Below, piece by piece: positions 1-47,755 of a DNA stretch of 47,755 nucleotides (positions are counted from its first letter, which is position 1; the number at the start of each line of letters is the position of its first letter). This stretch comes from a virus. The DNA is taken from positions 1 through 47,755 of the IMG/VR virus record IMGVR_UViG_3300021401_000010. One strand, 5' to 3'. Both the position numbers and the translations under genes were made by a program. The notes under the pieces were generated by a model that saw nothing but the letters and a program-made list of their open reading frames with translations, searched no databases and was not told the origin of the DNA.

Positions 1-585
1 CGTCATCTTGCTGGTGGTGGTGCCTCCGTCCACCGTGGAGTTCACCTGACCCGCCTTCACGTTGATCAGCGTGTTGCCGTCGTCGGAGCGTATTTGCAGG
101 GAGTCGGTAGAATAGTTGGCAATCTTGCGCGGCTGCGACCGCGGCCCGATGACGGCGAACCCGTCGGACAGGTCGTGGCGGCGGCTCACCTCCGGGTTCT
201 GCACCCCGCCGTTGGCCCACCACGCGCTCATGCAGCTGTCGCCAAACACCACTAGGCATTCGTCGCCGACCGCAATAGGCAGGGTAACTTCGAATCCTCC
301 GCCGCCGTAGGTGCAAATCGGCACGTCCGACAGTATCTGGATTTGCGTGGGTGTGGGCACCGGGGCAGCGCCCCCTTGGCCATCTGCCGTAATTACATTG
401 ATCATTTCACGGATGGCAACCTGCACGGTAACAGTTTGCTTGGTGGCGTTAAACGACTGTACGATGCCCGGCACGGCCACACGCAGGTCGCGACTGAATT
501 GAAACAGCAGCTCCAGGAAGCTAAGCTCCGGCTGCCGCAGCCGCTGCGGCACGTTGATCCAAGACGAAGTTGCGGGGGCGCCCAT
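1..585 (-). CDS. Baseplate spike protein, Gp138-like N-terminal domain (C-terminus outside window)
   Basis: The reading frame is open from the ATG at 585 to the left edge, so 195 codons are visible and the C-terminus is missing. It begins MGAPATSSWINVPQ and contains FSRDLRVAVPGIVQSF, VTVQVAIREMI, an LPIAVGDECLVVFGD stretch and DLSDGFAVIGPRSQPRKI. These match the OB-fold N-terminal domain of Gp138-type membrane-piercing spikes of contractile tails. The last visible part, SLQIRSDDGNTLINVKAG, looks like the start of a beta-helical spike tip. The start codon overlaps the stop of the hub gene as TGATG. Known family role: central spike below the hub that pierces the outer membrane. The assignment rests on motif similarity and on its place at the end of a baseplate gene run. 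Confidence 0.8.
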   Translation of the reverse strand, partial: MGAPATSSWINVPQRLRQPELSFLELLFQFSRDLRVAVPGIVQSFNATKQTVTVQVAIREMINVITADGQGGAAPVPTPTQIQILSDVPICTYGGGGFEVTLPIAVGDECLVVFGDSCMSAWWANGGVQNPEVSRRHDLSDGFAVIGPRSQPRKIANYSTDSLQIRSDDGNTLINVKAGQVNSTVDGGTTTSKMT

Positions 586-1709
586 CAGTGGTTCACGCTG
601 GCCTTTTCCGCCAGGGCCTGCGCCGCGGCCCACTTGCCGCCCACGCTGGTCAGGCCCTCGATCTCTGTGTACCAGGCGTCCCCCCGCGTGTCGCCCACGT
701 AGGTGGCCGCCAGCACGATGTAGGTGCCCGTGGGGTCCAGGACGTTCACGTATTCCCCCAAGCTTTTCTTAAGCTGTATAATCTGGCTGTTGTCTATCTT
801 CACCAGCTGCGCGGGGTAAGTGACCTGCACCGCCGGGTCCATCAGCACGCGGAACCGCACTCCGTACTGGGTCTGCTCCGGGGTGCCAATGATGACGCCG
901 TCGGCGGCGGGCGCGGGGTAGCCCGCGGGCGGCGGGGGGCTGTACACCCGCACCCCGGTGGTGGTCGGGATGGCGTCGTCCGAGCCGCTGTTCGCCTGAA
1001 TGTTGTCGTCGATCCGGGCGAAGTTGAAACCGCGCGGCCCCAGGAACCACTGCATGTTGTTGTCGTCGGCGGTAGAATTGAAGAATTGCTTGGCCGAGCC
1101 GAATACCACTCCGCCGCGCGACTGCTGAGTGGACTTGACGCTGTCGCTCACCGACGTGTGCACGCTGCTGCCGAACGCCAGATTGGCAATCTGGTTGATA
1201 AGGTCGGTCTGGTTGGTCAGGGCCGAAAACGTCGAGTTAATATTAGTCCGGGTCAAGGGGTCCAGCCACAGCAGGCAGTGTAAGGTAATCTTAAAGTCTA
1301 CCACCTGTTCCTTGGTAAACCGCGCCTGGAACACTGGCCCGGTCCAGATCGCCCCGTACGCGCCGTTCTGGTACCCAGCGTAAAGGGTGGCCACCATTCC
1401 CTGTTTAATAGTGGAAGTTGGGGAAGTAGCGGTGGAGGTAGTTTGCCCGGACCCGGAAATGAGCTGGTTGGTGGTGAACTTGTCCAGGTTGTAGATGTCG
1501 ATGTCCGCGAACCACGCCTTTTGGTAGAACACCGTGTACACGGTAAACTTAATCCGAAACGCCTCGGGGTCCAGCGAGTTCTGCGGGATGTATAGCACCT
1601 GCTGGTTGCCGGAACTGTCCGCCGGTAGGGTTACGGTGAGCTGGAACTTGCGCCCGAAGAACTTGTTAGGCGCAACGGCGTTTGGCGTAGCTAGGGCGGC
1701 GGCGCTCAT
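585..1709 (-). CDS. Baseplate hub protein
   Basis: This 374-residue protein follows the tail plug gene and precedes the spike gene, the usual hub position in small myoviruses. It starts MSAAALATPNAV and has KFFGRKFQLTVTLP near the N-terminus, a TLYAGYQNGAYGAIWTGPV segment and a mostly beta-rich body, as expected for gp27/gp44-like hubs. I chose the ATG at 1709 because it forms an ATGA overlap with the stop of the upstream gene, matching the spacing seen across the operon. An in-frame ATG at 1724 would add five residues. Role by family: trimeric ring at the tail tip that carries the spike. No enzymatic motif is visible. Confidence 0.75.
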   Translation of the reverse strand: MSAAALATPNAVAPNKFFGRKFQLTVTLPADSSGNQQVLYIPQNSLDPEAFRIKFTVYTVFYQKAWFADIDIYNLDKFTTNQLISGSGQTTSTATSPTSTIKQGMVATLYAGYQNGAYGAIWTGPVFQARFTKEQVVDFKITLHCLLWLDPLTRTNINSTFSALTNQTDLINQIANLAFGSSVHTSVSDSVKSTQQSRGGVVFGSAKQFFNSTADDNNMQWFLGPRGFNFARIDDNIQANSGSDDAIPTTTGVRVYSPPPPAGYPAPAADGVIIGTPEQTQYGVRFRVLMDPAVQVTYPAQLVKIDNSQIIQLKKSLGEYVNVLDPTGTYIVLAATYVGDTRGDAWYTEIEGLTSVGGKWAAAQALAEKASVNH

Positions 1710-2065
1710 TGGGTAGACGCCCACAGCGCCTGAAAGTCGGCGCCCAGGTCGGTGGAGTTGGGAAAGTCCGGTGTAGTGACGCCGCTGATGTTAAGAATAT
1801 ATAGGCTGCCGATGCCCAGGTAGTCGAACTGGCCCAGCAAGTTGCCGCTGGCCTCGTCGCCAGAGCCGTTCCCGGTTACGAACGGCACGGAGTCCAGTAT
1901 GAGGTTGCCCAGCAGGTCGTAGATGGACAGCACCCAGTAGCCCGCCACCTCGTTGTAGTGCAGGTACCCCTGCAAGCTCTTCACCGTGCCGTCGATGGAC
2001 AGCGCCACCGAGAACGTCTGGTTAGGAGAGTTGGTGAGCGGTACGATCTGGGGGGAAGTGGACAT
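1706..2065 (-). CDS. Baseplate plug protein, Pam3 gp18-like (DUF6983 type)
   Basis: This is a 119-residue protein starting MSTSPQIVPLTNSPNQTF. It shows the pattern of small baseplate plug domains: FSVALSIDGTVKSLQGYLHYNEV, then GYWVLSIYDLLGNLILDSVP, then LGQFDYLGIGSLYILNISG. The start ATG overlaps the stop of the Dit-like gene as TAATG, and its own stop forms ATGA with the hub start. It sits between Dit-like and hub genes, the order seen in Pam3-like baseplates. By family it closes the tube or links the hub. The open frame extends far upstream in the same frame, but that part is an out-of-frame reading of the previous gene. Confidence 0.75.
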   Translation of the reverse strand: MSTSPQIVPLTNSPNQTFSVALSIDGTVKSLQGYLHYNEVAGYWVLSIYDLLGNLILDSVPFVTGNGSGDEASGNLLGQFDYLGIGSLYILNISGVTTPDFPNSTDLGADFQALWASTQ

Positions 2066-2766
2066 TAGAACGTGGGTAAAGAATTGCTGTTGTAGGTGCC
2101 GTCGCCGTTCTGCAGGCCGTCGGTGCCGCTGCTCGGCGTGGTGGTGGACAGCGACCCCTCGGGGCTGCTCCCGGTCTGCTGGTTGCGCGAACTCTGGGTG
2201 GCGGCCGACACGCTGCCCAGGAAAATCTGCTCGAACCGCAGCGTCATCACGGTGGACGCGAAATTCTCGCGCGACTCCGGGGCGCGCAGCTGCACCAGCA
2301 TCATGTTGCTGTACTGCGCCAGGCGCGTGGCCAGCGTGCACGGCAGGTGCAGGTCCTTGATCTGCTGGAACTGCTGGTAGGCCGTGACCGACTTGCTGCT
2401 GCCCCCGGAGTATTGCCCGGACTGAAAACTGTCCATGGCGTCGCTAAACCCTACTTCCAGGGTTACCTGCGCCGGTAGCGAGTAGGCGTGGTCGGTAAGG
2501 GCGGCACCGGACTGCACCGGGTGGTGGGTGATTACCACCTCCTCGTTGTGGTCCACGCGCAGCACGGCGTCGAAGAATAAAGTAGTAGGCGACCCGGGGG
2601 AAGTGTGGGAGCTGCCGGACAGGTCGCTAGAGCTGCCCGACTGGTTAGGCAGGGTGGCGGTGACCGACCACAGCTGCGGCCCCGCGGACCACTGGGGCGG
2701 GCGGTACGGCCCGGACTGCGGCCCCGCGCCCGATAGCAGCGACCCGACGAATGAGCTGAATCCCAT
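2065..2766 (-). CDS. Dit-like baseplate/tail-tip protein
   Basis: This is a 233-residue protein starting MGFSSFVGSLLSGAG. Its middle contains FFDAVLRVDHNEEVVITHHPVQSGAAL followed by a DHAYSLPAQVTLEVGFSDAM block, the signature of the Dit-like N-terminal domain of phage tail-tip proteins; this run is split here only to describe it. A second conserved block, PCTLATRLAQYSNMMLVQLR, follows. The C-terminal 40 residues are Ser/Thr/Gly-rich and probably disordered. The start overlaps the upstream stop as TAATG. It lies directly after the tape measure gene, the standard Dit position. By family it forms the ring joining tail tube and baseplate. Confidence 0.75.
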   Translation of the reverse strand: MGFSSFVGSLLSGAGPQSGPYRPPQWSAGPQLWSVTATLPNQSGSSSDLSGSSHTSPGSPTTLFFDAVLRVDHNEEVVITHHPVQSGAALTDHAYSLPAQVTLEVGFSDAMDSFQSGQYSGGSSKSVTAYQQFQQIKDLHLPCTLATRLAQYSNMMLVQLRAPESRENFASTVMTLRFEQIFLGSVSAATQSSRNQQTGSSPEGSLSTTTPSSGTDGLQNGDGTYNSNSLPTF

Positions 2767-4157
2767 TAGGAGGCGTACACCCCGCCGTACTCGGTGAGCA
2801 GCCGCTGGCTCATCAGGGCCAACTCCTCGTGCACCACGGGCTTCACCGCCGCGGCGATGTCCTGCGCGCTGGCGCTGGTCTTGTCCACGTGGATCTGTAT
2901 GGTGGAGTGGAACGCCGTGGGGCCCAGCTTGGCCCCGCCTGGGGCGCCGCCCCACTCGCGCCGGTACTCGTCGGCGTTGCTTTGGATGTCGCTATAGTAC
3001 TTCTTGAACGCCCGCATCTTGTCGGGGTCGTTGAAGCTCTTCAGCCCGTTGTACGACTCCAGCGCCCGGAAGGTGTCGCCGTTGGCCTCCTTGAGGTACT
3101 GGGCAAATAGGCGGGCGGCGATGATCAGGTTTTCGCCGGGGTCCTTGCCGCTCAGGCCGAATGCCCCCATGTTGCCCGGCATCAGCTGGCCGTAGCCGTA
3201 CGCCCCGGACGAAGGGTTGCGCGCGTTGGGGTTCCAGCCGGACTCGGCCTTGATCAGGCCCATGAACAGGTTGGGGTCTATTCCGTACTCCTGCGCGATA
3301 AACCGCGCGGCGCTCTGGTACATCGCGGTGCCGGAGGTGGAGGGGGAACGGTCCTTACCGGCGGGAACGCTGGGGTCGCCACCGGCGGTGGGCAGTTCGT
3401 TATCGCTAGGCGAACCAAGATAGGGCTTAATGTAGTCGATTACCGACTTGGCCTCCGCCCACGTGGCCTTGAGGCCCTGGTACAAGTCGCTAACGAACCC
3501 TGGGATGGCCTTCAGCAGGTCGTAGGTGGTCTGCAGCGCCGGGACCAGCGCGCCGCTCACCACGTCGGCGTAGTACTGCAGCTTCTTGTCGTCCAGCGCG
3601 TCCAGCCACTTGCCGATGTCGAAGTCCTTACCGGCAAACGCCTTCCCGATGCTCCCGGCCAACTTGGGCAGGAACCCCCACTCGAACGCCATCTTCAACC
3701 TGGTAAACGACTGCTCGATGTCGCGGATGTTGCGCAACGAGCTTTCGTCCGCGAAGCCCCAGCGCTTCTGGTCGCCCATCAGTTGGGCGTAGCGCTCGCG
3801 CAGCTCCGGCGGCCCGAACATCACGTCCTCCAGGCTTACGCCCAAGGCGTCGGTGGCGACCTTCATCTCGCGGAACGCGCTGGCGGACATGAACATGCGC
3901 CGGGCCATGATCTGCATCTGCAAGTCAGAGTTAGCCGTGCGCGTGGCCAGGCCCAGGAACCCGGCCTCCAGCCCGGCGATGGTGCCGCCGATGGCCGCGC
4001 CCGTCTTAAGGAACATGCTGGCGATGCCGGTGTACTGGTTGGTGGTGTAGCGCTCGACGTACACCGCCAGCGAGCGCAACGCGTCCTCGAACTTCCGGAG
4101 TTGCGGCTGGTCCACCGTGAAGCCCAGCGAAACGAGGTAACTTTCTATCGTCTTCAT
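2766..4157 (-). CDS. Tape measure protein with lytic transglycosylase (SLT) domain
   Basis: The 463-residue product begins MKTIESYLVSLGFTVDQPQL, typical of phage tape measure N-termini. Helical segments follow, including a hydrophobic GAAIGGTIAGLEAGFLGL stretch near residues 50-70. At about residues 280-390 there is a soluble lytic transglycosylase fold: ARFIAQEYGIDPNLFMGLIK, then the catalytic Glu in AESGWNP, then SGAYGYGQLMP and FRALESYNG. The domain cleaves peptidoglycan and would aid DNA entry. The gene follows the frameshifted chaperone gene and precedes Dit, the normal order. At 463 residues it is short for a tape measure and implies a short contractile tail. The start forms ATGA with the end of the frameshift extension. 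Confidence 0.85.
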   Translation of the reverse strand: MKTIESYLVSLGFTVDQPQLRKFEDALRSLAVYVERYTTNQYTGIASMFLKTGAAIGGTIAGLEAGFLGLATRTANSDLQMQIMARRMFMSASAFREMKVATDALGVSLEDVMFGPPELRERYAQLMGDQKRWGFADESSLRNIRDIEQSFTRLKMAFEWGFLPKLAGSIGKAFAGKDFDIGKWLDALDDKKLQYYADVVSGALVPALQTTYDLLKAIPGFVSDLYQGLKATWAEAKSVIDYIKPYLGSPSDNELPTAGGDPSVPAGKDRSPSTSGTAMYQSAARFIAQEYGIDPNLFMGLIKAESGWNPNARNPSSGAYGYGQLMPGNMGAFGLSGKDPGENLIIAARLFAQYLKEANGDTFRALESYNGLKSFNDPDKMRAFKKYYSDIQSNADEYRREWGGAPGGAKLGPTAFHSTIQIHVDKTSASAQDIAAAVKPVVHEELALMSQRLLTEYGGVYAS

Positions 4158-4375
4158 TTCCTACCGGCCAACTCTTCCGCCCGCCGCCGCGCCTCCGCCT
4201 GCAGGTCCAGGCACTCGTGAGCGTCGAGCAGGTCGTCCATGTCCATCGCCCGTATGTCGGCGTGGCGCCAAAGGCCCAGCATTACCGGGCGCCACAGGAA
4301 CGGGTCCAGCTCTACGCACTCGGGGCCGCGGGGGCCAGGGGCGACGCCGCCGCCCCGCTCGACGCGTCGTCTAGA
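4154..4375 (-). CDS. -1 frameshift extension of the tail assembly chaperone (gpGT-like C-terminal part)
   Basis: This 73-codon segment is open in the -1 frame relative to the chaperone gene. It reads SRRRVERGGG, then VELDPFLWRPVMLGLWRHAD, then a charged helical tail ending AEELAGRK, with its stop overlapping the tape measure ATG as ATGA. The frame has a TAA just 5' of the T6 run and no ATG, GTG or TTG before the conserved-looking WRPVML block, so it cannot easily be translated alone. Slippage at the T6 run (4375-4380) would join it to residue 144 of the chaperone, giving a 217-residue fusion. This mirrors the G/GT pair of lambda and many other tailed phages. Confidence 0.8.
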   Translation of the reverse strand, partial: SRRRVERGGGVAPGPRGPECVELDPFLWRPVMLGLWRHADIRAMDMDDLLDAHECLDLQAEARRRAEELAGRK

Positions 4376-4806
4376 AAAAACGGGCTGAGGTTAAACTGCA
4401 GGGCCTCCAGGATCAGCCGGTGCACCGCCGGGGCGTCGTCGCCGATGTCCTTCCGGGACCACCGCCCGTCCGCGGCCACCACGGGCTCGAACAGCCCGCC
4501 GTCGTTCCGGGCCGAGCACACCCGCAGGCAACCCTGCTGCACGTCGCGGTAGCGCTCGCGGTCCAGCGCGCTGCCCGCCGTCAGCCACAGCGCCCCCACC
4601 ACGCCGCGGGCCATCTCCTCGCGGGCCGCCGCGTCCTTCGGGGGCGGCTCGGGCGCCTGCTGCTCCGGAGCCTGCGGCTGCCGCCTGCGCTGGTCGGCCA
4701 CCACGGCCATCAGCACCCCCAGCACCCACGCGGCGCTGCACGCGTCCAGCTTGCCCACGCGGCACTGGTACTCGCCTATGCTTACTTCCTTGGTCTTCGG
4801 CCTCAT
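4312..4806 (-). CDS. Tail assembly chaperone (gpG-like, shorter product)
   Basis: The 164-residue product begins MRPKTKEVSIGEYQCRVGKL and lies between the tail tube and tape measure genes, the fixed location of tail assembly chaperones. The sequence has a small beta N-terminal part, then helices including SAAWVLGVLMAVVADQ and GVVGALWLTAGSALDRERY, and ends with a low-complexity Ala/Pro tail after the slippery FF codons. The zero-frame tail LDDASSGAAAS looks non-conserved, consistent with the main termination product of a frameshift pair. Role by family: it binds the tape measure during tail assembly and is absent from the mature virion. Confidence 0.8.
   Translation of the reverse strand: MRPKTKEVSIGEYQCRVGKLDACSAAWVLGVLMAVVADQRRRQPQAPEQQAPEPPPKDAAAREEMARGVVGALWLTAGSALDRERYRDVQQGCLRVCSARNDGGLFEPVVAADGRWSRKDIGDDAPAVHRLILEALQFNLSPFFLDDASSGAAASPLAPAAPSA
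4374..4381 (-). promoter_or_regulatory. Slippery site for programmed -1 frameshift
   Basis: On the minus strand the bases are G TTT TTT C, read in frame zero as CCG TTT TTT CTA. Two consecutive Phe codons on a T6 run allow tRNA or polymerase slippage into the -1 frame. The -1 frame opens only about 14 bases upstream of this run and stays open to the tape measure start. The heptamer is not the fully canonical X XXY YYZ, so P-site slippage or transcriptional slippage is also possible. Confidence 0.7.
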
Positions 4807-4825
4807 CGTGGCGTCGCCTTTCCTG

Positions 4826-5281
4826 CTACCCTACGTTGACCTGGCGCGAGTTGGCTATCATCAGCCGCCAGGTGATCTCCTGCCCCTGGGACATGTAGGG
4901 CTTGTCCGCGATCTTGCTGGGGCTGACGCCCGTGCACACGTGCATGGTGCCGTCCGTCAGGTTGCGGGCCGTGAAGCTCATCCCGGCGAAGGTGCTCACG
5001 TCGTGCGCGTCCGCGAGGCTGAACTTGGTGTTGGCCCAGTTGAGCAGGAAGTCGTGCAGCTCCGACGTCTGCTGCACCCGGATGTCGGCGGTGCCGTTGC
5101 TGCCCGCGACGTAGCTCACCATCACGCTGCCGTCGGCGGCCACGTTGTGCACGGTGCGCTCGGTGGTCATGGCGATGTGCAGCTCGCCGAAGCCCTGCTC
5201 CCCGCTGCTGGCGAAGCTGCCCACGTCGGGGTCGTCCAGCACCAGGCTGAGGTCGAGGAAGCTGTAGGTGGTGTAGCCCAT
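4826..5281 (-). CDS. Tail tube protein (DUF3277 type)
   Basis: The 151-residue protein begins MGYTTYSFLDLSLVLDDPDV and carries the hallmarks of the DUF3277 tail tube family: a SGEQGFGELHIAMTTERTVH segment, the GADGS-like AADGSVMVSYVAGSNGTADI motif and a late TGVSPSKIADKPYMSQGQEI block. It lies directly downstream of the sheath gene, the usual sheath-tube order of contractile phages. Its length is normal for the family. Role: rings of this protein stack to form the inner tube through which DNA passes. A good ribosome binding site (AGGAGAACAAT before the ATG) supports the start. Confidence 0.85.
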   Translation of the reverse strand: MGYTTYSFLDLSLVLDDPDVGSFASSGEQGFGELHIAMTTERTVHNVAADGSVMVSYVAGSNGTADIRVQQTSELHDFLLNWANTKFSLADAHDVSTFAGMSFTARNLTDGTMHVCTGVSPSKIADKPYMSQGQEITWRLMIANSRQVNVG

Positions 5282-5300
5282 GGTATTGTTCTCCTATTCC

Positions 5301-6713
5301 TTAGAGCTGGACGTTGACTTGGACGACCAGGCTTAGCACCGTACCCGAGGTGATCACGGCGAGGTAGATCGGCATGGCCTGGCCCGCCGCCTTGGCCGCG
5401 GGCGACTGGATGGAGTAGGGCGCGGTGAGCGCCAGGTAGCCGTCCGGCAGCGTGGTGCCCGCGAACAGGCTGTTCGGGCCGCCGGGGCTGATGGTGGCGC
5501 CGTTCCACACGCCACCGGCCAGGAACCCGCGCACCTGCGCCCGCTGGGCCGCCGCGTTCACCGGCTGTATGAGCATCACCTCGCCCGGGTCCGTCTGCGG
5601 CACGTTGTCGTTGTCCACCAGCACGTCCATCTCGGAGTACTGGATGTCGGACGTCAGCATGTCCAGGCCAAGGGTGATGCCGAACTGGTTGCCGTTCGGC
5701 ATGATGCCGTTCTGCACGATCTGGTAGGCGTTGCCGATGGTCACGTACACGTTGCCGTTATTGCCCAGGATCGTGTTGACCTGCGTTTGGGTGAGCGGCT
5801 CGGGCGTGATGCCGACCATGGTCTTGAAGGCCAGCGTGAAGTAGCTGTTGGCCAGCCCGGTGTTCAGCCCCATGGCGATGCCCAGCAGGGCCGCCCCGGC
5901 GTAAATGTTGTTAGCTGCCGTCCCACCCTGCGTGGTGTTGTAGCAGCCCAGCACGCGGCTGTAGCTGTCGGCCTTCAGGGCCGCGAACACGTTGCCCGCG
6001 GTCCCGGCTGGCACCGCGGCGTCCGCCGTGGAGAAGAAGTAGAAGCTGCTAGGCGAAGCCGACTGCACCCAAGCGGCGATGGCCTCGTGGTCGGCGGTGA
6101 CGCTGCCCGTGCACATGGCCGCGTACCACTGCAGGCTGGCCAGGCGGCACTGCTCCAGCGCGATCAGGCAGGTCTCGCCGACCGTGGTGTTCACGGTGAG
6201 CCCGGTGCCGCTGCCGGTGAGGTGCGTGGTGGCGACGCCGCTGGCCGTGGTGTACCCGGTGCCGCTGCTATAGCCGACGATCCCGATGGAGCTGGGAACC
6301 CCGCCCGCCTCCGCCAGCACTACGCCGTCCGCCAGCGTGCTGCCGCCCGCGATGGAGAACGTGTCCCCGACGGCATACCCGGTGCCCGCCGCGTTGATGG
6401 CGATAGCGATGACGGCGGTGAGGTCCTGGCGCCCCACCCACACGTACTGGGCCGGGTCGCCGTTAAAGTCCTGGTTGAAGTAGATCTGGGCCGCGATGTA
6501 CTCCGGCTCGGACGTGGTGAAGCCGTCCGCGATCATCTGGGCCAGCGTGGAGTATTGGCGGACTCGGTTGTTCACCCCGCCCACGCTTGGGATGGCGGTG
6601 CTGGTGCCGGTGATGAGCCCCTGGTTGAACTGCGGCAACGCTGGGGCCGTGGGGGTGATGCTGACCACCACGTCTACGATGTTAGAAATCGGGAGCGTTG
6701 CTTGCGTTGACAT
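5301..6713 (-). CDS. Tail sheath protein (DUF3383 type)
   Basis: The 470-residue protein begins MSTQATLPISNIVDVVVSIT, the classic start of DUF3383 sheath proteins. It continues with FNQGLITGTSTAIPS, then VRQYSTLAQMIADGF and a Pro-Ala-Gln-YVWVGRQ segment. The middle has an inserted Gly/Thr-rich beta domain (about residues 105-185). Its C-terminal third contains PGEVMLIQPVNAAAQRAQVR and a final beta strand GTVLSLVVQVNVQL. It is followed by the tube gene. Role: contractile outer sheath. The GAGGAATAG ribosome binding site overlaps the stop of the upstream gene. Confidence 0.9.
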   Translation of the reverse strand: MSTQATLPISNIVDVVVSITPTAPALPQFNQGLITGTSTAIPSVGGVNNRVRQYSTLAQMIADGFTTSEPEYIAAQIYFNQDFNGDPAQYVWVGRQDLTAVIAIAINAAGTGYAVGDTFSIAGGSTLADGVVLAEAGGVPSSIGIVGYSSGTGYTTASGVATTHLTGSGTGLTVNTTVGETCLIALEQCRLASLQWYAAMCTGSVTADHEAIAAWVQSASPSSFYFFSTADAAVPAGTAGNVFAALKADSYSRVLGCYNTTQGGTAANNIYAGAALLGIAMGLNTGLANSYFTLAFKTMVGITPEPLTQTQVNTILGNNGNVYVTIGNAYQIVQNGIMPNGNQFGITLGLDMLTSDIQYSEMDVLVDNDNVPQTDPGEVMLIQPVNAAAQRAQVRGFLAGGVWNGATISPGGPNSLFAGTTLPDGYLALTAPYSIQSPAAKAAGQAMPIYLAVITSGTVLSLVVQVNVQL

Positions 6714-6714
6714 T

Positions 6715-7299
6715 CTATTCCTCCACGGTGATGTCGCAGAATTGGCCCTGGGCCGTGTAGCCGAGTATCTCCACGCTGCTGGCGAAGGTCACCGGCGGCG
6801 TCTCGGTCACCATCTCGTTGAACTGGGCCGAGAAGTTCACCCGCTCCCACCACTGCCCGTCCTTCTCCTCGAACAGCCGCTGCGGGGCCTGCGGGTTGGT
6901 GACGAAGTAGAGCTGCGCCGCGCTGAGCGCGTCGTGCGTGGCCTGCGAGAACAGGGAGGAGCGCATTATGCGCCCGCGGTCCACGCTGTTGGGGCCGTGG
7001 AAGTCCCACCACACGCGCCACACGCGCGTGTACTGGAACAGCTGCTGGCCGTTGACGACGCTCGGGTGCTTGATGCGGTCGTACTGGTCGTCGTCCTCGG
7101 CGCAGCGCACGAACACCACGTCCTCGTCGATGGCGAAGGCGGGCTGCCCCTGCTGCTGCCAGCCCACGCGCACGGCGGCGTACGCCGGGTCGTTCGGCAC
7201 GGCGGGCGACTGCAGCTCGATGCCCAGGGCCGCGATGGTGGCGGACTGCAGCACCAGGTTCACCTGGTTGGGCGTAAGCGGGGTGGGGTAGCTACTCAC
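6715..7299 (-). CDS. Neck/tail terminator protein, gp12-like
   Basis: The 194-residue protein starts at a GTG that overlaps the upstream stop as GTGA. Its sequence, beginning MSSYPTPLTPNQVNLVLQSA, contains VRVGWQQQGQPAFAIDEDVV and RVWRVWWDFHGPNSVDRGR, which match the family annotated as phage neck terminator gp12-like (LIC_12616-like). It lies just upstream of the sheath gene, where tail terminators and neck proteins sit in this phage group. It likely caps the tail at the neck. The FDxxR-type RIMRSSLFSQ segment may be part of the tube contact. The assignment rests on pattern and position. Confidence 0.7.
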   Translation of the reverse strand: MSSYPTPLTPNQVNLVLQSATIAALGIELQSPAVPNDPAYAAVRVGWQQQGQPAFAIDEDVVFVRCAEDDDQYDRIKHPSVVNGQQLFQYTRVWRVWWDFHGPNSVDRGRIMRSSLFSQATHDALSAAQLYFVTNPQAPQRLFEEKDGQWWERVNFSAQFNEMVTETPPVTFASSVEILGYTAQGQFCDITVEE

Positions 7300-7493
7300 C
7301 GCGGCGGCCCTCCCAGCGGCCTCTGCCGCCTTGCCTCGCGCTCCTGGCGCAGGCTTCTCCGCCGCGCTCCGCTAGGCTTTGCTTCCTCTCCGCGCGGCGC
7401 CAGCGGCAGCCGCACCTCCTGGCGCGCGACCGGCGCTGGCCGGGCATCGCCTCGCCGCCACCAAGCCGCGACCCAGTTAATAAAATCCCTCAC
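7296..7493 (-). CDS. Small basic protein of the neck region
   Basis: This is a 65-residue protein with start MRDFINWVAAWWRRGDARPA. It begins with a GTG in a GTGA overlap and ends in a GTGA overlap, so it fits the coupled gene chain exactly. The N-terminus is Trp-rich and may be an amphipathic or short membrane helix. The remaining 45 residues are very rich in Arg and Pro and probably disordered. I do not recognise a family. Its coupling to the connector and terminator genes suggests co-translation with neck proteins, but the function is unknown. Confidence 0.6.
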   Translation of the reverse strand: MRDFINWVAAWWRRGDARPAPVARQEVRLPLAPRGEEAKPSGARRRSLRQEREARRQRPLGGPPR

Positions 7494-7855
7494 TGGCCCG
7501 CCATCCTCACGGCCACGGCCTCGTAGTACCCGCCGCGGTTGGCGTAGGCGCCCACGCTCATCACGCGGTAGCTCACGCCGTTGTAGATCAGTACGTCCGC
7601 CGTGATGCCGCGGTCCTCGCTGGTGACGTACATGGGCGTACTGCTGTGGAACACCCGCGCCCCGTGCACGCGGTCGGCCTCGGGGATCATCTCAAGCTGC
7701 CGCGCGCTGGCCACCGACACGACGCCGTACACCTGGATCAAAACGTTCTGCCCGACCTGCCAGCCGCCCGCGGCGAAAATGCCGGGGTTGCGTTGGATCT
7801 GGAAGACCTCGCAAATGTCCGAGTTCGAAACCACGTCGAGCAGGTTAGCCAGCAT
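7490..7855 (-). CDS. Putative head-tail connector/stopper protein
   Basis: This 121-residue protein begins MLANLLDVVSNSDICEVFQI. It contains VGQNVLIQVYGVVSVASARQ and ends with the beta segment VSYRVMSVGAYANRGGYYEAV, which is like the C-terminal strand pattern of small head-completion or stopper proteins. It lies between an HK97-gp10-like protein and the tail terminator, where stopper proteins occur. Its ATG lies inside the end of the upstream gene, an 11-base overlap. The call rests mainly on size, fold pattern and position. Confidence 0.55.
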   Translation of the reverse strand: MLANLLDVVSNSDICEVFQIQRNPGIFAAGGWQVGQNVLIQVYGVVSVASARQLEMIPEADRVHGARVFHSSTPMYVTSEDRGITADVLIYNGVSYRVMSVGAYANRGGYYEAVAVRMAGQ

Positions 7856-8423
7856 CGCTCACCACGTAGGTAATCGACTTCCTCAATTCTCCGGTGAGGA
7901 TCAGCGGGCGCGAGCTGCCCTTGCGCCGTATAGTGCTGGGCGCGTTGGGCGGCCAGCCGTTCTTGGGCGACACGAACCAGGCGCGGCAAACGTTCTGCGC
8001 GATAAGGCCCGCGCGGTTGAGGTGCGCCTTGACCTGCAGCACCTGGCCCGCCAGCGCCGCCTTCGCCGCGGCCTCCAGCTCCGGCAAGAACAGCTTCCGG
8101 TTGTCCGGGTCGCTGATGGCAGGCTCGATCACCGGGCGCGGCGGGATGTGGCGCAGCAGGCTACCATTGGTGTGGATGAACATTAGCTCCGCGTTATTTA
8201 TTTCGCTCTTTGCGAGCATACCGGCAACTCGAGCACTTCGCTTGCTAGGTTTCTTTGTTGAAACACGCGGAAACGCTATTTCTACCAAATGTGCCCTACG
8301 CTCCATGGCCGTAGTCGCGGGAATCCCAACGTACACCTGCCACTTGGAAAGGGCCGCCAGCGAGGCGCGGAACCTGCCCGCCGCCCCGCCAGCGCCCTTC
8401 TTCACTGTTACCGTTGGACGCAT
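7845..8423 (-). CDS. Tail completion/neck protein, HK97 gp10-like
   Basis: The 192-residue protein starts MRPTVTVKKGAGGAAGRF. Features typical of HK97 gp10-like or virion morphogenesis proteins are the WQVYVGIPATT strand, a conserved HTNGSLLRHIPPRPVIEPAI block, a helical PELEAAAKAALAGQVLQ region and the C-terminal signature SSRPLILTGELRKSITYVV. These proteins join the completed tail to the head. The start is taken at 8423, where the coding pattern begins. The same frame is open further upstream but there reads the previous gene out of frame. Confidence 0.75.
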   Translation of the reverse strand: MRPTVTVKKGAGGAAGRFRASLAALSKWQVYVGIPATTAMERRAHLVEIAFPRVSTKKPSKRSARVAGMLAKSEINNAELMFIHTNGSLLRHIPPRPVIEPAISDPDNRKLFLPELEAAAKAALAGQVLQVKAHLNRAGLIAQNVCRAWFVSPKNGWPPNAPSTIRRKGSSRPLILTGELRKSITYVVSDAG

Positions 8424-8428
8424 CTGCC

Positions 8429-8920
8429 TTACGCGGGCGCCCCGAACTGCAGCACCAGCTTGTTGGCCGGTCCGGCGGTCACCGTCAGCGTGTCGGTGCC
8501 CACCAGTGGGGGGTTCTCGCTGCTGTCGGAGCAGCTGACGTTCGCCGTTCCCACGGAGAGCGCCTTGAAGGTCGCGCTGCCGTCGGGGTTCTGGGTGAGC
8601 GCGGCGATGGCCGGGTTGTCGATGGACCACGTCACGTTCGCGGGGTTCAGGGTTACGGGCTGCCCGTCCGCGTCGGTCTCGATCGCGGAGCAGGGGATTG
8701 TCTGGGTGTCTGTCTCTTGTCCTGGCATACCGGGTAATCCTCCTTGGAATTGCAGTTGCAGTTTAGTCGGACGACCCACTACGGCCACCCGAATCTGTTT
8801 TACCTCGTTTAACAGTTGCTCAAAAGTCTTGTTATGACTCTCAACTTCCGTCAACAACTGCTCGAAAGAATCGGCAATTCTCTTAAGCTCTAAATTTGTC
8901 TGGTAGTCGACTGTGCTCAT
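8429..8920 (-). CDS. Coiled-coil protein with bacterial Ig-like (BIG2) domain
   Basis: This is a 163-residue protein. Residues 1-50 (MSTVDYQTNLELKRIADSFE onward) form a predicted coiled coil with a tandem pair of near repeats, FEQLLTEVESHNKTFEQLL. Residues about 75-155 look like a BIG2-type Ig-like fold: VTWSIDNPAIAALTQNPDGS, a TFKALSVGTANVSCSD strand pair and TLTVTAG. Ig-like domains are common decoration or adhesion modules on phage particles. It begins in an ATGA overlap with the protease gene. Probably a small virion surface or fibre protein; the role is inferred. Confidence 0.6.
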   Translation of the reverse strand: MSTVDYQTNLELKRIADSFEQLLTEVESHNKTFEQLLNEVKQIRVAVVGRPTKLQLQFQGGLPGMPGQETDTQTIPCSAIETDADGQPVTLNPANVTWSIDNPAIAALTQNPDGSATFKALSVGTANVSCSDSSENPPLVGTDTLTVTAGPANKLVLQFGAPA

Positions 8921-9693
8921 TTCCAGGGGCTCCCGCTGTGGACGATCTTGAGGTCAGTTTGGGGATCGTCCAGTACGCCGAGAGCAGCCCAGAAGAACCC
9001 GCTGCTATTCCAGCCCCAACCCGTTCCCCAGCTGTTTTGGATCAGCGCCGCGGGCGGGCACCCGGCTGGCCGCAACGTCGGAATGGTGCCCACGTCATAC
9101 CCTACCATCAGCACCTCGTGGCCGCCCAGCACGCTCTCGCCCTGGGCCGGGTTGTAGATACCGCGGCTGGCCACCTCATCGCTCTCGAAGCTCTCGTACA
9201 CGGTAAACCCAATCTCCACCGGCCACGGCACTGGGTCGCCGACTACTGACAGCGCCACCAGGCTGCCCTGCAGCCCGTGGTACGCCCCCATGCGGTAGTG
9301 GCTGGCGCTGGCGTCCATCTCGGCATCCGGGGCCTGAATCTTGAGGCTGGAGTCCGGGTATAAGGCATCCAGGCACGCGCCGTTCGCGATCACCACGTTG
9401 CTGCCGGTGTTGCCGTCGCTGCCATCGTCGTTCGGGAAGTTGCCGTCCGCCTGTAATTCCTTGGCGTACACGTACAGCGGGGACAGCACGGGTTGCTGCT
9501 TTAGGTACTTGCGGAATATCCACTCCACCCCGCTGGCGAAGGCGTGCCCGGTGCAGCTGCTCAGGTTTACCTGGTTCTTCACGGCGCCGCACCACGGGCG
9601 CAGGTCCACGACTTCCGGCACGGCGCTCACGCGGCTCAGCATGCGGTGGGCCGGTAGCGGGGCGGGCTGCTTACGTCCGTAGGCTCTTGCCAT
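8917..9693 (-). CDS. Papain-like (C1A) cysteine protease
   Basis: The 258-residue protein has the complete C1A papain signature. Gln41 (oxyanion hole) and Cys47 lie in VKNQVNLSSCTGHAFASGVE. His192 lies in GGHEVLMVGYD, and Asn220 in IQNSWGTGWGWNSSGFFW. The N-terminal VDLRPWCGAV also matches the family. There is no clear signal peptide, and the short basic N-terminus (MARAYGRKQPAP) may be a small propeptide. A good AAGGAG site precedes the ATG. It sits between the exported fibre-like genes and the Ig-like gene. It could process those proteins, act on the host surface, or act in the cell; none of these is proven. Confidence 0.85.
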   Translation of the reverse strand: MARAYGRKQPAPLPAHRMLSRVSAVPEVVDLRPWCGAVKNQVNLSSCTGHAFASGVEWIFRKYLKQQPVLSPLYVYAKELQADGNFPNDDGSDGNTGSNVVIANGACLDALYPDSSLKIQAPDAEMDASASHYRMGAYHGLQGSLVALSVVGDPVPWPVEIGFTVYESFESDEVASRGIYNPAQGESVLGGHEVLMVGYDVGTIPTLRPAGCPPAALIQNSWGTGWGWNSSGFFWAALGVLDDPQTDLKIVHSGSPWK

Positions 9694-9707
9694 TTTAATT
9701 TCTCCTT

Positions 9708-10055
9708 TTACTTTACCGGGGCGCTAGCGCTGGGCACGCTGGCGGTTAGGCCGAGCGATGCGATGCCAGTGTGCAGCGCGGCATCATAACTGAGCGAGAT
9801 GACGCCGGTAGACGATACCGCGATCGGGTCCGTTCCCGTCATGGTCAGGCCAGCCGACGCCGTGATCGGATTGCACGCTCCACCATTGAAGCTCGCGCAT
9901 ACGCCGTATGGAGCCGTGGCCGTTCCCGCGCCGTAGAAGCAGATCAGCCCTTGGCCTGTCGCGCTGATGCAAGCCGTGGCCGTTGGTGATGCGGCAATCG
10001 GTTGCACCGCGAAGGCTTGCGCGTGGACTGTATGGGCTGGATTGGCAAATCTCAA
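9708..10055 (-). pseudogene. Small exported-like protein, start region interrupted by TGA
   Basis: The 115-codon open frame begins at a TTG (reading LRFANPAHTVHAQAFAVQP) and ends SVPSASAPVK. It has several Cys and a Gly/Thr/Ala-rich beta character like the neighbouring exported proteins. Directly upstream in the same frame, an ATG at 10139 reads MTAMLQIRLTSKQTVVRCFL and then ISCSLVL before a TGA at 10056-10058. Removing that TGA would give a normal signal peptide ending at HAQA. The ATG at 10139 would also form ATGA with a -1 stop of the preceding gene. So the gene looks like an exported protein whose leader carries a nonsense codon, a sequence error, or a readthrough site. Translation from TTG alone has no visible ribosome binding site. 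Confidence 0.5.
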
Positions 10056-12030
10056 TCACAGGACAAGGGAGCACGAAATGAGAAAGCATCTGACTACGGT
10101 TTGTCTGCTCGTAAGCCTGATCTGCAACATAGCGGTCATGGCGGCTCTGTTGTCCCCCCTTGGCTAGAATCGCTGGGAACGGAGTGGGAGGGTTGGCGGG
10201 CTGAGTCAATGGGTGTGGGTACGTGTAGGGCGTATAGCTCGTCGTCCAGGTATTTGTTGCAGTGCATAGATCGAGGACACCGCCCGCTCCACCTTGGTCC
10301 CAAGTTCCTTGATCCGTAGCGAAGTAACCAACTCCAGTCGTGCAGGTCGTCGGCTGATTCGCTAGGGTTCCATGCCCCATGCCAATCGTAGTCGAGCCGT
10401 CGAACGGCGTCGTTGCGCTGGACTGCGCCGCTTGACTGACATTCTCCATATAGAAGTCGCGCTTGTTTATGACTCTACTTGTAAAAGAGACTACGGCAGT
10501 GCTCGGCGCAGAACCTCCGCCACTGAAACTGTTATTCCAGGTATAGGTCGGAGACGCAACCTCGCTTGCCGCCGAAACGGGAGTCGGCAATCCGTTCCCG
10601 CCCGTGCCAGTGTACAAGGTCCCGGCACCGCGTCCGCCCGCCTGATCAATGCAAACAGTAGCGCGAAGGATCTGAATAGAATCTCCGCCCGCAGGGGTCC
10701 AAGCTCCGCCAGCTCCGGCATTCACCGCACCATTCAGGGTCAGAGTTCCCGCCCCGTTCGCCGAAATCTCCGCACCCGTGATCTGCGTGACATCATGCAC
10801 TGAGTAAGGAGCGCCATTGGGCGACCACTGATTCGTTATCCAACCGGGCGAGCCTGAAACTGTGATGGTGTTCGTGCCCGAATTAAATGAGCCTATGGTC
10901 CCGCTGTAGTAGGTCGTTCCGTCATTCGTGTCGTAAGCCGCGTTCCCGTCACACGCTGGCCAGCCGCCCGGACTGCCTTGCACTCTGTAGGTCGTCAAAG
11001 TGAAGAACTGTTGTAAGTCGGAGCCGGAGGGAATGGACGACGTATTTCCCCAAATCAATCCAGTCCCGCCGCGCACTCCCGGCCCTGATATGCAGTCCGT
11101 CGCAGCCGCGCAAGTCCAGGCATTGTCGTAATACTCTATGGCTCTGACACTACGCGGACGCCCACTGGATTCCGTACCGTGAAAACCCATCGGGAAATTG
11201 AGGTGATCCATATTCGCGTAGGTGTTGAAACGCACCACTACCCGGCTCCCGCCCTGATTGCCAAGTCCTCCCGCGCTGCCTTCGTTCTCACAGCATCCTG
11301 ATGTGTTGAACTGATTGTTTTCTATAAACAGGAAGTTGGCCGTGCCATAAGATTCCGCCAAGTGCCAAGCGTTGTCTCCGTACTGGCCCACGCCGAGATA
11401 ACCAGCGTGTGATACTTCCACCAGTTGCAAATAATTGTTCGCCGTCCCATTGACTATATTGTGGTCAAGGACGCCAAACATGTTGCCCACGGCTCCGATG
11501 CCGTAAGAGATGCCGGCATTTATGTGGCCCGCCCAACTAGAAAATGTAAGATTATCCATGCGGAGATTAGGGCAACCGCTGGAGGTGCATGTCCCGAGAA
11601 TCTTGAACCCGATTGCCGCGCCGGAACTGTACGTGATCGTCAGGCAGGAAAGCCGGGTCGTAGAGTTCCCGTAAGTGGGCGTCATTCCAAATGCGGTGAA
11701 GCCCCCGGACAGGGTGATCGTGGTCCCGCTGCCGCAAGAGGATGAAGCGCCAGTTGTGCTTGCGCCGACGTTAGGCGTTCCGCTGCCGATGATGGTGATG
11801 CCGATGCTCGATGGGACCGTAATGCCGCTCGTCCAGGTGCAAGAGCCGGAAGGAATGTTAATGATATCGCCGTCCACAGCCGTATGCGCTCCGCCGACGC
11901 AGGTCCCGCCTGTTCCGTTGATGCAGTCGTTCACGTCTCCTTGGGAGCAGCTATTCGCGGTGTATGTTCCCGCGAAAGCAGCGCTCGCTAGGAGTATGAG
12001 AACCCCGATGAGGCTAGAAACACGGACCAT
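9784..12030 (-). CDS. Exported right-handed beta-helix protein (possible tailspike/adhesin)
   Basis: From the ATG at 12030 the frame runs 748 codons. The N-terminus MVRVSSLIGVLILLASAAFA is a classic Sec signal peptide. The body has the short repeated strands of parallel beta-helix proteins, such as NLRMDNLTFSSWAGHINAG and NYLQLVEVSHAGYLGVGQYG, plus many Cys pairs suited to an oxidising compartment. The last 125 codons (below about 10155) are compositionally wrong and read the next gene out of frame. A -1 shift at the GGGGGGA run (10153-10159) would end the protein at GGTTEPP with a TGA in ATGA overlap, so the true C-terminus is probably 10136. The start overlaps the end of the upstream gene by 17 bases. 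Possible role: host-glycan-binding or depolymerising spike. Confidence 0.7.
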   Translation of the reverse strand: MVRVSSLIGVLILLASAAFAGTYTANSCSQGDVNDCINGTGGTCVGGAHTAVDGDIINIPSGSCTWTSGITVPSSIGITIIGSGTPNVGASTTGASSSCGSGTTITLSGGFTAFGMTPTYGNSTTRLSCLTITYSSGAAIGFKILGTCTSSGCPNLRMDNLTFSSWAGHINAGISYGIGAVGNMFGVLDHNIVNGTANNYLQLVEVSHAGYLGVGQYGDNAWHLAESYGTANFLFIENNQFNTSGCCENEGSAGGLGNQGGSRVVVRFNTYANMDHLNFPMGFHGTESSGRPRSVRAIEYYDNAWTCAAATDCISGPGVRGGTGLIWGNTSSIPSGSDLQQFFTLTTYRVQGSPGGWPACDGNAAYDTNDGTTYYSGTIGSFNSGTNTITVSGSPGWITNQWSPNGAPYSVHDVTQITGAEISANGAGTLTLNGAVNAGAGGAWTPAGGDSIQILRATVCIDQAGGRGAGTLYTGTGGNGLPTPVSAASEVASPTYTWNNSFSGGGSAPSTAVVSFTSRVINKRDFYMENVSQAAQSSATTPFDGSTTIGMGHGTLANQPTTCTTGVGYFATDQGTWDQGGAGGVLDLCTATNTWTTSYTPYTYPHPLTQPANPPTPFPAILAKGGQQSRHDRYVADQAYEQTNRSQMLSHFVLPCPVIEICQSSPYSPRASLRGATDCRITNGHGLHQRDRPRADLLLRRGNGHGSIRRMRELQWWSVQSDHGVGWPDHDGNGPDRGIVYRRHLAQL
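10153..10159 (-). promoter_or_regulatory. Candidate slippery heptamer or indel at end of beta-helix gene
   Basis: The minus strand reads G GGG GGA in the frame of the beta-helix gene, which fits the X XXY YYZ pattern. In the -1 frame a TGA follows after seven codons and overlaps an ATG as ATGA, the gene junction style used throughout this operon. A single-base assembly error in the G6 run would look the same. Confidence 0.35.
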
Positions 12031-13633
12031 TGATATTGAACCCCGCACCGCTAGAATTCCAGTCAGCGTTCCACCAGTAATAGTTGTACCCAGCAGTCGT
12101 TGGCTCCTCACCCGTAATGCCAAACTCAAGATTTAGAGCACCGTTTGCGGCTGCGGTCATCGTCCAGCTATACAGGAGCCGATTGTTGGTGTCACACAAG
12201 ATCATGTAGTCGTTGCCCGAAGTGTTGAGTTGCATGTTCACCCGGTAAATATAGGACGATGCGTTAGGAAGCGGATTGTAGACAATCGTCCCGCCGTCAT
12301 GGTTCTCCATCACGGCGCTCATGTAGGGGTAGGAGCCGAATTGCCTGAAGTGGGAGGTAATGTAGGAGCTGGTCCCGTACAGGCCGCCCTGCGCCCCGCA
12401 ATCCGTTCCGATGGTGTATGGGCAGCTTGAATAGACCGTGAAGCCTAGACTGGTGGAGGCATTTGTCCCTTGGTTGTAGATTACGTCCCCCACGCCTGTC
12501 CCACCGGAAGTGGTTGCTCCTCCGATCCCAAGGCCACCGCCTCCCCCATATCCTGCCGAGCTTATGACTGCGGGGGCGGCCAGCACTACCGGCTGTTGCG
12601 CGTTGGTGTACTTCGTATTCGTACCCATACCGCTAATTGAAATGCAACTGCTGGGAGTACACACACTACCATTGATCGAATTAAAAAGCGTTGTCTGTGT
12701 CGGAACGTTGGTGTTAGTGCCTCCTTTTCCAAAATCAATCAGGCCGGTAGCGGCATAGGCTTCACCATAAAATTTCCCATTCGACGAGGCTGTGTTCTGG
12801 TAGTTGCGTCCGTTCGATCCCCAGTTAATAGGATTACCGTTCTGAGTCGCGTAGCCCTTGATCGCAAAAGCATAGATGTTGTACGAGCAGCTTGGCCCTG
12901 TGAAAGTAGCACCATATGCGGCGATACTGGTTTCCGGGAACGTCTCGATTCCAACGACCCCGTTATTGCTAACCGCCAGCGAATAAGAATTTCCTTGTGT
13001 GTCGTTGCCGGCTGTTATCGTGCCCCCACAGTGATTCGAGGTGAGACCAACCATAACGTCATTCGGAGTAGTTGGCGTCACGGTTGCAGGACTCCCGCCG
13101 ACTGTCGTATAGGCCGTCGTAGCGGAAGTACTTTGGTGTTGTGCATAAGCGCCATCAATACAGGAACCGTTAACGCCGTAGAACACAGCGCCCGCCATAT
13201 ACATGAATGACGAGGAACCCGTCCATGTCACGGTGATCGTCGTGACCGCCGCCGCCACACCACAAAACGAGAAGGTGTAGTCCTCGAACGTGGAACCGTT
13301 TTTGTATACGGGGTTGATCGTTACCGAATCACTGCCTGTACACCCGCCAGTTCCCGTACCGTCGCCGATGCCGCCGCAAGAGCCAGACAATGTGGCTGCC
13401 ACTCCATTGAACGCAGCAATACCAATGAAAGATCCGCCCGCGGGAATGCTTAGGCTGCAAGTAGCTGGGCTGGCAGATTGGTTACCGGGGTTGCAGGACA
13501 CTACGTAGACCGGATTCACCTGATTTGGAGGTGGTGTGTAATATCGTCCGTTAGGTCCGTTCTGCGCTAATATCGGAACTGATATGAACGCCGCACAACT
13601 CAGTAAGATGAAGAATATAAATCGACGAGTCAT
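12014..13633 (-). CDS. Exported Cys-rich adhesin-like protein
   Basis: This 539-residue protein starts [20 protein letters not shown], a Sec signal peptide with a likely cleavage after ILAQ. The mature part begins NGPNGRYYTPPPNQVNPVYV and has about 20 Cys. Residues about 40-240 look like a jelly-roll or Ig-like beta domain with repeated aromatic strands. A Gly-rich stretch (SSAGYGGGGGLGIGGATTSG) follows, and the C-terminal 150 residues form another beta domain ending AGFNINGPCF. The start is fixed by a TGATG overlap with the fibre gene. I recognise no named family. Its place between two exported fibre-like genes suggests a surface-binding role, inferred only. Confidence 0.65.
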   Translation of the reverse strand: MTRRFIFFILLSCAAFISVPILAQNGPNGRYYTPPPNQVNPVYVVSCNPGNQSASPATCSLSIPAGGSFIGIAAFNGVAATLSGSCGGIGDGTGTGGCTGSDSVTINPVYKNGSTFEDYTFSFCGVAAAVTTITVTWTGSSSFMYMAGAVFYGVNGSCIDGAYAQHQSTSATTAYTTVGGSPATVTPTTPNDVMVGLTSNHCGGTITAGNDTQGNSYSLAVSNNGVVGIETFPETSIAAYGATFTGPSCSYNIYAFAIKGYATQNGNPINWGSNGRNYQNTASSNGKFYGEAYAATGLIDFGKGGTNTNVPTQTTLFNSINGSVCTPSSCISISGMGTNTKYTNAQQPVVLAAPAVISSAGYGGGGGLGIGGATTSGGTGVGDVIYNQGTNASTSLGFTVYSSCPYTIGTDCGAQGGLYGTSSYITSHFRQFGSYPYMSAVMENHDGGTIVYNPLPNASSYIYRVNMQLNTSGNDYMILCDTNNRLLYSWTMTAAANGALNLEFGITGEEPTTAGYNYYWWNADWNSSGAGFNINGPCF

Positions 13634-16600
13634 CAGAACACCTCTCCGGTGACCTGATAGGTTGGGTTGGTAGAGCATCCCGCACCGGCCGTGTAGCCGG
13701 TTGTCGAGTACTGCAAGGCGGTTCCCGTTTTCACATAGAATGCCTCGGAACCTTCTGCGACAAACCCCACCGTTCCGACTCCGTTCGTCGCGATGGTGAT
13801 CGTGCCGAGGGCAATGGTCTGCGGCGTGGAGGTGTTGGGATCGGTTAGGATCGCGTTGACCACGACGGTGGTGCTGCCCGTGCAAGCCACGCCGACCGCC
13901 GTCAGGCTCACTTCCCAGTCGTAATGATAAAGCTTCGTCGCTCCAGCACTGGCCACGATGTTCGTGGCGCTGATGTTCGTCGTGACCGCCGAAGATTGAA
14001 AGGTAGTCAAAAGCGGAACATTTGCTGGGTTATAGGAAAATTGCGCGTAAGTGAGCGATGATCCGGACGACCCGATGCTAGTCACCTGCGATGTCAGCAG
14101 CCAACTCGTGGTCGTGTTGACGGTTCCAGACTGCACGGGAATCGAGCCAGTGTTATTCACGTCCGATGGCGTGTCGTAATCGAGTGCTCGGGTGAACACC
14201 GCCGATACGCCCGTCGTGCCAGCCACTGTGGCCGTGTAGACGCCATTCTGTGACGCCGTGGTCTGATTCTTCAGCAGCACGCGCTGGCCAATAGTGTTGA
14301 TGGCAATTCCGTCCAGCGTGAAGGCTCCGGTGGCCGTGATCGTGAATGTGTCACCCACGCCACCACCAACCTGCGTGTAGCTTCCGGTCAGATTCGCTGT
14401 GGAGGCCGCAAGGACTGCCACTGCTGGATTGACCCCCGCCACCGCATTGCTCACGGCGGTATCGGTGTAGAGGGTTGTGGCGATCTTCGTTGAGCCATCT
14501 AATTGAGATTGCGTGGTAGCCACTGTACCATTAGCCAAGGTGCTGGCGGCGAAGGTAAGCGTCCCAAGGAACGTTCCATTACCACCCTTGTCTACTTTAA
14601 ACTGCGAGGTGTTGCCGACCGCTAGGTTAATAAGCGTCGAGCCTGCAGCGGAGGCTGTGTTGGCGACGTTGCCATAAATCAGGTTACCGGTAAGGCTCGA
14701 ATTGTTCCAAGTGCTCTGTACCTGGACGGCGGGAAAGGCCGTGGTGCCCGTGACGCTGCCCTGCGTAACGTTAAGAGGAGTGGCGGTGGACCCGCTGAGC
14801 GTGGCCAAACCGAGTATCTGCTGGTTGGCCAGCGCGTTGGTAAGCGTGCCGCCGGTGGCCGCGGTGGTCTCTCCGAACTGCATGGCCGTAACGCTGTTAG
14901 TGGTAAGCGCCCAGTTCCACGCCTGCCCATAATTGTTGCCGCTGGCGATGGTGTTGGTATTGACCGCCGCCGTGATGGCTGACAGCGCCGCGCCGCCGCT
15001 CGAAGCGCTCAAAGCCCAGGCCGAGCCGGTCCAGTTAAGATAACCAGTGGCGATTGAAGGCAGTGCGTGGTTCAATAGCCCTGTTACTTCCACGGATAGC
15101 GAGGTAGCGGTGCCAGTCAAGTCACCGGCCAAAGCGGGAAATTGCGCCGCCGCCAAAGTCCCGGTAACGCCCGTGGACAGCGGCAGCCCCGTGGCGTTAG
15201 TCAGCACTGCAGCCGAAGGGGTGCCGAGGGCCGGGGCGGTGAACGTCGGTGACCCCGTAAGGGCCAATACCGTTCCAGTGCCGGAGGTGGTGTAGGAAGT
15301 GCCCCAAGCGGTGCCGGTGGAGTTGGCGATCCCGGCCCCGGGATAAGTAGTCAACGGTGCCGCGCTGGCGCAGCTCCACCCGGCGGTGGTGGACCAGTCC
15401 ATGCCATTGGTGCAGGTGCTGCCCAGGGAGGCGAACGTGACAAGACCCCCGCCCAGGTCGTGCCAGTTGATAGTGCTGGCCGAGTCCTGGTAGATGAAGT
15501 CGGCAAACTTCGGCAGTACGGTGAGCGCCGCCTGGCTGGTCCCGGCGTTGATGTTATTCGGCGTGGTGGGGGTGAGAGTGGCGTTGCCGCTGTTGCCGTT
15601 GTACATCACGAATGGTAGGTTGCTGGCCAGGTTGCCAGTGGCCGCGGGCAGGCTAAGCGCGAAGGTCGAGCCGCCGCTAATAGACAGGAAATTGGCCCGG
15701 TAGCCGTAGGCCAGCGTGTCGCTGCTGACCGTCTCCAGCACCACCGGCACCCCGACCAGCGCGCAGGTGGGATCCACCGCCGCCGCCGCGGTCACGTTGA
15801 AGCCGCACAGGTAATTGCCGTTGGTAGATGAAGAGGTAACCAGGTTGTAGGCGCTGCTGCCCTCCGCCACCACCAGGCTGTGGGCCGTGGGGACCGACAA
15901 TCCCGTGCCCCCGCCCGTGGCGTTGGTGGTGCCGCTGATCTCGTAGATCTCGTTCACCGTGGCCGGGTTGGACGGCGTAATGGTGAGGCCGTCCACGTTG
16001 GCGGTGGACGGGATGAAGTTTATCCCAGTCAACGTGGTATTGTTGGTGCCGTTGGTCTGCGGCGTAAACGCGCTGCCGCTGGGCGTGGCGCAGGCCCCGG
16101 CGCCATTCAGGAACGTGGATGAACTGCAGGTGCCGGTCCACAGAGCCAGCACGTCCGCGCTGGCCGCGTCGCTCAGCGCGCCCGTAGTCGTGGTGTTCTT
16201 AACTATCCCGGTGCCCAGCGTGGCCCAGTTCTGGTTGCTGGTGCCCAGCGTGAGCGTGGCCGTGTTGGCGTGACCGGTGCCGCCGTTGGCGGCAGGTAAT
16301 GTTCCGGTAACGCCCGTGGACAGCGGCAGCCCGGTAAGGTTGGTCGCCACGCCGCTGGCGGGGGTGCCCAGCGCCGGGGTGGTGAAGCTGGGGCTGGTGG
16401 TCAGCGCCACGCTGCCGCTGCCACTGGTGCCCAAAGTGGTACCCCAGCTGGTGCCGCTGGTGACCTGCGGTATGCCGCTGCCGCTGGGGTAATTGGCCGT
16501 CGCGGCGCAACCCGTCGCGTTGCCGTTAGACAAGATGCCGGTTGGCGCTTGGCCGCCGCTGCACAGCGTGGGGGCTGACGCCAGCGCGGTGGCCGTGGCC

Positions 16601-17148
16601 GCGTTGCCGGTGGTGCTCTGGTTAAATGTGGGGAAACTTGTCATGTTCGCGGCGGAAATTGCCGGGGCCGCGCTCTTGGCCCACACACCGCCGCTGCCGA
16701 AGATGACATCCCCGTTGGTGGCGGTGATGGTGCTGCCCCAACTGGTGCCGGTGCTTACGATTGGAATGCCGCTGCCGCTGGGATAACCGATGCCCGCGGG
16801 CAGCGTAGTGTAGGCCCACGCGGTGCCCGTCCAGTTTAAGTAGCCCGTGGCCAGCGTAGGCAGCGCGTTGCTCTGTATGCCGACCACCTCCTGCGTGGTG
16901 CTGCTGCCGCCTAAGTCGCCCGCGGGCACGAAGCTGCCCCCGCCGCCGCACCCGGTGCAGGTGTTGACGAATAGGTTGCCGTTGTTGTCCACGTATGCGG
17001 CGTTACTGCCCAAGATCAGCTTGCTGTTGGAGGGCAGCCGCAGCCCCGCGCTGGGGCCGTCCCAGGGAACGCCGAACACCTGCTGCGCGCGGGCCGCGGG
17101 GGCGGCGGCCAGCAGCAAACCGAACAGCGCCAGTAGTAGCTTTTTCAT
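13633..17148 (-). CDS. Long exported tail-fibre-like protein
   Basis: The 1171-residue protein begins [20 protein letters not shown], a Sec signal peptide cleaved probably after ARAQ. It has repeat modules known from phage fibres: [20 protein letters not shown] (near 16780), [20 protein letters not shown] (near 16490), and paired [20 protein letters not shown] and [20 protein letters not shown] (near 16300 and 15180). [11 protein letters not shown] and [11 protein letters not shown] recur as well. A later module, [20 protein letters not shown] then [12 protein letters not shown] and [13 protein letters not shown] (near 14160-14330), is a frequent fibre domain. The ribosome binding site AAGGGAG precedes the ATG. 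Fibre modules behind a signal peptide are unusual, since virion fibres normally assemble in the cytoplasm. Confidence 0.75.
15050..16870 (-). repeat. Repeated fibre modules inside the long fibre gene
   Basis: The segment encodes imperfect copies of modules about 110-400 residues apart: GYLNWTGxAWA twice, [10 protein letters not shown] twice plus a diverged [20 protein letters not shown], and [15 protein letters not shown] twice. The DNA copies have diverged at synonymous sites, so this is an old duplication of protein modules, not a recent DNA repeat. Confidence 0.6.
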
Positions 17149-17158
17149 TTAGGCTCCC

Positions 17159-17641
17159 TTAACCCTGCGCGTAGACTATGATGTAGGACTGCACCGGCGT
17201 GGTGCCGCCGCCCAGGTAACACAGCGCGTTGCCCGCCGGCACGGCCCCGACAAAGTGGCCGCCGAAGCTGACGGGCGCGCTGGCCGCGGTGGCGAATGAG
17301 GGCAGAAACGTGTGCTGCCCGGTGCCGCAGTTGGTGCCCGTGCCGTACACCAGCGAGAAGGTCGGGTTGGTGCCGCTGGTTCCGACTACGATCACGGAGC
17401 ACACGTAGATCGGGTCCCCGGATACCAACGCCACCAGCTGTGTGGCGGAAGTACCGGTGGTGGCGCCGAGCAGCGTACTCGTCTGCCGCGCGGTCTCGCA
17501 GTTGGTGTAGCTGGTCTGGGCGTAGGCCACGCGCGCCTTGGGCGGCGGCGGAAACAGGAAAGCGAAGCTGGCAGCCAACACAGCCGTCAACAGCACTACG
17601 CTCGTTAGAAAGCCGATTGCTCCGTCCGAACTCTTGTTCAC
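17159..17641 (-). CDS. Exported or membrane-anchored small beta protein
   Basis: The 160-residue product starts at a GTG in a GTGA overlap with the Mu gpF-like gene: MNKSSDGAIGFLTSVVLLTA, continuing as a long hydrophobic stretch to PPPPKARVAYAQ. The hydrophobic core (residues 9-29) is either an uncleaved N-terminal anchor or a signal peptide cut after AYAQ. The mature part begins TSYTNCETARQTSTLLGATT and is a compact beta domain with paired Cys and a conserved-looking NALCYLGGGTTPVQSYIIVY end. It shares this exported design with the next three genes downstream. Function unknown. Confidence 0.6.
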   Translation of the reverse strand: MNKSSDGAIGFLTSVVLLTAVLAASFAFLFPPPPKARVAYAQTSYTNCETARQTSTLLGATTGTSATQLVALVSGDPIYVCSVIVVGTSGTNPTFSLVYGTGTNCGTGQHTFLPSFATAASAPVSFGGHFVGAVPAGNALCYLGGGTTPVQSYIIVYAQG

Positions 17642-18444
17642 GCCGCCCTCCGCATGCCGTTCACGTTCTCGAACTGCGACCGCGTCACGTACTTGATCTG
17701 CCCCTGCACGTACGCCTTGTGGGGCCACTGCACTTGGTTCAATGTTACAAGTGGCGCGGGGTAGCACCGGCAGTTGTAGATGTCGCCCGGCGCGTAATGG
17801 CCCTCGCTCTTCTTGCCAACCAGCTGCTCCGGCGCCGGGGGGTCGTCCCAGCGGAACAGCACGCCCTGCATCTTCCTGTGGCTCGCGCGCACGCGCTGGT
17901 CGCTGGATGTTTCCCAAACGTACCACGGCAGGTCCAGGCTCTCCGCCCGCGCCTCCGTAAGCGCCGTGCTCGCCTTGCTCACTTGCGTCCGCGCGATCAG
18001 CTGCGCTCGCGAGCGGGCGACGCTGGCCAGCGGGGGCAATCCCCTCGCCAGCTCCTTTGCGCGACCGCCCGCCGCGGCGTGCGCCGCTGCCTGCGCCGCC
18101 ACAACACGGGCAACGCTCTCCGGGAATGCGCTAATCAGCCCGGCGCTCTCCCTAATCAATTCCCTGGCCCGCAGCCCGACCGGGCCCTGCAGCTCCTGGC
18201 TCAGGGCGCGGTACATCAGGACGGTCTTGCCGCTCTCGGCAGCGGCCTCGCGCCACGTCCTGGCGCCCCTAAAGTACAAGCCGGTAACCATGCGCTCGGC
18301 GGCCTGCCTGGCGTACCGCTTTAGGAACTCCAGGCTGTTAATTGTCGCAATGCCGAACTCCTCGGCGTGGACGAAGGCGCTCCACAGCGCGTCGGCGTAC
18401 TCCTTCACGCTCCGCAGCGTCGGCTCCCAGCGGGTGTGCTTCAC
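17638..18444 (-). CDS. Minor head protein, Mu gpF-like (head morphogenesis)
   Basis: The 268-residue protein contains the conserved C-terminal block of SPP1 gp7/Mu gpF head morphogenesis proteins: LIARTQVSKASTALTEARAE, then WYVWETSSDQRVRASHRKMQ, then GHYAPGDIYNCRCYPAPLV. The N-terminal half is helical (ADALWSAFVHAEEFG and Ala-rich stretches). The GTG start at 18444 forms GTGA with the upstream stop. By family it is present in a few copies inside the procapsid near the portal. Its distance from the portal gene (about 8 kb) and position beside exported genes are unusual, since these genes normally adjoin portal. Confidence 0.8.
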   Translation of the reverse strand: MKHTRWEPTLRSVKEYADALWSAFVHAEEFGIATINSLEFLKRYARQAAERMVTGLYFRGARTWREAAAESGKTVLMYRALSQELQGPVGLRARELIRESAGLISAFPESVARVVAAQAAAHAAAGGRAKELARGLPPLASVARSRAQLIARTQVSKASTALTEARAESLDLPWYVWETSSDQRVRASHRKMQGVLFRWDDPPAPEQLVGKKSEGHYAPGDIYNCRCYPAPLVTLNQVQWPHKAYVQGQIKYVTRSQFENVNGMRRAA

Positions 18445-18935
18445 CGGTACGTCCCCGTGGCCGCGCCGTACGTCCGCAGCCCCACGACGTAACCCAGCCC
18501 CGCCACGCTGAACGCGCGGCATACGAATCTGTCCATCACGTAGCCCAGCCCGACCAGCGGCAGCATCGCGCTAGCGTCGCCCCACGCGGCGCCCGCCCGC
18601 CGGGACCGCGTCACGTTCGCCGCGCTCGCGCCAACTGCTAATACGCTCGGAACGATAAACCAAGGGCTGGTTAGCGTTTGTTTATTCGTCCGGTTGGGCA
18701 GCATGGTGAAAAAGCCCGGCTTGCGTACGATTGGCACGTAGGGCGCGGGTTTGCTAAACACCGGGACGCTGCGGCAGTCCACCTCCACGTACATGAACTG
18801 CCCGCTGTTGTCCATGGCGCCCGTGTAGCACACGCTCTTGCTGGCGCTGGGCGCGTCGGGCAGCTGCGCGTGGGAATACAGCTCCAGCGCCCAGACCATG
18901 AGCACTGACCATATTAGCATTCTAAGTAAGTTCAT
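18441..18935 (-). CDS. Exported or membrane protein of unknown function
   Basis: This 164-residue protein starts MNLLRMLIWSVLMVWALELY, a likely signal peptide ending near SHAQ. The mature region LPDAPSASKSVCYTGAMDNS is followed by a possible Cys pair (Cys36 and Cys54) and PYVPIVRKPGFFTMLPNRTN. The C-terminal third has one or two hydrophobic segments (SPWFIVPSVLAVGASAANV and SAMLPLVGLGYVMDRF) and could be membrane-embedded. The gene overlaps its upstream neighbour by 14 bases. LPDAPS after a signal peptide is also seen in small exported proteins of soil bacteria, from memory. No function can be given. Confidence 0.55.
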   Translation of the reverse strand: MNLLRMLIWSVLMVWALELYSHAQLPDAPSASKSVCYTGAMDNSGQFMYVEVDCRSVPVFSKPAPYVPIVRKPGFFTMLPNRTNKQTLTSPWFIVPSVLAVGASAANVTRSRRAGAAWGDASAMLPLVGLGYVMDRFVCRAFSVAGLGYVVGLRTYGAATGTYR

Positions 18936-19257
18936 CGGGTAAGTCCGGCAGAGCTATCTTTTGATTAATCAAAGCGTGGGTGCAGTCGCTATGGAACTGA
19001 AGCTGCCCTGCCGTCAAGGTGTAATGGCACAAATACGGAATCGTGTTGCCAGTATTGTCGCGCAACCAATTTCCAGTCCATCGGCCCGCGACGAACTCTC
19101 TCCGTAAACCGTTATGCTTAAAGCTAGGCGTAAACGTGGGCCTATCCACGTTACCGTCAAACCTCCAACTGTCGGGCAGGTGGTGCATTTCACTACAACC
19201 AGGGCACCAATGGTCGTACCCACCCTCATCGCGTCGCAGTTTGCTTGAGACCTTCAC
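18922..19257 (-). CDS. DUF6527-type small metal-binding protein
   Basis: The 111-residue protein has the strong family pattern YDHWCPGCSEMHHLPDSWRF, then DGNVDRPTFTPSFK, then CHYTLTAGQLQFHSDCTHAL and a closing ALPDLPDE. CxxC, HH and later Cys/His residues suggest a zinc site. Proteins of this type are common accessory genes in phages and their function is unknown. It starts at a GTG in a GTGA overlap with the next small gene. The length is typical. Confidence 0.75.
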   Translation of the reverse strand: MKVSSKLRRDEGGYDHWCPGCSEMHHLPDSWRFDGNVDRPTFTPSFKHNGLRREFVAGRWTGNWLRDNTGNTIPYLCHYTLTAGQLQFHSDCTHALINQKIALPDLPDELT

Positions 19258-19412
19258 TGGCGGGTAAGCCTTACCGCGATTAGCTTCACGCTGACCAGGT
19301 ACAACTTGCCCCGGTCAGCGCATTCGGGGTTATTGCACGTGACGCCCTTGTCCTGCTGGACCATGAGCCACCCGCAGTCGCACAGCACGATCGGCTCGAC
19401 GGCAGTCGGCAA
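19254..19412 (-). CDS. Small zinc-ribbon-like protein
   Basis: This 52-residue product is read from a TTG at 19412, right after the TAA of the upstream gene: MPTAVEPIVLCDCGWLMVQQ then DKGVTCNNPECADRGKLYLV. Four Cys in CxC and CxxxxC spacing suggest a single zinc-binding knuckle. Its stop forms GTGA with the DUF6527-like gene, which supports it as a real gene. The same frame is open upstream, but there it overlaps the Ala-rich coding tail of the previous gene and looks non-coding. Confidence 0.5.
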   Translation of the reverse strand: MPTAVEPIVLCDCGWLMVQQDKGVTCNNPECADRGKLYLVSVKLIAVRLTRQ

Positions 19413-19413
19413 C

Positions 19414-19968
19414 TTACCTGCCAGCTGTCTTGTCCGCAGCTGCCTTCTCGTCAGCTGCCTTCTGGGCTGCAGCAGCTGCTGCCTTAGCGTCGTCCGCCGC
19501 TTTCTGCTGGGCGGGGGTGAGGACTGGAGAGGCGGGCTTTGGCGCCCCAGCACGTAACTTATCCGCCTTTGCCTTCAACTCCGCAATGCGGTTATCCCAA
19601 CTGGTCTTCAAGGCAGTTAACTCGGCGCCAGCCTGTGCCTGAGCTGCCACAACCTGAGCGTCCGCGCTTTTGATTGCCGCGTCAGCAGCGTCTGCCTTTT
19701 GCTTATCATCTGAAGCCTGCTGGTCTGAGAACGCCTTTGCCTCAGTGGCGTTACGGGTGTAAGGTCTGGCGCCACTGTCACGCAGGTATGGGTGCGTAGA
19801 CAGGCTGACTGGAACCTCATTGATTCCCTGGTTAAACTCCAGGATTCGGCCGCCCTGACTCTCAGCCACTCCAGACTGAGAATCGAGTTGCAGTGCCGTT
19901 TTTCGGGGGAAGAACATCGTAACTGTTTTTTCGTCTTCTAAACGTTTCGTTACTGGCTGAGTCGTCAT
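19414..19968 (-). CDS. Head-region protein with beta N-terminus and Ala/Lys coiled-coil tail
   Basis: This is a 184-residue protein. Residues 1-75 hold TVTMFFPRKTALQLDSQSGV, then GGRILEFNQGINEVPVSLST and HPYLRDSGARPY. That block aligns with residues 28-80 of the product at 21530-22138 (TVTAIFPKTVKLQLDEGEGT, then VTFHPGTQEVPEEL), so the two genes share a domain. From residue 90 to the end the sequence is a long Ala/Lys/Asp-rich helix (ADAAIKSADAQVVAAQAQAG) predicted as coiled coil. Position among connector and capsid genes suggests a head accessory or decoration protein. Not assignable to a named family by eye. Confidence 0.6.
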   Translation of the reverse strand: MTTQPVTKRLEDEKTVTMFFPRKTALQLDSQSGVAESQGGRILEFNQGINEVPVSLSTHPYLRDSGARPYTRNATEAKAFSDQQASDDKQKADAADAAIKSADAQVVAAQAQAGAELTALKTSWDNRIAELKAKADKLRAGAPKPASPVLTPAQQKAADDAKAAAAAAQKAADEKAAADKTAGR

Positions 19969-20010
19969 GGGGAAGCTCTCCTTAGTGCTGCAAATTTTGT
20001 AAAGTCGTTT

Positions 20011-20169
20011 CTACTTCGGCGGCCAGTGGCTGAAGATTAGCGTGGCCACCCAGCAGGCGAGACCAGCGCTGATCCAGTTGAAGCGACCATACCACGGGTT
20101 CGTTCCTGAGTAGGACGCGAAAGTGCCAATTACGAAGAAGACAAATGCAAAAACCAAGAAAATATACAT
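20011..20169 (-). CDS. Small two-segment membrane protein
   Basis: A 52-residue protein is read from the ATG at 20169, preceded by AGGAGTAATTT: MYIFLVFAFVFFVIGTFASY, then SGTNPWYGRFNWISAGLACW and VATLIFSHWPPK. The first 19 residues are a membrane segment. WISAGLACWVATLIF is a second one. Small proteins of this design are frequent in the head modules of phages. A longer open frame on the same bases (20194 to 19982) lacks a ribosome binding site and is rejected. Function unknown. Confidence 0.6.
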   Translation of the reverse strand: MYIFLVFAFVFFVIGTFASYSGTNPWYGRFNWISAGLACWVATLIFSHWPPK

Positions 20170-20181
20170 AAATTACTCCTT

Positions 20182-20724
20182 TTAACCGCTGCAACTTGGA
20201 TTTGGATAGTTGAACACCGGGGGTCCCTCCCAGGCACCACCCGCCAACGCAAACTGAAACCAGCTGTTGGCTGATAAGTTTCCAACGCCAACGTAGATTG
20301 GGCCGGCGCCAGCCATGCGAATATAGCGAATAAGTCGTTGACCGTAGATCGTGTAATTCCAGTGGCCTGCGTCAAGCTCCACAACGGCGGCCGTGTTATA
20401 TGCCACGCTGACGTTGCCTGCGGCCGTGGACGCGATGCTGCCCTTGGCCACACCCGGCACTGTGCCCGGGCCTCCCTGCGTGCTCCACCACTCCAGCGCG
20501 AGGTTATGGGCCACGAACAGCTCGACAGCGTAATAGTAAAAGCTTCCGAAGCGGCATTGGTTTAGCAGGGTAAGCGCGAAGTTAAGCCAGAACTGAATTG
20601 ATGGGGCGCCAAGCACTGGAACACCTGCTACCGCAAACTCCGGAAAGTCCAATTGGAATTGCGCTACGGTCGGCGCCGCCGTGGTAATGCCTTGAGGTTG
20701 CGAACTGCCGGGAGTGGAGCCCAT
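20182..20724 (-). CDS. Head-tail connector, DUF4054 type
   Basis: This is a 180-residue protein with the DUF4054 pattern: FQLDFPEFAVAGVPVLGAPS, then IQFWLNFALTLLNQCRFGSF, then AVELFVAHNLALEWW, then TAAGNVSVAYNTAAVVE, and finally HWNYTIYGQRLIRYIRM. These proteins are connector or adaptor subunits found after the capsid gene in many myoviruses and siphoviruses. The length is normal. It lies downstream of capsid and head accessory genes, in agreement. The C-terminal 30 residues, ending YPNPSCSG, are variable. Confidence 0.75.
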   Translation of the reverse strand: MGSTPGSSQPQGITTAAPTVAQFQLDFPEFAVAGVPVLGAPSIQFWLNFALTLLNQCRFGSFYYYAVELFVAHNLALEWWSTQGGPGTVPGVAKGSIASTAAGNVSVAYNTAAVVELDAGHWNYTIYGQRLIRYIRMAGAGPIYVGVGNLSANSWFQFALAGGAWEGPPVFNYPNPSCSG

Positions 20725-20730
20725 TTAATT

Positions 20731-21528
20731 TTACTCCCCGCCCTCAAATCTATGCTGCCCAGTTGGACTTTCTATAATTTTAGCTTTAGCCCCACTCTTA
20801 TGCGAATATTCGTGTCTTATCTCTTTCGAACCAGTTACGCCGGCGGATTGTCTCCAGCGGTAGCCCTGTCCAAGAAGTTTTGTATGGTGAGCTTCAAGCT
20901 GGGATTTTTCTTGACTTAAAAATGGAGTTTTAGCATCATTCGCCTCCATCGCCTCGCTGCCCTCGACCATGTCGTCCTTGGCAGGTTTGGGATCTTTTGG
21001 CGGCGGGTTCATGGTATTGTACTTGCTCCCAGCTGGCTTATACCCAGCTGGTTGCCGGCCTGATCCATAACCTTGAGGATCTTCTTTGGCATCTCCAGCA
21101 ATCGCGGGCATGCCCAACAGGTTGTTGGACCGGGAGTCGGGAGGGTCAGACTGGGTGGGGGAGACCTCGTCGTCAAACTTCTCATCCTGATCCCCGGCCC
21201 CTCGGTACACGGGCACCACCTTGGTACCCGCGAGCATTGGCGCCTTAGCCTCGGTTTCTGCTGGCCCAATGTTTCCCGCCTCGCCACCCCAATACTTCTT
21301 GTTGGCCTCATTCAAATCTGACTGCGTCATGCTTGTCACTGGCCTGGCGTACGGCTCGTCATGGCTCATAGTAGCGCCCTCCCTCTGGGCTTGTCTTTTG
21401 CTCTGTGTGTTCAAGTCGTCGTACGCCGTGCTCAGGGCGGCTGCTACTGCTTGCTTATGGGGATGGCCATGCTCCTCCATCTCCTTGATGTTATGCCCGA
21501 TGTTCTTTTCGCCCTTCAGCAGTGGCAT
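20731..21528 (-). CDS. Head-region protein with MPLLKGEKNIGHNI-type N-terminus
   Basis: This is a 265-residue hydrophilic protein. Residues 1-36, starting MPLLKGEKNIGHNIKEMEEH and then GHPHKQAVAAALSTAY, match a short motif often seen in phage proteins near the capsid gene (small MPLxKG...HPxKQAVAIAL proteins). The middle 150 residues are low complexity, rich in Asp, Pro, Lys and Ser, and probably disordered. The C-terminus (LEAHHTKLLGQGYRWRQSAG then KEIRHEYSHKSGAKAKIIES) looks like a small folded domain. It ends just before the DUF4054 gene. Function unknown; the N-terminal motif may be a helical packaging or binding tag. Confidence 0.6.
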   Translation of the reverse strand: MPLLKGEKNIGHNIKEMEEHGHPHKQAVAAALSTAYDDLNTQSKRQAQREGATMSHDEPYARPVTSMTQSDLNEANKKYWGGEAGNIGPAETEAKAPMLAGTKVVPVYRGAGDQDEKFDDEVSPTQSDPPDSRSNNLLGMPAIAGDAKEDPQGYGSGRQPAGYKPAGSKYNTMNPPPKDPKPAKDDMVEGSEAMEANDAKTPFLSQEKSQLEAHHTKLLGQGYRWRQSAGVTGSKEIRHEYSHKSGAKAKIIESPTGQHRFEGGE

Positions 21529-21529
21529 C

Positions 21530-22138
21530 TTACTTCCCTGGCGCGGTCTGCAGCTCCTCGATGAATTCCACCAGCGCCGCCTTGGTCAACCCCGGATCAA
21601 GGTCAACCTTGTACGTCTTGGTCGCCCACTCCACCAGCTGGGCCTTTGTCAAGCGCTCAAAGTCCTCATCCTTCAGCTGCGGGGGCAATGGTTTCGGCGC
21701 CTGGAAACCCTTCGCCTTTTCCAGCAACGCCTCACGGGCCGCGGGCTCCAGCCCCTCAAAGAACTGCTGTGCCGCCTCCACGCTTCCGACAGGGCAGCCG
21801 GAGCTCTGCATGTACTTGAACTCGTCAACCGTGATCTTGTGCACGCCTCTTGCTGTGGGGTCTGCGGGATCCAGCGTCTTATTGACCTTTGTTTTTCCGT
21901 ATTCTCTTACCCCCTGCGCCTTCAACCACCAGTGCATGCGTGGTCTCATTAGCTCCTCCGGCACCTCCTGCGTGCCGGGGTGAAATGTCACGGTGCCCTC
22001 CCCCTCGTCCAGTTGCAATTTCACGGTCTTGGGGAAGATGGCCGTGACGGTTGGTCCATCAAGAAAGTTGTCGGGCGTCAGGCGCGCGTTTGGCCTGTAG
22101 CCCGGGATAAAATCTGGCTTTGGTACTAAATTCGTCAT
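21530..22138 (-). CDS. Head-region protein sharing a domain with the 19.4 kb gene
   Basis: This is a 202-residue protein. Residues 28-85 (PTVTAIFPKTVKLQLDEGEG, then TVTFHPGTQEVPEELMRPRM, then HWWLKAQGVREYGK) form a beta domain repeated in the product at 19414-19968. The C-terminal half is helical and has an LKDEDFERLTKAQLVEWATK segment followed by LTKAALVEFIEELQ, resembling a short HeH/SAP-like helix pair. The gene lies directly downstream of the homing endonuclease and originally next to the capsid gene. Likely a structural or head accessory protein; the exact role is unknown. Confidence 0.6.
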   Translation of the reverse strand: MTNLVPKPDFIPGYRPNARLTPDNFLDGPTVTAIFPKTVKLQLDEGEGTVTFHPGTQEVPEELMRPRMHWWLKAQGVREYGKTKVNKTLDPADPTARGVHKITVDEFKYMQSSGCPVGSVEAAQQFFEGLEPAAREALLEKAKGFQAPKPLPPQLKDEDFERLTKAQLVEWATKTYKVDLDPGLTKAALVEFIEELQTAPGK

Positions 22139-22155
22139 GGCGTGGCGTTTCCTTT

Positions 22156-23073
22156 TTATGCTGCTTTTGAATACTGCCAGCCGATGGGCATTTTTGCGCC
22201 CGGCTTTAGCATCTTTGAAATTTGGCCATTAGTGATTTTGCGGAGGCCGAGCTTTGACTTAACTATGTTTACATTTCCGGTCAAAGCCTCTCGAAGATGT
22301 TGCTTATGCTCTTCTGATCGTACTCGGCCAAGAAGTGCCTTTCCAAACTGATTTCCGGGTACCGCTATGGCTGTTCCTGGCCGTCCATAACTCCAACTGG
22401 CTGGCATTCTGTGGCCTGGTAAAAGCAACTTTGTCTCTTGGCCCAAGTGGATCCAACGAGTGCCCAAAGTAGCTTGACGCCCCTTAGACTTGGCGCCTAT
22501 CTTTGCCTTATGCTCTTCGGTAAACTTTTTTCCACGATTCGCATAACGCATTTGATCATAACTCTCAGGTGTGAATTGTCCTGGTTTTCTGTTACGCATT
22601 CCTCGCTTGTATCGGCTAGAGTTTTTTACACCTTGGCCAATTCGCTTACGACCTTCCTCGGTGTGAGAATGCCCTGTCATGCCGGATGGCGGGTTTAACC
22701 TTCCACTAGCATAACCCTCTCGCAACTTACGGGCAATTTGTCTATGAACCTTTCGCGGCGCTCCTACTAAACCCTCTCCTCCCTCTGTAGTATTAACTAG
22801 GTCGTTGCTGACTCTCAGCCAACTTATCCAGTCTCTTTCCCGCTCTTGCCACTCATCCTGAGAAACAACCTCAAGCACAACGATGCTTGGTTTTAATCCT
22901 TTTTTCCTCAAGCTTTCAAGCCAACGGTGGCGATGGCACGTTAGCTGCTTTGCTTCGTTAAGGTGAAACCACAGGCGTTTTTCAACAGGGCGGCTTGTAT
23001 AGCCTACGTACCGAACAAAATTGGTACTTGGCTCGCACAATCCGTAGATCACATATTGCTTTTGGTTTGGCAT
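22156..23073 (-). CDS. GIY-YIG homing endonuclease with NUMOD-like repeats
   Basis: This is a 305-residue protein. Residues 7-35 form the GIY-YIG nuclease core in variant form, YVIYGLCEPSTNFVRYVGYT then SRPVEKRLWFHL. Arg27-type and Glu residues (EWQERERDWISWL) follow. The C-terminal two thirds carry repeated helical DNA-binding modules with the motif HTEEGRKRIGQG, then TEEHKAKIGAKSKG, then SEEHKQHLREALTGN, as in NUMOD3 tails. Such genes are mobile: they cut alleles without the gene and are copied in by repair. It splits the head gene run just after the major capsid gene. AT content is higher than in its neighbours. A hairpin covers its ribosome binding site. Confidence 0.9.
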   Translation of the reverse strand: MPNQKQYVIYGLCEPSTNFVRYVGYTSRPVEKRLWFHLNEAKQLTCHRHRWLESLRKKGLKPSIVVLEVVSQDEWQERERDWISWLRVSNDLVNTTEGGEGLVGAPRKVHRQIARKLREGYASGRLNPPSGMTGHSHTEEGRKRIGQGVKNSSRYKRGMRNRKPGQFTPESYDQMRYANRGKKFTEEHKAKIGAKSKGRQATLGTRWIHLGQETKLLLPGHRMPASWSYGRPGTAIAVPGNQFGKALLGRVRSEEHKQHLREALTGNVNIVKSKLGLRKITNGQISKMLKPGAKMPIGWQYSKAA

Positions 23074-23077
23074 ATAA

Positions 23078-23097
23078 ACCTCCTAAGAGGTATTATA
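23078..23097 (-). promoter_or_regulatory. Hairpin over the endonuclease ribosome binding site with overlapping -10 box
   Basis: On the minus strand, TATAAT (23097-23092) is followed by ACCTC TTAG GAGGT (23091-23078), a five-pair stem whose 3' arm is the Shine-Dalgarno sequence, then TTTAT and the ATG at 23073. A transcript from far upstream would fold and hide the site. A transcript starting about seven bases after the TATAAT would begin inside the loop and leave the site free. No convincing -35 box is seen. Confidence 0.5.
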
Positions 23098-23118
23098 CAC
23101 TATTACCTTAAACCATCC

Positions 23119-24306
23119 CTATGAAAGTCCGTCTGCGTACCCGACTGTGATCGAATACGGAAATTCTACCACGCCCAGGCGGCAGAAGTAGGTGCTCTTG
23201 TGCCACAAGGAATCATACTGCACTGGGGTCCGTTGCAGCATGGTCATGGGAAAGCGCACGCGGTCTTTGTCCTTGGTGTAAGCCACCATACGATCATGGC
23301 CTGCGCCACCGGTGCCGATGGTACCTGAGGCTCCTGCGCCGTTCAGCCACTTGAGCGGGTAGATCTCCAACTTGCCCCGTCCCGAGGTGGTGAGAATGTT
23401 GTTCTCCTGGATGTACTTCAGGATCGAAACGTTGCCGGCGGTCGAAACCTTCTGCGTGCTGATAAGCCCGAAATCGGCTGGCGGCAGCAAAAGTCGGTTT
23501 GGCACGATGGCCCAACCAGAAGCCGCCCACACATTGGTGAGTAACGTGTTGACGTCGCCAGTCACCGCATCATAAAGACCAGCGTTAATCTTGCTGGCCC
23601 AGGTGGTGTTGCCGCTGACGGTTGAAACGTTGACGGGCGTGACCAGCGTGCTGTTCACGAGGCCAGTGGCCGCCTGAGTGCCGCTGACGATGATGTTGCT
23701 GTCGCCAACGTAGACCTGCTCGTCGATGTCCATCTGGTGCTTCATCTGCAGGCCCTTGTACTTCTGCTCATCAATCGGCCTGCCCAGCTTCGCGGCTGAT
23801 TCCAGTTCAAGGATGGTATACTTCAGCTCCATCGCCCAAACGGTCAACGGTTGGGGCGTCTTGCTGATGTCCACGTCCACGCCAGTGATCTGGTCCGTGT
23901 TCTTCCCGGCCCACGCCTTACCGGTGAGGATGCCCTGACCAGCTCCCAGCCCAGACGCTGAGCCATAGAAGCTGTTGGTGAAGCTGGAGATCTCGTCCGC
24001 GATGGTCACGTCCTCACGGAGGTCGATGTCCCGGCCCCAGGTGACGCTGACCAACGGGTCATGGAGCGTTTGGTCGAGCCGTTCCAGCTCACCCACCAAG
24101 AAGGCGCCTGAGCTATCGCAAGTCTTGCCGTCGTGGGTACGGACTGAGGTACGGCGGCCCATGGTGTCTGTCAGGGGCCTGCCCATGTGATTGCCGCTGG
24201 CATCGTGCGTCATCATGCTGCGGTCAAATGTCATCATCTCGTCCCGCGTCGGGAACCGCCCTAACAGCCTGCCCGCGCGGGGTACATCCATCAAGTTGCT
24301 CTTCAT
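23119..24306 (-). CDS. Major capsid protein (DUF2184 type)
   Basis: This is a 395-residue protein from the ATG at 24306, preceded by GAGGACA. It begins MKSNLMDVPRAGRLLGRFPT. Conserved-looking blocks are SVTWGRDIDLREDVTIADE, QPLTVWAMELKYTILELESA, MKHQMDIDEQVYVGDSNII, and a C-terminal PVQYDSLWHKSTYFCRLGVV then EFPYSITVGYADGLS. These fit the DUF2184 family, the HK97-fold major capsid protein of E217/Pam3-like myoviruses. It follows the cement-like protein gene, as in those phages. No N-terminal delta domain is visible, so scaffolding is probably supplied by the protease/scaffold gene upstream. Confidence 0.85.
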   Translation of the reverse strand: MKSNLMDVPRAGRLLGRFPTRDEMMTFDRSMMTHDASGNHMGRPLTDTMGRRTSVRTHDGKTCDSSGAFLVGELERLDQTLHDPLVSVTWGRDIDLREDVTIADEISSFTNSFYGSASGLGAGQGILTGKAWAGKNTDQITGVDVDISKTPQPLTVWAMELKYTILELESAAKLGRPIDEQKYKGLQMKHQMDIDEQVYVGDSNIIVSGTQAATGLVNSTLVTPVNVSTVSGNTTWASKINAGLYDAVTGDVNTLLTNVWAASGWAIVPNRLLLPPADFGLISTQKVSTAGNVSILKYIQENNILTTSGRGKLEIYPLKWLNGAGASGTIGTGGAGHDRMVAYTKDKDRVRFPMTMLQRTPVQYDSLWHKSTYFCRLGVVEFPYSITVGYADGLS

Positions 24307-24347
24307 TGTCCTCGTTCTCCCCTTATTGAATTTTGTTGCCCGCCGGA

Positions 24348-25028
24348 CTAGTCGTGGAAGATTAGCTCGCCCACGTTGCTGCTGTCCCATCCACCTTGAT
24401 AATTGGTCCGCGGAGGCGTTCCAATCTCAATGGTGCTGCCGCTGGAAGCTGTTTCCCACAGGCCCTGAATGTGCGCGCCTGACGTGGCCGCGATCCAGAT
24501 GTAAGCGGCGCCGCCCTTAACTGGGGCAGACCCGCTGGCGTTGAACTGAATCATGATGTAGCCGAACTTCATCACATCGATGATGCCAAATGCCGGGGGC
24601 GTCGCATTACCTGCGGCTGACGTCATGCCGCCGCTTGACTGTTGCAGCGGGAATGGACGCACGGTAATCCCGTAGACATCCGTCAAGGCAGTATCACCCG
24701 CGGCCAAAGGCCTGACGCCCTCGGTGGTGGCATCAACCACAACCCCCTCACCGTAGTACAGTGGCGGTGAGCTGTAGTCGATGAGGCACGGCTCAATGCT
24801 CACCGGGTGGCTGCGGTTGATTGAACCGGCATAACCAGCCGGCATGCGGAATGTGTAGGCTACGCCATCCGCCGTGCGGAACTTGCCAAGGTGGCGCTTG
24901 TTGAACATCTGGCGGTCGCGCGCAATCGCCGCGTACCGCTTGAGCCCCAAGGGGCTCGCCTCCAGCCGGTCCGGGTCGTAGTGGTGGTCGCCCGAGGCCA
25001 GCAGCTGCTTAAGTTCTTTCCAGTCCAT
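24348..25028 (-). CDS. Capsid cement/decoration protein, gp24-like
   Basis: This is a 226-residue protein from the ATG at 25028, after GGAGAAAAC. It begins MDWKELKQLLASGDHHYDPD. The rest is beta-rich: RTADGVAYTFRMPAGYAGSI, then SHPVSIEPCLIDYSSPPLYY, then KGGAAYIWIAATSGAHIQG and a final NYQGGWDSSNVGELIFHD. It matches structural cement proteins encoded next to DUF2184 capsid genes. Role by family: it sits on the capsid surface at symmetry axes and stabilises it. An open frame continues upstream but there reads the previous gene out of frame. Confidence 0.7.
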   Translation of the reverse strand: MDWKELKQLLASGDHHYDPDRLEASPLGLKRYAAIARDRQMFNKRHLGKFRTADGVAYTFRMPAGYAGSINRSHPVSIEPCLIDYSSPPLYYGEGVVVDATTEGVRPLAAGDTALTDVYGITVRPFPLQQSSGGMTSAAGNATPPAFGIIDVMKFGYIMIQFNASGSAPVKGGAAYIWIAATSGAHIQGLWETASSGSTIEIGTPPRTNYQGGWDSSNVGELIFHD

Positions 25029-25071
25029 TTTGTTTTCTCCTCTTTTGGATTTGTGCTGCCCTACGGGGGTC

Positions 25072-26454
25072 TTACTTATTGCTGTAATACTCTTGATTTC
25101 GCTTGTTGATGTCCGCGGGGGTCTTGATCGGGCCCCGCACGCCAGTGCCGCCGCCGTTGCCGATGACCGCCACGTCCGACGTCGTCCGCCGGTTGTTATA
25201 GTCCTTGGCATACCCGCCGACCGCCAGGTACAGGTTGCGCACCGCGTCACAGGTCATTGACTTCAACTCCCGACCAGCCGCAATGCCGTCGATGAACTGC
25301 CGGAACTCCGGCTTCGCATGCGCCAAATCCAGCACAGTCCGCCGGAACTGACAGAGGGCGTCGAAGGTTTTCTTTGGACTTGCCTTGGCATCCACCGTCG
25401 GCACCTGCACGCCGGGGGCGATAGCCTCGGCAAGGGCAATCGTCTCCTGGAAGCTGTCCACCAGGTAAAGGCTGTCCTTGGCACCTTTTGCCTTGTCGCC
25501 CGTTCCCGGAGGCGCCTCCATTTCCAAGTTGCCCTCGATCTTGCGGTTGCCCTCGTCCTCGGTTTCTTTCTTTTTCTTCTCTTCCTCTTCTTCCTTCTCC
25601 GCGTCTTCCATCTTCTTCACGCGGGCGTCAATGGCGTCCACGCTGCCCTTGATATCTTTAATGTCTTTCGCAATGGCGTCCATCGTCTTGCTGTCACCCT
25701 TGCACGCCTTGCAGTCGCAGTCATCCGGGTGCTCTTTATCCCTTGTCAAGATCTTGTTGAGGGTTTTGAGCTGATCTGTCGTCAAGCTCACGGTCTCGCC
25801 CTTGGGAGCCTCAGCCAAAGCAGCGTTAAAGGCCGCCTCGTCCTTGCCCGCAAAAGCAGCTTTCAGCTTCTCTAGCCAAGTCATTGCACAATCCTCCGTT
25901 AAAGTTTTTTTATCACCAATTGAACATCGCGGACCACAGCGGCCAGCTGGGACAAGCGCCAAGTGGTTCGCGATGATGTTATACTGCCTCACCCTTCCTG
26001 GGGTGCCTAGATCTTCGTAATCAGCGTTATACCCGGCAGACACTTCCCTGAGCCCGTTTCGCACTGCCTCAATCTCATCCTTGTTTGTAATAAGAAGATC
26101 CGCCAGGATGACGTCGTCGTCCATCGCCGTTCCGCGCCGTGGGTTCAATACCACACCTGCCGCGAGTTCACGCCAGTTGTGTGGCGTCACGTCCCGCTCA
26201 GGATGCCCCATGCACACGGGCTTGCCCTCAAAGCTCGCGATGGTCTCTGGTCGAAATACGTCTTCAGGACGGCGCTCGGCATAAATCAAGCCATCGGGAC
26301 CTGGGCCAATGTACCCAGCCTCATTCGCAATCTCGCCAGGACCATACACCTGCGTGCCGGTTCTTGCGATGGGTACGGCCTCGCAGCGCAAGAAGCCCTC
26401 GTGGGTTATAACCTGCTTAGCGCTCAGTCGCTCACGGATGTGGTTGTTAATCAC
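25072..26454 (-). CDS. Prohead protease (DUF2213) fused to coiled-coil scaffold-like region
   Basis: This is a 460-residue protein starting at a GTG in GTGA overlap with the portal gene (MINNHIRERLSAKQVITHEG). Residues 1-175 match DUF2213: EGFLRCEAVPIARTGTQVYG, then SFEGKPVCMGHPERDVTPHN, then DVILADLLITNKDEIEAVRN and GLREVSAGYNADYE, the last like prohead protease active regions. Residues about 215-330 are a charged coiled coil with an acidic-lysine run (EDAEKEEEEEKKKKETE) and two CxC/CxxC motifs (DDCDCKACKGD). The C-terminus (about 340-460) resembles scaffold tails (FDALCQFRRTVLDLAHAKPE). Likely a maturation protease with its own scaffolding domain. Confidence 0.75.
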   Translation of the reverse strand: MINNHIRERLSAKQVITHEGFLRCEAVPIARTGTQVYGPGEIANEAGYIGPGPDGLIYAERRPEDVFRPETIASFEGKPVCMGHPERDVTPHNWRELAAGVVLNPRRGTAMDDDVILADLLITNKDEIEAVRNGLREVSAGYNADYEDLGTPGRVRQYNIIANHLALVPAGRCGPRCSIGDKKTLTEDCAMTWLEKLKAAFAGKDEAAFNAALAEAPKGETVSLTTDQLKTLNKILTRDKEHPDDCDCKACKGDSKTMDAIAKDIKDIKGSVDAIDARVKKMEDAEKEEEEEKKKKETEDEGNRKIEGNLEMEAPPGTGDKAKGAKDSLYLVDSFQETIALAEAIAPGVQVPTVDAKASPKKTFDALCQFRRTVLDLAHAKPEFRQFIDGIAAGRELKSMTCDAVRNLYLAVGGYAKDYNNRRTTSDVAVIGNGGGTGVRGPIKTPADINKRNQEYYSNK

Positions 26455-27968
26455 GCTGCCTTCCCGTTCGGCTTCGCCTTTAATTCCTTCTCGCCCCGCG
26501 CCAGCTCCAACTCATGGCTTTCACCGCCCTGTTCTAGCATCTGCTCGGTCTGCGCCTGCTGCATCTGCGCGCCCGTCTCCTCGCTGGCAGCCTTAATGTC
26601 CTCGTCGGTCACGTTAGTAAAGCGCCCGCTGATCTTGCTCAGCTGACGCAGCTCCTTCAGCGCCGTTTGCGGGCTGATAATTCCCGCGTTGTACGCGCCC
26701 GTCACGCTGGTAGCGTCCGTACTCCCGATGCCCGCCTTTTGCTCATCAGACAATACCCACAGGCTGCGAAAGTCTAGCGTAAAGCCCTCGGGCAGCTTAA
26801 TTCCCTCGGACTGCGCCATGGCACGGTAGATGCGCGTCAATGGCACCAGCAGCGTCTGCACCTGCTGCTGCTTAATGCTGTCGTAATATAGCCGCATGTC
26901 ACTCTCGCCCGTGGCGTTCATGCCGACTGGCGACTGGCCGAAGAGCCTTACCAAAGGGATTCCTAAAGCTCCACCAAGCTGCTGGCCCAATTGAATCAAT
27001 GCCTCACTAAGACCAGAGAACGTTGGCGATGGCATGGCCGTGGCCTCGTCCTCCGAGTCTAGCATGGTAATGCCCTCCAGGCTCTGGAACCGGCGCATCA
27101 GGTCCACGTACTGAACGAGCTTGCCCATCATCTCGCCGCCGGCGGCCACGATCTCGCGCATGTTCTTGATGCGCACCACGCGCAGGTACGCCTTGTAGAT
27201 CAGCTGGCTTACTCCCGTGGTGGCGGAGTCAAAGGCCACCATGCGGTCATACAAACGCTCAAGTACCGAGATGCCCCACAGGTTTTCCATCATTCTTTGA
27301 TTGTAGGGCAGCTCAATGCCGTACAGGCGCAGGCAACGGGTATAGTGAATCTTCATTCGCGGCAGGGCAGGGGCATCCGCCACCACGTTGTAGAACTCTG
27401 GCGTGCCCAGGTCCGGGCCAAACTCTCTTACAAGGCGGCTAAGATCCGGGTCCACCATCCAGCGATCCAGCGTCAACAGGCCCTTAAACTGGCCCTTGCC
27501 CACGGTGTCCAGCCTTAAAGGAGTGTCCATCCGCTGGCCGTCGATAAGCATCACGCAGATGCAGCCGCCGTACAGCCGGGCCCACTTGACAGTGTTGTTT
27601 ACCTCGGTCCACACCTTATGGGTGATCGCGGCGCGCTCAAGGTGCTCAATGTCCTCTGGCCTGACGTCGCCGCGCACGTCTACGCCAGCCCGGGTCATGT
27701 CGTCGGCCACCACATTCACAGCCATGCCGCCGAGCCAACTTCCCCGGTAGATCCACTCGAGCAGGATCCTAATTCTACTGATCGGGTTGAAGCCATACCC
27801 GCTGTAGCTGGATAAATTATCGGTGCCAATGCCCAGGTTTGCCGCAAAATTCTGCAGGCTATCCAGTGTTTTCGTGGGCTGGAATCCCGCCTTCTCGGCG
27901 GCCTTAAGGGCACGCTTCTCCTCAGCCTTTGCGCTACGGACGGCGCCCTTGATGGAAATCTTAGCCAT
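26451..27968 (-). CDS. Portal protein (DUF1073 type)
   Basis: This is a 505-residue protein. Residues from about 40 show the DUF1073 portal pattern: LGIGTDNLSSYSGYGFNPIS, then LEWIYRGSWLGGMAVNVVAD and DDMTRAGVDVRGD. The central SDMRLYYDSIKQQQVQTLLV and LIYKAYLRVVRIKNMREIVA segments also fit, as does LGGALGIPLVRLFGQSPVGM. The C-terminal 60 residues are Gln/Glu-rich (MQQAQTEQMLEQGGESHELE). The portal is a dodecameric ring through which DNA is packaged by the terminase. The gene precedes the protease/scaffold gene as expected. It starts MAKISIKGAVRSAKAEEKRA with a basic N-terminus. Confidence 0.9.
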   Translation of the reverse strand: MAKISIKGAVRSAKAEEKRALKAAEKAGFQPTKTLDSLQNFAANLGIGTDNLSSYSGYGFNPISRIRILLEWIYRGSWLGGMAVNVVADDMTRAGVDVRGDVRPEDIEHLERAAITHKVWTEVNNTVKWARLYGGCICVMLIDGQRMDTPLRLDTVGKGQFKGLLTLDRWMVDPDLSRLVREFGPDLGTPEFYNVVADAPALPRMKIHYTRCLRLYGIELPYNQRMMENLWGISVLERLYDRMVAFDSATTGVSQLIYKAYLRVVRIKNMREIVAAGGEMMGKLVQYVDLMRRFQSLEGITMLDSEDEATAMPSPTFSGLSEALIQLGQQLGGALGIPLVRLFGQSPVGMNATGESDMRLYYDSIKQQQVQTLLVPLTRIYRAMAQSEGIKLPEGFTLDFRSLWVLSDEQKAGIGSTDATSVTGAYNAGIISPQTALKELRQLSKISGRFTNVTDEDIKAASEETGAQMQQAQTEQMLEQGGESHELELARGEKELKAKPNGKAA

Positions 27969-28260
27969 GCAGAAAATACCCCAGCACCGCGCCCACGGCC
28001 CACCCGGACCAGTCCTCTAGGTTGTCCATAAACGTCTGCGGCGGGTCCTGCTCGTACCGGGCGTCGAAGTAAAACTCCTTCACCCCGCCGCCCGCCAGGA
28101 AGAGCAGCGCGGCGATACCATAATGCCCGAAGGACAGGTGCTCCACGACGAAACTGGCGACGCCCGCGTGGGCGAAGAACGCCACGAACTGGATGCCCTG
28201 CCCAGTGGCCGCGACGTAGGCAGCCACCTTCGCCAGCCATGCCTTAATAGTTTTAAGCAA
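27961..28260 (-). CDS. Membrane protein, holin candidate
   Basis: This is a 99-residue protein from a TTG at 28260 (MLKTIKAWLAKVAAYVAATG). It has hydrophobic segments at about residues 22-42 (IQFVAFFAHAGVASFVVEHL), 46-60 (YGIAALLFLAGGGV) and 82-97 (WSGWAVGAVLGYFL), separated by KEFYFDARYEQDPPQTFMDN. This pattern recurs in small phage membrane proteins near lysis genes. Three segments and a short length suit a holin, but no endolysin gene other than the tape measure SLT domain is seen nearby. It overlaps the neighbouring small gene by 8 bases. ATG starts are absent, so the start is uncertain. Confidence 0.55.
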   Translation of the reverse strand: MLKTIKAWLAKVAAYVAATGQGIQFVAFFAHAGVASFVVEHLSFGHYGIAALLFLAGGGVKEFYFDARYEQDPPQTFMDNLEDWSGWAVGAVLGYFLHG

Positions 28261-28423
28261 GCGGGCTCACTTGGGCCTTGGATTTGCACGTGCACGGCTT
28301 GTGTCCGCAGCCTTCGCAGATGCCGGCGGCCCTGCGCCATGCCAGCTTCGGAGCCGCGTAGGGGTGGTTGGATTCCTGCGTGTCGTGCTGCTGCTTGCTC
28401 GGGTTGCGCCGCGGCTTCCTCAC
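28253..28423 (-). CDS. Small Cys-rich basic protein
   Basis: A 56-residue protein is read from a GTG at 28423 in GTGA overlap with the upstream gene: MRKPRRNPSKQQHDTQESNH, PYAAPKLAWRRAAGICEGCG, HKPCTCKSKAQVSPLA. CEGCGHKPCTC gives four Cys for a zinc knuckle. The N-terminus is basic. It fills the only gap between the signal-peptide gene and the holin-like gene, and the coupled start supports it. Function unknown. Confidence 0.5.
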   Translation of the reverse strand: MRKPRRNPSKQQHDTQESNHPYAAPKLAWRRAAGICEGCGHKPCTCKSKAQVSPLA

Positions 28424-28809
28424 GGCTTGTCCACCTTGGCCTTGGAGTACGGCGTAGGCACCGCGGGCTTCAGGTCGCCTTTCTCGGCGGGCTTGTCCAA
28501 CTTGCGCACCGCCAGCTCCTGGGGCTTAAGGCCCTTGCAGGCATCCACCTGGTGGCCCTCCGGGCCGGGGCCGTCGCACACCATGCACTCCTCGTTCTTC
28601 AGCCCGGCGCCCTTGCAGGCCTCGGTCACCAACGCGCCCATCCGCTGCTGCGCCGCGTTGGCCTGCGCCTGTGCCTGGTCGGCCTGCGCCTTGGTCTGCA
28701 GGTACTCTACCTGCGCGTTACGCAGCTCCAGCTGCTTGTCCTTGCTAAGGTCTTGCGCGTACGCCGCTGTACACAACAGCAGCGCAATGATAAACGTGGC
28801 GGTCTTCAT
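28420..28809 (-). CDS. Exported coiled-coil protein, spanin-like candidate
   Basis: This is a 129-residue protein with a Sec signal peptide, MKTATFIIALLLCTAAYAQD. Residues about 20-65 form a Gln/Ala-rich coiled coil (LELRNAQVEYLQTKAQADQA, then QAQANAAQQRMGALVTEACK). A Cys cluster (ACKGAGLKNEECMVCDGPG) and a Pro/Lys-rich tail ending YSKAKVDKP follow. An exported helical protein beside a holin-like gene may be a periplasmic lysis factor (Rz-like), but a spanin partner is not proven. It starts in ATGA overlap with the upstream gene. Confidence 0.5.
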   Translation of the reverse strand: MKTATFIIALLLCTAAYAQDLSKDKQLELRNAQVEYLQTKAQADQAQAQANAAQQRMGALVTEACKGAGLKNEECMVCDGPGPEGHQVDACKGLKPQELAVRKLDKPAEKGDLKPAVPTPYSKAKVDKP

Positions 28810-28988
28810 TGTCTTCCTCCCAAAGTTAGCAGCCCCTCGACGCAGAACTCCCCGGCGAGGTGGCCGTCCTGCACCAATAAAACTCGGTTTCCAAACACAA
28901 ACACGTCGTCCGTCTTTTTAAGCTCTTCGCGAAACAGGTCCACGGCAAGCTGGTCCCGGCCCGCGCGGCTGCGCCCGTCCTCGGGCAT
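28806..28988 (-). CDS. Small hypothetical protein
   Basis: This is a 60-residue protein from the ATG at 28988, chosen for the GAGAGG site 4 bases upstream: MPEDGRSRAGRDQLAVDLFR, then EELKKTDDVFVFGNRVLLVQ, then DGHLAGEFCVEGLLTLGGRQ. The C-terminal half looks like a small beta domain. An upstream extension is possible but would overlap the previous gene by 41 bases. No family recognised. Confidence 0.45.
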   Translation of the reverse strand: MPEDGRSRAGRDQLAVDLFREELKKTDDVFVFGNRVLLVQDGHLAGEFCVEGLLTLGGRQ

Positions 28989-29010
28989 CAGCCTCTCGTC
29001 GTAAACTACG

Positions 29011-29352
29011 CTAGCCAGCGCGTTTGCCCCGGCGGTTGTCCCGCATCTCATTCTCGATCAGCTCCAGGCGCTTGTTGAAGCCCTCCAGGCTCTTCACGGC
29101 GCTCCCGGCCATCACGGCCAGGTTGTCCACGATCTGGTCCCGCTGCTGGTTGAGCAGCTCCTGCCCGCGCTTGAAGTCCATGAGGTGCTGCAGTGCCTCG
29201 GTGTTCTGCGTGTGGCGCGAGGTCTGCAGGTCGCGTGCTTCCTGTCTTGAGCGATTGTCCGCGCCCCGGCTGAGCAGGTAGCCCGCTATCGCAACAATCA
29301 GTACGCCCAGGGTTACAAGGTCCCCCTGGTGCCACGTCGGGTCTACTTGCAC
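29011..29352 (-). CDS. Membrane-anchored coiled-coil protein
   Basis: This is a 113-residue protein from a GTG at 29352: MQVDPTWHQGDLVTLGVLIV, AIAGYLLSRGADNRSRQEAR. A membrane segment spans residues 13-28. The remainder is a charged helix likely to form a coiled coil (LLNQQRDQIVDNLAVMAGSA, then VKSLEGFNKRLELIENEMRD). An N-terminal anchor followed by a coiled coil is the shape of inner-membrane spanins and of some class III holins. The neighbourhood of membrane and exported genes suggests lysis, but this is an inference. Confidence 0.55.
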   Translation of the reverse strand: MQVDPTWHQGDLVTLGVLIVAIAGYLLSRGADNRSRQEARDLQTSRHTQNTEALQHLMDFKRGQELLNQQRDQIVDNLAVMAGSAVKSLEGFNKRLELIENEMRDNRRGKRAG

Positions 29353-30028
29353 GGCCAGCGCCTCCGGTACTCGAATTCGGGCTTACGCCCGGCCATTCAT
29401 AAATCGCCTTGCCCCGCCCGCGGAGCCCAGCCTCCTTCTCCCACGCCACGATCCTGATGGGCGCATCGGCGAAGTACACCTTCATGTACGCCTGCTGCGG
29501 CGTAAGGCAGCCCGGCACCACGTCCACCAGGTCCTCGCTTTTCAGCTTTCCGCGCTCGGCGAACGCGGCGCGCAGCAGCGGCAGCCAGTCACCGCGCTTG
29601 TGGTGCTTGCGCGCCCTATACGCCCTTACGGGCTTCTTGCTCAGCTCGTGGGCGCTGGTCTCGCGCCCGAACAGCGTGCGGTCGTACTTGGGCACGTGGG
29701 GCGCATGGCGCATCTGCTGCGGGGTGCCCGGCAGCTGGATCAGGTACTTGACCTGCGCCTCGATGTCCGGCATCAGCAGCCGCCCGCGGCAGTCAGCGCA
29801 AAACCGCTCGCCGTGGTCCTTGCGCAGCGCGGTGCGCACCTCCAGCGGCGGCTTGTTCAGCATCACCGTGAACTCCACTATGTACTCCGCATATACCTCG
29901 GTGGCGGCGAACCGGCGACTGAACGACCTGCCGCATATCTCGCAGTACTTGCGTTCCACCACCAGCGCCCCGGGCGGCACCGCGTGCTCGGTGTAGACGC
30001 TGCCGATGTTGACGCGCTGGGTTGCCAT
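29048..30028 (-). CDS. Zinc-finger-like protein with probable -1 frameshift at its end
   Basis: The frame starts MATQRVNIGSVYTEHAVPPG at 30028 and runs in frame to 29048, but only the part down to about 29395 looks coding. It contains KYCEICGRSFSRRF and ERFCADCRGRLL, a CxxC pair set, and a C-terminal PGCLTPQQAYMKVYFADAPI then RIVAWEKEAGLRGRGKAIYE. After KAIYE the in-frame translation becomes Gly/Arg/Ala-rich noise that overlaps the next gene. One base back, the -1 frame reads MAGRKPEFEYRRRWPCK and stops at 29343, just inside the next gene's start. So the intact product is probably 228 residues. Function unknown; zinc binding is inferred from the Cys pairs. Confidence 0.6.
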   Translation of the reverse strand: MATQRVNIGSVYTEHAVPPGALVVERKYCEICGRSFSRRFAATEVYAEYIVEFTVMLNKPPLEVRTALRKDHGERFCADCRGRLLMPDIEAQVKYLIQLPGTPQQMRHAPHVPKYDRTLFGRETSAHELSKKPVRAYRARKHHKRGDWLPLLRAAFAERGKLKSEDLVDVVPGCLTPQQAYMKVYFADAPIRIVAWEKEAGLRGRGKAIYEWPGVSPNSSTGGAGRASRPDVAPGGPCNPGRTDCCDSGLPAQPGRGQSLKTGSTRPADLAPHAEHRGTAAPHGLQARAGAAQPAAGPDRGQPGRDGRERREEPGGLQQAPGADRE

Positions 30029-30087
30029 TTTAAATCACTGCCCCGTTTGCTTTGCTAGGGACGGGGCCACTCCCAGAGCGTTGGCCG

Positions 30088-30168
30088 CTAGGCCGCCGCG
30101 GCGAAAGCCATCGAGGCCGAAGCCGGGAAAGCGATCACCTTTGCCGTTTTATTGGCGCTTGCATTTGC
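30088..30168 (-). other. tmRNA tag peptide reading frame
   Basis: The proposed resume codon is GCA at 30168-30166. The tag has 26 residues, starts ANASANKTAK and ends SMAFAAAA before TAG. The Ala-rich hydrophobic end fits proteolysis tags (LAA or AAA type). At 26 residues it is longer than most tags. The exact resume codon is inferred; no alternative in-frame stop is present. Confidence 0.7.
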
Positions 30169-30240
30169 GTGTCGTAAGGTGCCACGCCAGCCCTGCCCAT
30201 CCACGTCGCTTGCCAGCACCGTCGAAACCTTGGCACCCCC

Positions 30241-30251
30241 GTTAATTTTGT
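30241..30251 (-). other. Intervening linker between tmRNA acceptor and coding pieces
   Basis: The sequence ACAAAATTAAC joins the encoded CCA end and the mature 5' G. In known permuted tmRNA genes such a short segment is cut out by tRNA-processing enzymes to give two RNAs. Confidence 0.75.
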
Positions 30252-30377
30252 TGGTGGAGGTGGCGGGAATCGAACCCGCGTCCGATACTGTATTGCTACG
30301 CTTCATCTGGGCGAGATTGGGGGCGGCACTGGCTGCGCGCCGCTCCTCCACCAGCCGGTTGTACGTCCGGCAACGCA

Positions 30378-30566
30378 CTAGGCTGCCACCTTCAGCTCGT
30401 ACCGCGCCTGGCGCACTTCGTTACCCTCCAGGTCCACGGTCACCAGCAGCCTGCCTTCCTCGCGCTCAATCTTCACCACGTCGAACTTTACCCGCTTACC
30501 ACGCCCCATAGTGGCGTCCACCTGCTCGCCCAGCTGCAACCACTCACGCAGCGTAAGGCGGCGCAT
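30378..30566 (-). CDS. Small hypothetical protein between terminase and tmRNA
   Basis: This is a 62-residue protein from the ATG at 30566, which follows the terminase stop by 17 bases: MRRLTLREWLQLGEQVDATM, GRGKRVKFDVVKIEREEGRL, LVTVDLEGNEVRQARYELKV, AA. The fold looks like helix then a four-strand beta sheet. Its TAG stop abuts the start of the tmRNA acceptor piece. No family recognised. The open frame extends into the terminase end, which I exclude. Confidence 0.5.
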   Translation of the reverse strand: MRRLTLREWLQLGEQVDATMGRGKRVKFDVVKIEREEGRLLVTVDLEGNEVRQARYELKVAA

Positions 30567-30583
30567 CAATTCCCGTGGGTGGA

Positions 30584-32134
30584 TCACAGCCGGCTCCAGG
30601 CGTCTAATGACCCACCGTCGCCACCTAGCCAAATGGCCGCCTGACTGGTCATGTCCACCATGTCATCGTGCGCGGCGGTCGGGAACATTGTCAGCTGCTG
30701 CACATAAGGTTCCGCCCATGCGGCGTTGCGGTCCACGTACCAGTCGTGCGCCTGCCACTCTGGGGCCATGGCGAACACGCGGGCAATCTTGCCGCCCTGC
30801 GGTTCAATCTCAATTACGCCAGGCAAGTCTTTCTTAAGCGACTGGATCACGGCACTTCCGTTGGCCTTATCTTCCACGAGGATTGCGGACGCCTGTGGAT
30901 AATTGGCCTTTTGATGCCGGATCTCCTTAACAGTACCATCCAGGTCTAGGTGTGCGTTCACCACGTTCAGCACATAGCGCTTTCTGCCTCGTACCCCAAT
31001 CACACCGATCGCAACGTAGTTGCTGGTCTTAAGGTCTTTGAAGCTGCAGTCCACGGTCAACAGGATCCGGCTATACACCGGGTTCCGCACCTGCCCACTC
31101 GCAGGCAGGGGCTCGTCTTGCTCCCCAGTCAGTGGATCTTTACCCCCGTAGTACATGACATCCGCCCGCTTGATCATGTTGCCCTCAAGCGGCGCTGGTC
31201 TTTGCTGATATTGACCCGCAAACACCAGGCGGTTTCTCTTCTTCTCCTCAACCACGTCCGGCGTAAAGCGGTCAGGCTGCAGAACCTCGCCTTTTTTGCG
31301 AGTAATAACCTTACCACTTATCGGGAACACCCACTCCTCATCATCTTCCGCGACCAAGGGCAGCACAAGGTGCTTCCACATGCCCTCAGGGTCCTCACTC
31401 AGCACGAAGCCCGTGGTGTCAAGCTCATGTAGCCGCTGCATGATGATAATGATGGACGCATTGGCCGGGTCATTAAGCCGCTGTCTTAACGTATTGTTCA
31501 CCCAGCGGTTTGCCGTATAGCGCTCAGTGTCTGATAGTGACTGCTCAGAGGACATCGGATCATCCAGGATCGCAGTGTCGCCGCCCTTGCCCTCAGCGCC
31601 TGATCCCGTGGAGGTCGCAATCATGCGCCCCATCTTTGTGTTGTTGAACTGAATCGCAAGGTTCCGATCCTCAGATAGCTGAAACTTATCTCCCCAAAGC
31701 CCCTGATACCACTCGCTGAGTAACAGGTTGCGTCGAGCAACCGAAAAGTCGGTGGCCAGGTCCCGGCTGTGACAAGCACAGAGGAACTCATGGCTTGGCT
31801 GAGTAGCCCACACCCAGCAGGGGAAGCAGATTGTTGCGAAGGTTGTCTTGGCGGAACGGGGCGGAACGTTAAGGATTAGTCGGCGAAGCTTGCGTTCTTT
31901 GACAAGGGTAAGATATTCACAGATAAGATCATAGTGCCAGCTCCACTTAAACTGGCGACCTGGATTCAAAAACTTCCAGGCCTCTCGCACGAAGAGCCCA
32001 AGATCTTGCTCTAATGCCCTGACATAACTACTGTCAGTGTCCTTCTTCAAGGACAGCAGATGATAGAGCTTCTTCTTCTCCTGCGGTGTTGCTACCTCTA
32101 ACAGCTCTTCGACGTCATCAAGCAGCTGGGTCAT
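30584..32134 (-). CDS. terL: Terminase large subunit
   Basis: This is a 516-residue protein. The ATPase has a Walker A variant NVPPRSAKTT at residues 89-98 and Walker B DTAILDDP near 187-193, followed by a motif III-like IIIIMQRLHELDTTG. The RNase H-like nuclease has its acidic residues in RILLTVDCSFKD, AILVEDKANGSAV and HDDMVDMTSQA. The size is typical of the family. It packages DNA through the portal and cuts the concatemer. It overlaps the small subunit gene by 17 bases and is followed by a small gene and the tmRNA, not directly by the portal, which lies 2.6 kb further. Confidence 0.93.
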   Translation of the reverse strand: MTQLLDDVEELLEVATPQEKKKLYHLLSLKKDTDSSYVRALEQDLGLFVREAWKFLNPGRQFKWSWHYDLICEYLTLVKERKLRRLILNVPPRSAKTTFATICFPCWVWATQPSHEFLCACHSRDLATDFSVARRNLLLSEWYQGLWGDKFQLSEDRNLAIQFNNTKMGRMIATSTGSGAEGKGGDTAILDDPMSSEQSLSDTERYTANRWVNNTLRQRLNDPANASIIIIMQRLHELDTTGFVLSEDPEGMWKHLVLPLVAEDDEEWVFPISGKVITRKKGEVLQPDRFTPDVVEEKKRNRLVFAGQYQQRPAPLEGNMIKRADVMYYGGKDPLTGEQDEPLPASGQVRNPVYSRILLTVDCSFKDLKTSNYVAIGVIGVRGRKRYVLNVVNAHLDLDGTVKEIRHQKANYPQASAILVEDKANGSAVIQSLKKDLPGVIEIEPQGGKIARVFAMAPEWQAHDWYVDRNAAWAEPYVQQLTMFPTAAHDDMVDMTSQAAIWLGGDGGSLDAWSRL

Positions 32135-32690
32135 TTTTGCGTTGTCGCAGCTCTTGCAAGAGAGACTTTAGCTCTTCATCTACCTTTTCGCCATCAATCT
32201 TGCCGCTATGCTCAATCTTGTCAGTGAACATCTTGAGATAACGGCCTAGGCGTTCGAGGTTCTGGCCCTTGTCGGCAAGCTTTAGCTTCTTAACATAGCC
32301 AATATGGATCTTATCCTTGCCCACGCCATCAAAGATCTCTGAAACTTCTAGACCGGTAATCGCCATCGCGGTGTTGTCATCAAGTTCCGTTAGTGGCACT
32401 AAGTTCCCGGCGTCATCGAAGAAGTTTGTGGGGCTATAAAAAGCGAGCTTAAATAGCTCTTCCCTTACTCGCTCTTGAGTCACCTCTATCTTGGCGAGGC
32501 GCGCCTGGCACTCTTCAATGATCTCTGGCTGACTTAAGAAACGAAACATCCAGCTCTTGTCCCGACCAAGGACCCGCGCCACACGACGCATGTTAAAGTC
32601 CTTCAGGTACTCCGTGATAATCTTTTCCTTTAGAAACTCAGGAGGATTCGGAGTAAGTTCAGTAGCCACGTTTGGCCACCTGGCAGGCAT
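32118..32690 (-). CDS. Terminase small subunit (putative)
   Basis: This 190-residue protein lies directly upstream of the large terminase gene and overlaps it. The N-terminal half has a helix-turn-helix-like DNA-binding pattern: KEKIITEYLKDFNMRRVARV then LGRDKSWMFRFLSQ. A long helix, IEECQARLAKIEVTQERVRE, follows, and then the common LFKLAFYSPTNFFDD and a C-terminal coiled part (GRYLKMFTDKIEHSGKIDGE). This matches small terminase subunits that recognise packaging sites. The ATG at 32690 is used; a GTG at 32669 with a better AGGTGG site would remove seven residues. Confidence 0.75.
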   Translation of the reverse strand: MPARWPNVATELTPNPPEFLKEKIITEYLKDFNMRRVARVLGRDKSWMFRFLSQPEIIEECQARLAKIEVTQERVREELFKLAFYSPTNFFDDAGNLVPLTELDDNTAMAITGLEVSEIFDGVGKDKIHIGYVKKLKLADKGQNLERLGRYLKMFTDKIEHSGKIDGEKVDEELKSLLQELRQRKNDPAA

Positions 32691-32979
32691 ATAAGAAGCC
32701 TGGGTGAGGATGCCCCGACTGATTCTTCGCGGGGTAATAGAGGTCTAAGCCGATGGGAAGGGAGGGGGGAAGAAGCATCGGCACGCCCTTGGTAACGGGC
32801 TGCCGGAGGAAACTAACCAACTGGGAGAAGGTCTTGCGGACCACTATCTTGAGGAGGCGGCGGGTTACCAGCCAGATGGCCTGGCGGTGCTCCACAAGCC
32901 GGTCGGCCAATTTGGAGCGCAGCCAGTGGGCCGGCGTTTCGCCTGGCTCTTGGCTGTGCTCTAAGACGCCAACCTTCAT
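32659..32979 (-). CDS. Hypothetical protein, first clear gene of the leftward block
   Basis: This is a 106-residue protein: MKVGVLEHSQEPGETPAHWL, RSKLADRLVEHRQAIWLVTR. The middle is a basic helix (RLLKIVVRKTFSQLVSFLRQ) and the C-terminus is Pro-rich (PMLLPPSLPIGLDLYYP). No family recognised. It overlaps the small terminase gene by up to 32 bases. It is the first clear gene downstream of the proposed leftward promoter, about 140 bases away. A 45-codon frame beginning at a TTG (33113) ends in ATGA with this start and could be a leader gene. Confidence 0.55.
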   Translation of the reverse strand: MKVGVLEHSQEPGETPAHWLRSKLADRLVEHRQAIWLVTRRLLKIVVRKTFSQLVSFLRQPVTKGVPMLLPPSLPIGLDLYYPAKNQSGHPHPGFLYACQVAKRGY

Positions 32980-33126
32980 GCTCTTAAGTTGTTCAGTAGA
33001 GAGTACTCAAGATACCCAAGCTCGAATTTTGAGCAGGCGGCCACTCTGCACTTGACACGCAGGTTGTGTTTAAAACACGCGCTCTGGATAAAGCGTTGTC
33101 CACGTTGGAGCAACGCGCGTGAGAGG

Positions 33127-33156
33127 AGTATAGTGCTCAGGGGCGAGTGTTGTACA
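33127..33156 (-). promoter_or_regulatory. Leftward promoter of the conserved TGTACA-18-TATACT type
   Basis: On the minus strand AATTGTGTACAACA contains TGTACA (33156-33151), then 18 bases, then TATACT (33132-33127). The TTGTGTACAACA core is identical to the rightward copy near 36035, and the spacing is the same. An AT-rich stretch lies upstream. Transcription would start near 33120 and run into the terminase and structural genes. Confidence 0.55.
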
Positions 33157-33183
33157 CAATTATTTTCACCTTCCGGCCAAAAG

Positions 33184-33515
33184 TGTGCAAAACTCTGCAC
33201 AGTACAAAAGTACCGTGATTTTTGTCCAGTGAACAAAAGGTGAACAAAAGTTTCGTCCTGTACGAAACTTGACGAAACTCACGAAACTTTTGCACTTAAG
33301 TCCTTTGTTTTCAACAATCATCTAGTTTCGTCGTTATCTGGTTTTATCTCTTAATTACCCCTAACCTATTCATTCTGCATATAGTTACGGAGTTTCGCTA
33401 GATGAAATTTCACTTATTCTGGACAGGTTGGAGGCGCGGAGCCACGCCACCAAGAGCGTGGTCTCCGCCCCCTGTTTCGTTTTTCGTTTACTAAAGCCCT
33501 TCGAAACACGAAACT
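33184..33515. repeat. Divergent intergenic region with iteron-like CGAAACT repeats, candidate origin
   Basis: The non-coding stretch 32980-33875 contains eight copies of CGAAAC or its complement. They lie at 33249-33256 (AGTTTCGT), 33262-33269, 33272-33279 and 33281-33288 (three ACGAAACT in a row at about 10-base steps), 33324-33331, 33391-33398, 33473-33480 and 33502-33515 (two). Also present are a perfect tandem GTGAACAAAAG (33229-33239, 33240-33250), the inverted pair TGTGCA/TGCACA (33184-33201) and GTACAAAAGTAC (33202-33213). It lies between divergent blocks and next to the primase-helicase gene. Such a layout fits an origin or a multi-site operator. Confidence 0.55.
33436..33468. repeat. 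GC-rich inverted repeat (hairpin) in the divergent region
   Basis: The arms GCGGAGCCACGC (33436-33447) and GCGTGGTCTCCGC (33456-33468) pair with one extra T, around the loop CACCAAGA. It stands out in an AT-rich region. It has no T run on either strand, so a simple terminator is less likely than a structural element for replication or control. Confidence 0.5.
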
Positions 33516-33875
33516 TTTGCGCAACAGTGCACATATGAAAGGGTTTAGGCTCATTTCTACAATTTCGTAGGCCAAATATATAGTTTATTGGGTTAACTTT
33601 ATTCTCTAACTTGTTCATTTTAGTATACTTATTCTAATAATGCACCACTTTTAGTGCACTTATCATTTTGATGTTTACAGCATCACTTTTCGCTTGATAC
33701 ACTCAAATTAACCGCGCTGATCCCGTGGCCGACCTTCTCAGGTCCTCTTGCTCGCACACGAAAACCTAGCTTGCCTGGCGGGTTCCCCACCCATCAGGCA
33801 AGCTTTAAGGGTTTTTGGAAAGAAGAGGAAAAAGGTCCGTGTGTGTTTGGTTTTTCTTGCAAGAGAGAAGAGGAC
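33516..33875. other. Non-coding upstream region of the primase-helicase gene
   Basis: About 360 bases without a convincing gene. The stretch is AT-rich to about 33710, with a TATACT at 33624-33629 and the inverted pair TGCAC/GTGCA around 33642-33660. I found no clear -35 partner. The ribosome binding region AGAAGAGGAC lies directly before the ATG at 33876. An open frame from 33771 is in phase with the primase but has no start signals. Confidence 0.4.
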
Positions 33876-35753
33876 ATGGACTCCTTTGACCCCGTCGCAA
33901 CCCTGTATGCCCTATTTTCCGGCTCTGAGCTTTCATTTGCCACCTTTGACCCCTCTGAAAGAGACCCTGAGAGCGGCAAGCTTGGCGGCAAGTATACGAC
34001 TCACGAGCGGGCGGCGGGCCTTAAAGACATCGAGAACCACCTCGAGGGCAAGCTTGGCGCGGTAATCGTTCCCCTGCATCAAGACGGTACCTGCAGCTTT
34101 GGCGTCATCGACGTTGACCCAAAAAACTACACAAATGCCGCGGATAGCATCTTAGAGCTCAGGAATCGAATCTTCCTTGAAAAGAAGTATCCCCTGCATT
34201 ACTTCCAAAGCAAGAGCGGCGGCGCCCACTTTGTCTTATTTCTAGACCAGCCCCGCCCCGCACCCGTGGTGCGAGGCCTGCTCCATCGCTACATAGACGA
34301 GCTTGGTCTTAAGGCCGAGGTCTTTCCCAAGCAAGATCAGATGCCAGAAAGTGGAAAGGCCAGCTGCGTTAACCTGCCCTACTTCAAAGATCCTGACGGG
34401 TTCAAGGCCTGGTGGTCTAATTATAGACAGACAAGCACGGCGGAGATCGAGGCGGAGCTTGCCAAGCAACCAGCGCTGGAGGTAAGACCACATATAAGGT
34501 CCCTTCCCAAGATCGTCAAAAATATTAGTTTTAGGGCGGAACTAGAGCGTGTGGGCCTTGAGTACGTTGCAAGGGAGACTGAATACGGAACCCAATATTG
34601 TTACCATGGCCTGGTCAATAAGACAGGAAAAATCCAGGGGTGCCTGCTCAAGGGTGACGTGCACCATCAAAAGACAAATGTTCGACAAAGTCAGTTTGTC
34701 GAGACTAAAAACGGAGAGATATTTCACCGATGCTTTGCTGACGAGTGCCGTAATATTGAAGAAAATAAAACTAGATTAGCGTTAAAGTCACTTGGCCTTG
34801 AGGGCCGGATTCTTGGTGTAACTGACGGTTCTGATTGGCGTGAGTTCGTTCAAACATTTGGCCAGCTGTCTTCAGAGCTGCCGCGGTTCCTGGTTGATGG
34901 CCTTATCCCCGAGAAGGCATTTACGATGGTCGTCGCCTCTGCCTTTAATGGTAAGACATTTTTCGCGCTGCAATGCGCCCTAGCAATCGCGAGAGGAGAG
35001 CCCATATGGGGGTTTGATGGGCCTTCTGAACCTCGGCCCGTTATCTATCATGTGCCAGAAATGAACGCGAATTCGGTGCGGAGATACGCCGCCCTGCTGG
35101 GTTACACCGACAATGACCAGGTGTTCTTTAGGACGATGGAATCAGAGAAGTGGGAGATCAATAGCGCTAGGATGCTGTGCTCAGCCAACAACGCGGTGGT
35201 TGTCTTAGATACGGTCGGCTACTTTAACCCCGCTAAAGACACCCATGCTTACGAGCAAAGCATTGAGTTTGCCACTCTGATCTACAACCTGTTGAATCAG
35301 GGGGCACTCGGGGTAATCGGTCTATATCACGTTCCTAAATCAAACAAAGATACGGGGTGGACCCTTGAGAACTCAGTGCTAGGGTCGACCGGCTACGGTG
35401 GGATCTTAAGAAGTTGCCTGCGACTTAAAAATCTTAACGTTGACCTAAATGACGATGATATACACCTCTATGTCCAGGGCATGAAGAATCCGGGGCTTAA
35501 GCCGTTTCAGTTGGAAGGTGTCCCATTGCAGATGAGGGTTCCGCCAGGTGAGAGCCCGTATCTTAATCAGATCGCGGTAAGCGGCAAGGAAAACAAGAAG
35601 TATACGCAAGCTTGTCAGCTATTTAGAGAAAACACGGAAATGAAACATTCTGAAATTGCGAAGTTGGTTCAAGTGTCCCCGACGACGATAAGTCATTACT
35701 TTAAGAAGTACAAGGGACAAGAGGAATTAAATTTGAGTGATGAGAATCTATGA
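33876..35753 (+). CDS. Primase-helicase: AEP (TOTE-like) primase, RecA-fold ATPase and C-terminal HTH
   Basis: This is a 625-residue protein from the ATG at 33876 (MDSFDPVATLYALFSGSELS). Residues 60-170 carry archaeo-eukaryotic primase motifs: the DxD in FGVIDVDPKNY (76-84), FQSKSGGAHFVLFLD (110-124) and AEVFPKQDQ then CVNLPYF (147-170), as in TOTE-type primases. Residues about 240-295 have paired Cys/His (CYHGL, GCLLKG, HRCFADEC), a possible zinc site. From 340, a RecA-like helicase follows with a Walker A variant VASAFNGKTF (352-361) and Walker B NNAVVVLDTVGYF. The end (about 590-615) is a helix-turn-helix, HSEIAKLVQVSPTTISHYFK. It probably primes and unwinds phage DNA; the HTH could bind the adjacent repeats. 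Confidence 0.8.
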   Translation: MDSFDPVATLYALFSGSELSFATFDPSERDPESGKLGGKYTTHERAAGLKDIENHLEGKLGAVIVPLHQDGTCSFGVIDVDPKNYTNAADSILELRNRIFLEKKYPLHYFQSKSGGAHFVLFLDQPRPAPVVRGLLHRYIDELGLKAEVFPKQDQMPESGKASCVNLPYFKDPDGFKAWWSNYRQTSTAEIEAELAKQPALEVRPHIRSLPKIVKNISFRAELERVGLEYVARETEYGTQYCYHGLVNKTGKIQGCLLKGDVHHQKTNVRQSQFVETKNGEIFHRCFADECRNIEENKTRLALKSLGLEGRILGVTDGSDWREFVQTFGQLSSELPRFLVDGLIPEKAFTMVVASAFNGKTFFALQCALAIARGEPIWGFDGPSEPRPVIYHVPEMNANSVRRYAALLGYTDNDQVFFRTMESEKWEINSARMLCSANNAVVVLDTVGYFNPAKDTHAYEQSIEFATLIYNLLNQGALGVIGLYHVPKSNKDTGWTLENSVLGSTGYGGILRSCLRLKNLNVDLNDDDIHLYVQGMKNPGLKPFQLEGVPLQMRVPPGESPYLNQIAVSGKENKKYTQACQLFRENTEMKHSEIAKLVQVSPTTISHYFKKYKGQEELNLSDENL

Positions 35754-36028
35754 TGAGCGAAGAACTTGAAAAAGAAGGTTCAGTTGCAGATGAGTTAGCA
35801 AGAGAATCTTATGGGTATGCGGGCGACATGCTGGCGAGAAGTGAAATACGTCAGCTTGTAAGCGAATCAAAAGAAATAAACAAGTTATGTTTATTTATTT
35901 CTATGAATACGTTAGATCGCCTTGACGCCGCGCAACAAGCGTTAAAGAGAGGGATCTACATTGGCCTCCGCTTGAGAGACGACTTTACAAAAGAAGACTT
36001 TGGCTATAAGTACAAAGAAAATAAATAA
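35750..36028 (+). CDS. Hypothetical helical protein
   Basis: This is a 92-residue protein starting in ATGA overlap with the primase-helicase stop: MMSEELEKEGSVADELARES. It is charged and helical (EIRQLVSESKEINKLCLFIS, LDRLDAAQQALKRGIYIGLR). The TAA stop lies inside the 27-base promoter-like sequence at 36017-36043. Coupling to the helicase gene suggests a replication accessory role. No family recognised. Confidence 0.5.
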   Translation: MMSEELEKEGSVADELARESYGYAGDMLARSEIRQLVSESKEINKLCLFISMNTLDRLDAAQQALKRGIYIGLRLRDDFTKEDFGYKYKENK

Positions 36029-36067
36029 ATATTTTTGTGTACAACATCCTCCCCTTAGGCTTATAGT
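36017..36067 (+). promoter_or_regulatory. Rightward promoter, copy 1 of a conserved family
   Basis: A 27-base AT-rich sequence (36017-36043) ends in TTTTTGTGTACA and is identical to 46208-46234. TGTACA (36038-36043) is followed by 18 bases and TATAGT (36062-36067). The predicted start is near 36074, one base before the ATG at 36075. The stop codon of the preceding gene (36026-36028) is part of the sequence. Confidence 0.6.
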
Positions 36068-36074
36068 TGCTCTC

Positions 36075-36482
36075 ATGTTCGAAGCCCCTCCAGAGTATCT
36101 CGGCCCCGGTGACGGGTTGGTCCATCGCGTGCCGCCTGGCGACGCCTTACACGCCCACGACCAGCGTGGCGGCGTCTACCCCTATGAGGTCACCGTCTGG
36201 CCGATGGAGCGGCACCACTACCGCCTGACCACGGGGCGAGAGTATTCTCACCTTGGGGAACCAGCCGAGGTCAGTTTAACGGCGACCGAAAGGCAGATTT
36301 GTGCAATTCTTGGGCTCAGGGAGTGGGAGCTGAGCACGTTCCTGCGGGAGTGGACGCCGCTGCCGGGGGAGACCAACCGTAAAAAGCCAGAGACGCTTGA
36401 AGACATCCGCCGGCGGCTTATTTTTGCGGAGAAGGTTTCTCTACGTTATAAACCAGGTCGTCCTCGCAAGGAGGACCTATGA
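36075..36482 (+). CDS. Hypothetical protein, probably from a leaderless message
   Basis: This is a 135-residue protein starting MFEAPPEYLGPGDGLVHRVP at 36075. It has a His/Asp/Gly-rich first part (PPGDALHAHDQRGGVYPYEV) and a C-terminal helical part (LTATERQICAILGLREWELS, then TLEDIRRRLIFAEKVSLRY) that may be a small DNA-binding fold. There is no ribosome binding site. The ATG falls at the predicted transcription start of the promoter just upstream, so translation may be leaderless. No family recognised. Confidence 0.55.
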   Translation: MFEAPPEYLGPGDGLVHRVPPGDALHAHDQRGGVYPYEVTVWPMERHHYRLTTGREYSHLGEPAEVSLTATERQICAILGLREWELSTFLREWTPLPGETNRKKPETLEDIRRRLIFAEKVSLRYKPGRPRKEDL

Positions 36483-36733
36483 CCTTGCAGTCCCTAGCCG
36501 AGGCCGGCTACTCATCGATTAAGCTGCCTGAGTGGTCTTCATCACAGTACCTGCAGCTATCTTTGATCTATCGGCTAGGTGGTTTCGGTTTCGGGAACTG
36601 GGTGGACGTTTATGGTTTTAGTCCTGAACCGATTCGCTGCCCGGTGTACATTTTCGAGGTTGAGGATAATGAGAGGTGGGAACCAACTCCCGATCCACTG
36701 AACGAGTATAGTCCGCAAAGTGAGAGGCAATAG
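36479..36733 (+). CDS. Hypothetical protein
   Basis: This is an 84-residue protein beginning MTLQSLAEAGYSSIKLPEWS, with the start in ATGA overlap and an excellent AGGAGGACCT site. It is rich in aromatic and Gly residues (LIYRLGGFGFGNWVDVYGFS) and ends with an acidic, Pro-rich tail (TPDPLNEYSPQSE). No family recognised. Confidence 0.5.
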   Translation: MTLQSLAEAGYSSIKLPEWSSSQYLQLSLIYRLGGFGFGNWVDVYGFSPEPIRCPVYIFEVEDNERWEPTPDPLNEYSPQSERQ

Positions 36734-36737
36734 CGAA

Positions 36738-37256
36738 GTGGCTAACTACGACATCTCGAACATCACCAAGATGCTCCTTGACTTCACATTGCCGGGACGG
36801 GCCGAGGTGGTCATGGAGGTCGGCGAGCTGATCCGCAATACCAGTCGAATCTACCAGCTAGTCGTGGAGATCGATAAAGAGGCAAGAGCGCAAGGGCTCG
36901 ACAAGAAGCCGTTCGATATTCTGAAGATCGCACTGTGCTACGGCGCGACGATCGGGATCTTCATGGAGCAGGAAATTCAGCATTACTTCGCATTGACCGG
37001 CAAGAGTGAGTACAGCATGGATTACGTGGTGCGCGAGTTCCTGCGCGATGGCTGCCCTGACCAGGCTTCAGTCATGGCCGAGGTGGCCGCTGAGTTTCGC
37101 GTTCAACCTTGCGTCTACCACCTTGTTTCGACGGTTGCTGAGGAGGTGACGAAGCAGCAGGCGAACCCGTACCAGTCGGTGCTCATTGCCTTGTTGTACG
37201 GCTGTGTTTTGGGGATCTTCTTGGAGAAAGAACGTAGTAAGAAGCTGGTGAACTGA
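36738..37256 (+). CDS. Hypothetical protein made of two tandem copies of a helical domain
   Basis: This is a 172-residue product from a GTG at 36738 (MANYDISNITKMLLDFTLPG); a GTG at 36720 is an alternative. The two halves align: VVMEVGELIRNTSRIYQLVV with FDILKIALCYGATIGIFMEQ, and SVMAEVAAEFRVQPCVYHLV with SVLIALLYGCVLGIFLEKER. Each unit of about 65 residues has a charged helix and then a hydrophobic helix with the pattern ALxYGxxxGIFxE. This is an internal duplication. The hydrophobic helices may be buried or membrane-touching. Its ATG-proximal neighbours are unknown small genes. Confidence 0.55.
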   Translation: MANYDISNITKMLLDFTLPGRAEVVMEVGELIRNTSRIYQLVVEIDKEARAQGLDKKPFDILKIALCYGATIGIFMEQEIQHYFALTGKSEYSMDYVVREFLRDGCPDQASVMAEVAAEFRVQPCVYHLVSTVAEEVTKQQANPYQSVLIALLYGCVLGIFLEKERSKKLVN

Positions 37257-38824
37257 TGACTAATAAATCTGATGCGGCATCAAGTACTCAACCACGATTC
37301 TGTATAACCTGCGGAGTGCGCGAGGACGCCACGTCGCCTAACGCATTGTGCGTGGGGCCTAACTGGTCAAGCTCATCGCATGACTTTCGTGCGGCATCCC
37401 CTACTCAACTAACGATGGACGACGCACGGCTGTTTATGGCCGGATGGAAGTCCATGAATGCTGCGAAGTATCACACGATTTGCGGCTCTGGATCAACATC
37501 GGCGTGTCTACAATTCGCCGCAGACTTTGCAGCGCACGCGGCAGCCTCCCCTACTGAGGAACGATCCGCGCAACGTTGCAAGACGTGTGGCAAGATAGAA
37601 CACGATCACTATTGCTTCTTTGGCGGCCCGCAGACAACCACTTATTTTCCAGTCACGCGCCGGGAGGAACGACCCGCAGCAGCGCCGCAGGAACTTTGCC
37701 CAAGTTGCGGAAGTCAAATCCGGGAGATGCGTCTGTGCCTGCAATGCGGAACTGGGCACACTATGGATTTACTCAGCAATCGCGGACACGCTAAAAAAGC
37801 CTGTCCCGACAAGTGGCATGAAAAGGAACCCAATGAAAACCTGCCCGCAATGCGACAGCAACATGCCGACTTATCCGATGCTGGTCAGCCATCAACCGAA
37901 AGGCCTGTGCGCGGACGATTTTCATCGCCCGTTTCTCAACATGCTGCACCCAACTCTGTGGACGGTGCTGAAGTATTGGTGGCAAACCAAATAACCCCCG
38001 AGTCGAGCTTGGAACCAGAGCTGGAGGAACAGTGCTCTTGCGGACTACCAGCCGACCCCGTGGAAACTGATCGATTGGAACCAGAGCCGATATGTAAGCA
38101 CGATAATCAAAGTGGCCATCCTGCGGAGCCGGACATTCGCATGTGTCACGACTGCAATATGCGAAGCGTGGACGGTGGGATAACTTGGATGACTGCTGCC
38201 GAGTATCAAAAGCAGTGTTTGGGACCAGAGCTATCCTCGCGCGAACCGCAATGGGCTGACTGTCCGCGATGCCGCCAAAAAGTACTAGCCCCGCATGAGT
38301 GCTATGAATCAGTGTTGAATGAGGCAGGTGAGCGCGAGGCCGCAAGCACAATTCAGGAATCATGGGTTGCGTTCCTACTGGAGCATCCCACGCGAGGCGG
38401 ACTCGTTGAACGACTAATTTTTGATTCAGGATACCGGGCAGGCGCTGCCTCCAACCTGGAAATCAACGACAATAGCGGCTGGGAGTACGACCCGGACGCG
38501 GCGCTGAGGCGAGTGCGCGCCCGAGTAGCGACTGGGAAGGTTCAATTGTTCGATAAGTTGAAAGCGGACAATCTGCAAGCTATGGCGGAACACTTCGCAG
38601 AACGAAATGCCGAGCTGGAGTCCGCGCTGGCCGCTTCCCAGGCTGAGGCGAAAGAACTGAAGCAGGCGCTGCAAATTCTCAATGGGCACGTAATTGGCAC
38701 GCGCTGCTATCTCGCTACCTGCGCCACCGACGTGATTGTCCATAACCTTGAGGTGACTATCGCAGGCTTGCGGCGAGAATCTGAGTTGGCTGAGTCTGTG
38801 CTTAAGCGATGGGAGGGGAAATGA
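37256..38824 (+). CDS. Multi-zinc-ribbon protein with C-terminal coiled coil
   Basis: This is a 522-residue protein starting MTNKSDAASSTQPRFCITCG. Repeated CxxC pairs occur (FCITCG, RCKTCGKIEHDHYC, LCPSCGSQ, LCLQCGTGH, CSCGLP, CHDCNM, CPRCRQKV), suggesting several zinc ribbons separated by variable linkers. The end is a coiled coil (NAELESALAASQAEAKELKQ). The middle (about 37830-37990) is low complexity in this frame, while the +1 frame there reads a plausible small zinc protein, so a frame conflict or overlapping gene is possible. It looks like a patchwork; function unknown. Confidence 0.5.
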   Translation: MTNKSDAASSTQPRFCITCGVREDATSPNALCVGPNWSSSSHDFRAASPTQLTMDDARLFMAGWKSMNAAKYHTICGSGSTSACLQFAADFAAHAAASPTEERSAQRCKTCGKIEHDHYCFFGGPQTTTYFPVTRREERPAAAPQELCPSCGSQIREMRLCLQCGTGHTMDLLSNRGHAKKACPDKWHEKEPNENLPAMRQQHADLSDAGQPSTERPVRGRFSSPVSQHAAPNSVDGAEVLVANQITPESSLEPELEEQCSCGLPADPVETDRLEPEPICKHDNQSGHPAEPDIRMCHDCNMRSVDGGITWMTAAEYQKQCLGPELSSREPQWADCPRCRQKVLAPHECYESVLNEAGEREAASTIQESWVAFLLEHPTRGGLVERLIFDSGYRAGAASNLEINDNSGWEYDPDAALRRVRARVATGKVQLFDKLKADNLQAMAEHFAERNAELESALAASQAEAKELKQALQILNGHVIGTRCYLATCATDVIVHNLEVTIAGLRRESELAESVLKRWEGK

Positions 38825-39438
38825 AACGGTTCTACGTGGCTCTACCTCTGCTAGCCCTGCTGGGAGGCACGGTCTGTTTCGCGCAGATGCCCTGCAACAC
38901 TGTGGATTGCGACAACGCGAACGGTAATCCCAAACTGTGCACGGTCGAGTATGACGAGCCGGATGGGCCGTGCCCGCCCCCTAAAGCTGTGGTTTCTGTT
39001 ACCCCCGCACCAGCCAAGACCACGATGACCATGAACGCCATGCCCGTTACGATCATCGGCGGCAATGGGGCGGCGACTGGCTCGGAGACGGATGCTCTCG
39101 TCGCGGCGTTACACCCGCTGAGCATCGGCGAGACAACCATAGTGAGCAACAAGCTGTCGTTCATCGGTGGTCGCGTGGATTTCACAATCAAGCCGATTTC
39201 TACTTGGATTCAGAATCACAGTTCGGTCGATGGCTACAAGTTCGAGATGGGGCCGACGTTTAGCTTTGGCGGCGTAAAGGCCAACAGCAAGTTCTATTAT
39301 GGGCAGCGGGCGGGAGTGTTTATCAACTACAAATTGGCGTGGGCCGTGGGAATGCAGTTCGAGATTCAGTGGAACAACTTTCCCGGCTACGCACACAACG
39401 TCCCGAGTTTCAGTTTCGGCCCGAATTGTCACTGGTAG
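38821..39438 (+). CDS. Exported protein of unknown function
   Basis: This is a 205-residue protein starting in ATGA overlap: MKRFYVALPLLALLGGTVCF, a Sec signal peptide cut probably after CFAQ. The mature N-terminus has Cys pairs (MPCNTVDCDNANGNPKLCTV). The C-terminal 110 residues alternate hydrophobic and polar residues with many aromatics (KFEMGPTFSFGGVKANSKFY, then YKLAWAVGMQFEIQWNNF), which resembles an outer-membrane beta barrel fragment or a beta sandwich. It is paired with a lipoprotein gene 11 bases downstream. It may alter the host envelope, but this is inferred. Confidence 0.55.
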   Translation: MKRFYVALPLLALLGGTVCFAQMPCNTVDCDNANGNPKLCTVEYDEPDGPCPPPKAVVSVTPAPAKTTMTMNAMPVTIIGGNGAATGSETDALVAALHPLSIGETTIVSNKLSFIGGRVDFTIKPISTWIQNHSSVDGYKFEMGPTFSFGGVKANSKFYYGQRAGVFINYKLAWAVGMQFEIQWNNFPGYAHNVPSFSFGPNCHW

Positions 39439-39449
39439 GAGGACGAACT

Positions 39450-39701
39450 ATGAAACGACTCGCATTTCTTGGCTTATTGGCCCTGCTGGGCTGCGGACCC
39501 AGGCACGCTCCGCTGAGCGTAACGAGGTCCGCGTGCCTCCAGGCTCACTATTCTCTGCTCACCGGAGATGAGGAGATACTAGACAGGCTGGGGTACTGTG
39601 GCCCGAATCGCGGCGTGATCGTCGTAGGCGCTACGCATTGCTATTCAGACCACGTGCTGGACCAGGCATACCCCCAGCCCGACCTGCGGTGCCTGCCGTG
39701 A
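39450..39701 (+). CDS. Small lipoprotein
   Basis: This is an 83-residue protein from the ATG at 39450 with a strong AGGAGGACGAACT site. The N-terminus MKRLAFLGLLALLGCGPRHA has a lipobox (LLGC), so Cys15 would be lipid-modified. The mature region (PLSVTRSACLQAHYSLLTGD, then RLGYCGPNRGVIVVGATHCY) has three more Cys. Phage lipoproteins often act in superinfection exclusion or as outer spanins. No partner is evident next to it. The stop forms GTGA with the next gene. Confidence 0.6.
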   Translation: MKRLAFLGLLALLGCGPRHAPLSVTRSACLQAHYSLLTGDEEILDRLGYCGPNRGVIVVGATHCYSDHVLDQAYPQPDLRCLP

Positions 39702-40303
39702 CCCTCCGTGAGGAGATGCGCCTGCTGCGCCGGGCCGTGCTGGCGAAGGCCGTGGCCGAGGCGGGGGGCAACCTGAGCCTGGCGGCGCGGCGGCTGGACG
39801 TGCACCGCAACACGCTGGGGCGGCTGTGCGAGGCCGCGGGCGTGGACTACCCCGCCCACCGCGGTGGCGCCCGCAAGGGAGTGGAGTACAGGAGGGAAAG
39901 AACGCTTATGAACCTGGAAGAACGGGCAACACCGGCAAGGCAACGCCTGCCCCCCACGCGGGCGGGCGCGACGCACAAGTTTACCGTGGGCGGGGTGCGC
40001 GGGTACGTGACGGTGAACGAGTACGAGGACGGCAGGCCGGGCGAGCTGTTCCTGCGGCTGGACAAGGTGGGCAGCGCCACGCGCGGCTGGACGGACGCGT
40101 TCTCGATCGCATTTTCGATGCTATTACAGGGAGGAGCCTCTCTTAAGGGGTTAATAGATAAGTTTCGTGCTACTCGATTTGAACCGGCTGGGGTGACCGG
40201 GAATCCAGAGATCGGAATATGTACGTCAGTACTTGACTATGTGATGAGATGGCTAGAATTAAGATACTTAAAGGAGAAGACTAATGGTGCTCAAAAAGCC
40301 TAA
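39698..40303 (+). CDS. Fis-type HTH fused to a TSCPD domain
   Basis: This is a 201-residue protein from a GTG in GTGA overlap. Residues 4-50 form a Fis/NtrC-type helix-turn-helix: REEMRLLRRAVLAKAVAEAG then GNLSLAARRLDVHRNTLGRL. Residues 85-190 match the TSCPD domain found at the C-terminus of class II ribonucleotide reductases and as stand-alone phage proteins: TVGGVRGYVTVNEYEDGRPG, ELFLRLDKVGSATRGWTDAF and GICTSVLDYVMRWLELRYL. A strong AGGAGGG precedes the internal ATG at 39908, so a shorter TSCPD-only protein may also be made. No reductase gene is visible. Its role may be DNA binding linked to nucleotide metabolism, inferred. Confidence 0.65.
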   Translation: MTLREEMRLLRRAVLAKAVAEAGGNLSLAARRLDVHRNTLGRLCEAAGVDYPAHRGGARKGVEYRRERTLMNLEERATPARQRLPPTRAGATHKFTVGGVRGYVTVNEYEDGRPGELFLRLDKVGSATRGWTDAFSIAFSMLLQGGASLKGLIDKFRATRFEPAGVTGNPEIGICTSVLDYVMRWLELRYLKEKTNGAQKA

Positions 40304-40907
40304 AACACTACTGGCCAGCCAGGAGTCCGTCGAGGAGTGCAAGCGGCGGCTGGACAAGGTGGAGGCCCGGGGCCTGGAGTTCTTGTTCCTCGACCGCAGC
40401 GACGAGGCCACGCGGCTGCTGGGCAACTTCGTCTTTGACCATGCGCCGGTGCCGCCGTCAGCGCAGGACAACAGCTTTAGCAACTGGCTGCTGGTCTCGG
40501 CGCTGTGCGTGACGGTGATGGCGGGCGGGCTGCTGTTCAGGAGCCTAGAGACGAGCCTGGCCGACCTGGGCAAGCGAGTGGCCGCGCAGGAGGCGCGTGC
40601 GTTCGCGCCGACCGCCCCCGCGGTGGCGATGGACACAGCCATACCGAACATAGCTCATATCCCGGACATCTTCCTCGACCTGGATCAGCGCTGCTGGCTT
40701 CAAATTACGGACGGCGGCGGCAAAGTGCTAATGGCGGACTTCGTGCCCGCTGGCCGCCGCGAGGCCGCGCCGGGGGCAAAGCTGCCAATTACCGTCCGCG
40801 ACGGCTGCCCGGGCCACGTGGCCTTCACGGTGGACGGCAGGGCGGTGGATCCGCCCCGCGAGCCGGGGCACGCGGAGAATAAGGTGGAAGTGGTGGTGCT
40901 GCCGTGA
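40284..40907 (+). CDS. Single-pass membrane protein with RodZ-C-terminal-like domain (DUF4115)
   Basis: This is a 207-residue protein. Residues 1-60 are cytoplasmic and helical (ESVEECKRRLDKVEARGLEF). Residues about 67-85 are a membrane segment (NWLLVSALCVTVMAGGLLFR). A periplasmic linker (SLETSLADLGKRVAAQEARA) and a beta domain with CWLQITDGGGKVLMADFVPA, REAAPGAKLPITVRDGCPGH and VAFTVDGRAVDPP follow. That domain matches the C-terminal domain of the bacterial cell-shape protein RodZ. The gene overlaps the previous one by 20 bases and has an AAGGAG site. It may act on host envelope assembly, which is inferred. Confidence 0.6.
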   Translation: MVLKKPKTLLASQESVEECKRRLDKVEARGLEFLFLDRSDEATRLLGNFVFDHAPVPPSAQDNSFSNWLLVSALCVTVMAGGLLFRSLETSLADLGKRVAAQEARAFAPTAPAVAMDTAIPNIAHIPDIFLDLDQRCWLQITDGGGKVLMADFVPAGRREAAPGAKLPITVRDGCPGHVAFTVDGRAVDPPREPGHAENKVEVVVLP

Positions 40908-41203
40908 AGAGTGCCCTACTGATGGCAATACTGCAGCTGGCAGCCAACGGCGCCGACACCTACGCCACGGACCGCAACATGCACCGGCAGCATTTCGTGG
41001 AGTTTGATCCGGCGGCGAGGCCATTTGTGCACGACCGCGCTACTTTAATCTCGGCGAATGCGTTGCAGGCCGCAGGTACGATCTTGCTGGAACGAAGGTT
41101 AAGGCGGCAAGGTAAGGTTCGATGGGCGCGGGCACTGGAGTTGGCGGCAATCGGCGGCCACACCTATGGGGCGACCATTAGCCGCGGGGAGGTGAGGCAG
41201 TGA
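40904..41203 (+). CDS. Hypothetical protein with hydrophobic helices
   Basis: This is a 99-residue protein from a GTG in GTGA overlap: MKSALLMAILQLAANGADTY, ATDRNMHRQHFVEFDPAARP. It has an N-terminal hydrophobic helix (signal-like) and a later SANALQAAGTILLERRLRRQ and RWARALELAAIGGHTYGATI. The arrangement resembles small phage membrane-associated proteins. No family named. It ends in GTGA with the next small gene. Confidence 0.5.
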   Translation: MKSALLMAILQLAANGADTYATDRNMHRQHFVEFDPAARPFVHDRATLISANALQAAGTILLERRLRRQGKVRWARALELAAIGGHTYGATISRGEVRQ

Positions 41204-41328
41204 TCGGTCTTATTCTTTGTATCTTGTTGGCTTTAGTAGAGCTGTTTTGGGGATACGAACTCAGCGCTTTATTTTGTCTTCTTTGCGGCTTGATTTGTGC
41301 TGCAAACGAGAAAAGAGGTTGGAGGTGA
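41200..41328 (+). CDS. Very small two-segment membrane protein
   Basis: This is a 42-residue protein from a GTG in GTGA overlap: MIGLILCILLALVELFWGYE, LSALFCLLCGLICAANEKRG, WR. Two hydrophobic segments joined by a short turn, followed by a basic tail. Both ends are coupled to neighbours, which supports it despite its size. Could be a holin, antiholin or other small membrane factor. Confidence 0.45.
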   Translation: MIGLILCILLALVELFWGYELSALFCLLCGLICAANEKRGWR

Positions 41329-41471
41329 GCCCCAACTGGCGCCACGGAATCCAGGGTGGCCTTATGGGAACTATGCTTTGTTTATGCGGCCTATATGCAA
41401 CCACCTGGCGATTTTGGGTGATTTTCCTGACGGCCATGGCAATCCAGATTTGGGAGAAGGAAGCAAAATAA
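41325..41471 (+). CDS. Very small membrane protein
   Basis: This is a 48-residue protein from a GTG in GTGA overlap with a GGAGG site upstream: MSPNWRHGIQGGLMGTMLCL, CGLYATTWRFWVIFLTAMAI, QIWEKEAK. Two hydrophobic segments are seen. The stop lies inside the next promoter-like sequence. Function unknown; with the previous gene it forms a pair of tiny membrane proteins. Confidence 0.45.
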   Translation: MSPNWRHGIQGGLMGTMLCLCGLYATTWRFWVIFLTAMAIQIWEKEAK

Positions 41472-41508
41472 ATTTTTGTTTACAACACCATCTCAATAGT
41501 ATTAGGAT
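41468..41508 (+). promoter_or_regulatory. Rightward promoter, diverged copy of the conserved family
   Basis: AATAAATTTTTGTTTACAACA resembles the other copies. TTTACA (41479-41484) is followed by 18 bases and a weak -10, TAGGAT (41503-41508). The ATG at 41516 is 31 bases after the ACA, exactly as in the copy at 36017. The stop of the preceding gene (41469-41471) is inside it. The -10 is poor, and an AGGA near 41504 could instead be a ribosome binding site. Confidence 0.4.
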
Positions 41509-41515
41509 TAAATCT

Positions 41516-41767
41516 ATGAACCTGAAAGAACGCCTGAAGAGAGTGAACCCAAGCTATCCTCCCGTCATCTTCATCTGTAAGCTCGAGGACGTGTTAAAAG
41601 AGCAGCTTGGCGACGAGTATGACCCAGCAAAGGTCGCGAGGGCCATGGGATTGACGCCGATCACCATGGCCGCAATTTTGCGAGGCTGCACGGTGAAGCT
41701 TGAGAACGCGTTAAGACTCGCTGAGATGGTGAAGGTGCCGGTGGCGGAGTTGTGGAGACTGAAGTGA
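41516..41767 (+). CDS. Cro/C1-like HTH regulator
   Basis: This is an 83-residue protein: MNLKERLKRVNPSYPPVIFI, CKLEDVLKEQLGDEYDPAKV. Residues 38-80 form a helix-turn-helix of the XRE type: ARAMGLTPITMAAILRGCTV then LENALRLAEMVKVPVAELW. It lies directly after a promoter-like copy and before the helicase gene. It probably binds DNA as a repressor or activator and could act on the repeated promoter family or the CGAAACT sites. The start is the ATG at the predicted transcription start. Confidence 0.7.
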   Translation: MNLKERLKRVNPSYPPVIFICKLEDVLKEQLGDEYDPAKVARAMGLTPITMAAILRGCTVKLENALRLAEMVKVPVAELWRLK

Positions 41768-43266
41768 TTGACCTCTCCAAAGCCACGATACCACCATTCC
41801 CGCACCAAGTGCTGGATGCTGAGCGAATGTTTCAGCAGCCGTTTCTGCTGAACTTCTCAGAGATGGGAAGTGGGAAATCGGCCTCTGTTGTGCATGCCGC
41901 CTGCGCCCTGTACGAGGCTGGGCTGATCAGGACGGTGATCGTGGCGGCACCGGCGCAGTGCACCTCAGTCTGGCACAGCAAAGAGCTTGGGGAGATCCAG
42001 AAGCACGCCTGGCAGTTGTCGCTGGTGCACCGATACCATGGTGGGTCGAAGCGAATTCGGCTTGACTCGGGACTTTTGAATTGGATTGTGGTTTCTTACG
42101 AATTTCTTCGTCAGTCATCGGCACTTCGAATCTTGATCGAGGCAACCCGCCAAACGAGAGCCATGTTGGTAATGGACGAGAGCATCTTCCTGAAAAGTCC
42201 GAAGGCGGTGCAGACAAAGAGTCTGTTGGAGCTGAGTCACGAGTGCGATCGCAGATACGCGCTGAACGGTACGCCGCATGGGGGCAGACTAGAAGAGACA
42301 TACAGCCAGTTCCGCCTGGTGGACCAAAGGATCCTGGGCTGCGACAGCTTCTACCACTTCCGGGCGAGGTACTGCGTGCTGGGCGGCTTTCAACGACGAC
42401 AGGTGGTGAAGTATAAGAACGAGACTGACTACTTTCGCAGAACGAAACCATACGTGATAAGACGGCTGAAGTCCGAGCTGCTGGACTTGCCGCCGAAGCT
42501 GTACACGCACCTGACAGTGCCGCTTTCGTCGGAATCGTGGCTGCGGTACAAGCAGATGCGAGACGACCTGGCAGCTTGGCTTCATTCTGGGTTAAGCGCC
42601 ACGAGCCACGCGCCGGTGCGGATAATAAGATTATCACAGCTGACTTCAGGTTTCTTGGGGGGTCTTAAAGAAGTGGACCCTGAGGAGTTTCAGTTGTATG
42701 GGATGGAGATGCCGGTTGCCTCAACGTCAGGAGAGGCAAGAACAGAAGTATGCAGCGACGAGAAACTGAGGTGCACGCTTAACTGGCTTTCTGAACGACT
42801 TGAGGCTGATTCGTCGTTCAGATGCCTCATATGGTGCAGGTTCAGGTTGGACGTGGCACGACTTCAAAAAGAAATTATGGCTCGGTTCCCAGTGCCTGTG
42901 TTTACCATTATCGGCGGCCAGGGCTCGATGGAGCGGCACGCCGCAAAGGTTGAGGGGGAGACTGGGTCAGGGGCCGCGATTTTGCTTGGCAATCAACATG
43001 CGGGCGGCTTCGGATTGACGCTGACCAGCTTTAACCAGGTGTTTTACTACTCCTCGGACTACTCGCTGCTGGCTCGGATGCAGTCCGAGGATCGCTGCCA
43101 CCGGCCCTCGGCGAGGGGGCCGCACATCCTCTATACCGATTTGATCGCTACCGGGCCAAATGGCGAGAAGACGGTTGACGGCGTCGTCTTGGAGGCATTG
43201 CAGCGAAAGGAAGACCTGCTGAGCTGGAGCTCGGCGAAGTGGGAGTCAGCAATTTTAGCGGAGTGA
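41764..43266 (+). CDS. SNF2-like superfamily II helicase
   Basis: This is a 500-residue protein from a GTG in GTGA overlap (MIDLSKATIPPFPHQVLDAE); an in-frame GTG at 41752 would add four residues. Motif I is FSEMGSGKSASVV (31-43), motif II the DExx-type LVMDESIFLKSP, motif III ALNGTPHGG, and the C-lobe has AILLGNQHAGGFGLTLTSFN, then QVFYYSSDYSLLARMQSEDR (motifs V-VI). It matches DEAD/SNF2-like helicases common in phage replication modules. It uses ATP to move on or remodel DNA. There is no nuclease or methylase partner here, so replication or recombination is more likely than defence. Confidence 0.85.
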   Translation: MIDLSKATIPPFPHQVLDAERMFQQPFLLNFSEMGSGKSASVVHAACALYEAGLIRTVIVAAPAQCTSVWHSKELGEIQKHAWQLSLVHRYHGGSKRIRLDSGLLNWIVVSYEFLRQSSALRILIEATRQTRAMLVMDESIFLKSPKAVQTKSLLELSHECDRRYALNGTPHGGRLEETYSQFRLVDQRILGCDSFYHFRARYCVLGGFQRRQVVKYKNETDYFRRTKPYVIRRLKSELLDLPPKLYTHLTVPLSSESWLRYKQMRDDLAAWLHSGLSATSHAPVRIIRLSQLTSGFLGGLKEVDPEEFQLYGMEMPVASTSGEARTEVCSDEKLRCTLNWLSERLEADSSFRCLIWCRFRLDVARLQKEIMARFPVPVFTIIGGQGSMERHAAKVEGETGSGAAILLGNQHAGGFGLTLTSFNQVFYYSSDYSLLARMQSEDRCHRPSARGPHILYTDLIATGPNGEKTVDGVVLEALQRKEDLLSWSSAKWESAILAE

Positions 43267-43270
43267 ACTT

Positions 43271-43468
43271 ATGAAGCTTGGTCAAGAAACTGGCGGAGAT
43301 AATAATAGCCGAGTGAATGAGGCTCGTGCCATCGTCGGGATGCTTGAGGACCGGATGGAGCAGCTGAACCCAACCGAGGCGAGCTTCGTGGAGCGGATGG
43401 CCGAGGCCGACTTTGTGAGCAGGAAACAAATCTTCTGGCTCAGAGATATTAAAGAGAAATACTTATGA
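43271..43468 (+). CDS. Small hypothetical helical protein
   Basis: This is a 65-residue protein: MKLGQETGGDNNSRVNEARA, IVGMLEDRMEQLNPTEASFV. It ends FVSRKQIFWLRDIKEKYL, a segment of the form LSxKQxxWLxxI that is common near the end of phage recombination and replication proteins. A GGAGTGAACTT site precedes the ATG. No family recognised. Confidence 0.5.
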   Translation: MKLGQETGGDNNSRVNEARAIVGMLEDRMEQLNPTEASFVERMAEADFVSRKQIFWLRDIKEKYL

Positions 43469-43755
43469 ATGGCCCATATTCAATCGGAGCAGACAAGTGG
43501 AATGGCCTCTCTAAGCTAATCGAGGAGTGTGGAGAGGTAATCCAGGTTGCCGGCAAGATCATTGGCGCAAGCGGGGCCGAGGAGCACTGGGACGGCTCGA
43601 ACCTGCCACAGCGTCTGCTTGAGGAGCTCGGCGACTTGCAGGCGGCGATTTTCTTCATTACAGCGCACTACGACCATACCCTAGCCTGCGCGAAAGTAAG
43701 GGTTCGGGCCATTGAAAAGTTTACAAAGTTCGAAGAGTGGAATGAGGATAAATGA
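43465..43755 (+). CDS. MazG-like nucleotide pyrophosphohydrolase
   Basis: This is a 96-residue protein with the metal-binding signature of MazG-like/all-alpha NTP pyrophosphatases: Glu20, Glu21 and Glu24 in LSKLIEECGEVIQVAGKIIG, and Glu53/Glu54 with Asp57 in QRLLEELGDLQAAIFFI. Length and order fit phage MazG-like proteins. It hydrolyses nucleoside triphosphates and may shape the nucleotide pool or alarmone level. It starts in ATGA overlap with the previous gene and ends in ATGA overlap with the next. Confidence 0.8.
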   Translation: MNGPYSIGADKWNGLSKLIEECGEVIQVAGKIIGASGAEEHWDGSNLPQRLLEELGDLQAAIFFITAHYDHTLACAKVRVRAIEKFTKFEEWNEDK

Positions 43756-44237
43756 GCCCCGTCACGAAAGAACAAAAAAAGCAGTTCTCTAAGTTCGCCC
43801 AAGAGCCTCTGTACCAGGAAAAAGTGGAGGCCATCAAGGCACTTCTCACCGAGTTGAATAAGGTCCAGCTGGCTGAGACCCTTGTCCAGTTCAAGGAGGA
43901 GAAGGATGCCCTTGAGGAACAGACCTACGACCTGAACGTGAAGCTCGAGGCGGTCATGCAGCTCCTCAACGATCTGCTGGAGGACGAGGGAATCACGTCT
44001 TTCAACCTTAAGGATGGCCGCTGTGTTTACCAGCAGTCGGACGTTTACGTGAAGGTGGAGAACCGCGAGGACTTCCACACCTGGTTAAGAACTCAGGAAG
44101 ACGGAGAAAGCTTTTTCAGCGTTAATTACCAGACCTGTGCCGCCCTCACAAAGTCAAGGATCGAACAAGGGGAGACGATTCCCCCAGGGTTAAACGTGTT
44201 TATCAAACAGCTTGTCAAGACAAGAAAAGGAAATTAA
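43752..44237 (+). CDS. Hypothetical coiled-coil replication-region protein
   Basis: This is a 161-residue protein. Residues 1-75 are a coiled coil (KVEAIKALLTELNKVQLAET, then LVQFKEEKDALEEQTYDLNV). The remainder is a small alpha-beta domain (LEDEGITSFNLKDGRCVYQQ, then DVYVKVENREDFHTWLRTQE, ending IPPGLNVFIKQLVKTRKGN). Proteins with this layout occur beside ssDNA-binding or recombination genes in phages, from memory. No motif points to a reaction. Confidence 0.55.
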   Translation: MSPVTKEQKKQFSKFAQEPLYQEKVEAIKALLTELNKVQLAETLVQFKEEKDALEEQTYDLNVKLEAVMQLLNDLLEDEGITSFNLKDGRCVYQQSDVYVKVENREDFHTWLRTQEDGESFFSVNYQTCAALTKSRIEQGETIPPGLNVFIKQLVKTRKGN

Positions 44238-44263
44238 CCGCCGCTTAGTGTTAAGGAGAAAAT

Positions 44264-45031
44264 ATGCCAAAGAAAGAAGATGGTCTCGTTGTCGCGCCGC
44301 CCACAGGCCTTACCAAGAAAGAACAACTGCCCGACTACATCCCAGTCGGCGATCAAAGCGGCATGGAGGACGTTTCTCAACAGGACGTTGCCATGCCACG
44401 CGTCGGGCTCTGTCAGTCGGGAACGCCAGAGCGCAAGAAGAACGACCCCAAGTACATCGAGGGCCTGGACGAGGGGATCTTTTTCAATACCACCACCAAA
44501 GAAATTTATGGGGACCGCATCCGGGTGATCCCAATTCGGTTCTTTAAGACCCGTTTGAAGTTTTTTCCGCTTGACGACGGCGGGGGCATCGACTGTCAGA
44601 GCCTGAATGGCATTGACGGCGGCCACTACTCTGCCACCTGCGCGCAGTGCCCGCACAGCAAGTTTACGGACGGTGAGCATCCAAGCTGCTTCGAGATCCA
44701 CAACCGCGTCTGCCTGATCCTGCCGTCGGGGGATGTTGCCGCAGTCAGCATGAAGTCGACGGCAATCCCAGTGTCCAAGCAGTGGTCCGCCATCGCGAAG
44801 ATGCGGAACGCGCCTCTCTTCAGCGCGATCTACGAGTTGAAGTCGACGCCGGCCGTGCGCGGCGGCAACAACTTCTACACCTACACGCAGCGCATGGTGC
44901 AGAACTGCTCGGCGGACGACTTCAAATACGCCCGGCAGCTGTATGAGTCGATCAGCAGCAAGACGATCATTGTAGACCAGGAGTCGCCGGTGGTTGAGGC
45001 CGATACTTCCTTCGACGCGCCAGCGATGTGA
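44264..45031 (+). CDS. Probable ssDNA-binding or recombination-associated protein
   Basis: This is a 255-residue protein. The pattern QQDVAMPRVGLCQSGTPE, then DRIRVIPIRFFKTRLKFFPL, then CAQCPHSKFTDGEHPSCFE and LILPSGDVAAVSMKSTAIPV is that of a large phage family usually placed next to helicases and MazG-like genes. CxxC plus a later Cys suggests a zinc site. The C-terminal tail is acidic (QESPVVEADTSFDAPAM), as in ssDNA-binding proteins. The function is inferred from pattern, tail and neighbours. A good AAGGAGAAAAT site precedes the ATG. Confidence 0.5.
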   Translation: MPKKEDGLVVAPPTGLTKKEQLPDYIPVGDQSGMEDVSQQDVAMPRVGLCQSGTPERKKNDPKYIEGLDEGIFFNTTTKEIYGDRIRVIPIRFFKTRLKFFPLDDGGGIDCQSLNGIDGGHYSATCAQCPHSKFTDGEHPSCFEIHNRVCLILPSGDVAAVSMKSTAIPVSKQWSAIAKMRNAPLFSAIYELKSTPAVRGGNNFYTYTQRMVQNCSADDFKYARQLYESISSKTIIVDQESPVVEADTSFDAPAM

Positions 45032-45222
45032 AAGTTCTCGGCGAGCTCGAGGTTCGGTGCGCAAGCCACGCAACCACCTTCATTGAGGGTTGCGCGGCTT
45101 GCCTTTTTCTTAATCAACTCGAGGGTAATCTTCTGAGACTCAAGGAACAAAGATTGAAGCTGGTTGCCGAACTTGAGAAAAGACTACTGGACAAGTCAGT
45201 GATTGCGCAGAGGATAAAATGA
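45028..45222 (+). CDS. Small Cys/His protein with coiled coil
   Basis: This is a 64-residue protein from a GTG in GTGA overlap: MKVLGELEVRCASHATTFIE, GCAACLFLNQLEGNLLRLKE. C-x2-H and CAAC make a possible zinc site. The second half is a helix (QRLKLVAELEKRLLDKSVIA). It ends in ATGA with the phosphatase gene. Function unknown. Confidence 0.5.
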   Translation: MKVLGELEVRCASHATTFIEGCAACLFLNQLEGNLLRLKEQRLKLVAELEKRLLDKSVIAQRIK

Positions 45223-45644
45223 TCCAACAAGTTGAAGGGAACGTTTATCGGGGTCCGCGACCTCAGCCGCCTTATATCGGAATACGCGAGCTGTTCGCGC
45301 GCGTGATCAGCCTGGAGGGTCTGGCAGAGGACATCAAGGAGCAGCGCGAGTTGAGCCCTGTATGGGTGCTTTCCGAGCCCATCACGTTCTCGCAGATCTA
45401 CTTTACTGGCATCTCGCAGGCGAAGCTGGACTTGATCATAAAGAAGATCGAGACGGCAGCCACGTGGGGCAAGGTGCTGGTGCACTGCGAGCACGGCGAG
45501 GACCGCACGGGGCTGGCCATCGCCGCGTGGCGGGTGCGCGCTTGCAAGTGGACCAAGGAGGCCGCCATGGCCGAGGCGCTGGACCATGGCTACCGGCGGT
45601 GGCTGAACTTCGGGCTGAATAAGACCTGGGCGGCGTTCCAGTGA
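45219..45644 (+). CDS. CX5R protein phosphatase (dual-specificity type)
   Basis: This is a 141-residue protein. The phosphatase loop is HCEHGEDRTG (residues 89-98) with Cys90 and Arg96, preceded by GKVLVHC and followed by LAIAAWRVRACKWTKEAAMA. This is the cysteine-dependent dual-specificity phosphatase pattern. The N-terminus (MIQQVEGNVYRGPRPQPPYI) matches the entry VYRSxxP motif of small phosphatases. It removes phosphate from proteins, RNA 5' ends or small molecules; the substrate cannot be told. Host-phage signalling or nucleic acid end processing are options. Confidence 0.75.
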   Translation: MIQQVEGNVYRGPRPQPPYIGIRELFARVISLEGLAEDIKEQRELSPVWVLSEPITFSQIYFTGISQAKLDLIIKKIETAATWGKVLVHCEHGEDRTGLAIAAWRVRACKWTKEAAMAEALDHGYRRWLNFGLNKTWAAFQ

Positions 45645-45940
45645 ACCGGCGTGCTTTTCTATCTAGTCTCATCGGCGGTGTGGCTGCCTCCGCCGCGGTG
45701 CGCACGTTCCCGTTCCGTGTGTACAGCTTCGCCAGCGAGATCGTGGTAGTCAACACTCCAGGCATGGCTTTTTTTGCTGCCGAATTGGAGAAATTGGCCT
45801 GGCAACCGCACATACCTCTATCAGCCCTGACGTGGACGCGAGATATACTGGACGTTGAAAATAAGATTATCGGCAAGGCGCAAATTAAGCGCTGGCCCGA
45901 CGGCGGCGCCATGGCCTCCATCTTCGGGGTGGAAGAATGA
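45641..45940 (+). CDS. Small protein with Tat-like leader
   Basis: This is a 99-residue protein from a GTG in GTGA overlap: MNRRAFLSSLIGGVAASAAV, RTFPFRVYSFASEIVVVNTP. The NRRAFL motif and a following hydrophobic stretch are a twin-arginine-type leader, although the Ala and Gly region is short and lacks a clear AxA cleavage site. The remainder (GMAFFAAELEKLAWQPHIPL) is a small domain. Similar short Tat-like proteins occur in other phages, from memory. Export of a folded factor is possible. Confidence 0.5.
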   Translation: MNRRAFLSSLIGGVAASAAVRTFPFRVYSFASEIVVVNTPGMAFFAAELEKLAWQPHIPLSALTWTRDILDVENKIIGKAQIKRWPDGGAMASIFGVEE

Positions 45941-46215
45941 GGTGCGAGGTTGTAATAAAGACTCGGAAACTCGTCACCGCGGAGGGCACTCCCCGAGAGG
46001 TTCACCTGAAGTGCGGCCGCCCAGCCCGCGAGTTCGTGATCACCCGGCGGAATGGCCTTACACAAGCACGAGCAATTATGTGCCTGTGCCACGCTTCACG
46101 GCTCGGGGACAAGTGGCTGGTGTTCACGGCGTCTTACTGGGAGGTCCGTTCCGCCGTTAACCAGATAGTTACCGAGGAACATGACCAGTGGTCACTTTCG
46201 GCCCCCCGAAAATAA
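45937..46215 (+). CDS. Small Cys-containing protein
   Basis: This is a 92-residue protein in ATGA overlap: MRCEVVIKTRKLVTAEGTPR, EVHLKCGRPAREFVITRRNG. Cys residues at 3, 26 and in IMCLCHAS form a possible metal site. The stop codon is inside the promoter-like sequence at 46208-46234. No family recognised. Confidence 0.5.
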   Translation: MRCEVVIKTRKLVTAEGTPREVHLKCGRPAREFVITRRNGLTQARAIMCLCHASRLGDKWLVFTASYWEVRSAVNQIVTEEHDQWSLSAPRK

Positions 46216-46257
46216 ATAAATATTTTTGTGTACATGGATCAGGTCTTGCAGTATACT
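46208..46257 (+). promoter_or_regulatory. Rightward promoter, copy 3 of the conserved family
   Basis: The 27 bases 46208-46234 are identical to 36017-36043. TGTACA (46229-46234) is followed by 17 bases and TATACT (46252-46257). Transcription would start near 46264, leaving a 50-base leader with a GGAGACAAG site before the ATG at 46315. It overlaps the stop codon of the preceding gene (46213-46215). Confidence 0.6.
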
Positions 46258-46314
46258 TATTTCAGCACGAAACATACGGCGTTCCAGAGACGCCGAGATT
46301 GAAAAGGAGACAAG

Positions 46315-46689
46315 ATGAAAACTCAACAGTTTATGTTCGACGTGCTGGACGACGAAAAAGAAGCTCTCAGCGACATAGCCATGATGGAAGAAACCGTCCA
46401 CTGCAACCGCTGCGGCAAAGAACAATCCTTCGCATCCGCCGGCTGTTCTCATGCTTCTTGCGGCGGAATCTTCGTGACCGGGAGCATTCTCACTTTCAAA
46501 GATGTCATCGATGCCCGCATCGAAGCTTATTTTCTGCTGAAGCAGAAAAGAGATGAGCTGGTCGATGAGCCTTGTAATGAAGATTGCCAGCACCAAGAAG
46601 GTTTCACCATCCTGACTCATGCCGCCCGATATATCGAGAAAAATCGAGCAAAGTTAGCAGAGGAGCACTCTTCTTTGAAAGAGTGCTAA
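46315..46689 (+). CDS. Hypothetical zinc-ribbon protein
   Basis: This is a 124-residue protein: MKTQQFMFDVLDDEKEALSD, then HCNRCGKEQSFASAGCSHAS then CGG, a zinc-ribbon-like Cys array, and a helical C-terminus (KDVIDARIEAYFLLKQKRDE, then ARYIEKNRAKLAEEHSSLKE). It is the first gene after promoter copy 3, with a good AAGGAGACAAG site. Unknown function, perhaps an early host-control protein. Confidence 0.5.
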   Translation: MKTQQFMFDVLDDEKEALSDIAMMEETVHCNRCGKEQSFASAGCSHASCGGIFVTGSILTFKDVIDARIEAYFLLKQKRDELVDEPCNEDCQHQEGFTILTHAARYIEKNRAKLAEEHSSLKEC

Positions 46690-46713
46690 TGCCCCGGAAT
46701 CCAAAGGATTCCG
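46664..46713 (+). terminator. Two adjacent hairpins after the 46.3 kb gene
   Basis: Hairpin one is AGCACTCTT (46664-46672), loop CTTTGA, AAGAGTGCT (46679-46687); it spans the stop codon region. Hairpin two is CGGAATCC (46695-46702), loop AAA, GGATTCCG (46706-46713). Neither has a U run, so this may be a processing or stability element rather than a true terminator. Confidence 0.4.
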
Positions 46714-46750
46714 CTGGTTCCAAGGCCAGAGCGGCTACAAGGAGACCACC

Positions 46751-46948
46751 ATGATCCACATCACCGTCAACGGGAAGGCTCCCGAGACCTATGTCCCAAA
46801 ACAAAAGCAAGAGATGACCGAGGAAGAACACCAGCAGCGCATCGTCCGGAGCGTAAACCGCTGGACGGGCAACAAAGTGCGGAATCATTCAGGCGCACGC
46901 AGCGGTCGGGTGCGCATCGTGTTCCACCAGGGGGTGGGCAATGCCTAA
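46751..46948 (+). CDS. Small hypothetical protein
   Basis: This is a 65-residue protein with a CAAGGAGACCACC start region: MIHITVNGKAPETYVPKQKQ, EMTEEEHQQRIVRSVNRWTG. A short beta N-terminus, a charged middle and a basic C-terminus (NHSGARSGRVRIVFHQGVGN). No family recognised. It overlaps the next gene by 8 bases. Confidence 0.45.
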   Translation: MIHITVNGKAPETYVPKQKQEMTEEEHQQRIVRSVNRWTGNKVRNHSGARSGRVRIVFHQGVGNA

Positions 46949-47131
46949 CTTCCTGCGCAGGGCGCTGTGGGACCGCCTGCAAAGCCTTCAGTGCGATCTT
47001 GCTTTTTTATCAGGCAGCATTTTGAAGGACATCCAAGAGGCCGAGGTTATAAACCTCAGCGAATTTATCACTAGATTTGAGACCCTCGAGGCTGAGGTAA
47101 AGCTCCAGGAGATGAGACTGAGGAGGATACT

Positions 47132-47135
<4 letters not shown>
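46941..47135 (+). CDS. Small hypothetical helical protein
   Basis: This is a 64-residue protein: MPNFLRRALWDRLQSLQCDL, AFLSGSILKDIQEAEVINLS. It is mostly helical, ending in a coiled-coil-like stretch (RFETLEAEVKLQEMRLRRIL). It overlaps the next gene as ATGA. Unknown function. Confidence 0.45.

Positions 47136-47755
<620 letters not shown>

Follow-up and report, generated by a model that had tools for sequence, protein, structure and literature searches.

A permuted tmRNA cassette between the terminase and portal genes of a contractile-tailed phage

The 47,755-bp IMG/VR virus record analyzed here (the window) was found to carry a permuted tmRNA (ssrA) cassette at 30039–30375 (−), as defined by ARAGORN, by the Rfam family RF04321, by a block shared with another phage locus (L113) and by its absence from a close relative (L008). 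Its anatomy is complete, its substitutions preserve structure, the relative has an empty site at the same position, and the cassette recurs in an unrelated phage. We consider it probable that the RNA is a functional, phage-borne two-piece tmRNA, which would be made on a late transcript, cut by the host, charged with alanine and used with host SmpB to add a 24-residue degron tag. Of particular note is its membership in a divergent clade of phage tmRNAs, the majority of which miss all three clade-specific tmRNA models; its lineage is poorly described.

ARAGORN, run on the window, reported a permuted tmRNA ("tmRNA*") at 29997–30344 (−). The full-length RF04321 model (tmRNA_permuted) aligned to 30312–30088 (−) at 85.3 bits (E = 4.7e-15), above its cut-off of 47; no other Rfam family exceeded its threshold in the window. 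The original prediction had proposed ARAGORN and the alpha, beta and cyano models as checks; ARAGORN returned the gene, as did RF04321, whereas none of the three clade models reached its cut-off. Alpha_tmRNA (RF01849) and cyano_tmRNA (RF01851) were not listed for it at the gathering threshold, and beta_tmRNA (RF01850) scored 59.1 bits, over the tRNA-like part only, short of its cut-off of 84. Because these cut-offs were all missed and that of RF04321 was reached, the window tmRNA is permuted but is none of the three named types.

The T arm, CCA, 11-nt spacer, mature 5′ end and frame ending in AAAA-stop were all located where they had been predicted, and the predicted extent (30377–30041) agrees almost exactly with the L113-shared block (30375–30039). 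The RNA opens with the 5′ hairpin of the acceptor piece, GCGGCGC...GUGCCGC (30323–30343 (−); arms 30343–30337 and 30329–30323), followed by the 5′ arm of a long-range helix that joins the two future pieces (30195–30312 (−); arms about 30312–30283 and 30221–30195). This helix is based on the RF04321 alignment, the minimum-energy fold and a compensatory change in L113. The next element (30252–30284 (−)), defined by sequence, RF04321 and covariation, comprises the T arm GCGGG-UUCGAUU-CCCGC (30279–30263) and CACCUCC-A-CCA (30262–30252), the acceptor 3′ strand with an encoded CCA. It is followed by the spacer ACAAAATTAAC (11 nt, 30241–30251 (−), read from the sequence), an intervening sequence which is expected to be removed from the RNA, and whose length and sequence vary among tmRNA copies. 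The mature 5′ end of the coding piece, GGGGGUGCCAAGGUUUCGAC (30221–30240 (−); sequence and RF04321), contains the acceptor 5′ strand GGGGGUG and the D-like GGUUUCGAC loop, and leads through the 3′ arm of the long helix and the tag frame to a 3′ hairpin, GCCCCGU...ACGGGGC (30040–30067 (−)), which was located by sequence, minimum-energy folding and comparison with L113, where it is kept. The order is therefore permuted, the 3′ tRNA-like half with its CCA preceding the 5′ half and a short spacer separating the two. The acceptor stem forms the predicted seven base pairs, including the alanine identity pair, G3-U70. A putative GGGA/UCCC pairing, read from the sequence and invariant, would turn the 3′ hairpin into a pseudoknot, which it probably forms.

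A further complementary segment lies upstream of the acceptor piece, where UGGUGGAGG (30353–30345) is fully complementary to the acceptor end CCUCCACCA (30260–30252). The pairing is an exact 9 bp in the window and L113 only, is 8 bp at a similar distance in a third locus (L126), and is contained in the minimum-energy fold of L113; in the precursor, it might form at the expense of the acceptor stem.

In the comparison of 14 related phage copies, every cell (100%) of the T and acceptor stems is paired, including 14 double-changed cells, a degree of double-changed pairing that was reached in none of 500 shuffles. Four stem pairs are altered on both sides across the group. The search pattern fixed several stem positions and left the varying positions free; G3-U70, found in 14/14 copies, was one of the pairs that the pattern itself fixed on both sides. 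Between the window and L113, compensatory changes were observed in the long helix (30299/30205, G-C to A-U) and in the T arm (30279/30263, G-C to U-A), the other core changes mostly keep pairing, and the 5′ hairpin retains 7 bp in both, with two one-sided changes that still pair. Unconstrained minimum-energy folding of the whole precursor recovered the T arm, the acceptor stem and the long helix. The folding energy is ordinary for the base composition (z = −0.16) and was discarded as evidence, so that support for the tmRNA comes from sequence and covariation rather than from stability.

The tag frame called by ARAGORN, ASANKTAKVIAFPASASMAFAAAA* (24 aa, 30088–30162 (−)), closes with GCC GCG GCG GCC TAG, giving the peptide end AFAAAA*, a small, hydrophobic C-terminus followed by a stop as in RF04321-type tags. 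The tag starts with ASANK, in contrast to AND or ANN, and is longer than the commonest tag length of 10 (PMC11915505). The L113 tag, ATANKMAKLFVIPAPALMVTAAAA, keeps both the 24-aa length and the AAAA end, with an altered middle. A K-V/L-I/L-x-F-P-like core is common to the window tag and to the 26–33-aa tags of three same-clade sets, L093, L099/L133 and L135 (AKVIAFP, NKVIPFP, AKVLAFP and AKLLTFP). The tag frame is part of a longer open frame of 96 codons (30378–30088 (−)), which runs from the stop of the upstream gene (TAGTG) through the RNA to the tag stop and could be read as a protein-coding gene. However, substitutions relative to L113 in the part preceding the tag are distributed evenly among the codon positions (7/7/9), and the frame is not conserved in L113, being interrupted there by a stop; a protein gene was accordingly rejected as extremely improbable.

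The nearest relative of the window phage, L008 (TerL 78% and portal 69% identical), retains both ORFs that flank the tmRNA: the small upstream ORF (30378–30632 (−); 43% identity over 69 aa) and, in its N-terminal part, the downstream ORF (29048–30028 (−); 54% over 26 aa). In L008, the upstream stop overlaps the next start (TAGTG) with no tmRNA between them. The same TAGTG is present in the window, where the tmRNA comes next and the downstream ORF begins at 30028. Since the flanking ORFs abut in L008, about 349 bp were cleanly inserted in the window. None of nine records of TerL relatives, several of which are fragments, has an RF04321 match, which indicates that the tmRNA is not essential to this phage group. 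A SAM-I/IV riboswitch match was also observed near TerL on one phage contig (L005, 3831–3939).

The second copy, in L113 (IMGVR_UViG_3300027908_000037, from a 39,998-bp contig), is 84% identical over 346 nt to window 30375–30039. No other homology to the window, in DNA or protein, was detected in the 10.5 kb of L113 compared, and no TerL match was found in the whole L113 contig. There the tmRNA is flanked by a small ORF on one side and a helix-turn-helix gene on the other, and the homology takes in the final codons of the preceding gene, suggesting derivation of the window copy from an L113-like setting. ARAGORN also called tRNAs with CUA anticodons on the contig carrying L113 (L148, 17158–17396), which are possible amber suppressors. 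Recoding of TAG in L113, which these calls suggested, was not supported, as the gain in ORF coverage on TAG read-through was about equal to the window's own.

Host-derived ssrA pieces are known in phages (PMC9004378), and with 0/9 TerL-relative records carrying a tmRNA, the gene might be a recently acquired host ssrA that is not under selection. This passenger explanation is considered unlikely, because both halves are intact, the substitutions relative to L113 mostly keep base pairs, the same cassette occurs in two unrelated phages, and the contig contains no tyrosine integrase; the last result also led us to reject an origin at an integration site. A search of 398 Pseudomonadota genomes (E 1e-13) returned no cellular source, a result obtained without a positive control and not proof of absence. 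In plasmids and phage records, the matches were short and confined to the neighbourhood of the T-arm/acceptor core, and an exact pattern of the window's own sequence had no match in IMG/VR.

The minus strand of the window encodes TerS (32118–32690; phrog_51, E = 1.9e-10), TerL (30584–32134; phrog_38, E = 6e-93), the portal protein (26451–27968; phrog_146, E = 1.1e-117), a head maturation protease, the major head protein and the tail sheath, whereas a primase/helicase-like protein and an SNF2-type helicase are encoded on the plus strand. The plus strand also encodes a RodZ C-terminal-domain protein (40284–40907) and a dual-specificity phosphatase-like protein (45219–45644), whose match falls short of the curated cut-off. 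The tmRNA lies on the late-gene strand between TerL, with one small ORF intervening, and an unannotated ORF that precedes the portal gene. The proposal of a phage-encoded permuted tmRNA in a packaging and structural cluster was thus borne out by ARAGORN, RF04321 and the phrog-annotated neighbours. As to its position, the shared strand and the adjoining terminase were as predicted, but no lysis homology could be detected in the supposed lysis-like neighbours. A search of the tmRNA's strand gave no adjoining site resembling a promoter or terminator, so the RNA is probably processed out of a late transcript.

Its transcription, cleavage, alanine charging and use of SmpB, and any gain to the phage, are inferred by analogy with two-piece tmRNAs. 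The RNA would form part of the packaging/structural transcript, from which host tRNA-processing enzymes would release an acceptor piece and a coding piece that remain joined by base pairing. Following charging by host alanyl-tRNA synthetase, it would work with host SmpB to rescue ribosomes held up on damaged or incomplete mRNAs, and the 24-aa tag that it appends would have its hydrophobic/alanine degron end recognized by host proteases. An ordinary trans-translation role is likely, and might provide rescue capacity, perhaps with a phage-specific tag, during late expression. The functional reading draws on the full-length RF04321 match, the open tag frame, G3-U70 and covariation, on the tag length and AAAA end kept in L113, on the strand shared with terminase and portal, on the precedent of phage two-piece tmRNAs (PMC9004378), and on the lack of an adjacent promoter- or terminator-like site, which fits co-transcription. 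The nine TerL-relative records, the tag longer than 10 residues and the lack of an SmpB gene in the contig were counted against it; because of the latter, tmRNA function depends on the host. The missing SmpB would also suit a decoy whose main action is to bind host SmpB or alanyl-tRNA synthetase, thereby damping host trans-translation, and inhibition of host tmRNA by a phage tmRNA fragment has precedent (PMC4131195, PMC11915505). Such a decoy, however, needs neither a complete tag frame, nor a length and AAAA-stop matched in L113, nor a conserved 3′ hairpin, all of which are present, and we regard it as quite unlikely.

A pattern consisting of the T arm, CTCCACCA, a 3–33-nt spacer and the 5′ half identified permuted tmRNAs on 106 IMG/VR contigs, in about 59 sequence clusters. 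The commonest large neighbour gene encodes a phage single-strand DNA binding protein family (7/61 proteins), in keeping with the T4-like phages of PMC9004378. In L126 and L099/L133 (TerS and TerL) and in L135 (TerL), the tmRNA is closely followed on its own strand by terminase genes; with at least three clusters besides the window, a location among packaging genes recurs, although in a minority of cases. Together with the 53 published cases (PMC9004378), these numbers make the arrangement less novel than originally claimed. One phage permuted tmRNA (L083, 6136–6524), with a 30-aa tag, adjoins a phage groEL gene, and another, in L087, lies beside several tRNA matches on a locus with a type-P5 twister ribozyme match (7310–7367).

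In a FastTree phylogeny of cluster representatives (midpoint rooted, with poorly supported internal nodes), the window and L113 were grouped (support 1.0) inside a group of 14 (support 0.95). None of the tags in this group starts with AND, and all the terminase-adjacent copies found are included in it. All 14 members passed RF04321. No clade-specific cut-off was reached by the window, L113, L135, L093, L099, L125, L070, L019, L079 or L095, and one was just reached by each of L126, L012, L087 and L094. These findings point to a clade of phage permuted tmRNAs that is mostly missed by clade-specific models. It is a speculative possibility that these copies represent an additional permuted lineage besides the alpha, beta and cyano types, spread among environmental phages in the form of a compact cassette with unusual tags and repeated terminase-adjacent placement, and that its phage-specific degradation tag serves late virion protein synthesis. 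For a phage ribosome-rescue RNA, an occupied site, its empty counterpart and a copy in another phage are now at hand; with the clade, they set the stage for asking whether a phage's own tag comes into use in late infection.

The tmRNAs of mycobacteriophages Bxz1 and Wildcat and of Bacillus phage G have the standard gene order. They resemble the window tmRNA in being phage-borne ssrA genes, and were listed early (PMC4131195). Mycobacteriophage DS6A carries a tag-less tmRNA, a proposed inhibitor of host tmRNA (PMC4131195, PMC11915505). In a survey, tmRNA was found in 402 of 18,146 phage genomes; 133 were unique and 53 were called two-piece, 50 of these from marine or aquatic samples (PMC9004378); permuted tmRNAs in phages are thus already published. 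A list of 79 unique phage tmRNAs accompanied the introduction of RF04321 (PMC11915505). A partial literature search found no description of a tmRNA between terminase and portal genes, or of such cassette sharing. RF04321 members of Alphaproteobacteria, Betaproteobacteria and Cyanobacteria share with the window the T arm and CCA before the 5′ end, the short spacer, the G3-U70 acceptor stem, the GGUUUCGAC loop and an open tag frame with an alanine end. The window differs from these types in missing the three clade cut-offs, in its 24-aa ASANK tag, as opposed to AND/ANN, and in its phage packaging-cluster site. Methylophilales phage Melnitz and pelagimyophages likewise encode permuted tmRNAs (PMC9004378), but that of Melnitz, a T4-like phage, is of the SAR11 type and lies upstream of a transcription coactivator gene, whereas the window tmRNA lies beside terminase, and the terminase and portal are of other families. 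A close counterpart is the L113 tmRNA, which resembles that of the window in sequence and has the same tag length and AAAA end, in a phage with no other gene in common.

Follow-up and report, generated by a model that had tools for sequence, protein, structure and literature searches.

The question raised by this stretch of DNA is whether a short sequence that recurs where genes end represents a family of promoters and, if so, which polymerase would read them and how the transcripts would be translated. The analysed window is the complete IMG/VR record IMGVR_UViG_3300021401_000010, 47,755 bases from an uncultured phage. Structural and packaging genes occupy the minus strand in the left part, and the plus strand of the right part carries a replication gene, a helicase, a Pam3 gp34-like protein and many small genes without relatives. 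The landmarks of the two arms are the following:

26451-27968, minus strand: portal, left arm
30584-32134, minus strand: large terminase, left arm
33876-35753, plus strand: primase (AEP-TOTE) and AAA ATPase replication gene, behind promoter D
41764-43266, plus strand: SNF2-type helicase, behind promoter B
44264-45031, plus strand: Pam3 gp34-like protein, right arm

A permuted (two-piece) tmRNA gene adjoins the terminase gene (30088-30312, minus strand; Rfam RF04321, 85.3 bits); its ARAGORN tag is ASANKTAKVIAFPASASMAFAAAA, and a scan of 33 other loci found no tmRNA. Two-piece tmRNAs are already known on phages, mostly marine or aquatic (PMC9004378). The portal relatives found in genomes (74 loci, with 28 viral loci besides) are mostly from Proteobacteria and, together with the permuted tmRNA, they allow a guess at a proteobacterial host.

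The initial annotation had described a 27-base sequence, GAAAATAAATAAATATTTTTGTGTACA, in identical copies at 36017-36043 and 46208-46234, with a diverged copy carrying TTTACA at 41468-41484. All three were recovered as described, and two copies absent from that annotation, D and E, were found in addition. The 27-mer is the longest exact repeat of the window, barring a long CTG-type simple repeat of TGCTGCTGATGCTG at the end of the record (47596-47755) and a 29-bp direct repeat at 15161 and 16304, within a 1171-aa gene (13633-17148, minus strand). The five predicted promoters are:

36017-36067, plus strand: promoter A, with an AT-rich UP-like block, TGTGTACA; -35 TGTACA at 36038-36043, spacer 18, -10 TATAGT at 36062-36067
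41465-41508, plus strand: promoter B, TTTTTGTTTACAACA; -35 TTTACA at 41479-41484, spacer 18, -10 TAGGAT at 41503-41508
46208-46257, plus strand: promoter C, sharing the 27-mer with A; -35 TGTACA at 46229-46234, spacer 17, -10 TATACT at 46252-46257
33662-33703, plus strand: promoter D, TGTTTACAGCATC; -35 TTTACA at 33674-33679, spacer 18, -10 TACACT at 33698-33703
33127-33173, minus strand: promoter E, AAAATAATTGTGTACAACAC; -35 TGTACA at 33156-33151, spacer 18, -10 TATACT at 33132-33127

In all five, TGTKTACA is followed at 17-18 nt by a -10, and the general layout of the block is a T/A-rich stretch, TTGTKTACAACA, 18 nt and TATANT. The extended -35 reads GTTTAC in B and D and GTGTAC in A, C and E, so that every copy has a T where the sigma70 consensus TTGACA has a G. 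Each copy matches the sigma70 hexamers at 9 of 12 positions with a spacer of 17-18, counted against a consensus from which that of the host may differ; the -10s of B and D match at only four of six. The A+T content of the 20 nt upstream is 95% in A and C, 75% in B, 65% in D and 60% in E. As had been annotated, A, B and C contain the stop codon of the preceding gene (36026-36028, 41469-41471 and 46213-46215, respectively). The offset of that stop codon differs between the identical copies A and C, so that the A/T-rich AAATAAATAA happens to supply a stop codon in two frames. On the plus strand a second TATAGT (36713-36722) is found 7 nt upstream of the GTG with which gene 36720 starts, with a weak Shine-Dalgarno and without the -35 block; it is possibly there by chance.

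The octamer TGTKTACA occurs eight times in the window, and five of these occurrences have a -10-like hexamer (A at position 2, T at position 6, at least four of six matches) at 17-18 nt; the other three are bare copies, all inside genes. It is hardly credible that the family consists of chance A/T-rich matches at gene ends. Sites of sigma70 type do arise randomly, and a loose, motif-blind sigma70 scan of 32600-47755 (15 kb) returned eight sites, all five copies included, which is not above the 7.2 expected by chance. However, across 1000 local dinucleotide shuffles the octamer with a -10 appeared 0.048 times on average and never more than twice, against the five copies observed; chance is thereby ruled out for the family taken together, although D by itself scores close to background. 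In leave-one-out matrix scans each left-out copy came fifth or better among 95,416 positions and outscored every non-site, the weakest being D, with 16.5 bits against 14.5 for the best non-site. A full-window matrix scan found no sixth copy, the five scoring 31-41 bits and the next position 13.7; this matrix was built from the five copies themselves, and only the score gap is informative. The repeated promoter family proposed in the initial annotation is thus supported by the shuffles, the sigma70 scan and the leave-one-out scans: it is real, and ordinary in kind.

With regard to genomic position, the family is present at the heads of both genome arms and of each separate right-arm block. Promoter D heads the replication gene, E points into the packaging and structural arm on the opposite strand, and A, B and C fill three of the five gaps of at least 40 nt in the right arm. 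The copies had been regarded as early promoters, a label that the orientation of E leaves unsupported; since the family heads both arms, "early" is dropped from the reading, as far as the sequence tells. Between the divergent D and E, at 33200-33530, there are repeats of CACGAAACTTTTGC and its complement, with GTGAACAAAAG twice in tandem, and these are possible replication origin or regulator sites.

The genes behind A and B raise the question of leaderless translation, which the initial annotation had suggested:

36075-36482, plus strand: 135-aa ORF, candidate leaderless gene; its ATG lies 7 nt past the -10 of promoter A and lacks a Shine-Dalgarno, and no relatives were found
41516-41767, plus strand: 83-aa helix-turn-helix-like protein, with its ATG 7 nt past the -10 of promoter B

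The distance from ACA to ATG is exactly 31 nt in both A (ATG 36075) and B (ATG 41516), as had been noted, and both fit a leaderless geometry, with the -10 ending 5-8 nt before the start codon. C, D and E do not fit it and, because of where their ATGs lie, cannot be leaderless: the ATG next to C (46315) has an AAGGAG Shine-Dalgarno and a predicted leader of about 51 nt, and the predicted leaders are about 166 nt for D (ATG 33876) and about 141 nt for E (first ATG 32979). The D leader contains a strong hairpin (AGCTTGCCTGGCGGGT/ACCCATCAGGCAAGCT) followed by the T-rich TTTAAGGGTTTTT (33768-33804, plus strand; region z-score -3.0), which could be an attenuator or terminator-like.

For A, the sequence makes a leaderless start plausible. 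Most genes of the window have a Shine-Dalgarno, and the A gene has none (-2.4 kcal/mol). Most other genes with a weak Shine-Dalgarno overlap the gene upstream and may be coupled to it in translation, whereas the A gene lies 46 nt past its neighbour. Since the -10 is 7 nt upstream and there is no Shine-Dalgarno, transcription at A probably starts at the ATG or within 1-2 nt of it, and the gene would probably be translated leaderless from promoter A. The case of B is ambiguous. An AGGA 8 nt before its ATG (-4.0 kcal/mol) could act as a Shine-Dalgarno; it overlaps the -10 TAGGAT, so a transcript starting at B would be without it and a readthrough transcript would carry it. The B gene is perhaps read both ways, leaderless from B or via the AGGA on readthrough RNA. 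Its only relative, in L003, encodes a 47% identical protein upstream of the same helicase and has its ATG at almost the same residue, which supports the start of the B protein; in L003 itself this gene is preceded by an ordinary leader with GGAG, and the motif is absent. A tRNA with anticodon CTA, called tRNA-Pyl, is predicted at L003 3215-3289, and UAG may be read as an amino acid in L003.

The five sites are probably strong promoters for the host housekeeping (sigma70-type) RNA polymerase, with a design like that of T4 early promoters. One promoter would serve each transcription block: E packaging and structure, D replication, A accessory genes, B the helix-turn-helix protein and helicase, and C the terminal small genes. 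RNA polymerase would contact the UP-like A/T-rich stretch, which is strongest in A and C, through its alpha subunits; sigma region 4 would bind the extended -35 GTKTACA and sigma region 2 the -10 that follows at 17-18 nt. Where genes are packed this tightly, the A/T-rich block also provides the codon that ends the upstream gene. Since host sigma70 RNA polymerase uses this layout and the block recurs widely among unrelated phages, no private regulator is needed. Of the proposal that the promoters are phage-specific and share their control, what stands is the common upstream block and -35; the phage-specific part sits poorly with a host-type layout and with the wide distribution of the block.

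Alternatively, the shared block could be an operator at which a DNA-binding protein of the phage acts, such as an autoregulating 83-aa helix-turn-helix protein behind B, so that one repressor or activator acts on all five units through a TTGTKTACAA dyad overlapping the -35. This seems unlikely. In three copies (A, B and E) the TTGT-KT-ACAA dyad is a perfect 4+4, promoter B is followed first by a helix-turn-helix-like gene, and the T in place of the consensus G is kept in five of the five -35s. However, C (ACAT) and D (ATGT..ACAG) lack an unbroken dyad, though their -35 core is retained; TTGTNNACAA is thus intact in three of the five copies, and not in all of them as in a repressor operator family, and an operator on its own was rejected as the main explanation. 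Moreover, the block never occurs apart from a -10 at 17-18 nt, save for the three bare intragenic octamers, a -35 bearing this dyad recurs in numerous unrelated phages and in T4, and the L003 record, with its relative of the helix-turn-helix protein, has no such sites. Less probable still is an arrangement in which one phage regulator, perhaps the 83-aa protein, would bind the dyad at all five promoters and tie both arms together, the leaderless A and B constituting a separate translation mode late in infection. A somewhat better, if still doubtful, alternative is that A and C stem from a recent duplication of a promoter cassette travelling with a block of accessory genes, a mobile promoter rather than a family under selection. 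A and C are identical over exactly 27 bp, a match that breaks off sharply after the -35, and hardly any relatives were found for the genes that separate A from B; yet the core is common to B, D and E without long identity, and the -10 spacing is kept in all five copies. Selection on promoter function is therefore needed in any case, and a duplication of A and C is compatible with the sigma70-promoter explanation and not opposed to it.

Conservation of the sites was sought among relatives of the phage. The right arm has no near match in phage or plasmid records, and neither the replication protein, the helix-turn-helix protein nor the A gene has close relatives in IMG/VR or phage records, L003 being the only relative of the B gene; its record lacks the motif. 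The nearest relatives, L203 and L204, have portals 66-69% identical, and only their structural genes are covered. The 28 viral and 74 genome loci found through the portal yielded no convincing copies of the motif and two weak matches in L223; they mostly cover structural genes, and absence there is weak evidence. A terminase search in genome contigs found nothing.

The five predicted units under one promoter design provide a compact transcription map of an uncultured phage. Furthermore, the recurrence of the T4-early extended -35 (GTKTACA) in many unrelated phages at a fixed -10 spacing is a useful promoter-prediction rule for metagenomic phages. If the leaderless starts at A and B are true, they offer a simple test of a standard promoter combined with leaderless initiation where the intergenic space is about 45 nt.

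The copies belong to an already known kind of promoter, that of T4 early genes. The T4 early consensus has GTTTAC at -36 to -31 and an A-rich UP-like region at -40 to -44 (PMC1524935), and these promoters have been described as UP/-35/TGn/-10 promoters (PMC2988021). A 35-kb stretch of T4, scanned under the same rule for GTTTAC with a -10 of at least five of six matches, has nine such sites along the gene strand against one along the opposite strand. No fewer than three of the nine (L363 30360, 29968 and 10974) start directly at, or overlap, the codon that terminates the gene before them; a promoter that sits on a stop codon is therefore nothing unusual in a compact phage genome. Both families have the GTKTAC(A) extended -35, the -10 at 17-18 nt and several copies that head transcription blocks and often abut the preceding stop codon, and in the present family the A/T-rich upstream stretch of T4 is matched to a varying degree, more weakly in D and E; the comparison with T4 covers the promoters. 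The family described here differs from that of T4 in having G or T at -34, a poorer match of some -10s, mostly no TG extended -10 and only five copies, one of which (E) faces the structural arm, so that it is not confined to early genes.

Beyond T4, a scan of IMG/VR for TTGTKTACAACAY and TATANT at 18-nt spacing found 47 stretches, against 10 when the spacing was shifted by 6 nt; their sources are unrelated A/T-rich phages, and most of the 47 precede a gene start, often with a Shine-Dalgarno. Three near-identical TTGTGTACAACATTCTAGGACCGGTGTATAAT occur in a 154-kb phage, 3300044475_000188 (L232, L239 and L246), with no obvious gene start behind them. Two of the IMG/VR matches, L231 and L233, share the leaderless geometry: in both, the ATG comes 6 nt past the -10, and a Shine-Dalgarno is missing. 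The lambda cI transcript from PRM is leaderless, its -10 adjoining the ORF. Among bacteria, leaderless transcripts with a -10 adjoining the ORF are found in Deinococcus-Thermus (PMC12340547), and promoter A resembles them in having a -10 a few nucleotides before the ATG and no Shine-Dalgarno; in contrast to those transcripts, the starts of the window are mostly of Shine-Dalgarno type, A and B have a full -35, and the geometry is known here from sequence. In Halovirus HF2, as proposed here, a repeated intergenic viral sequence serves as the promoter of successive units, although in that virus the promoters are archaeal, the repeats are longer (29 and 58 bp) and their function was shown by reporter assays (PMC8707807).
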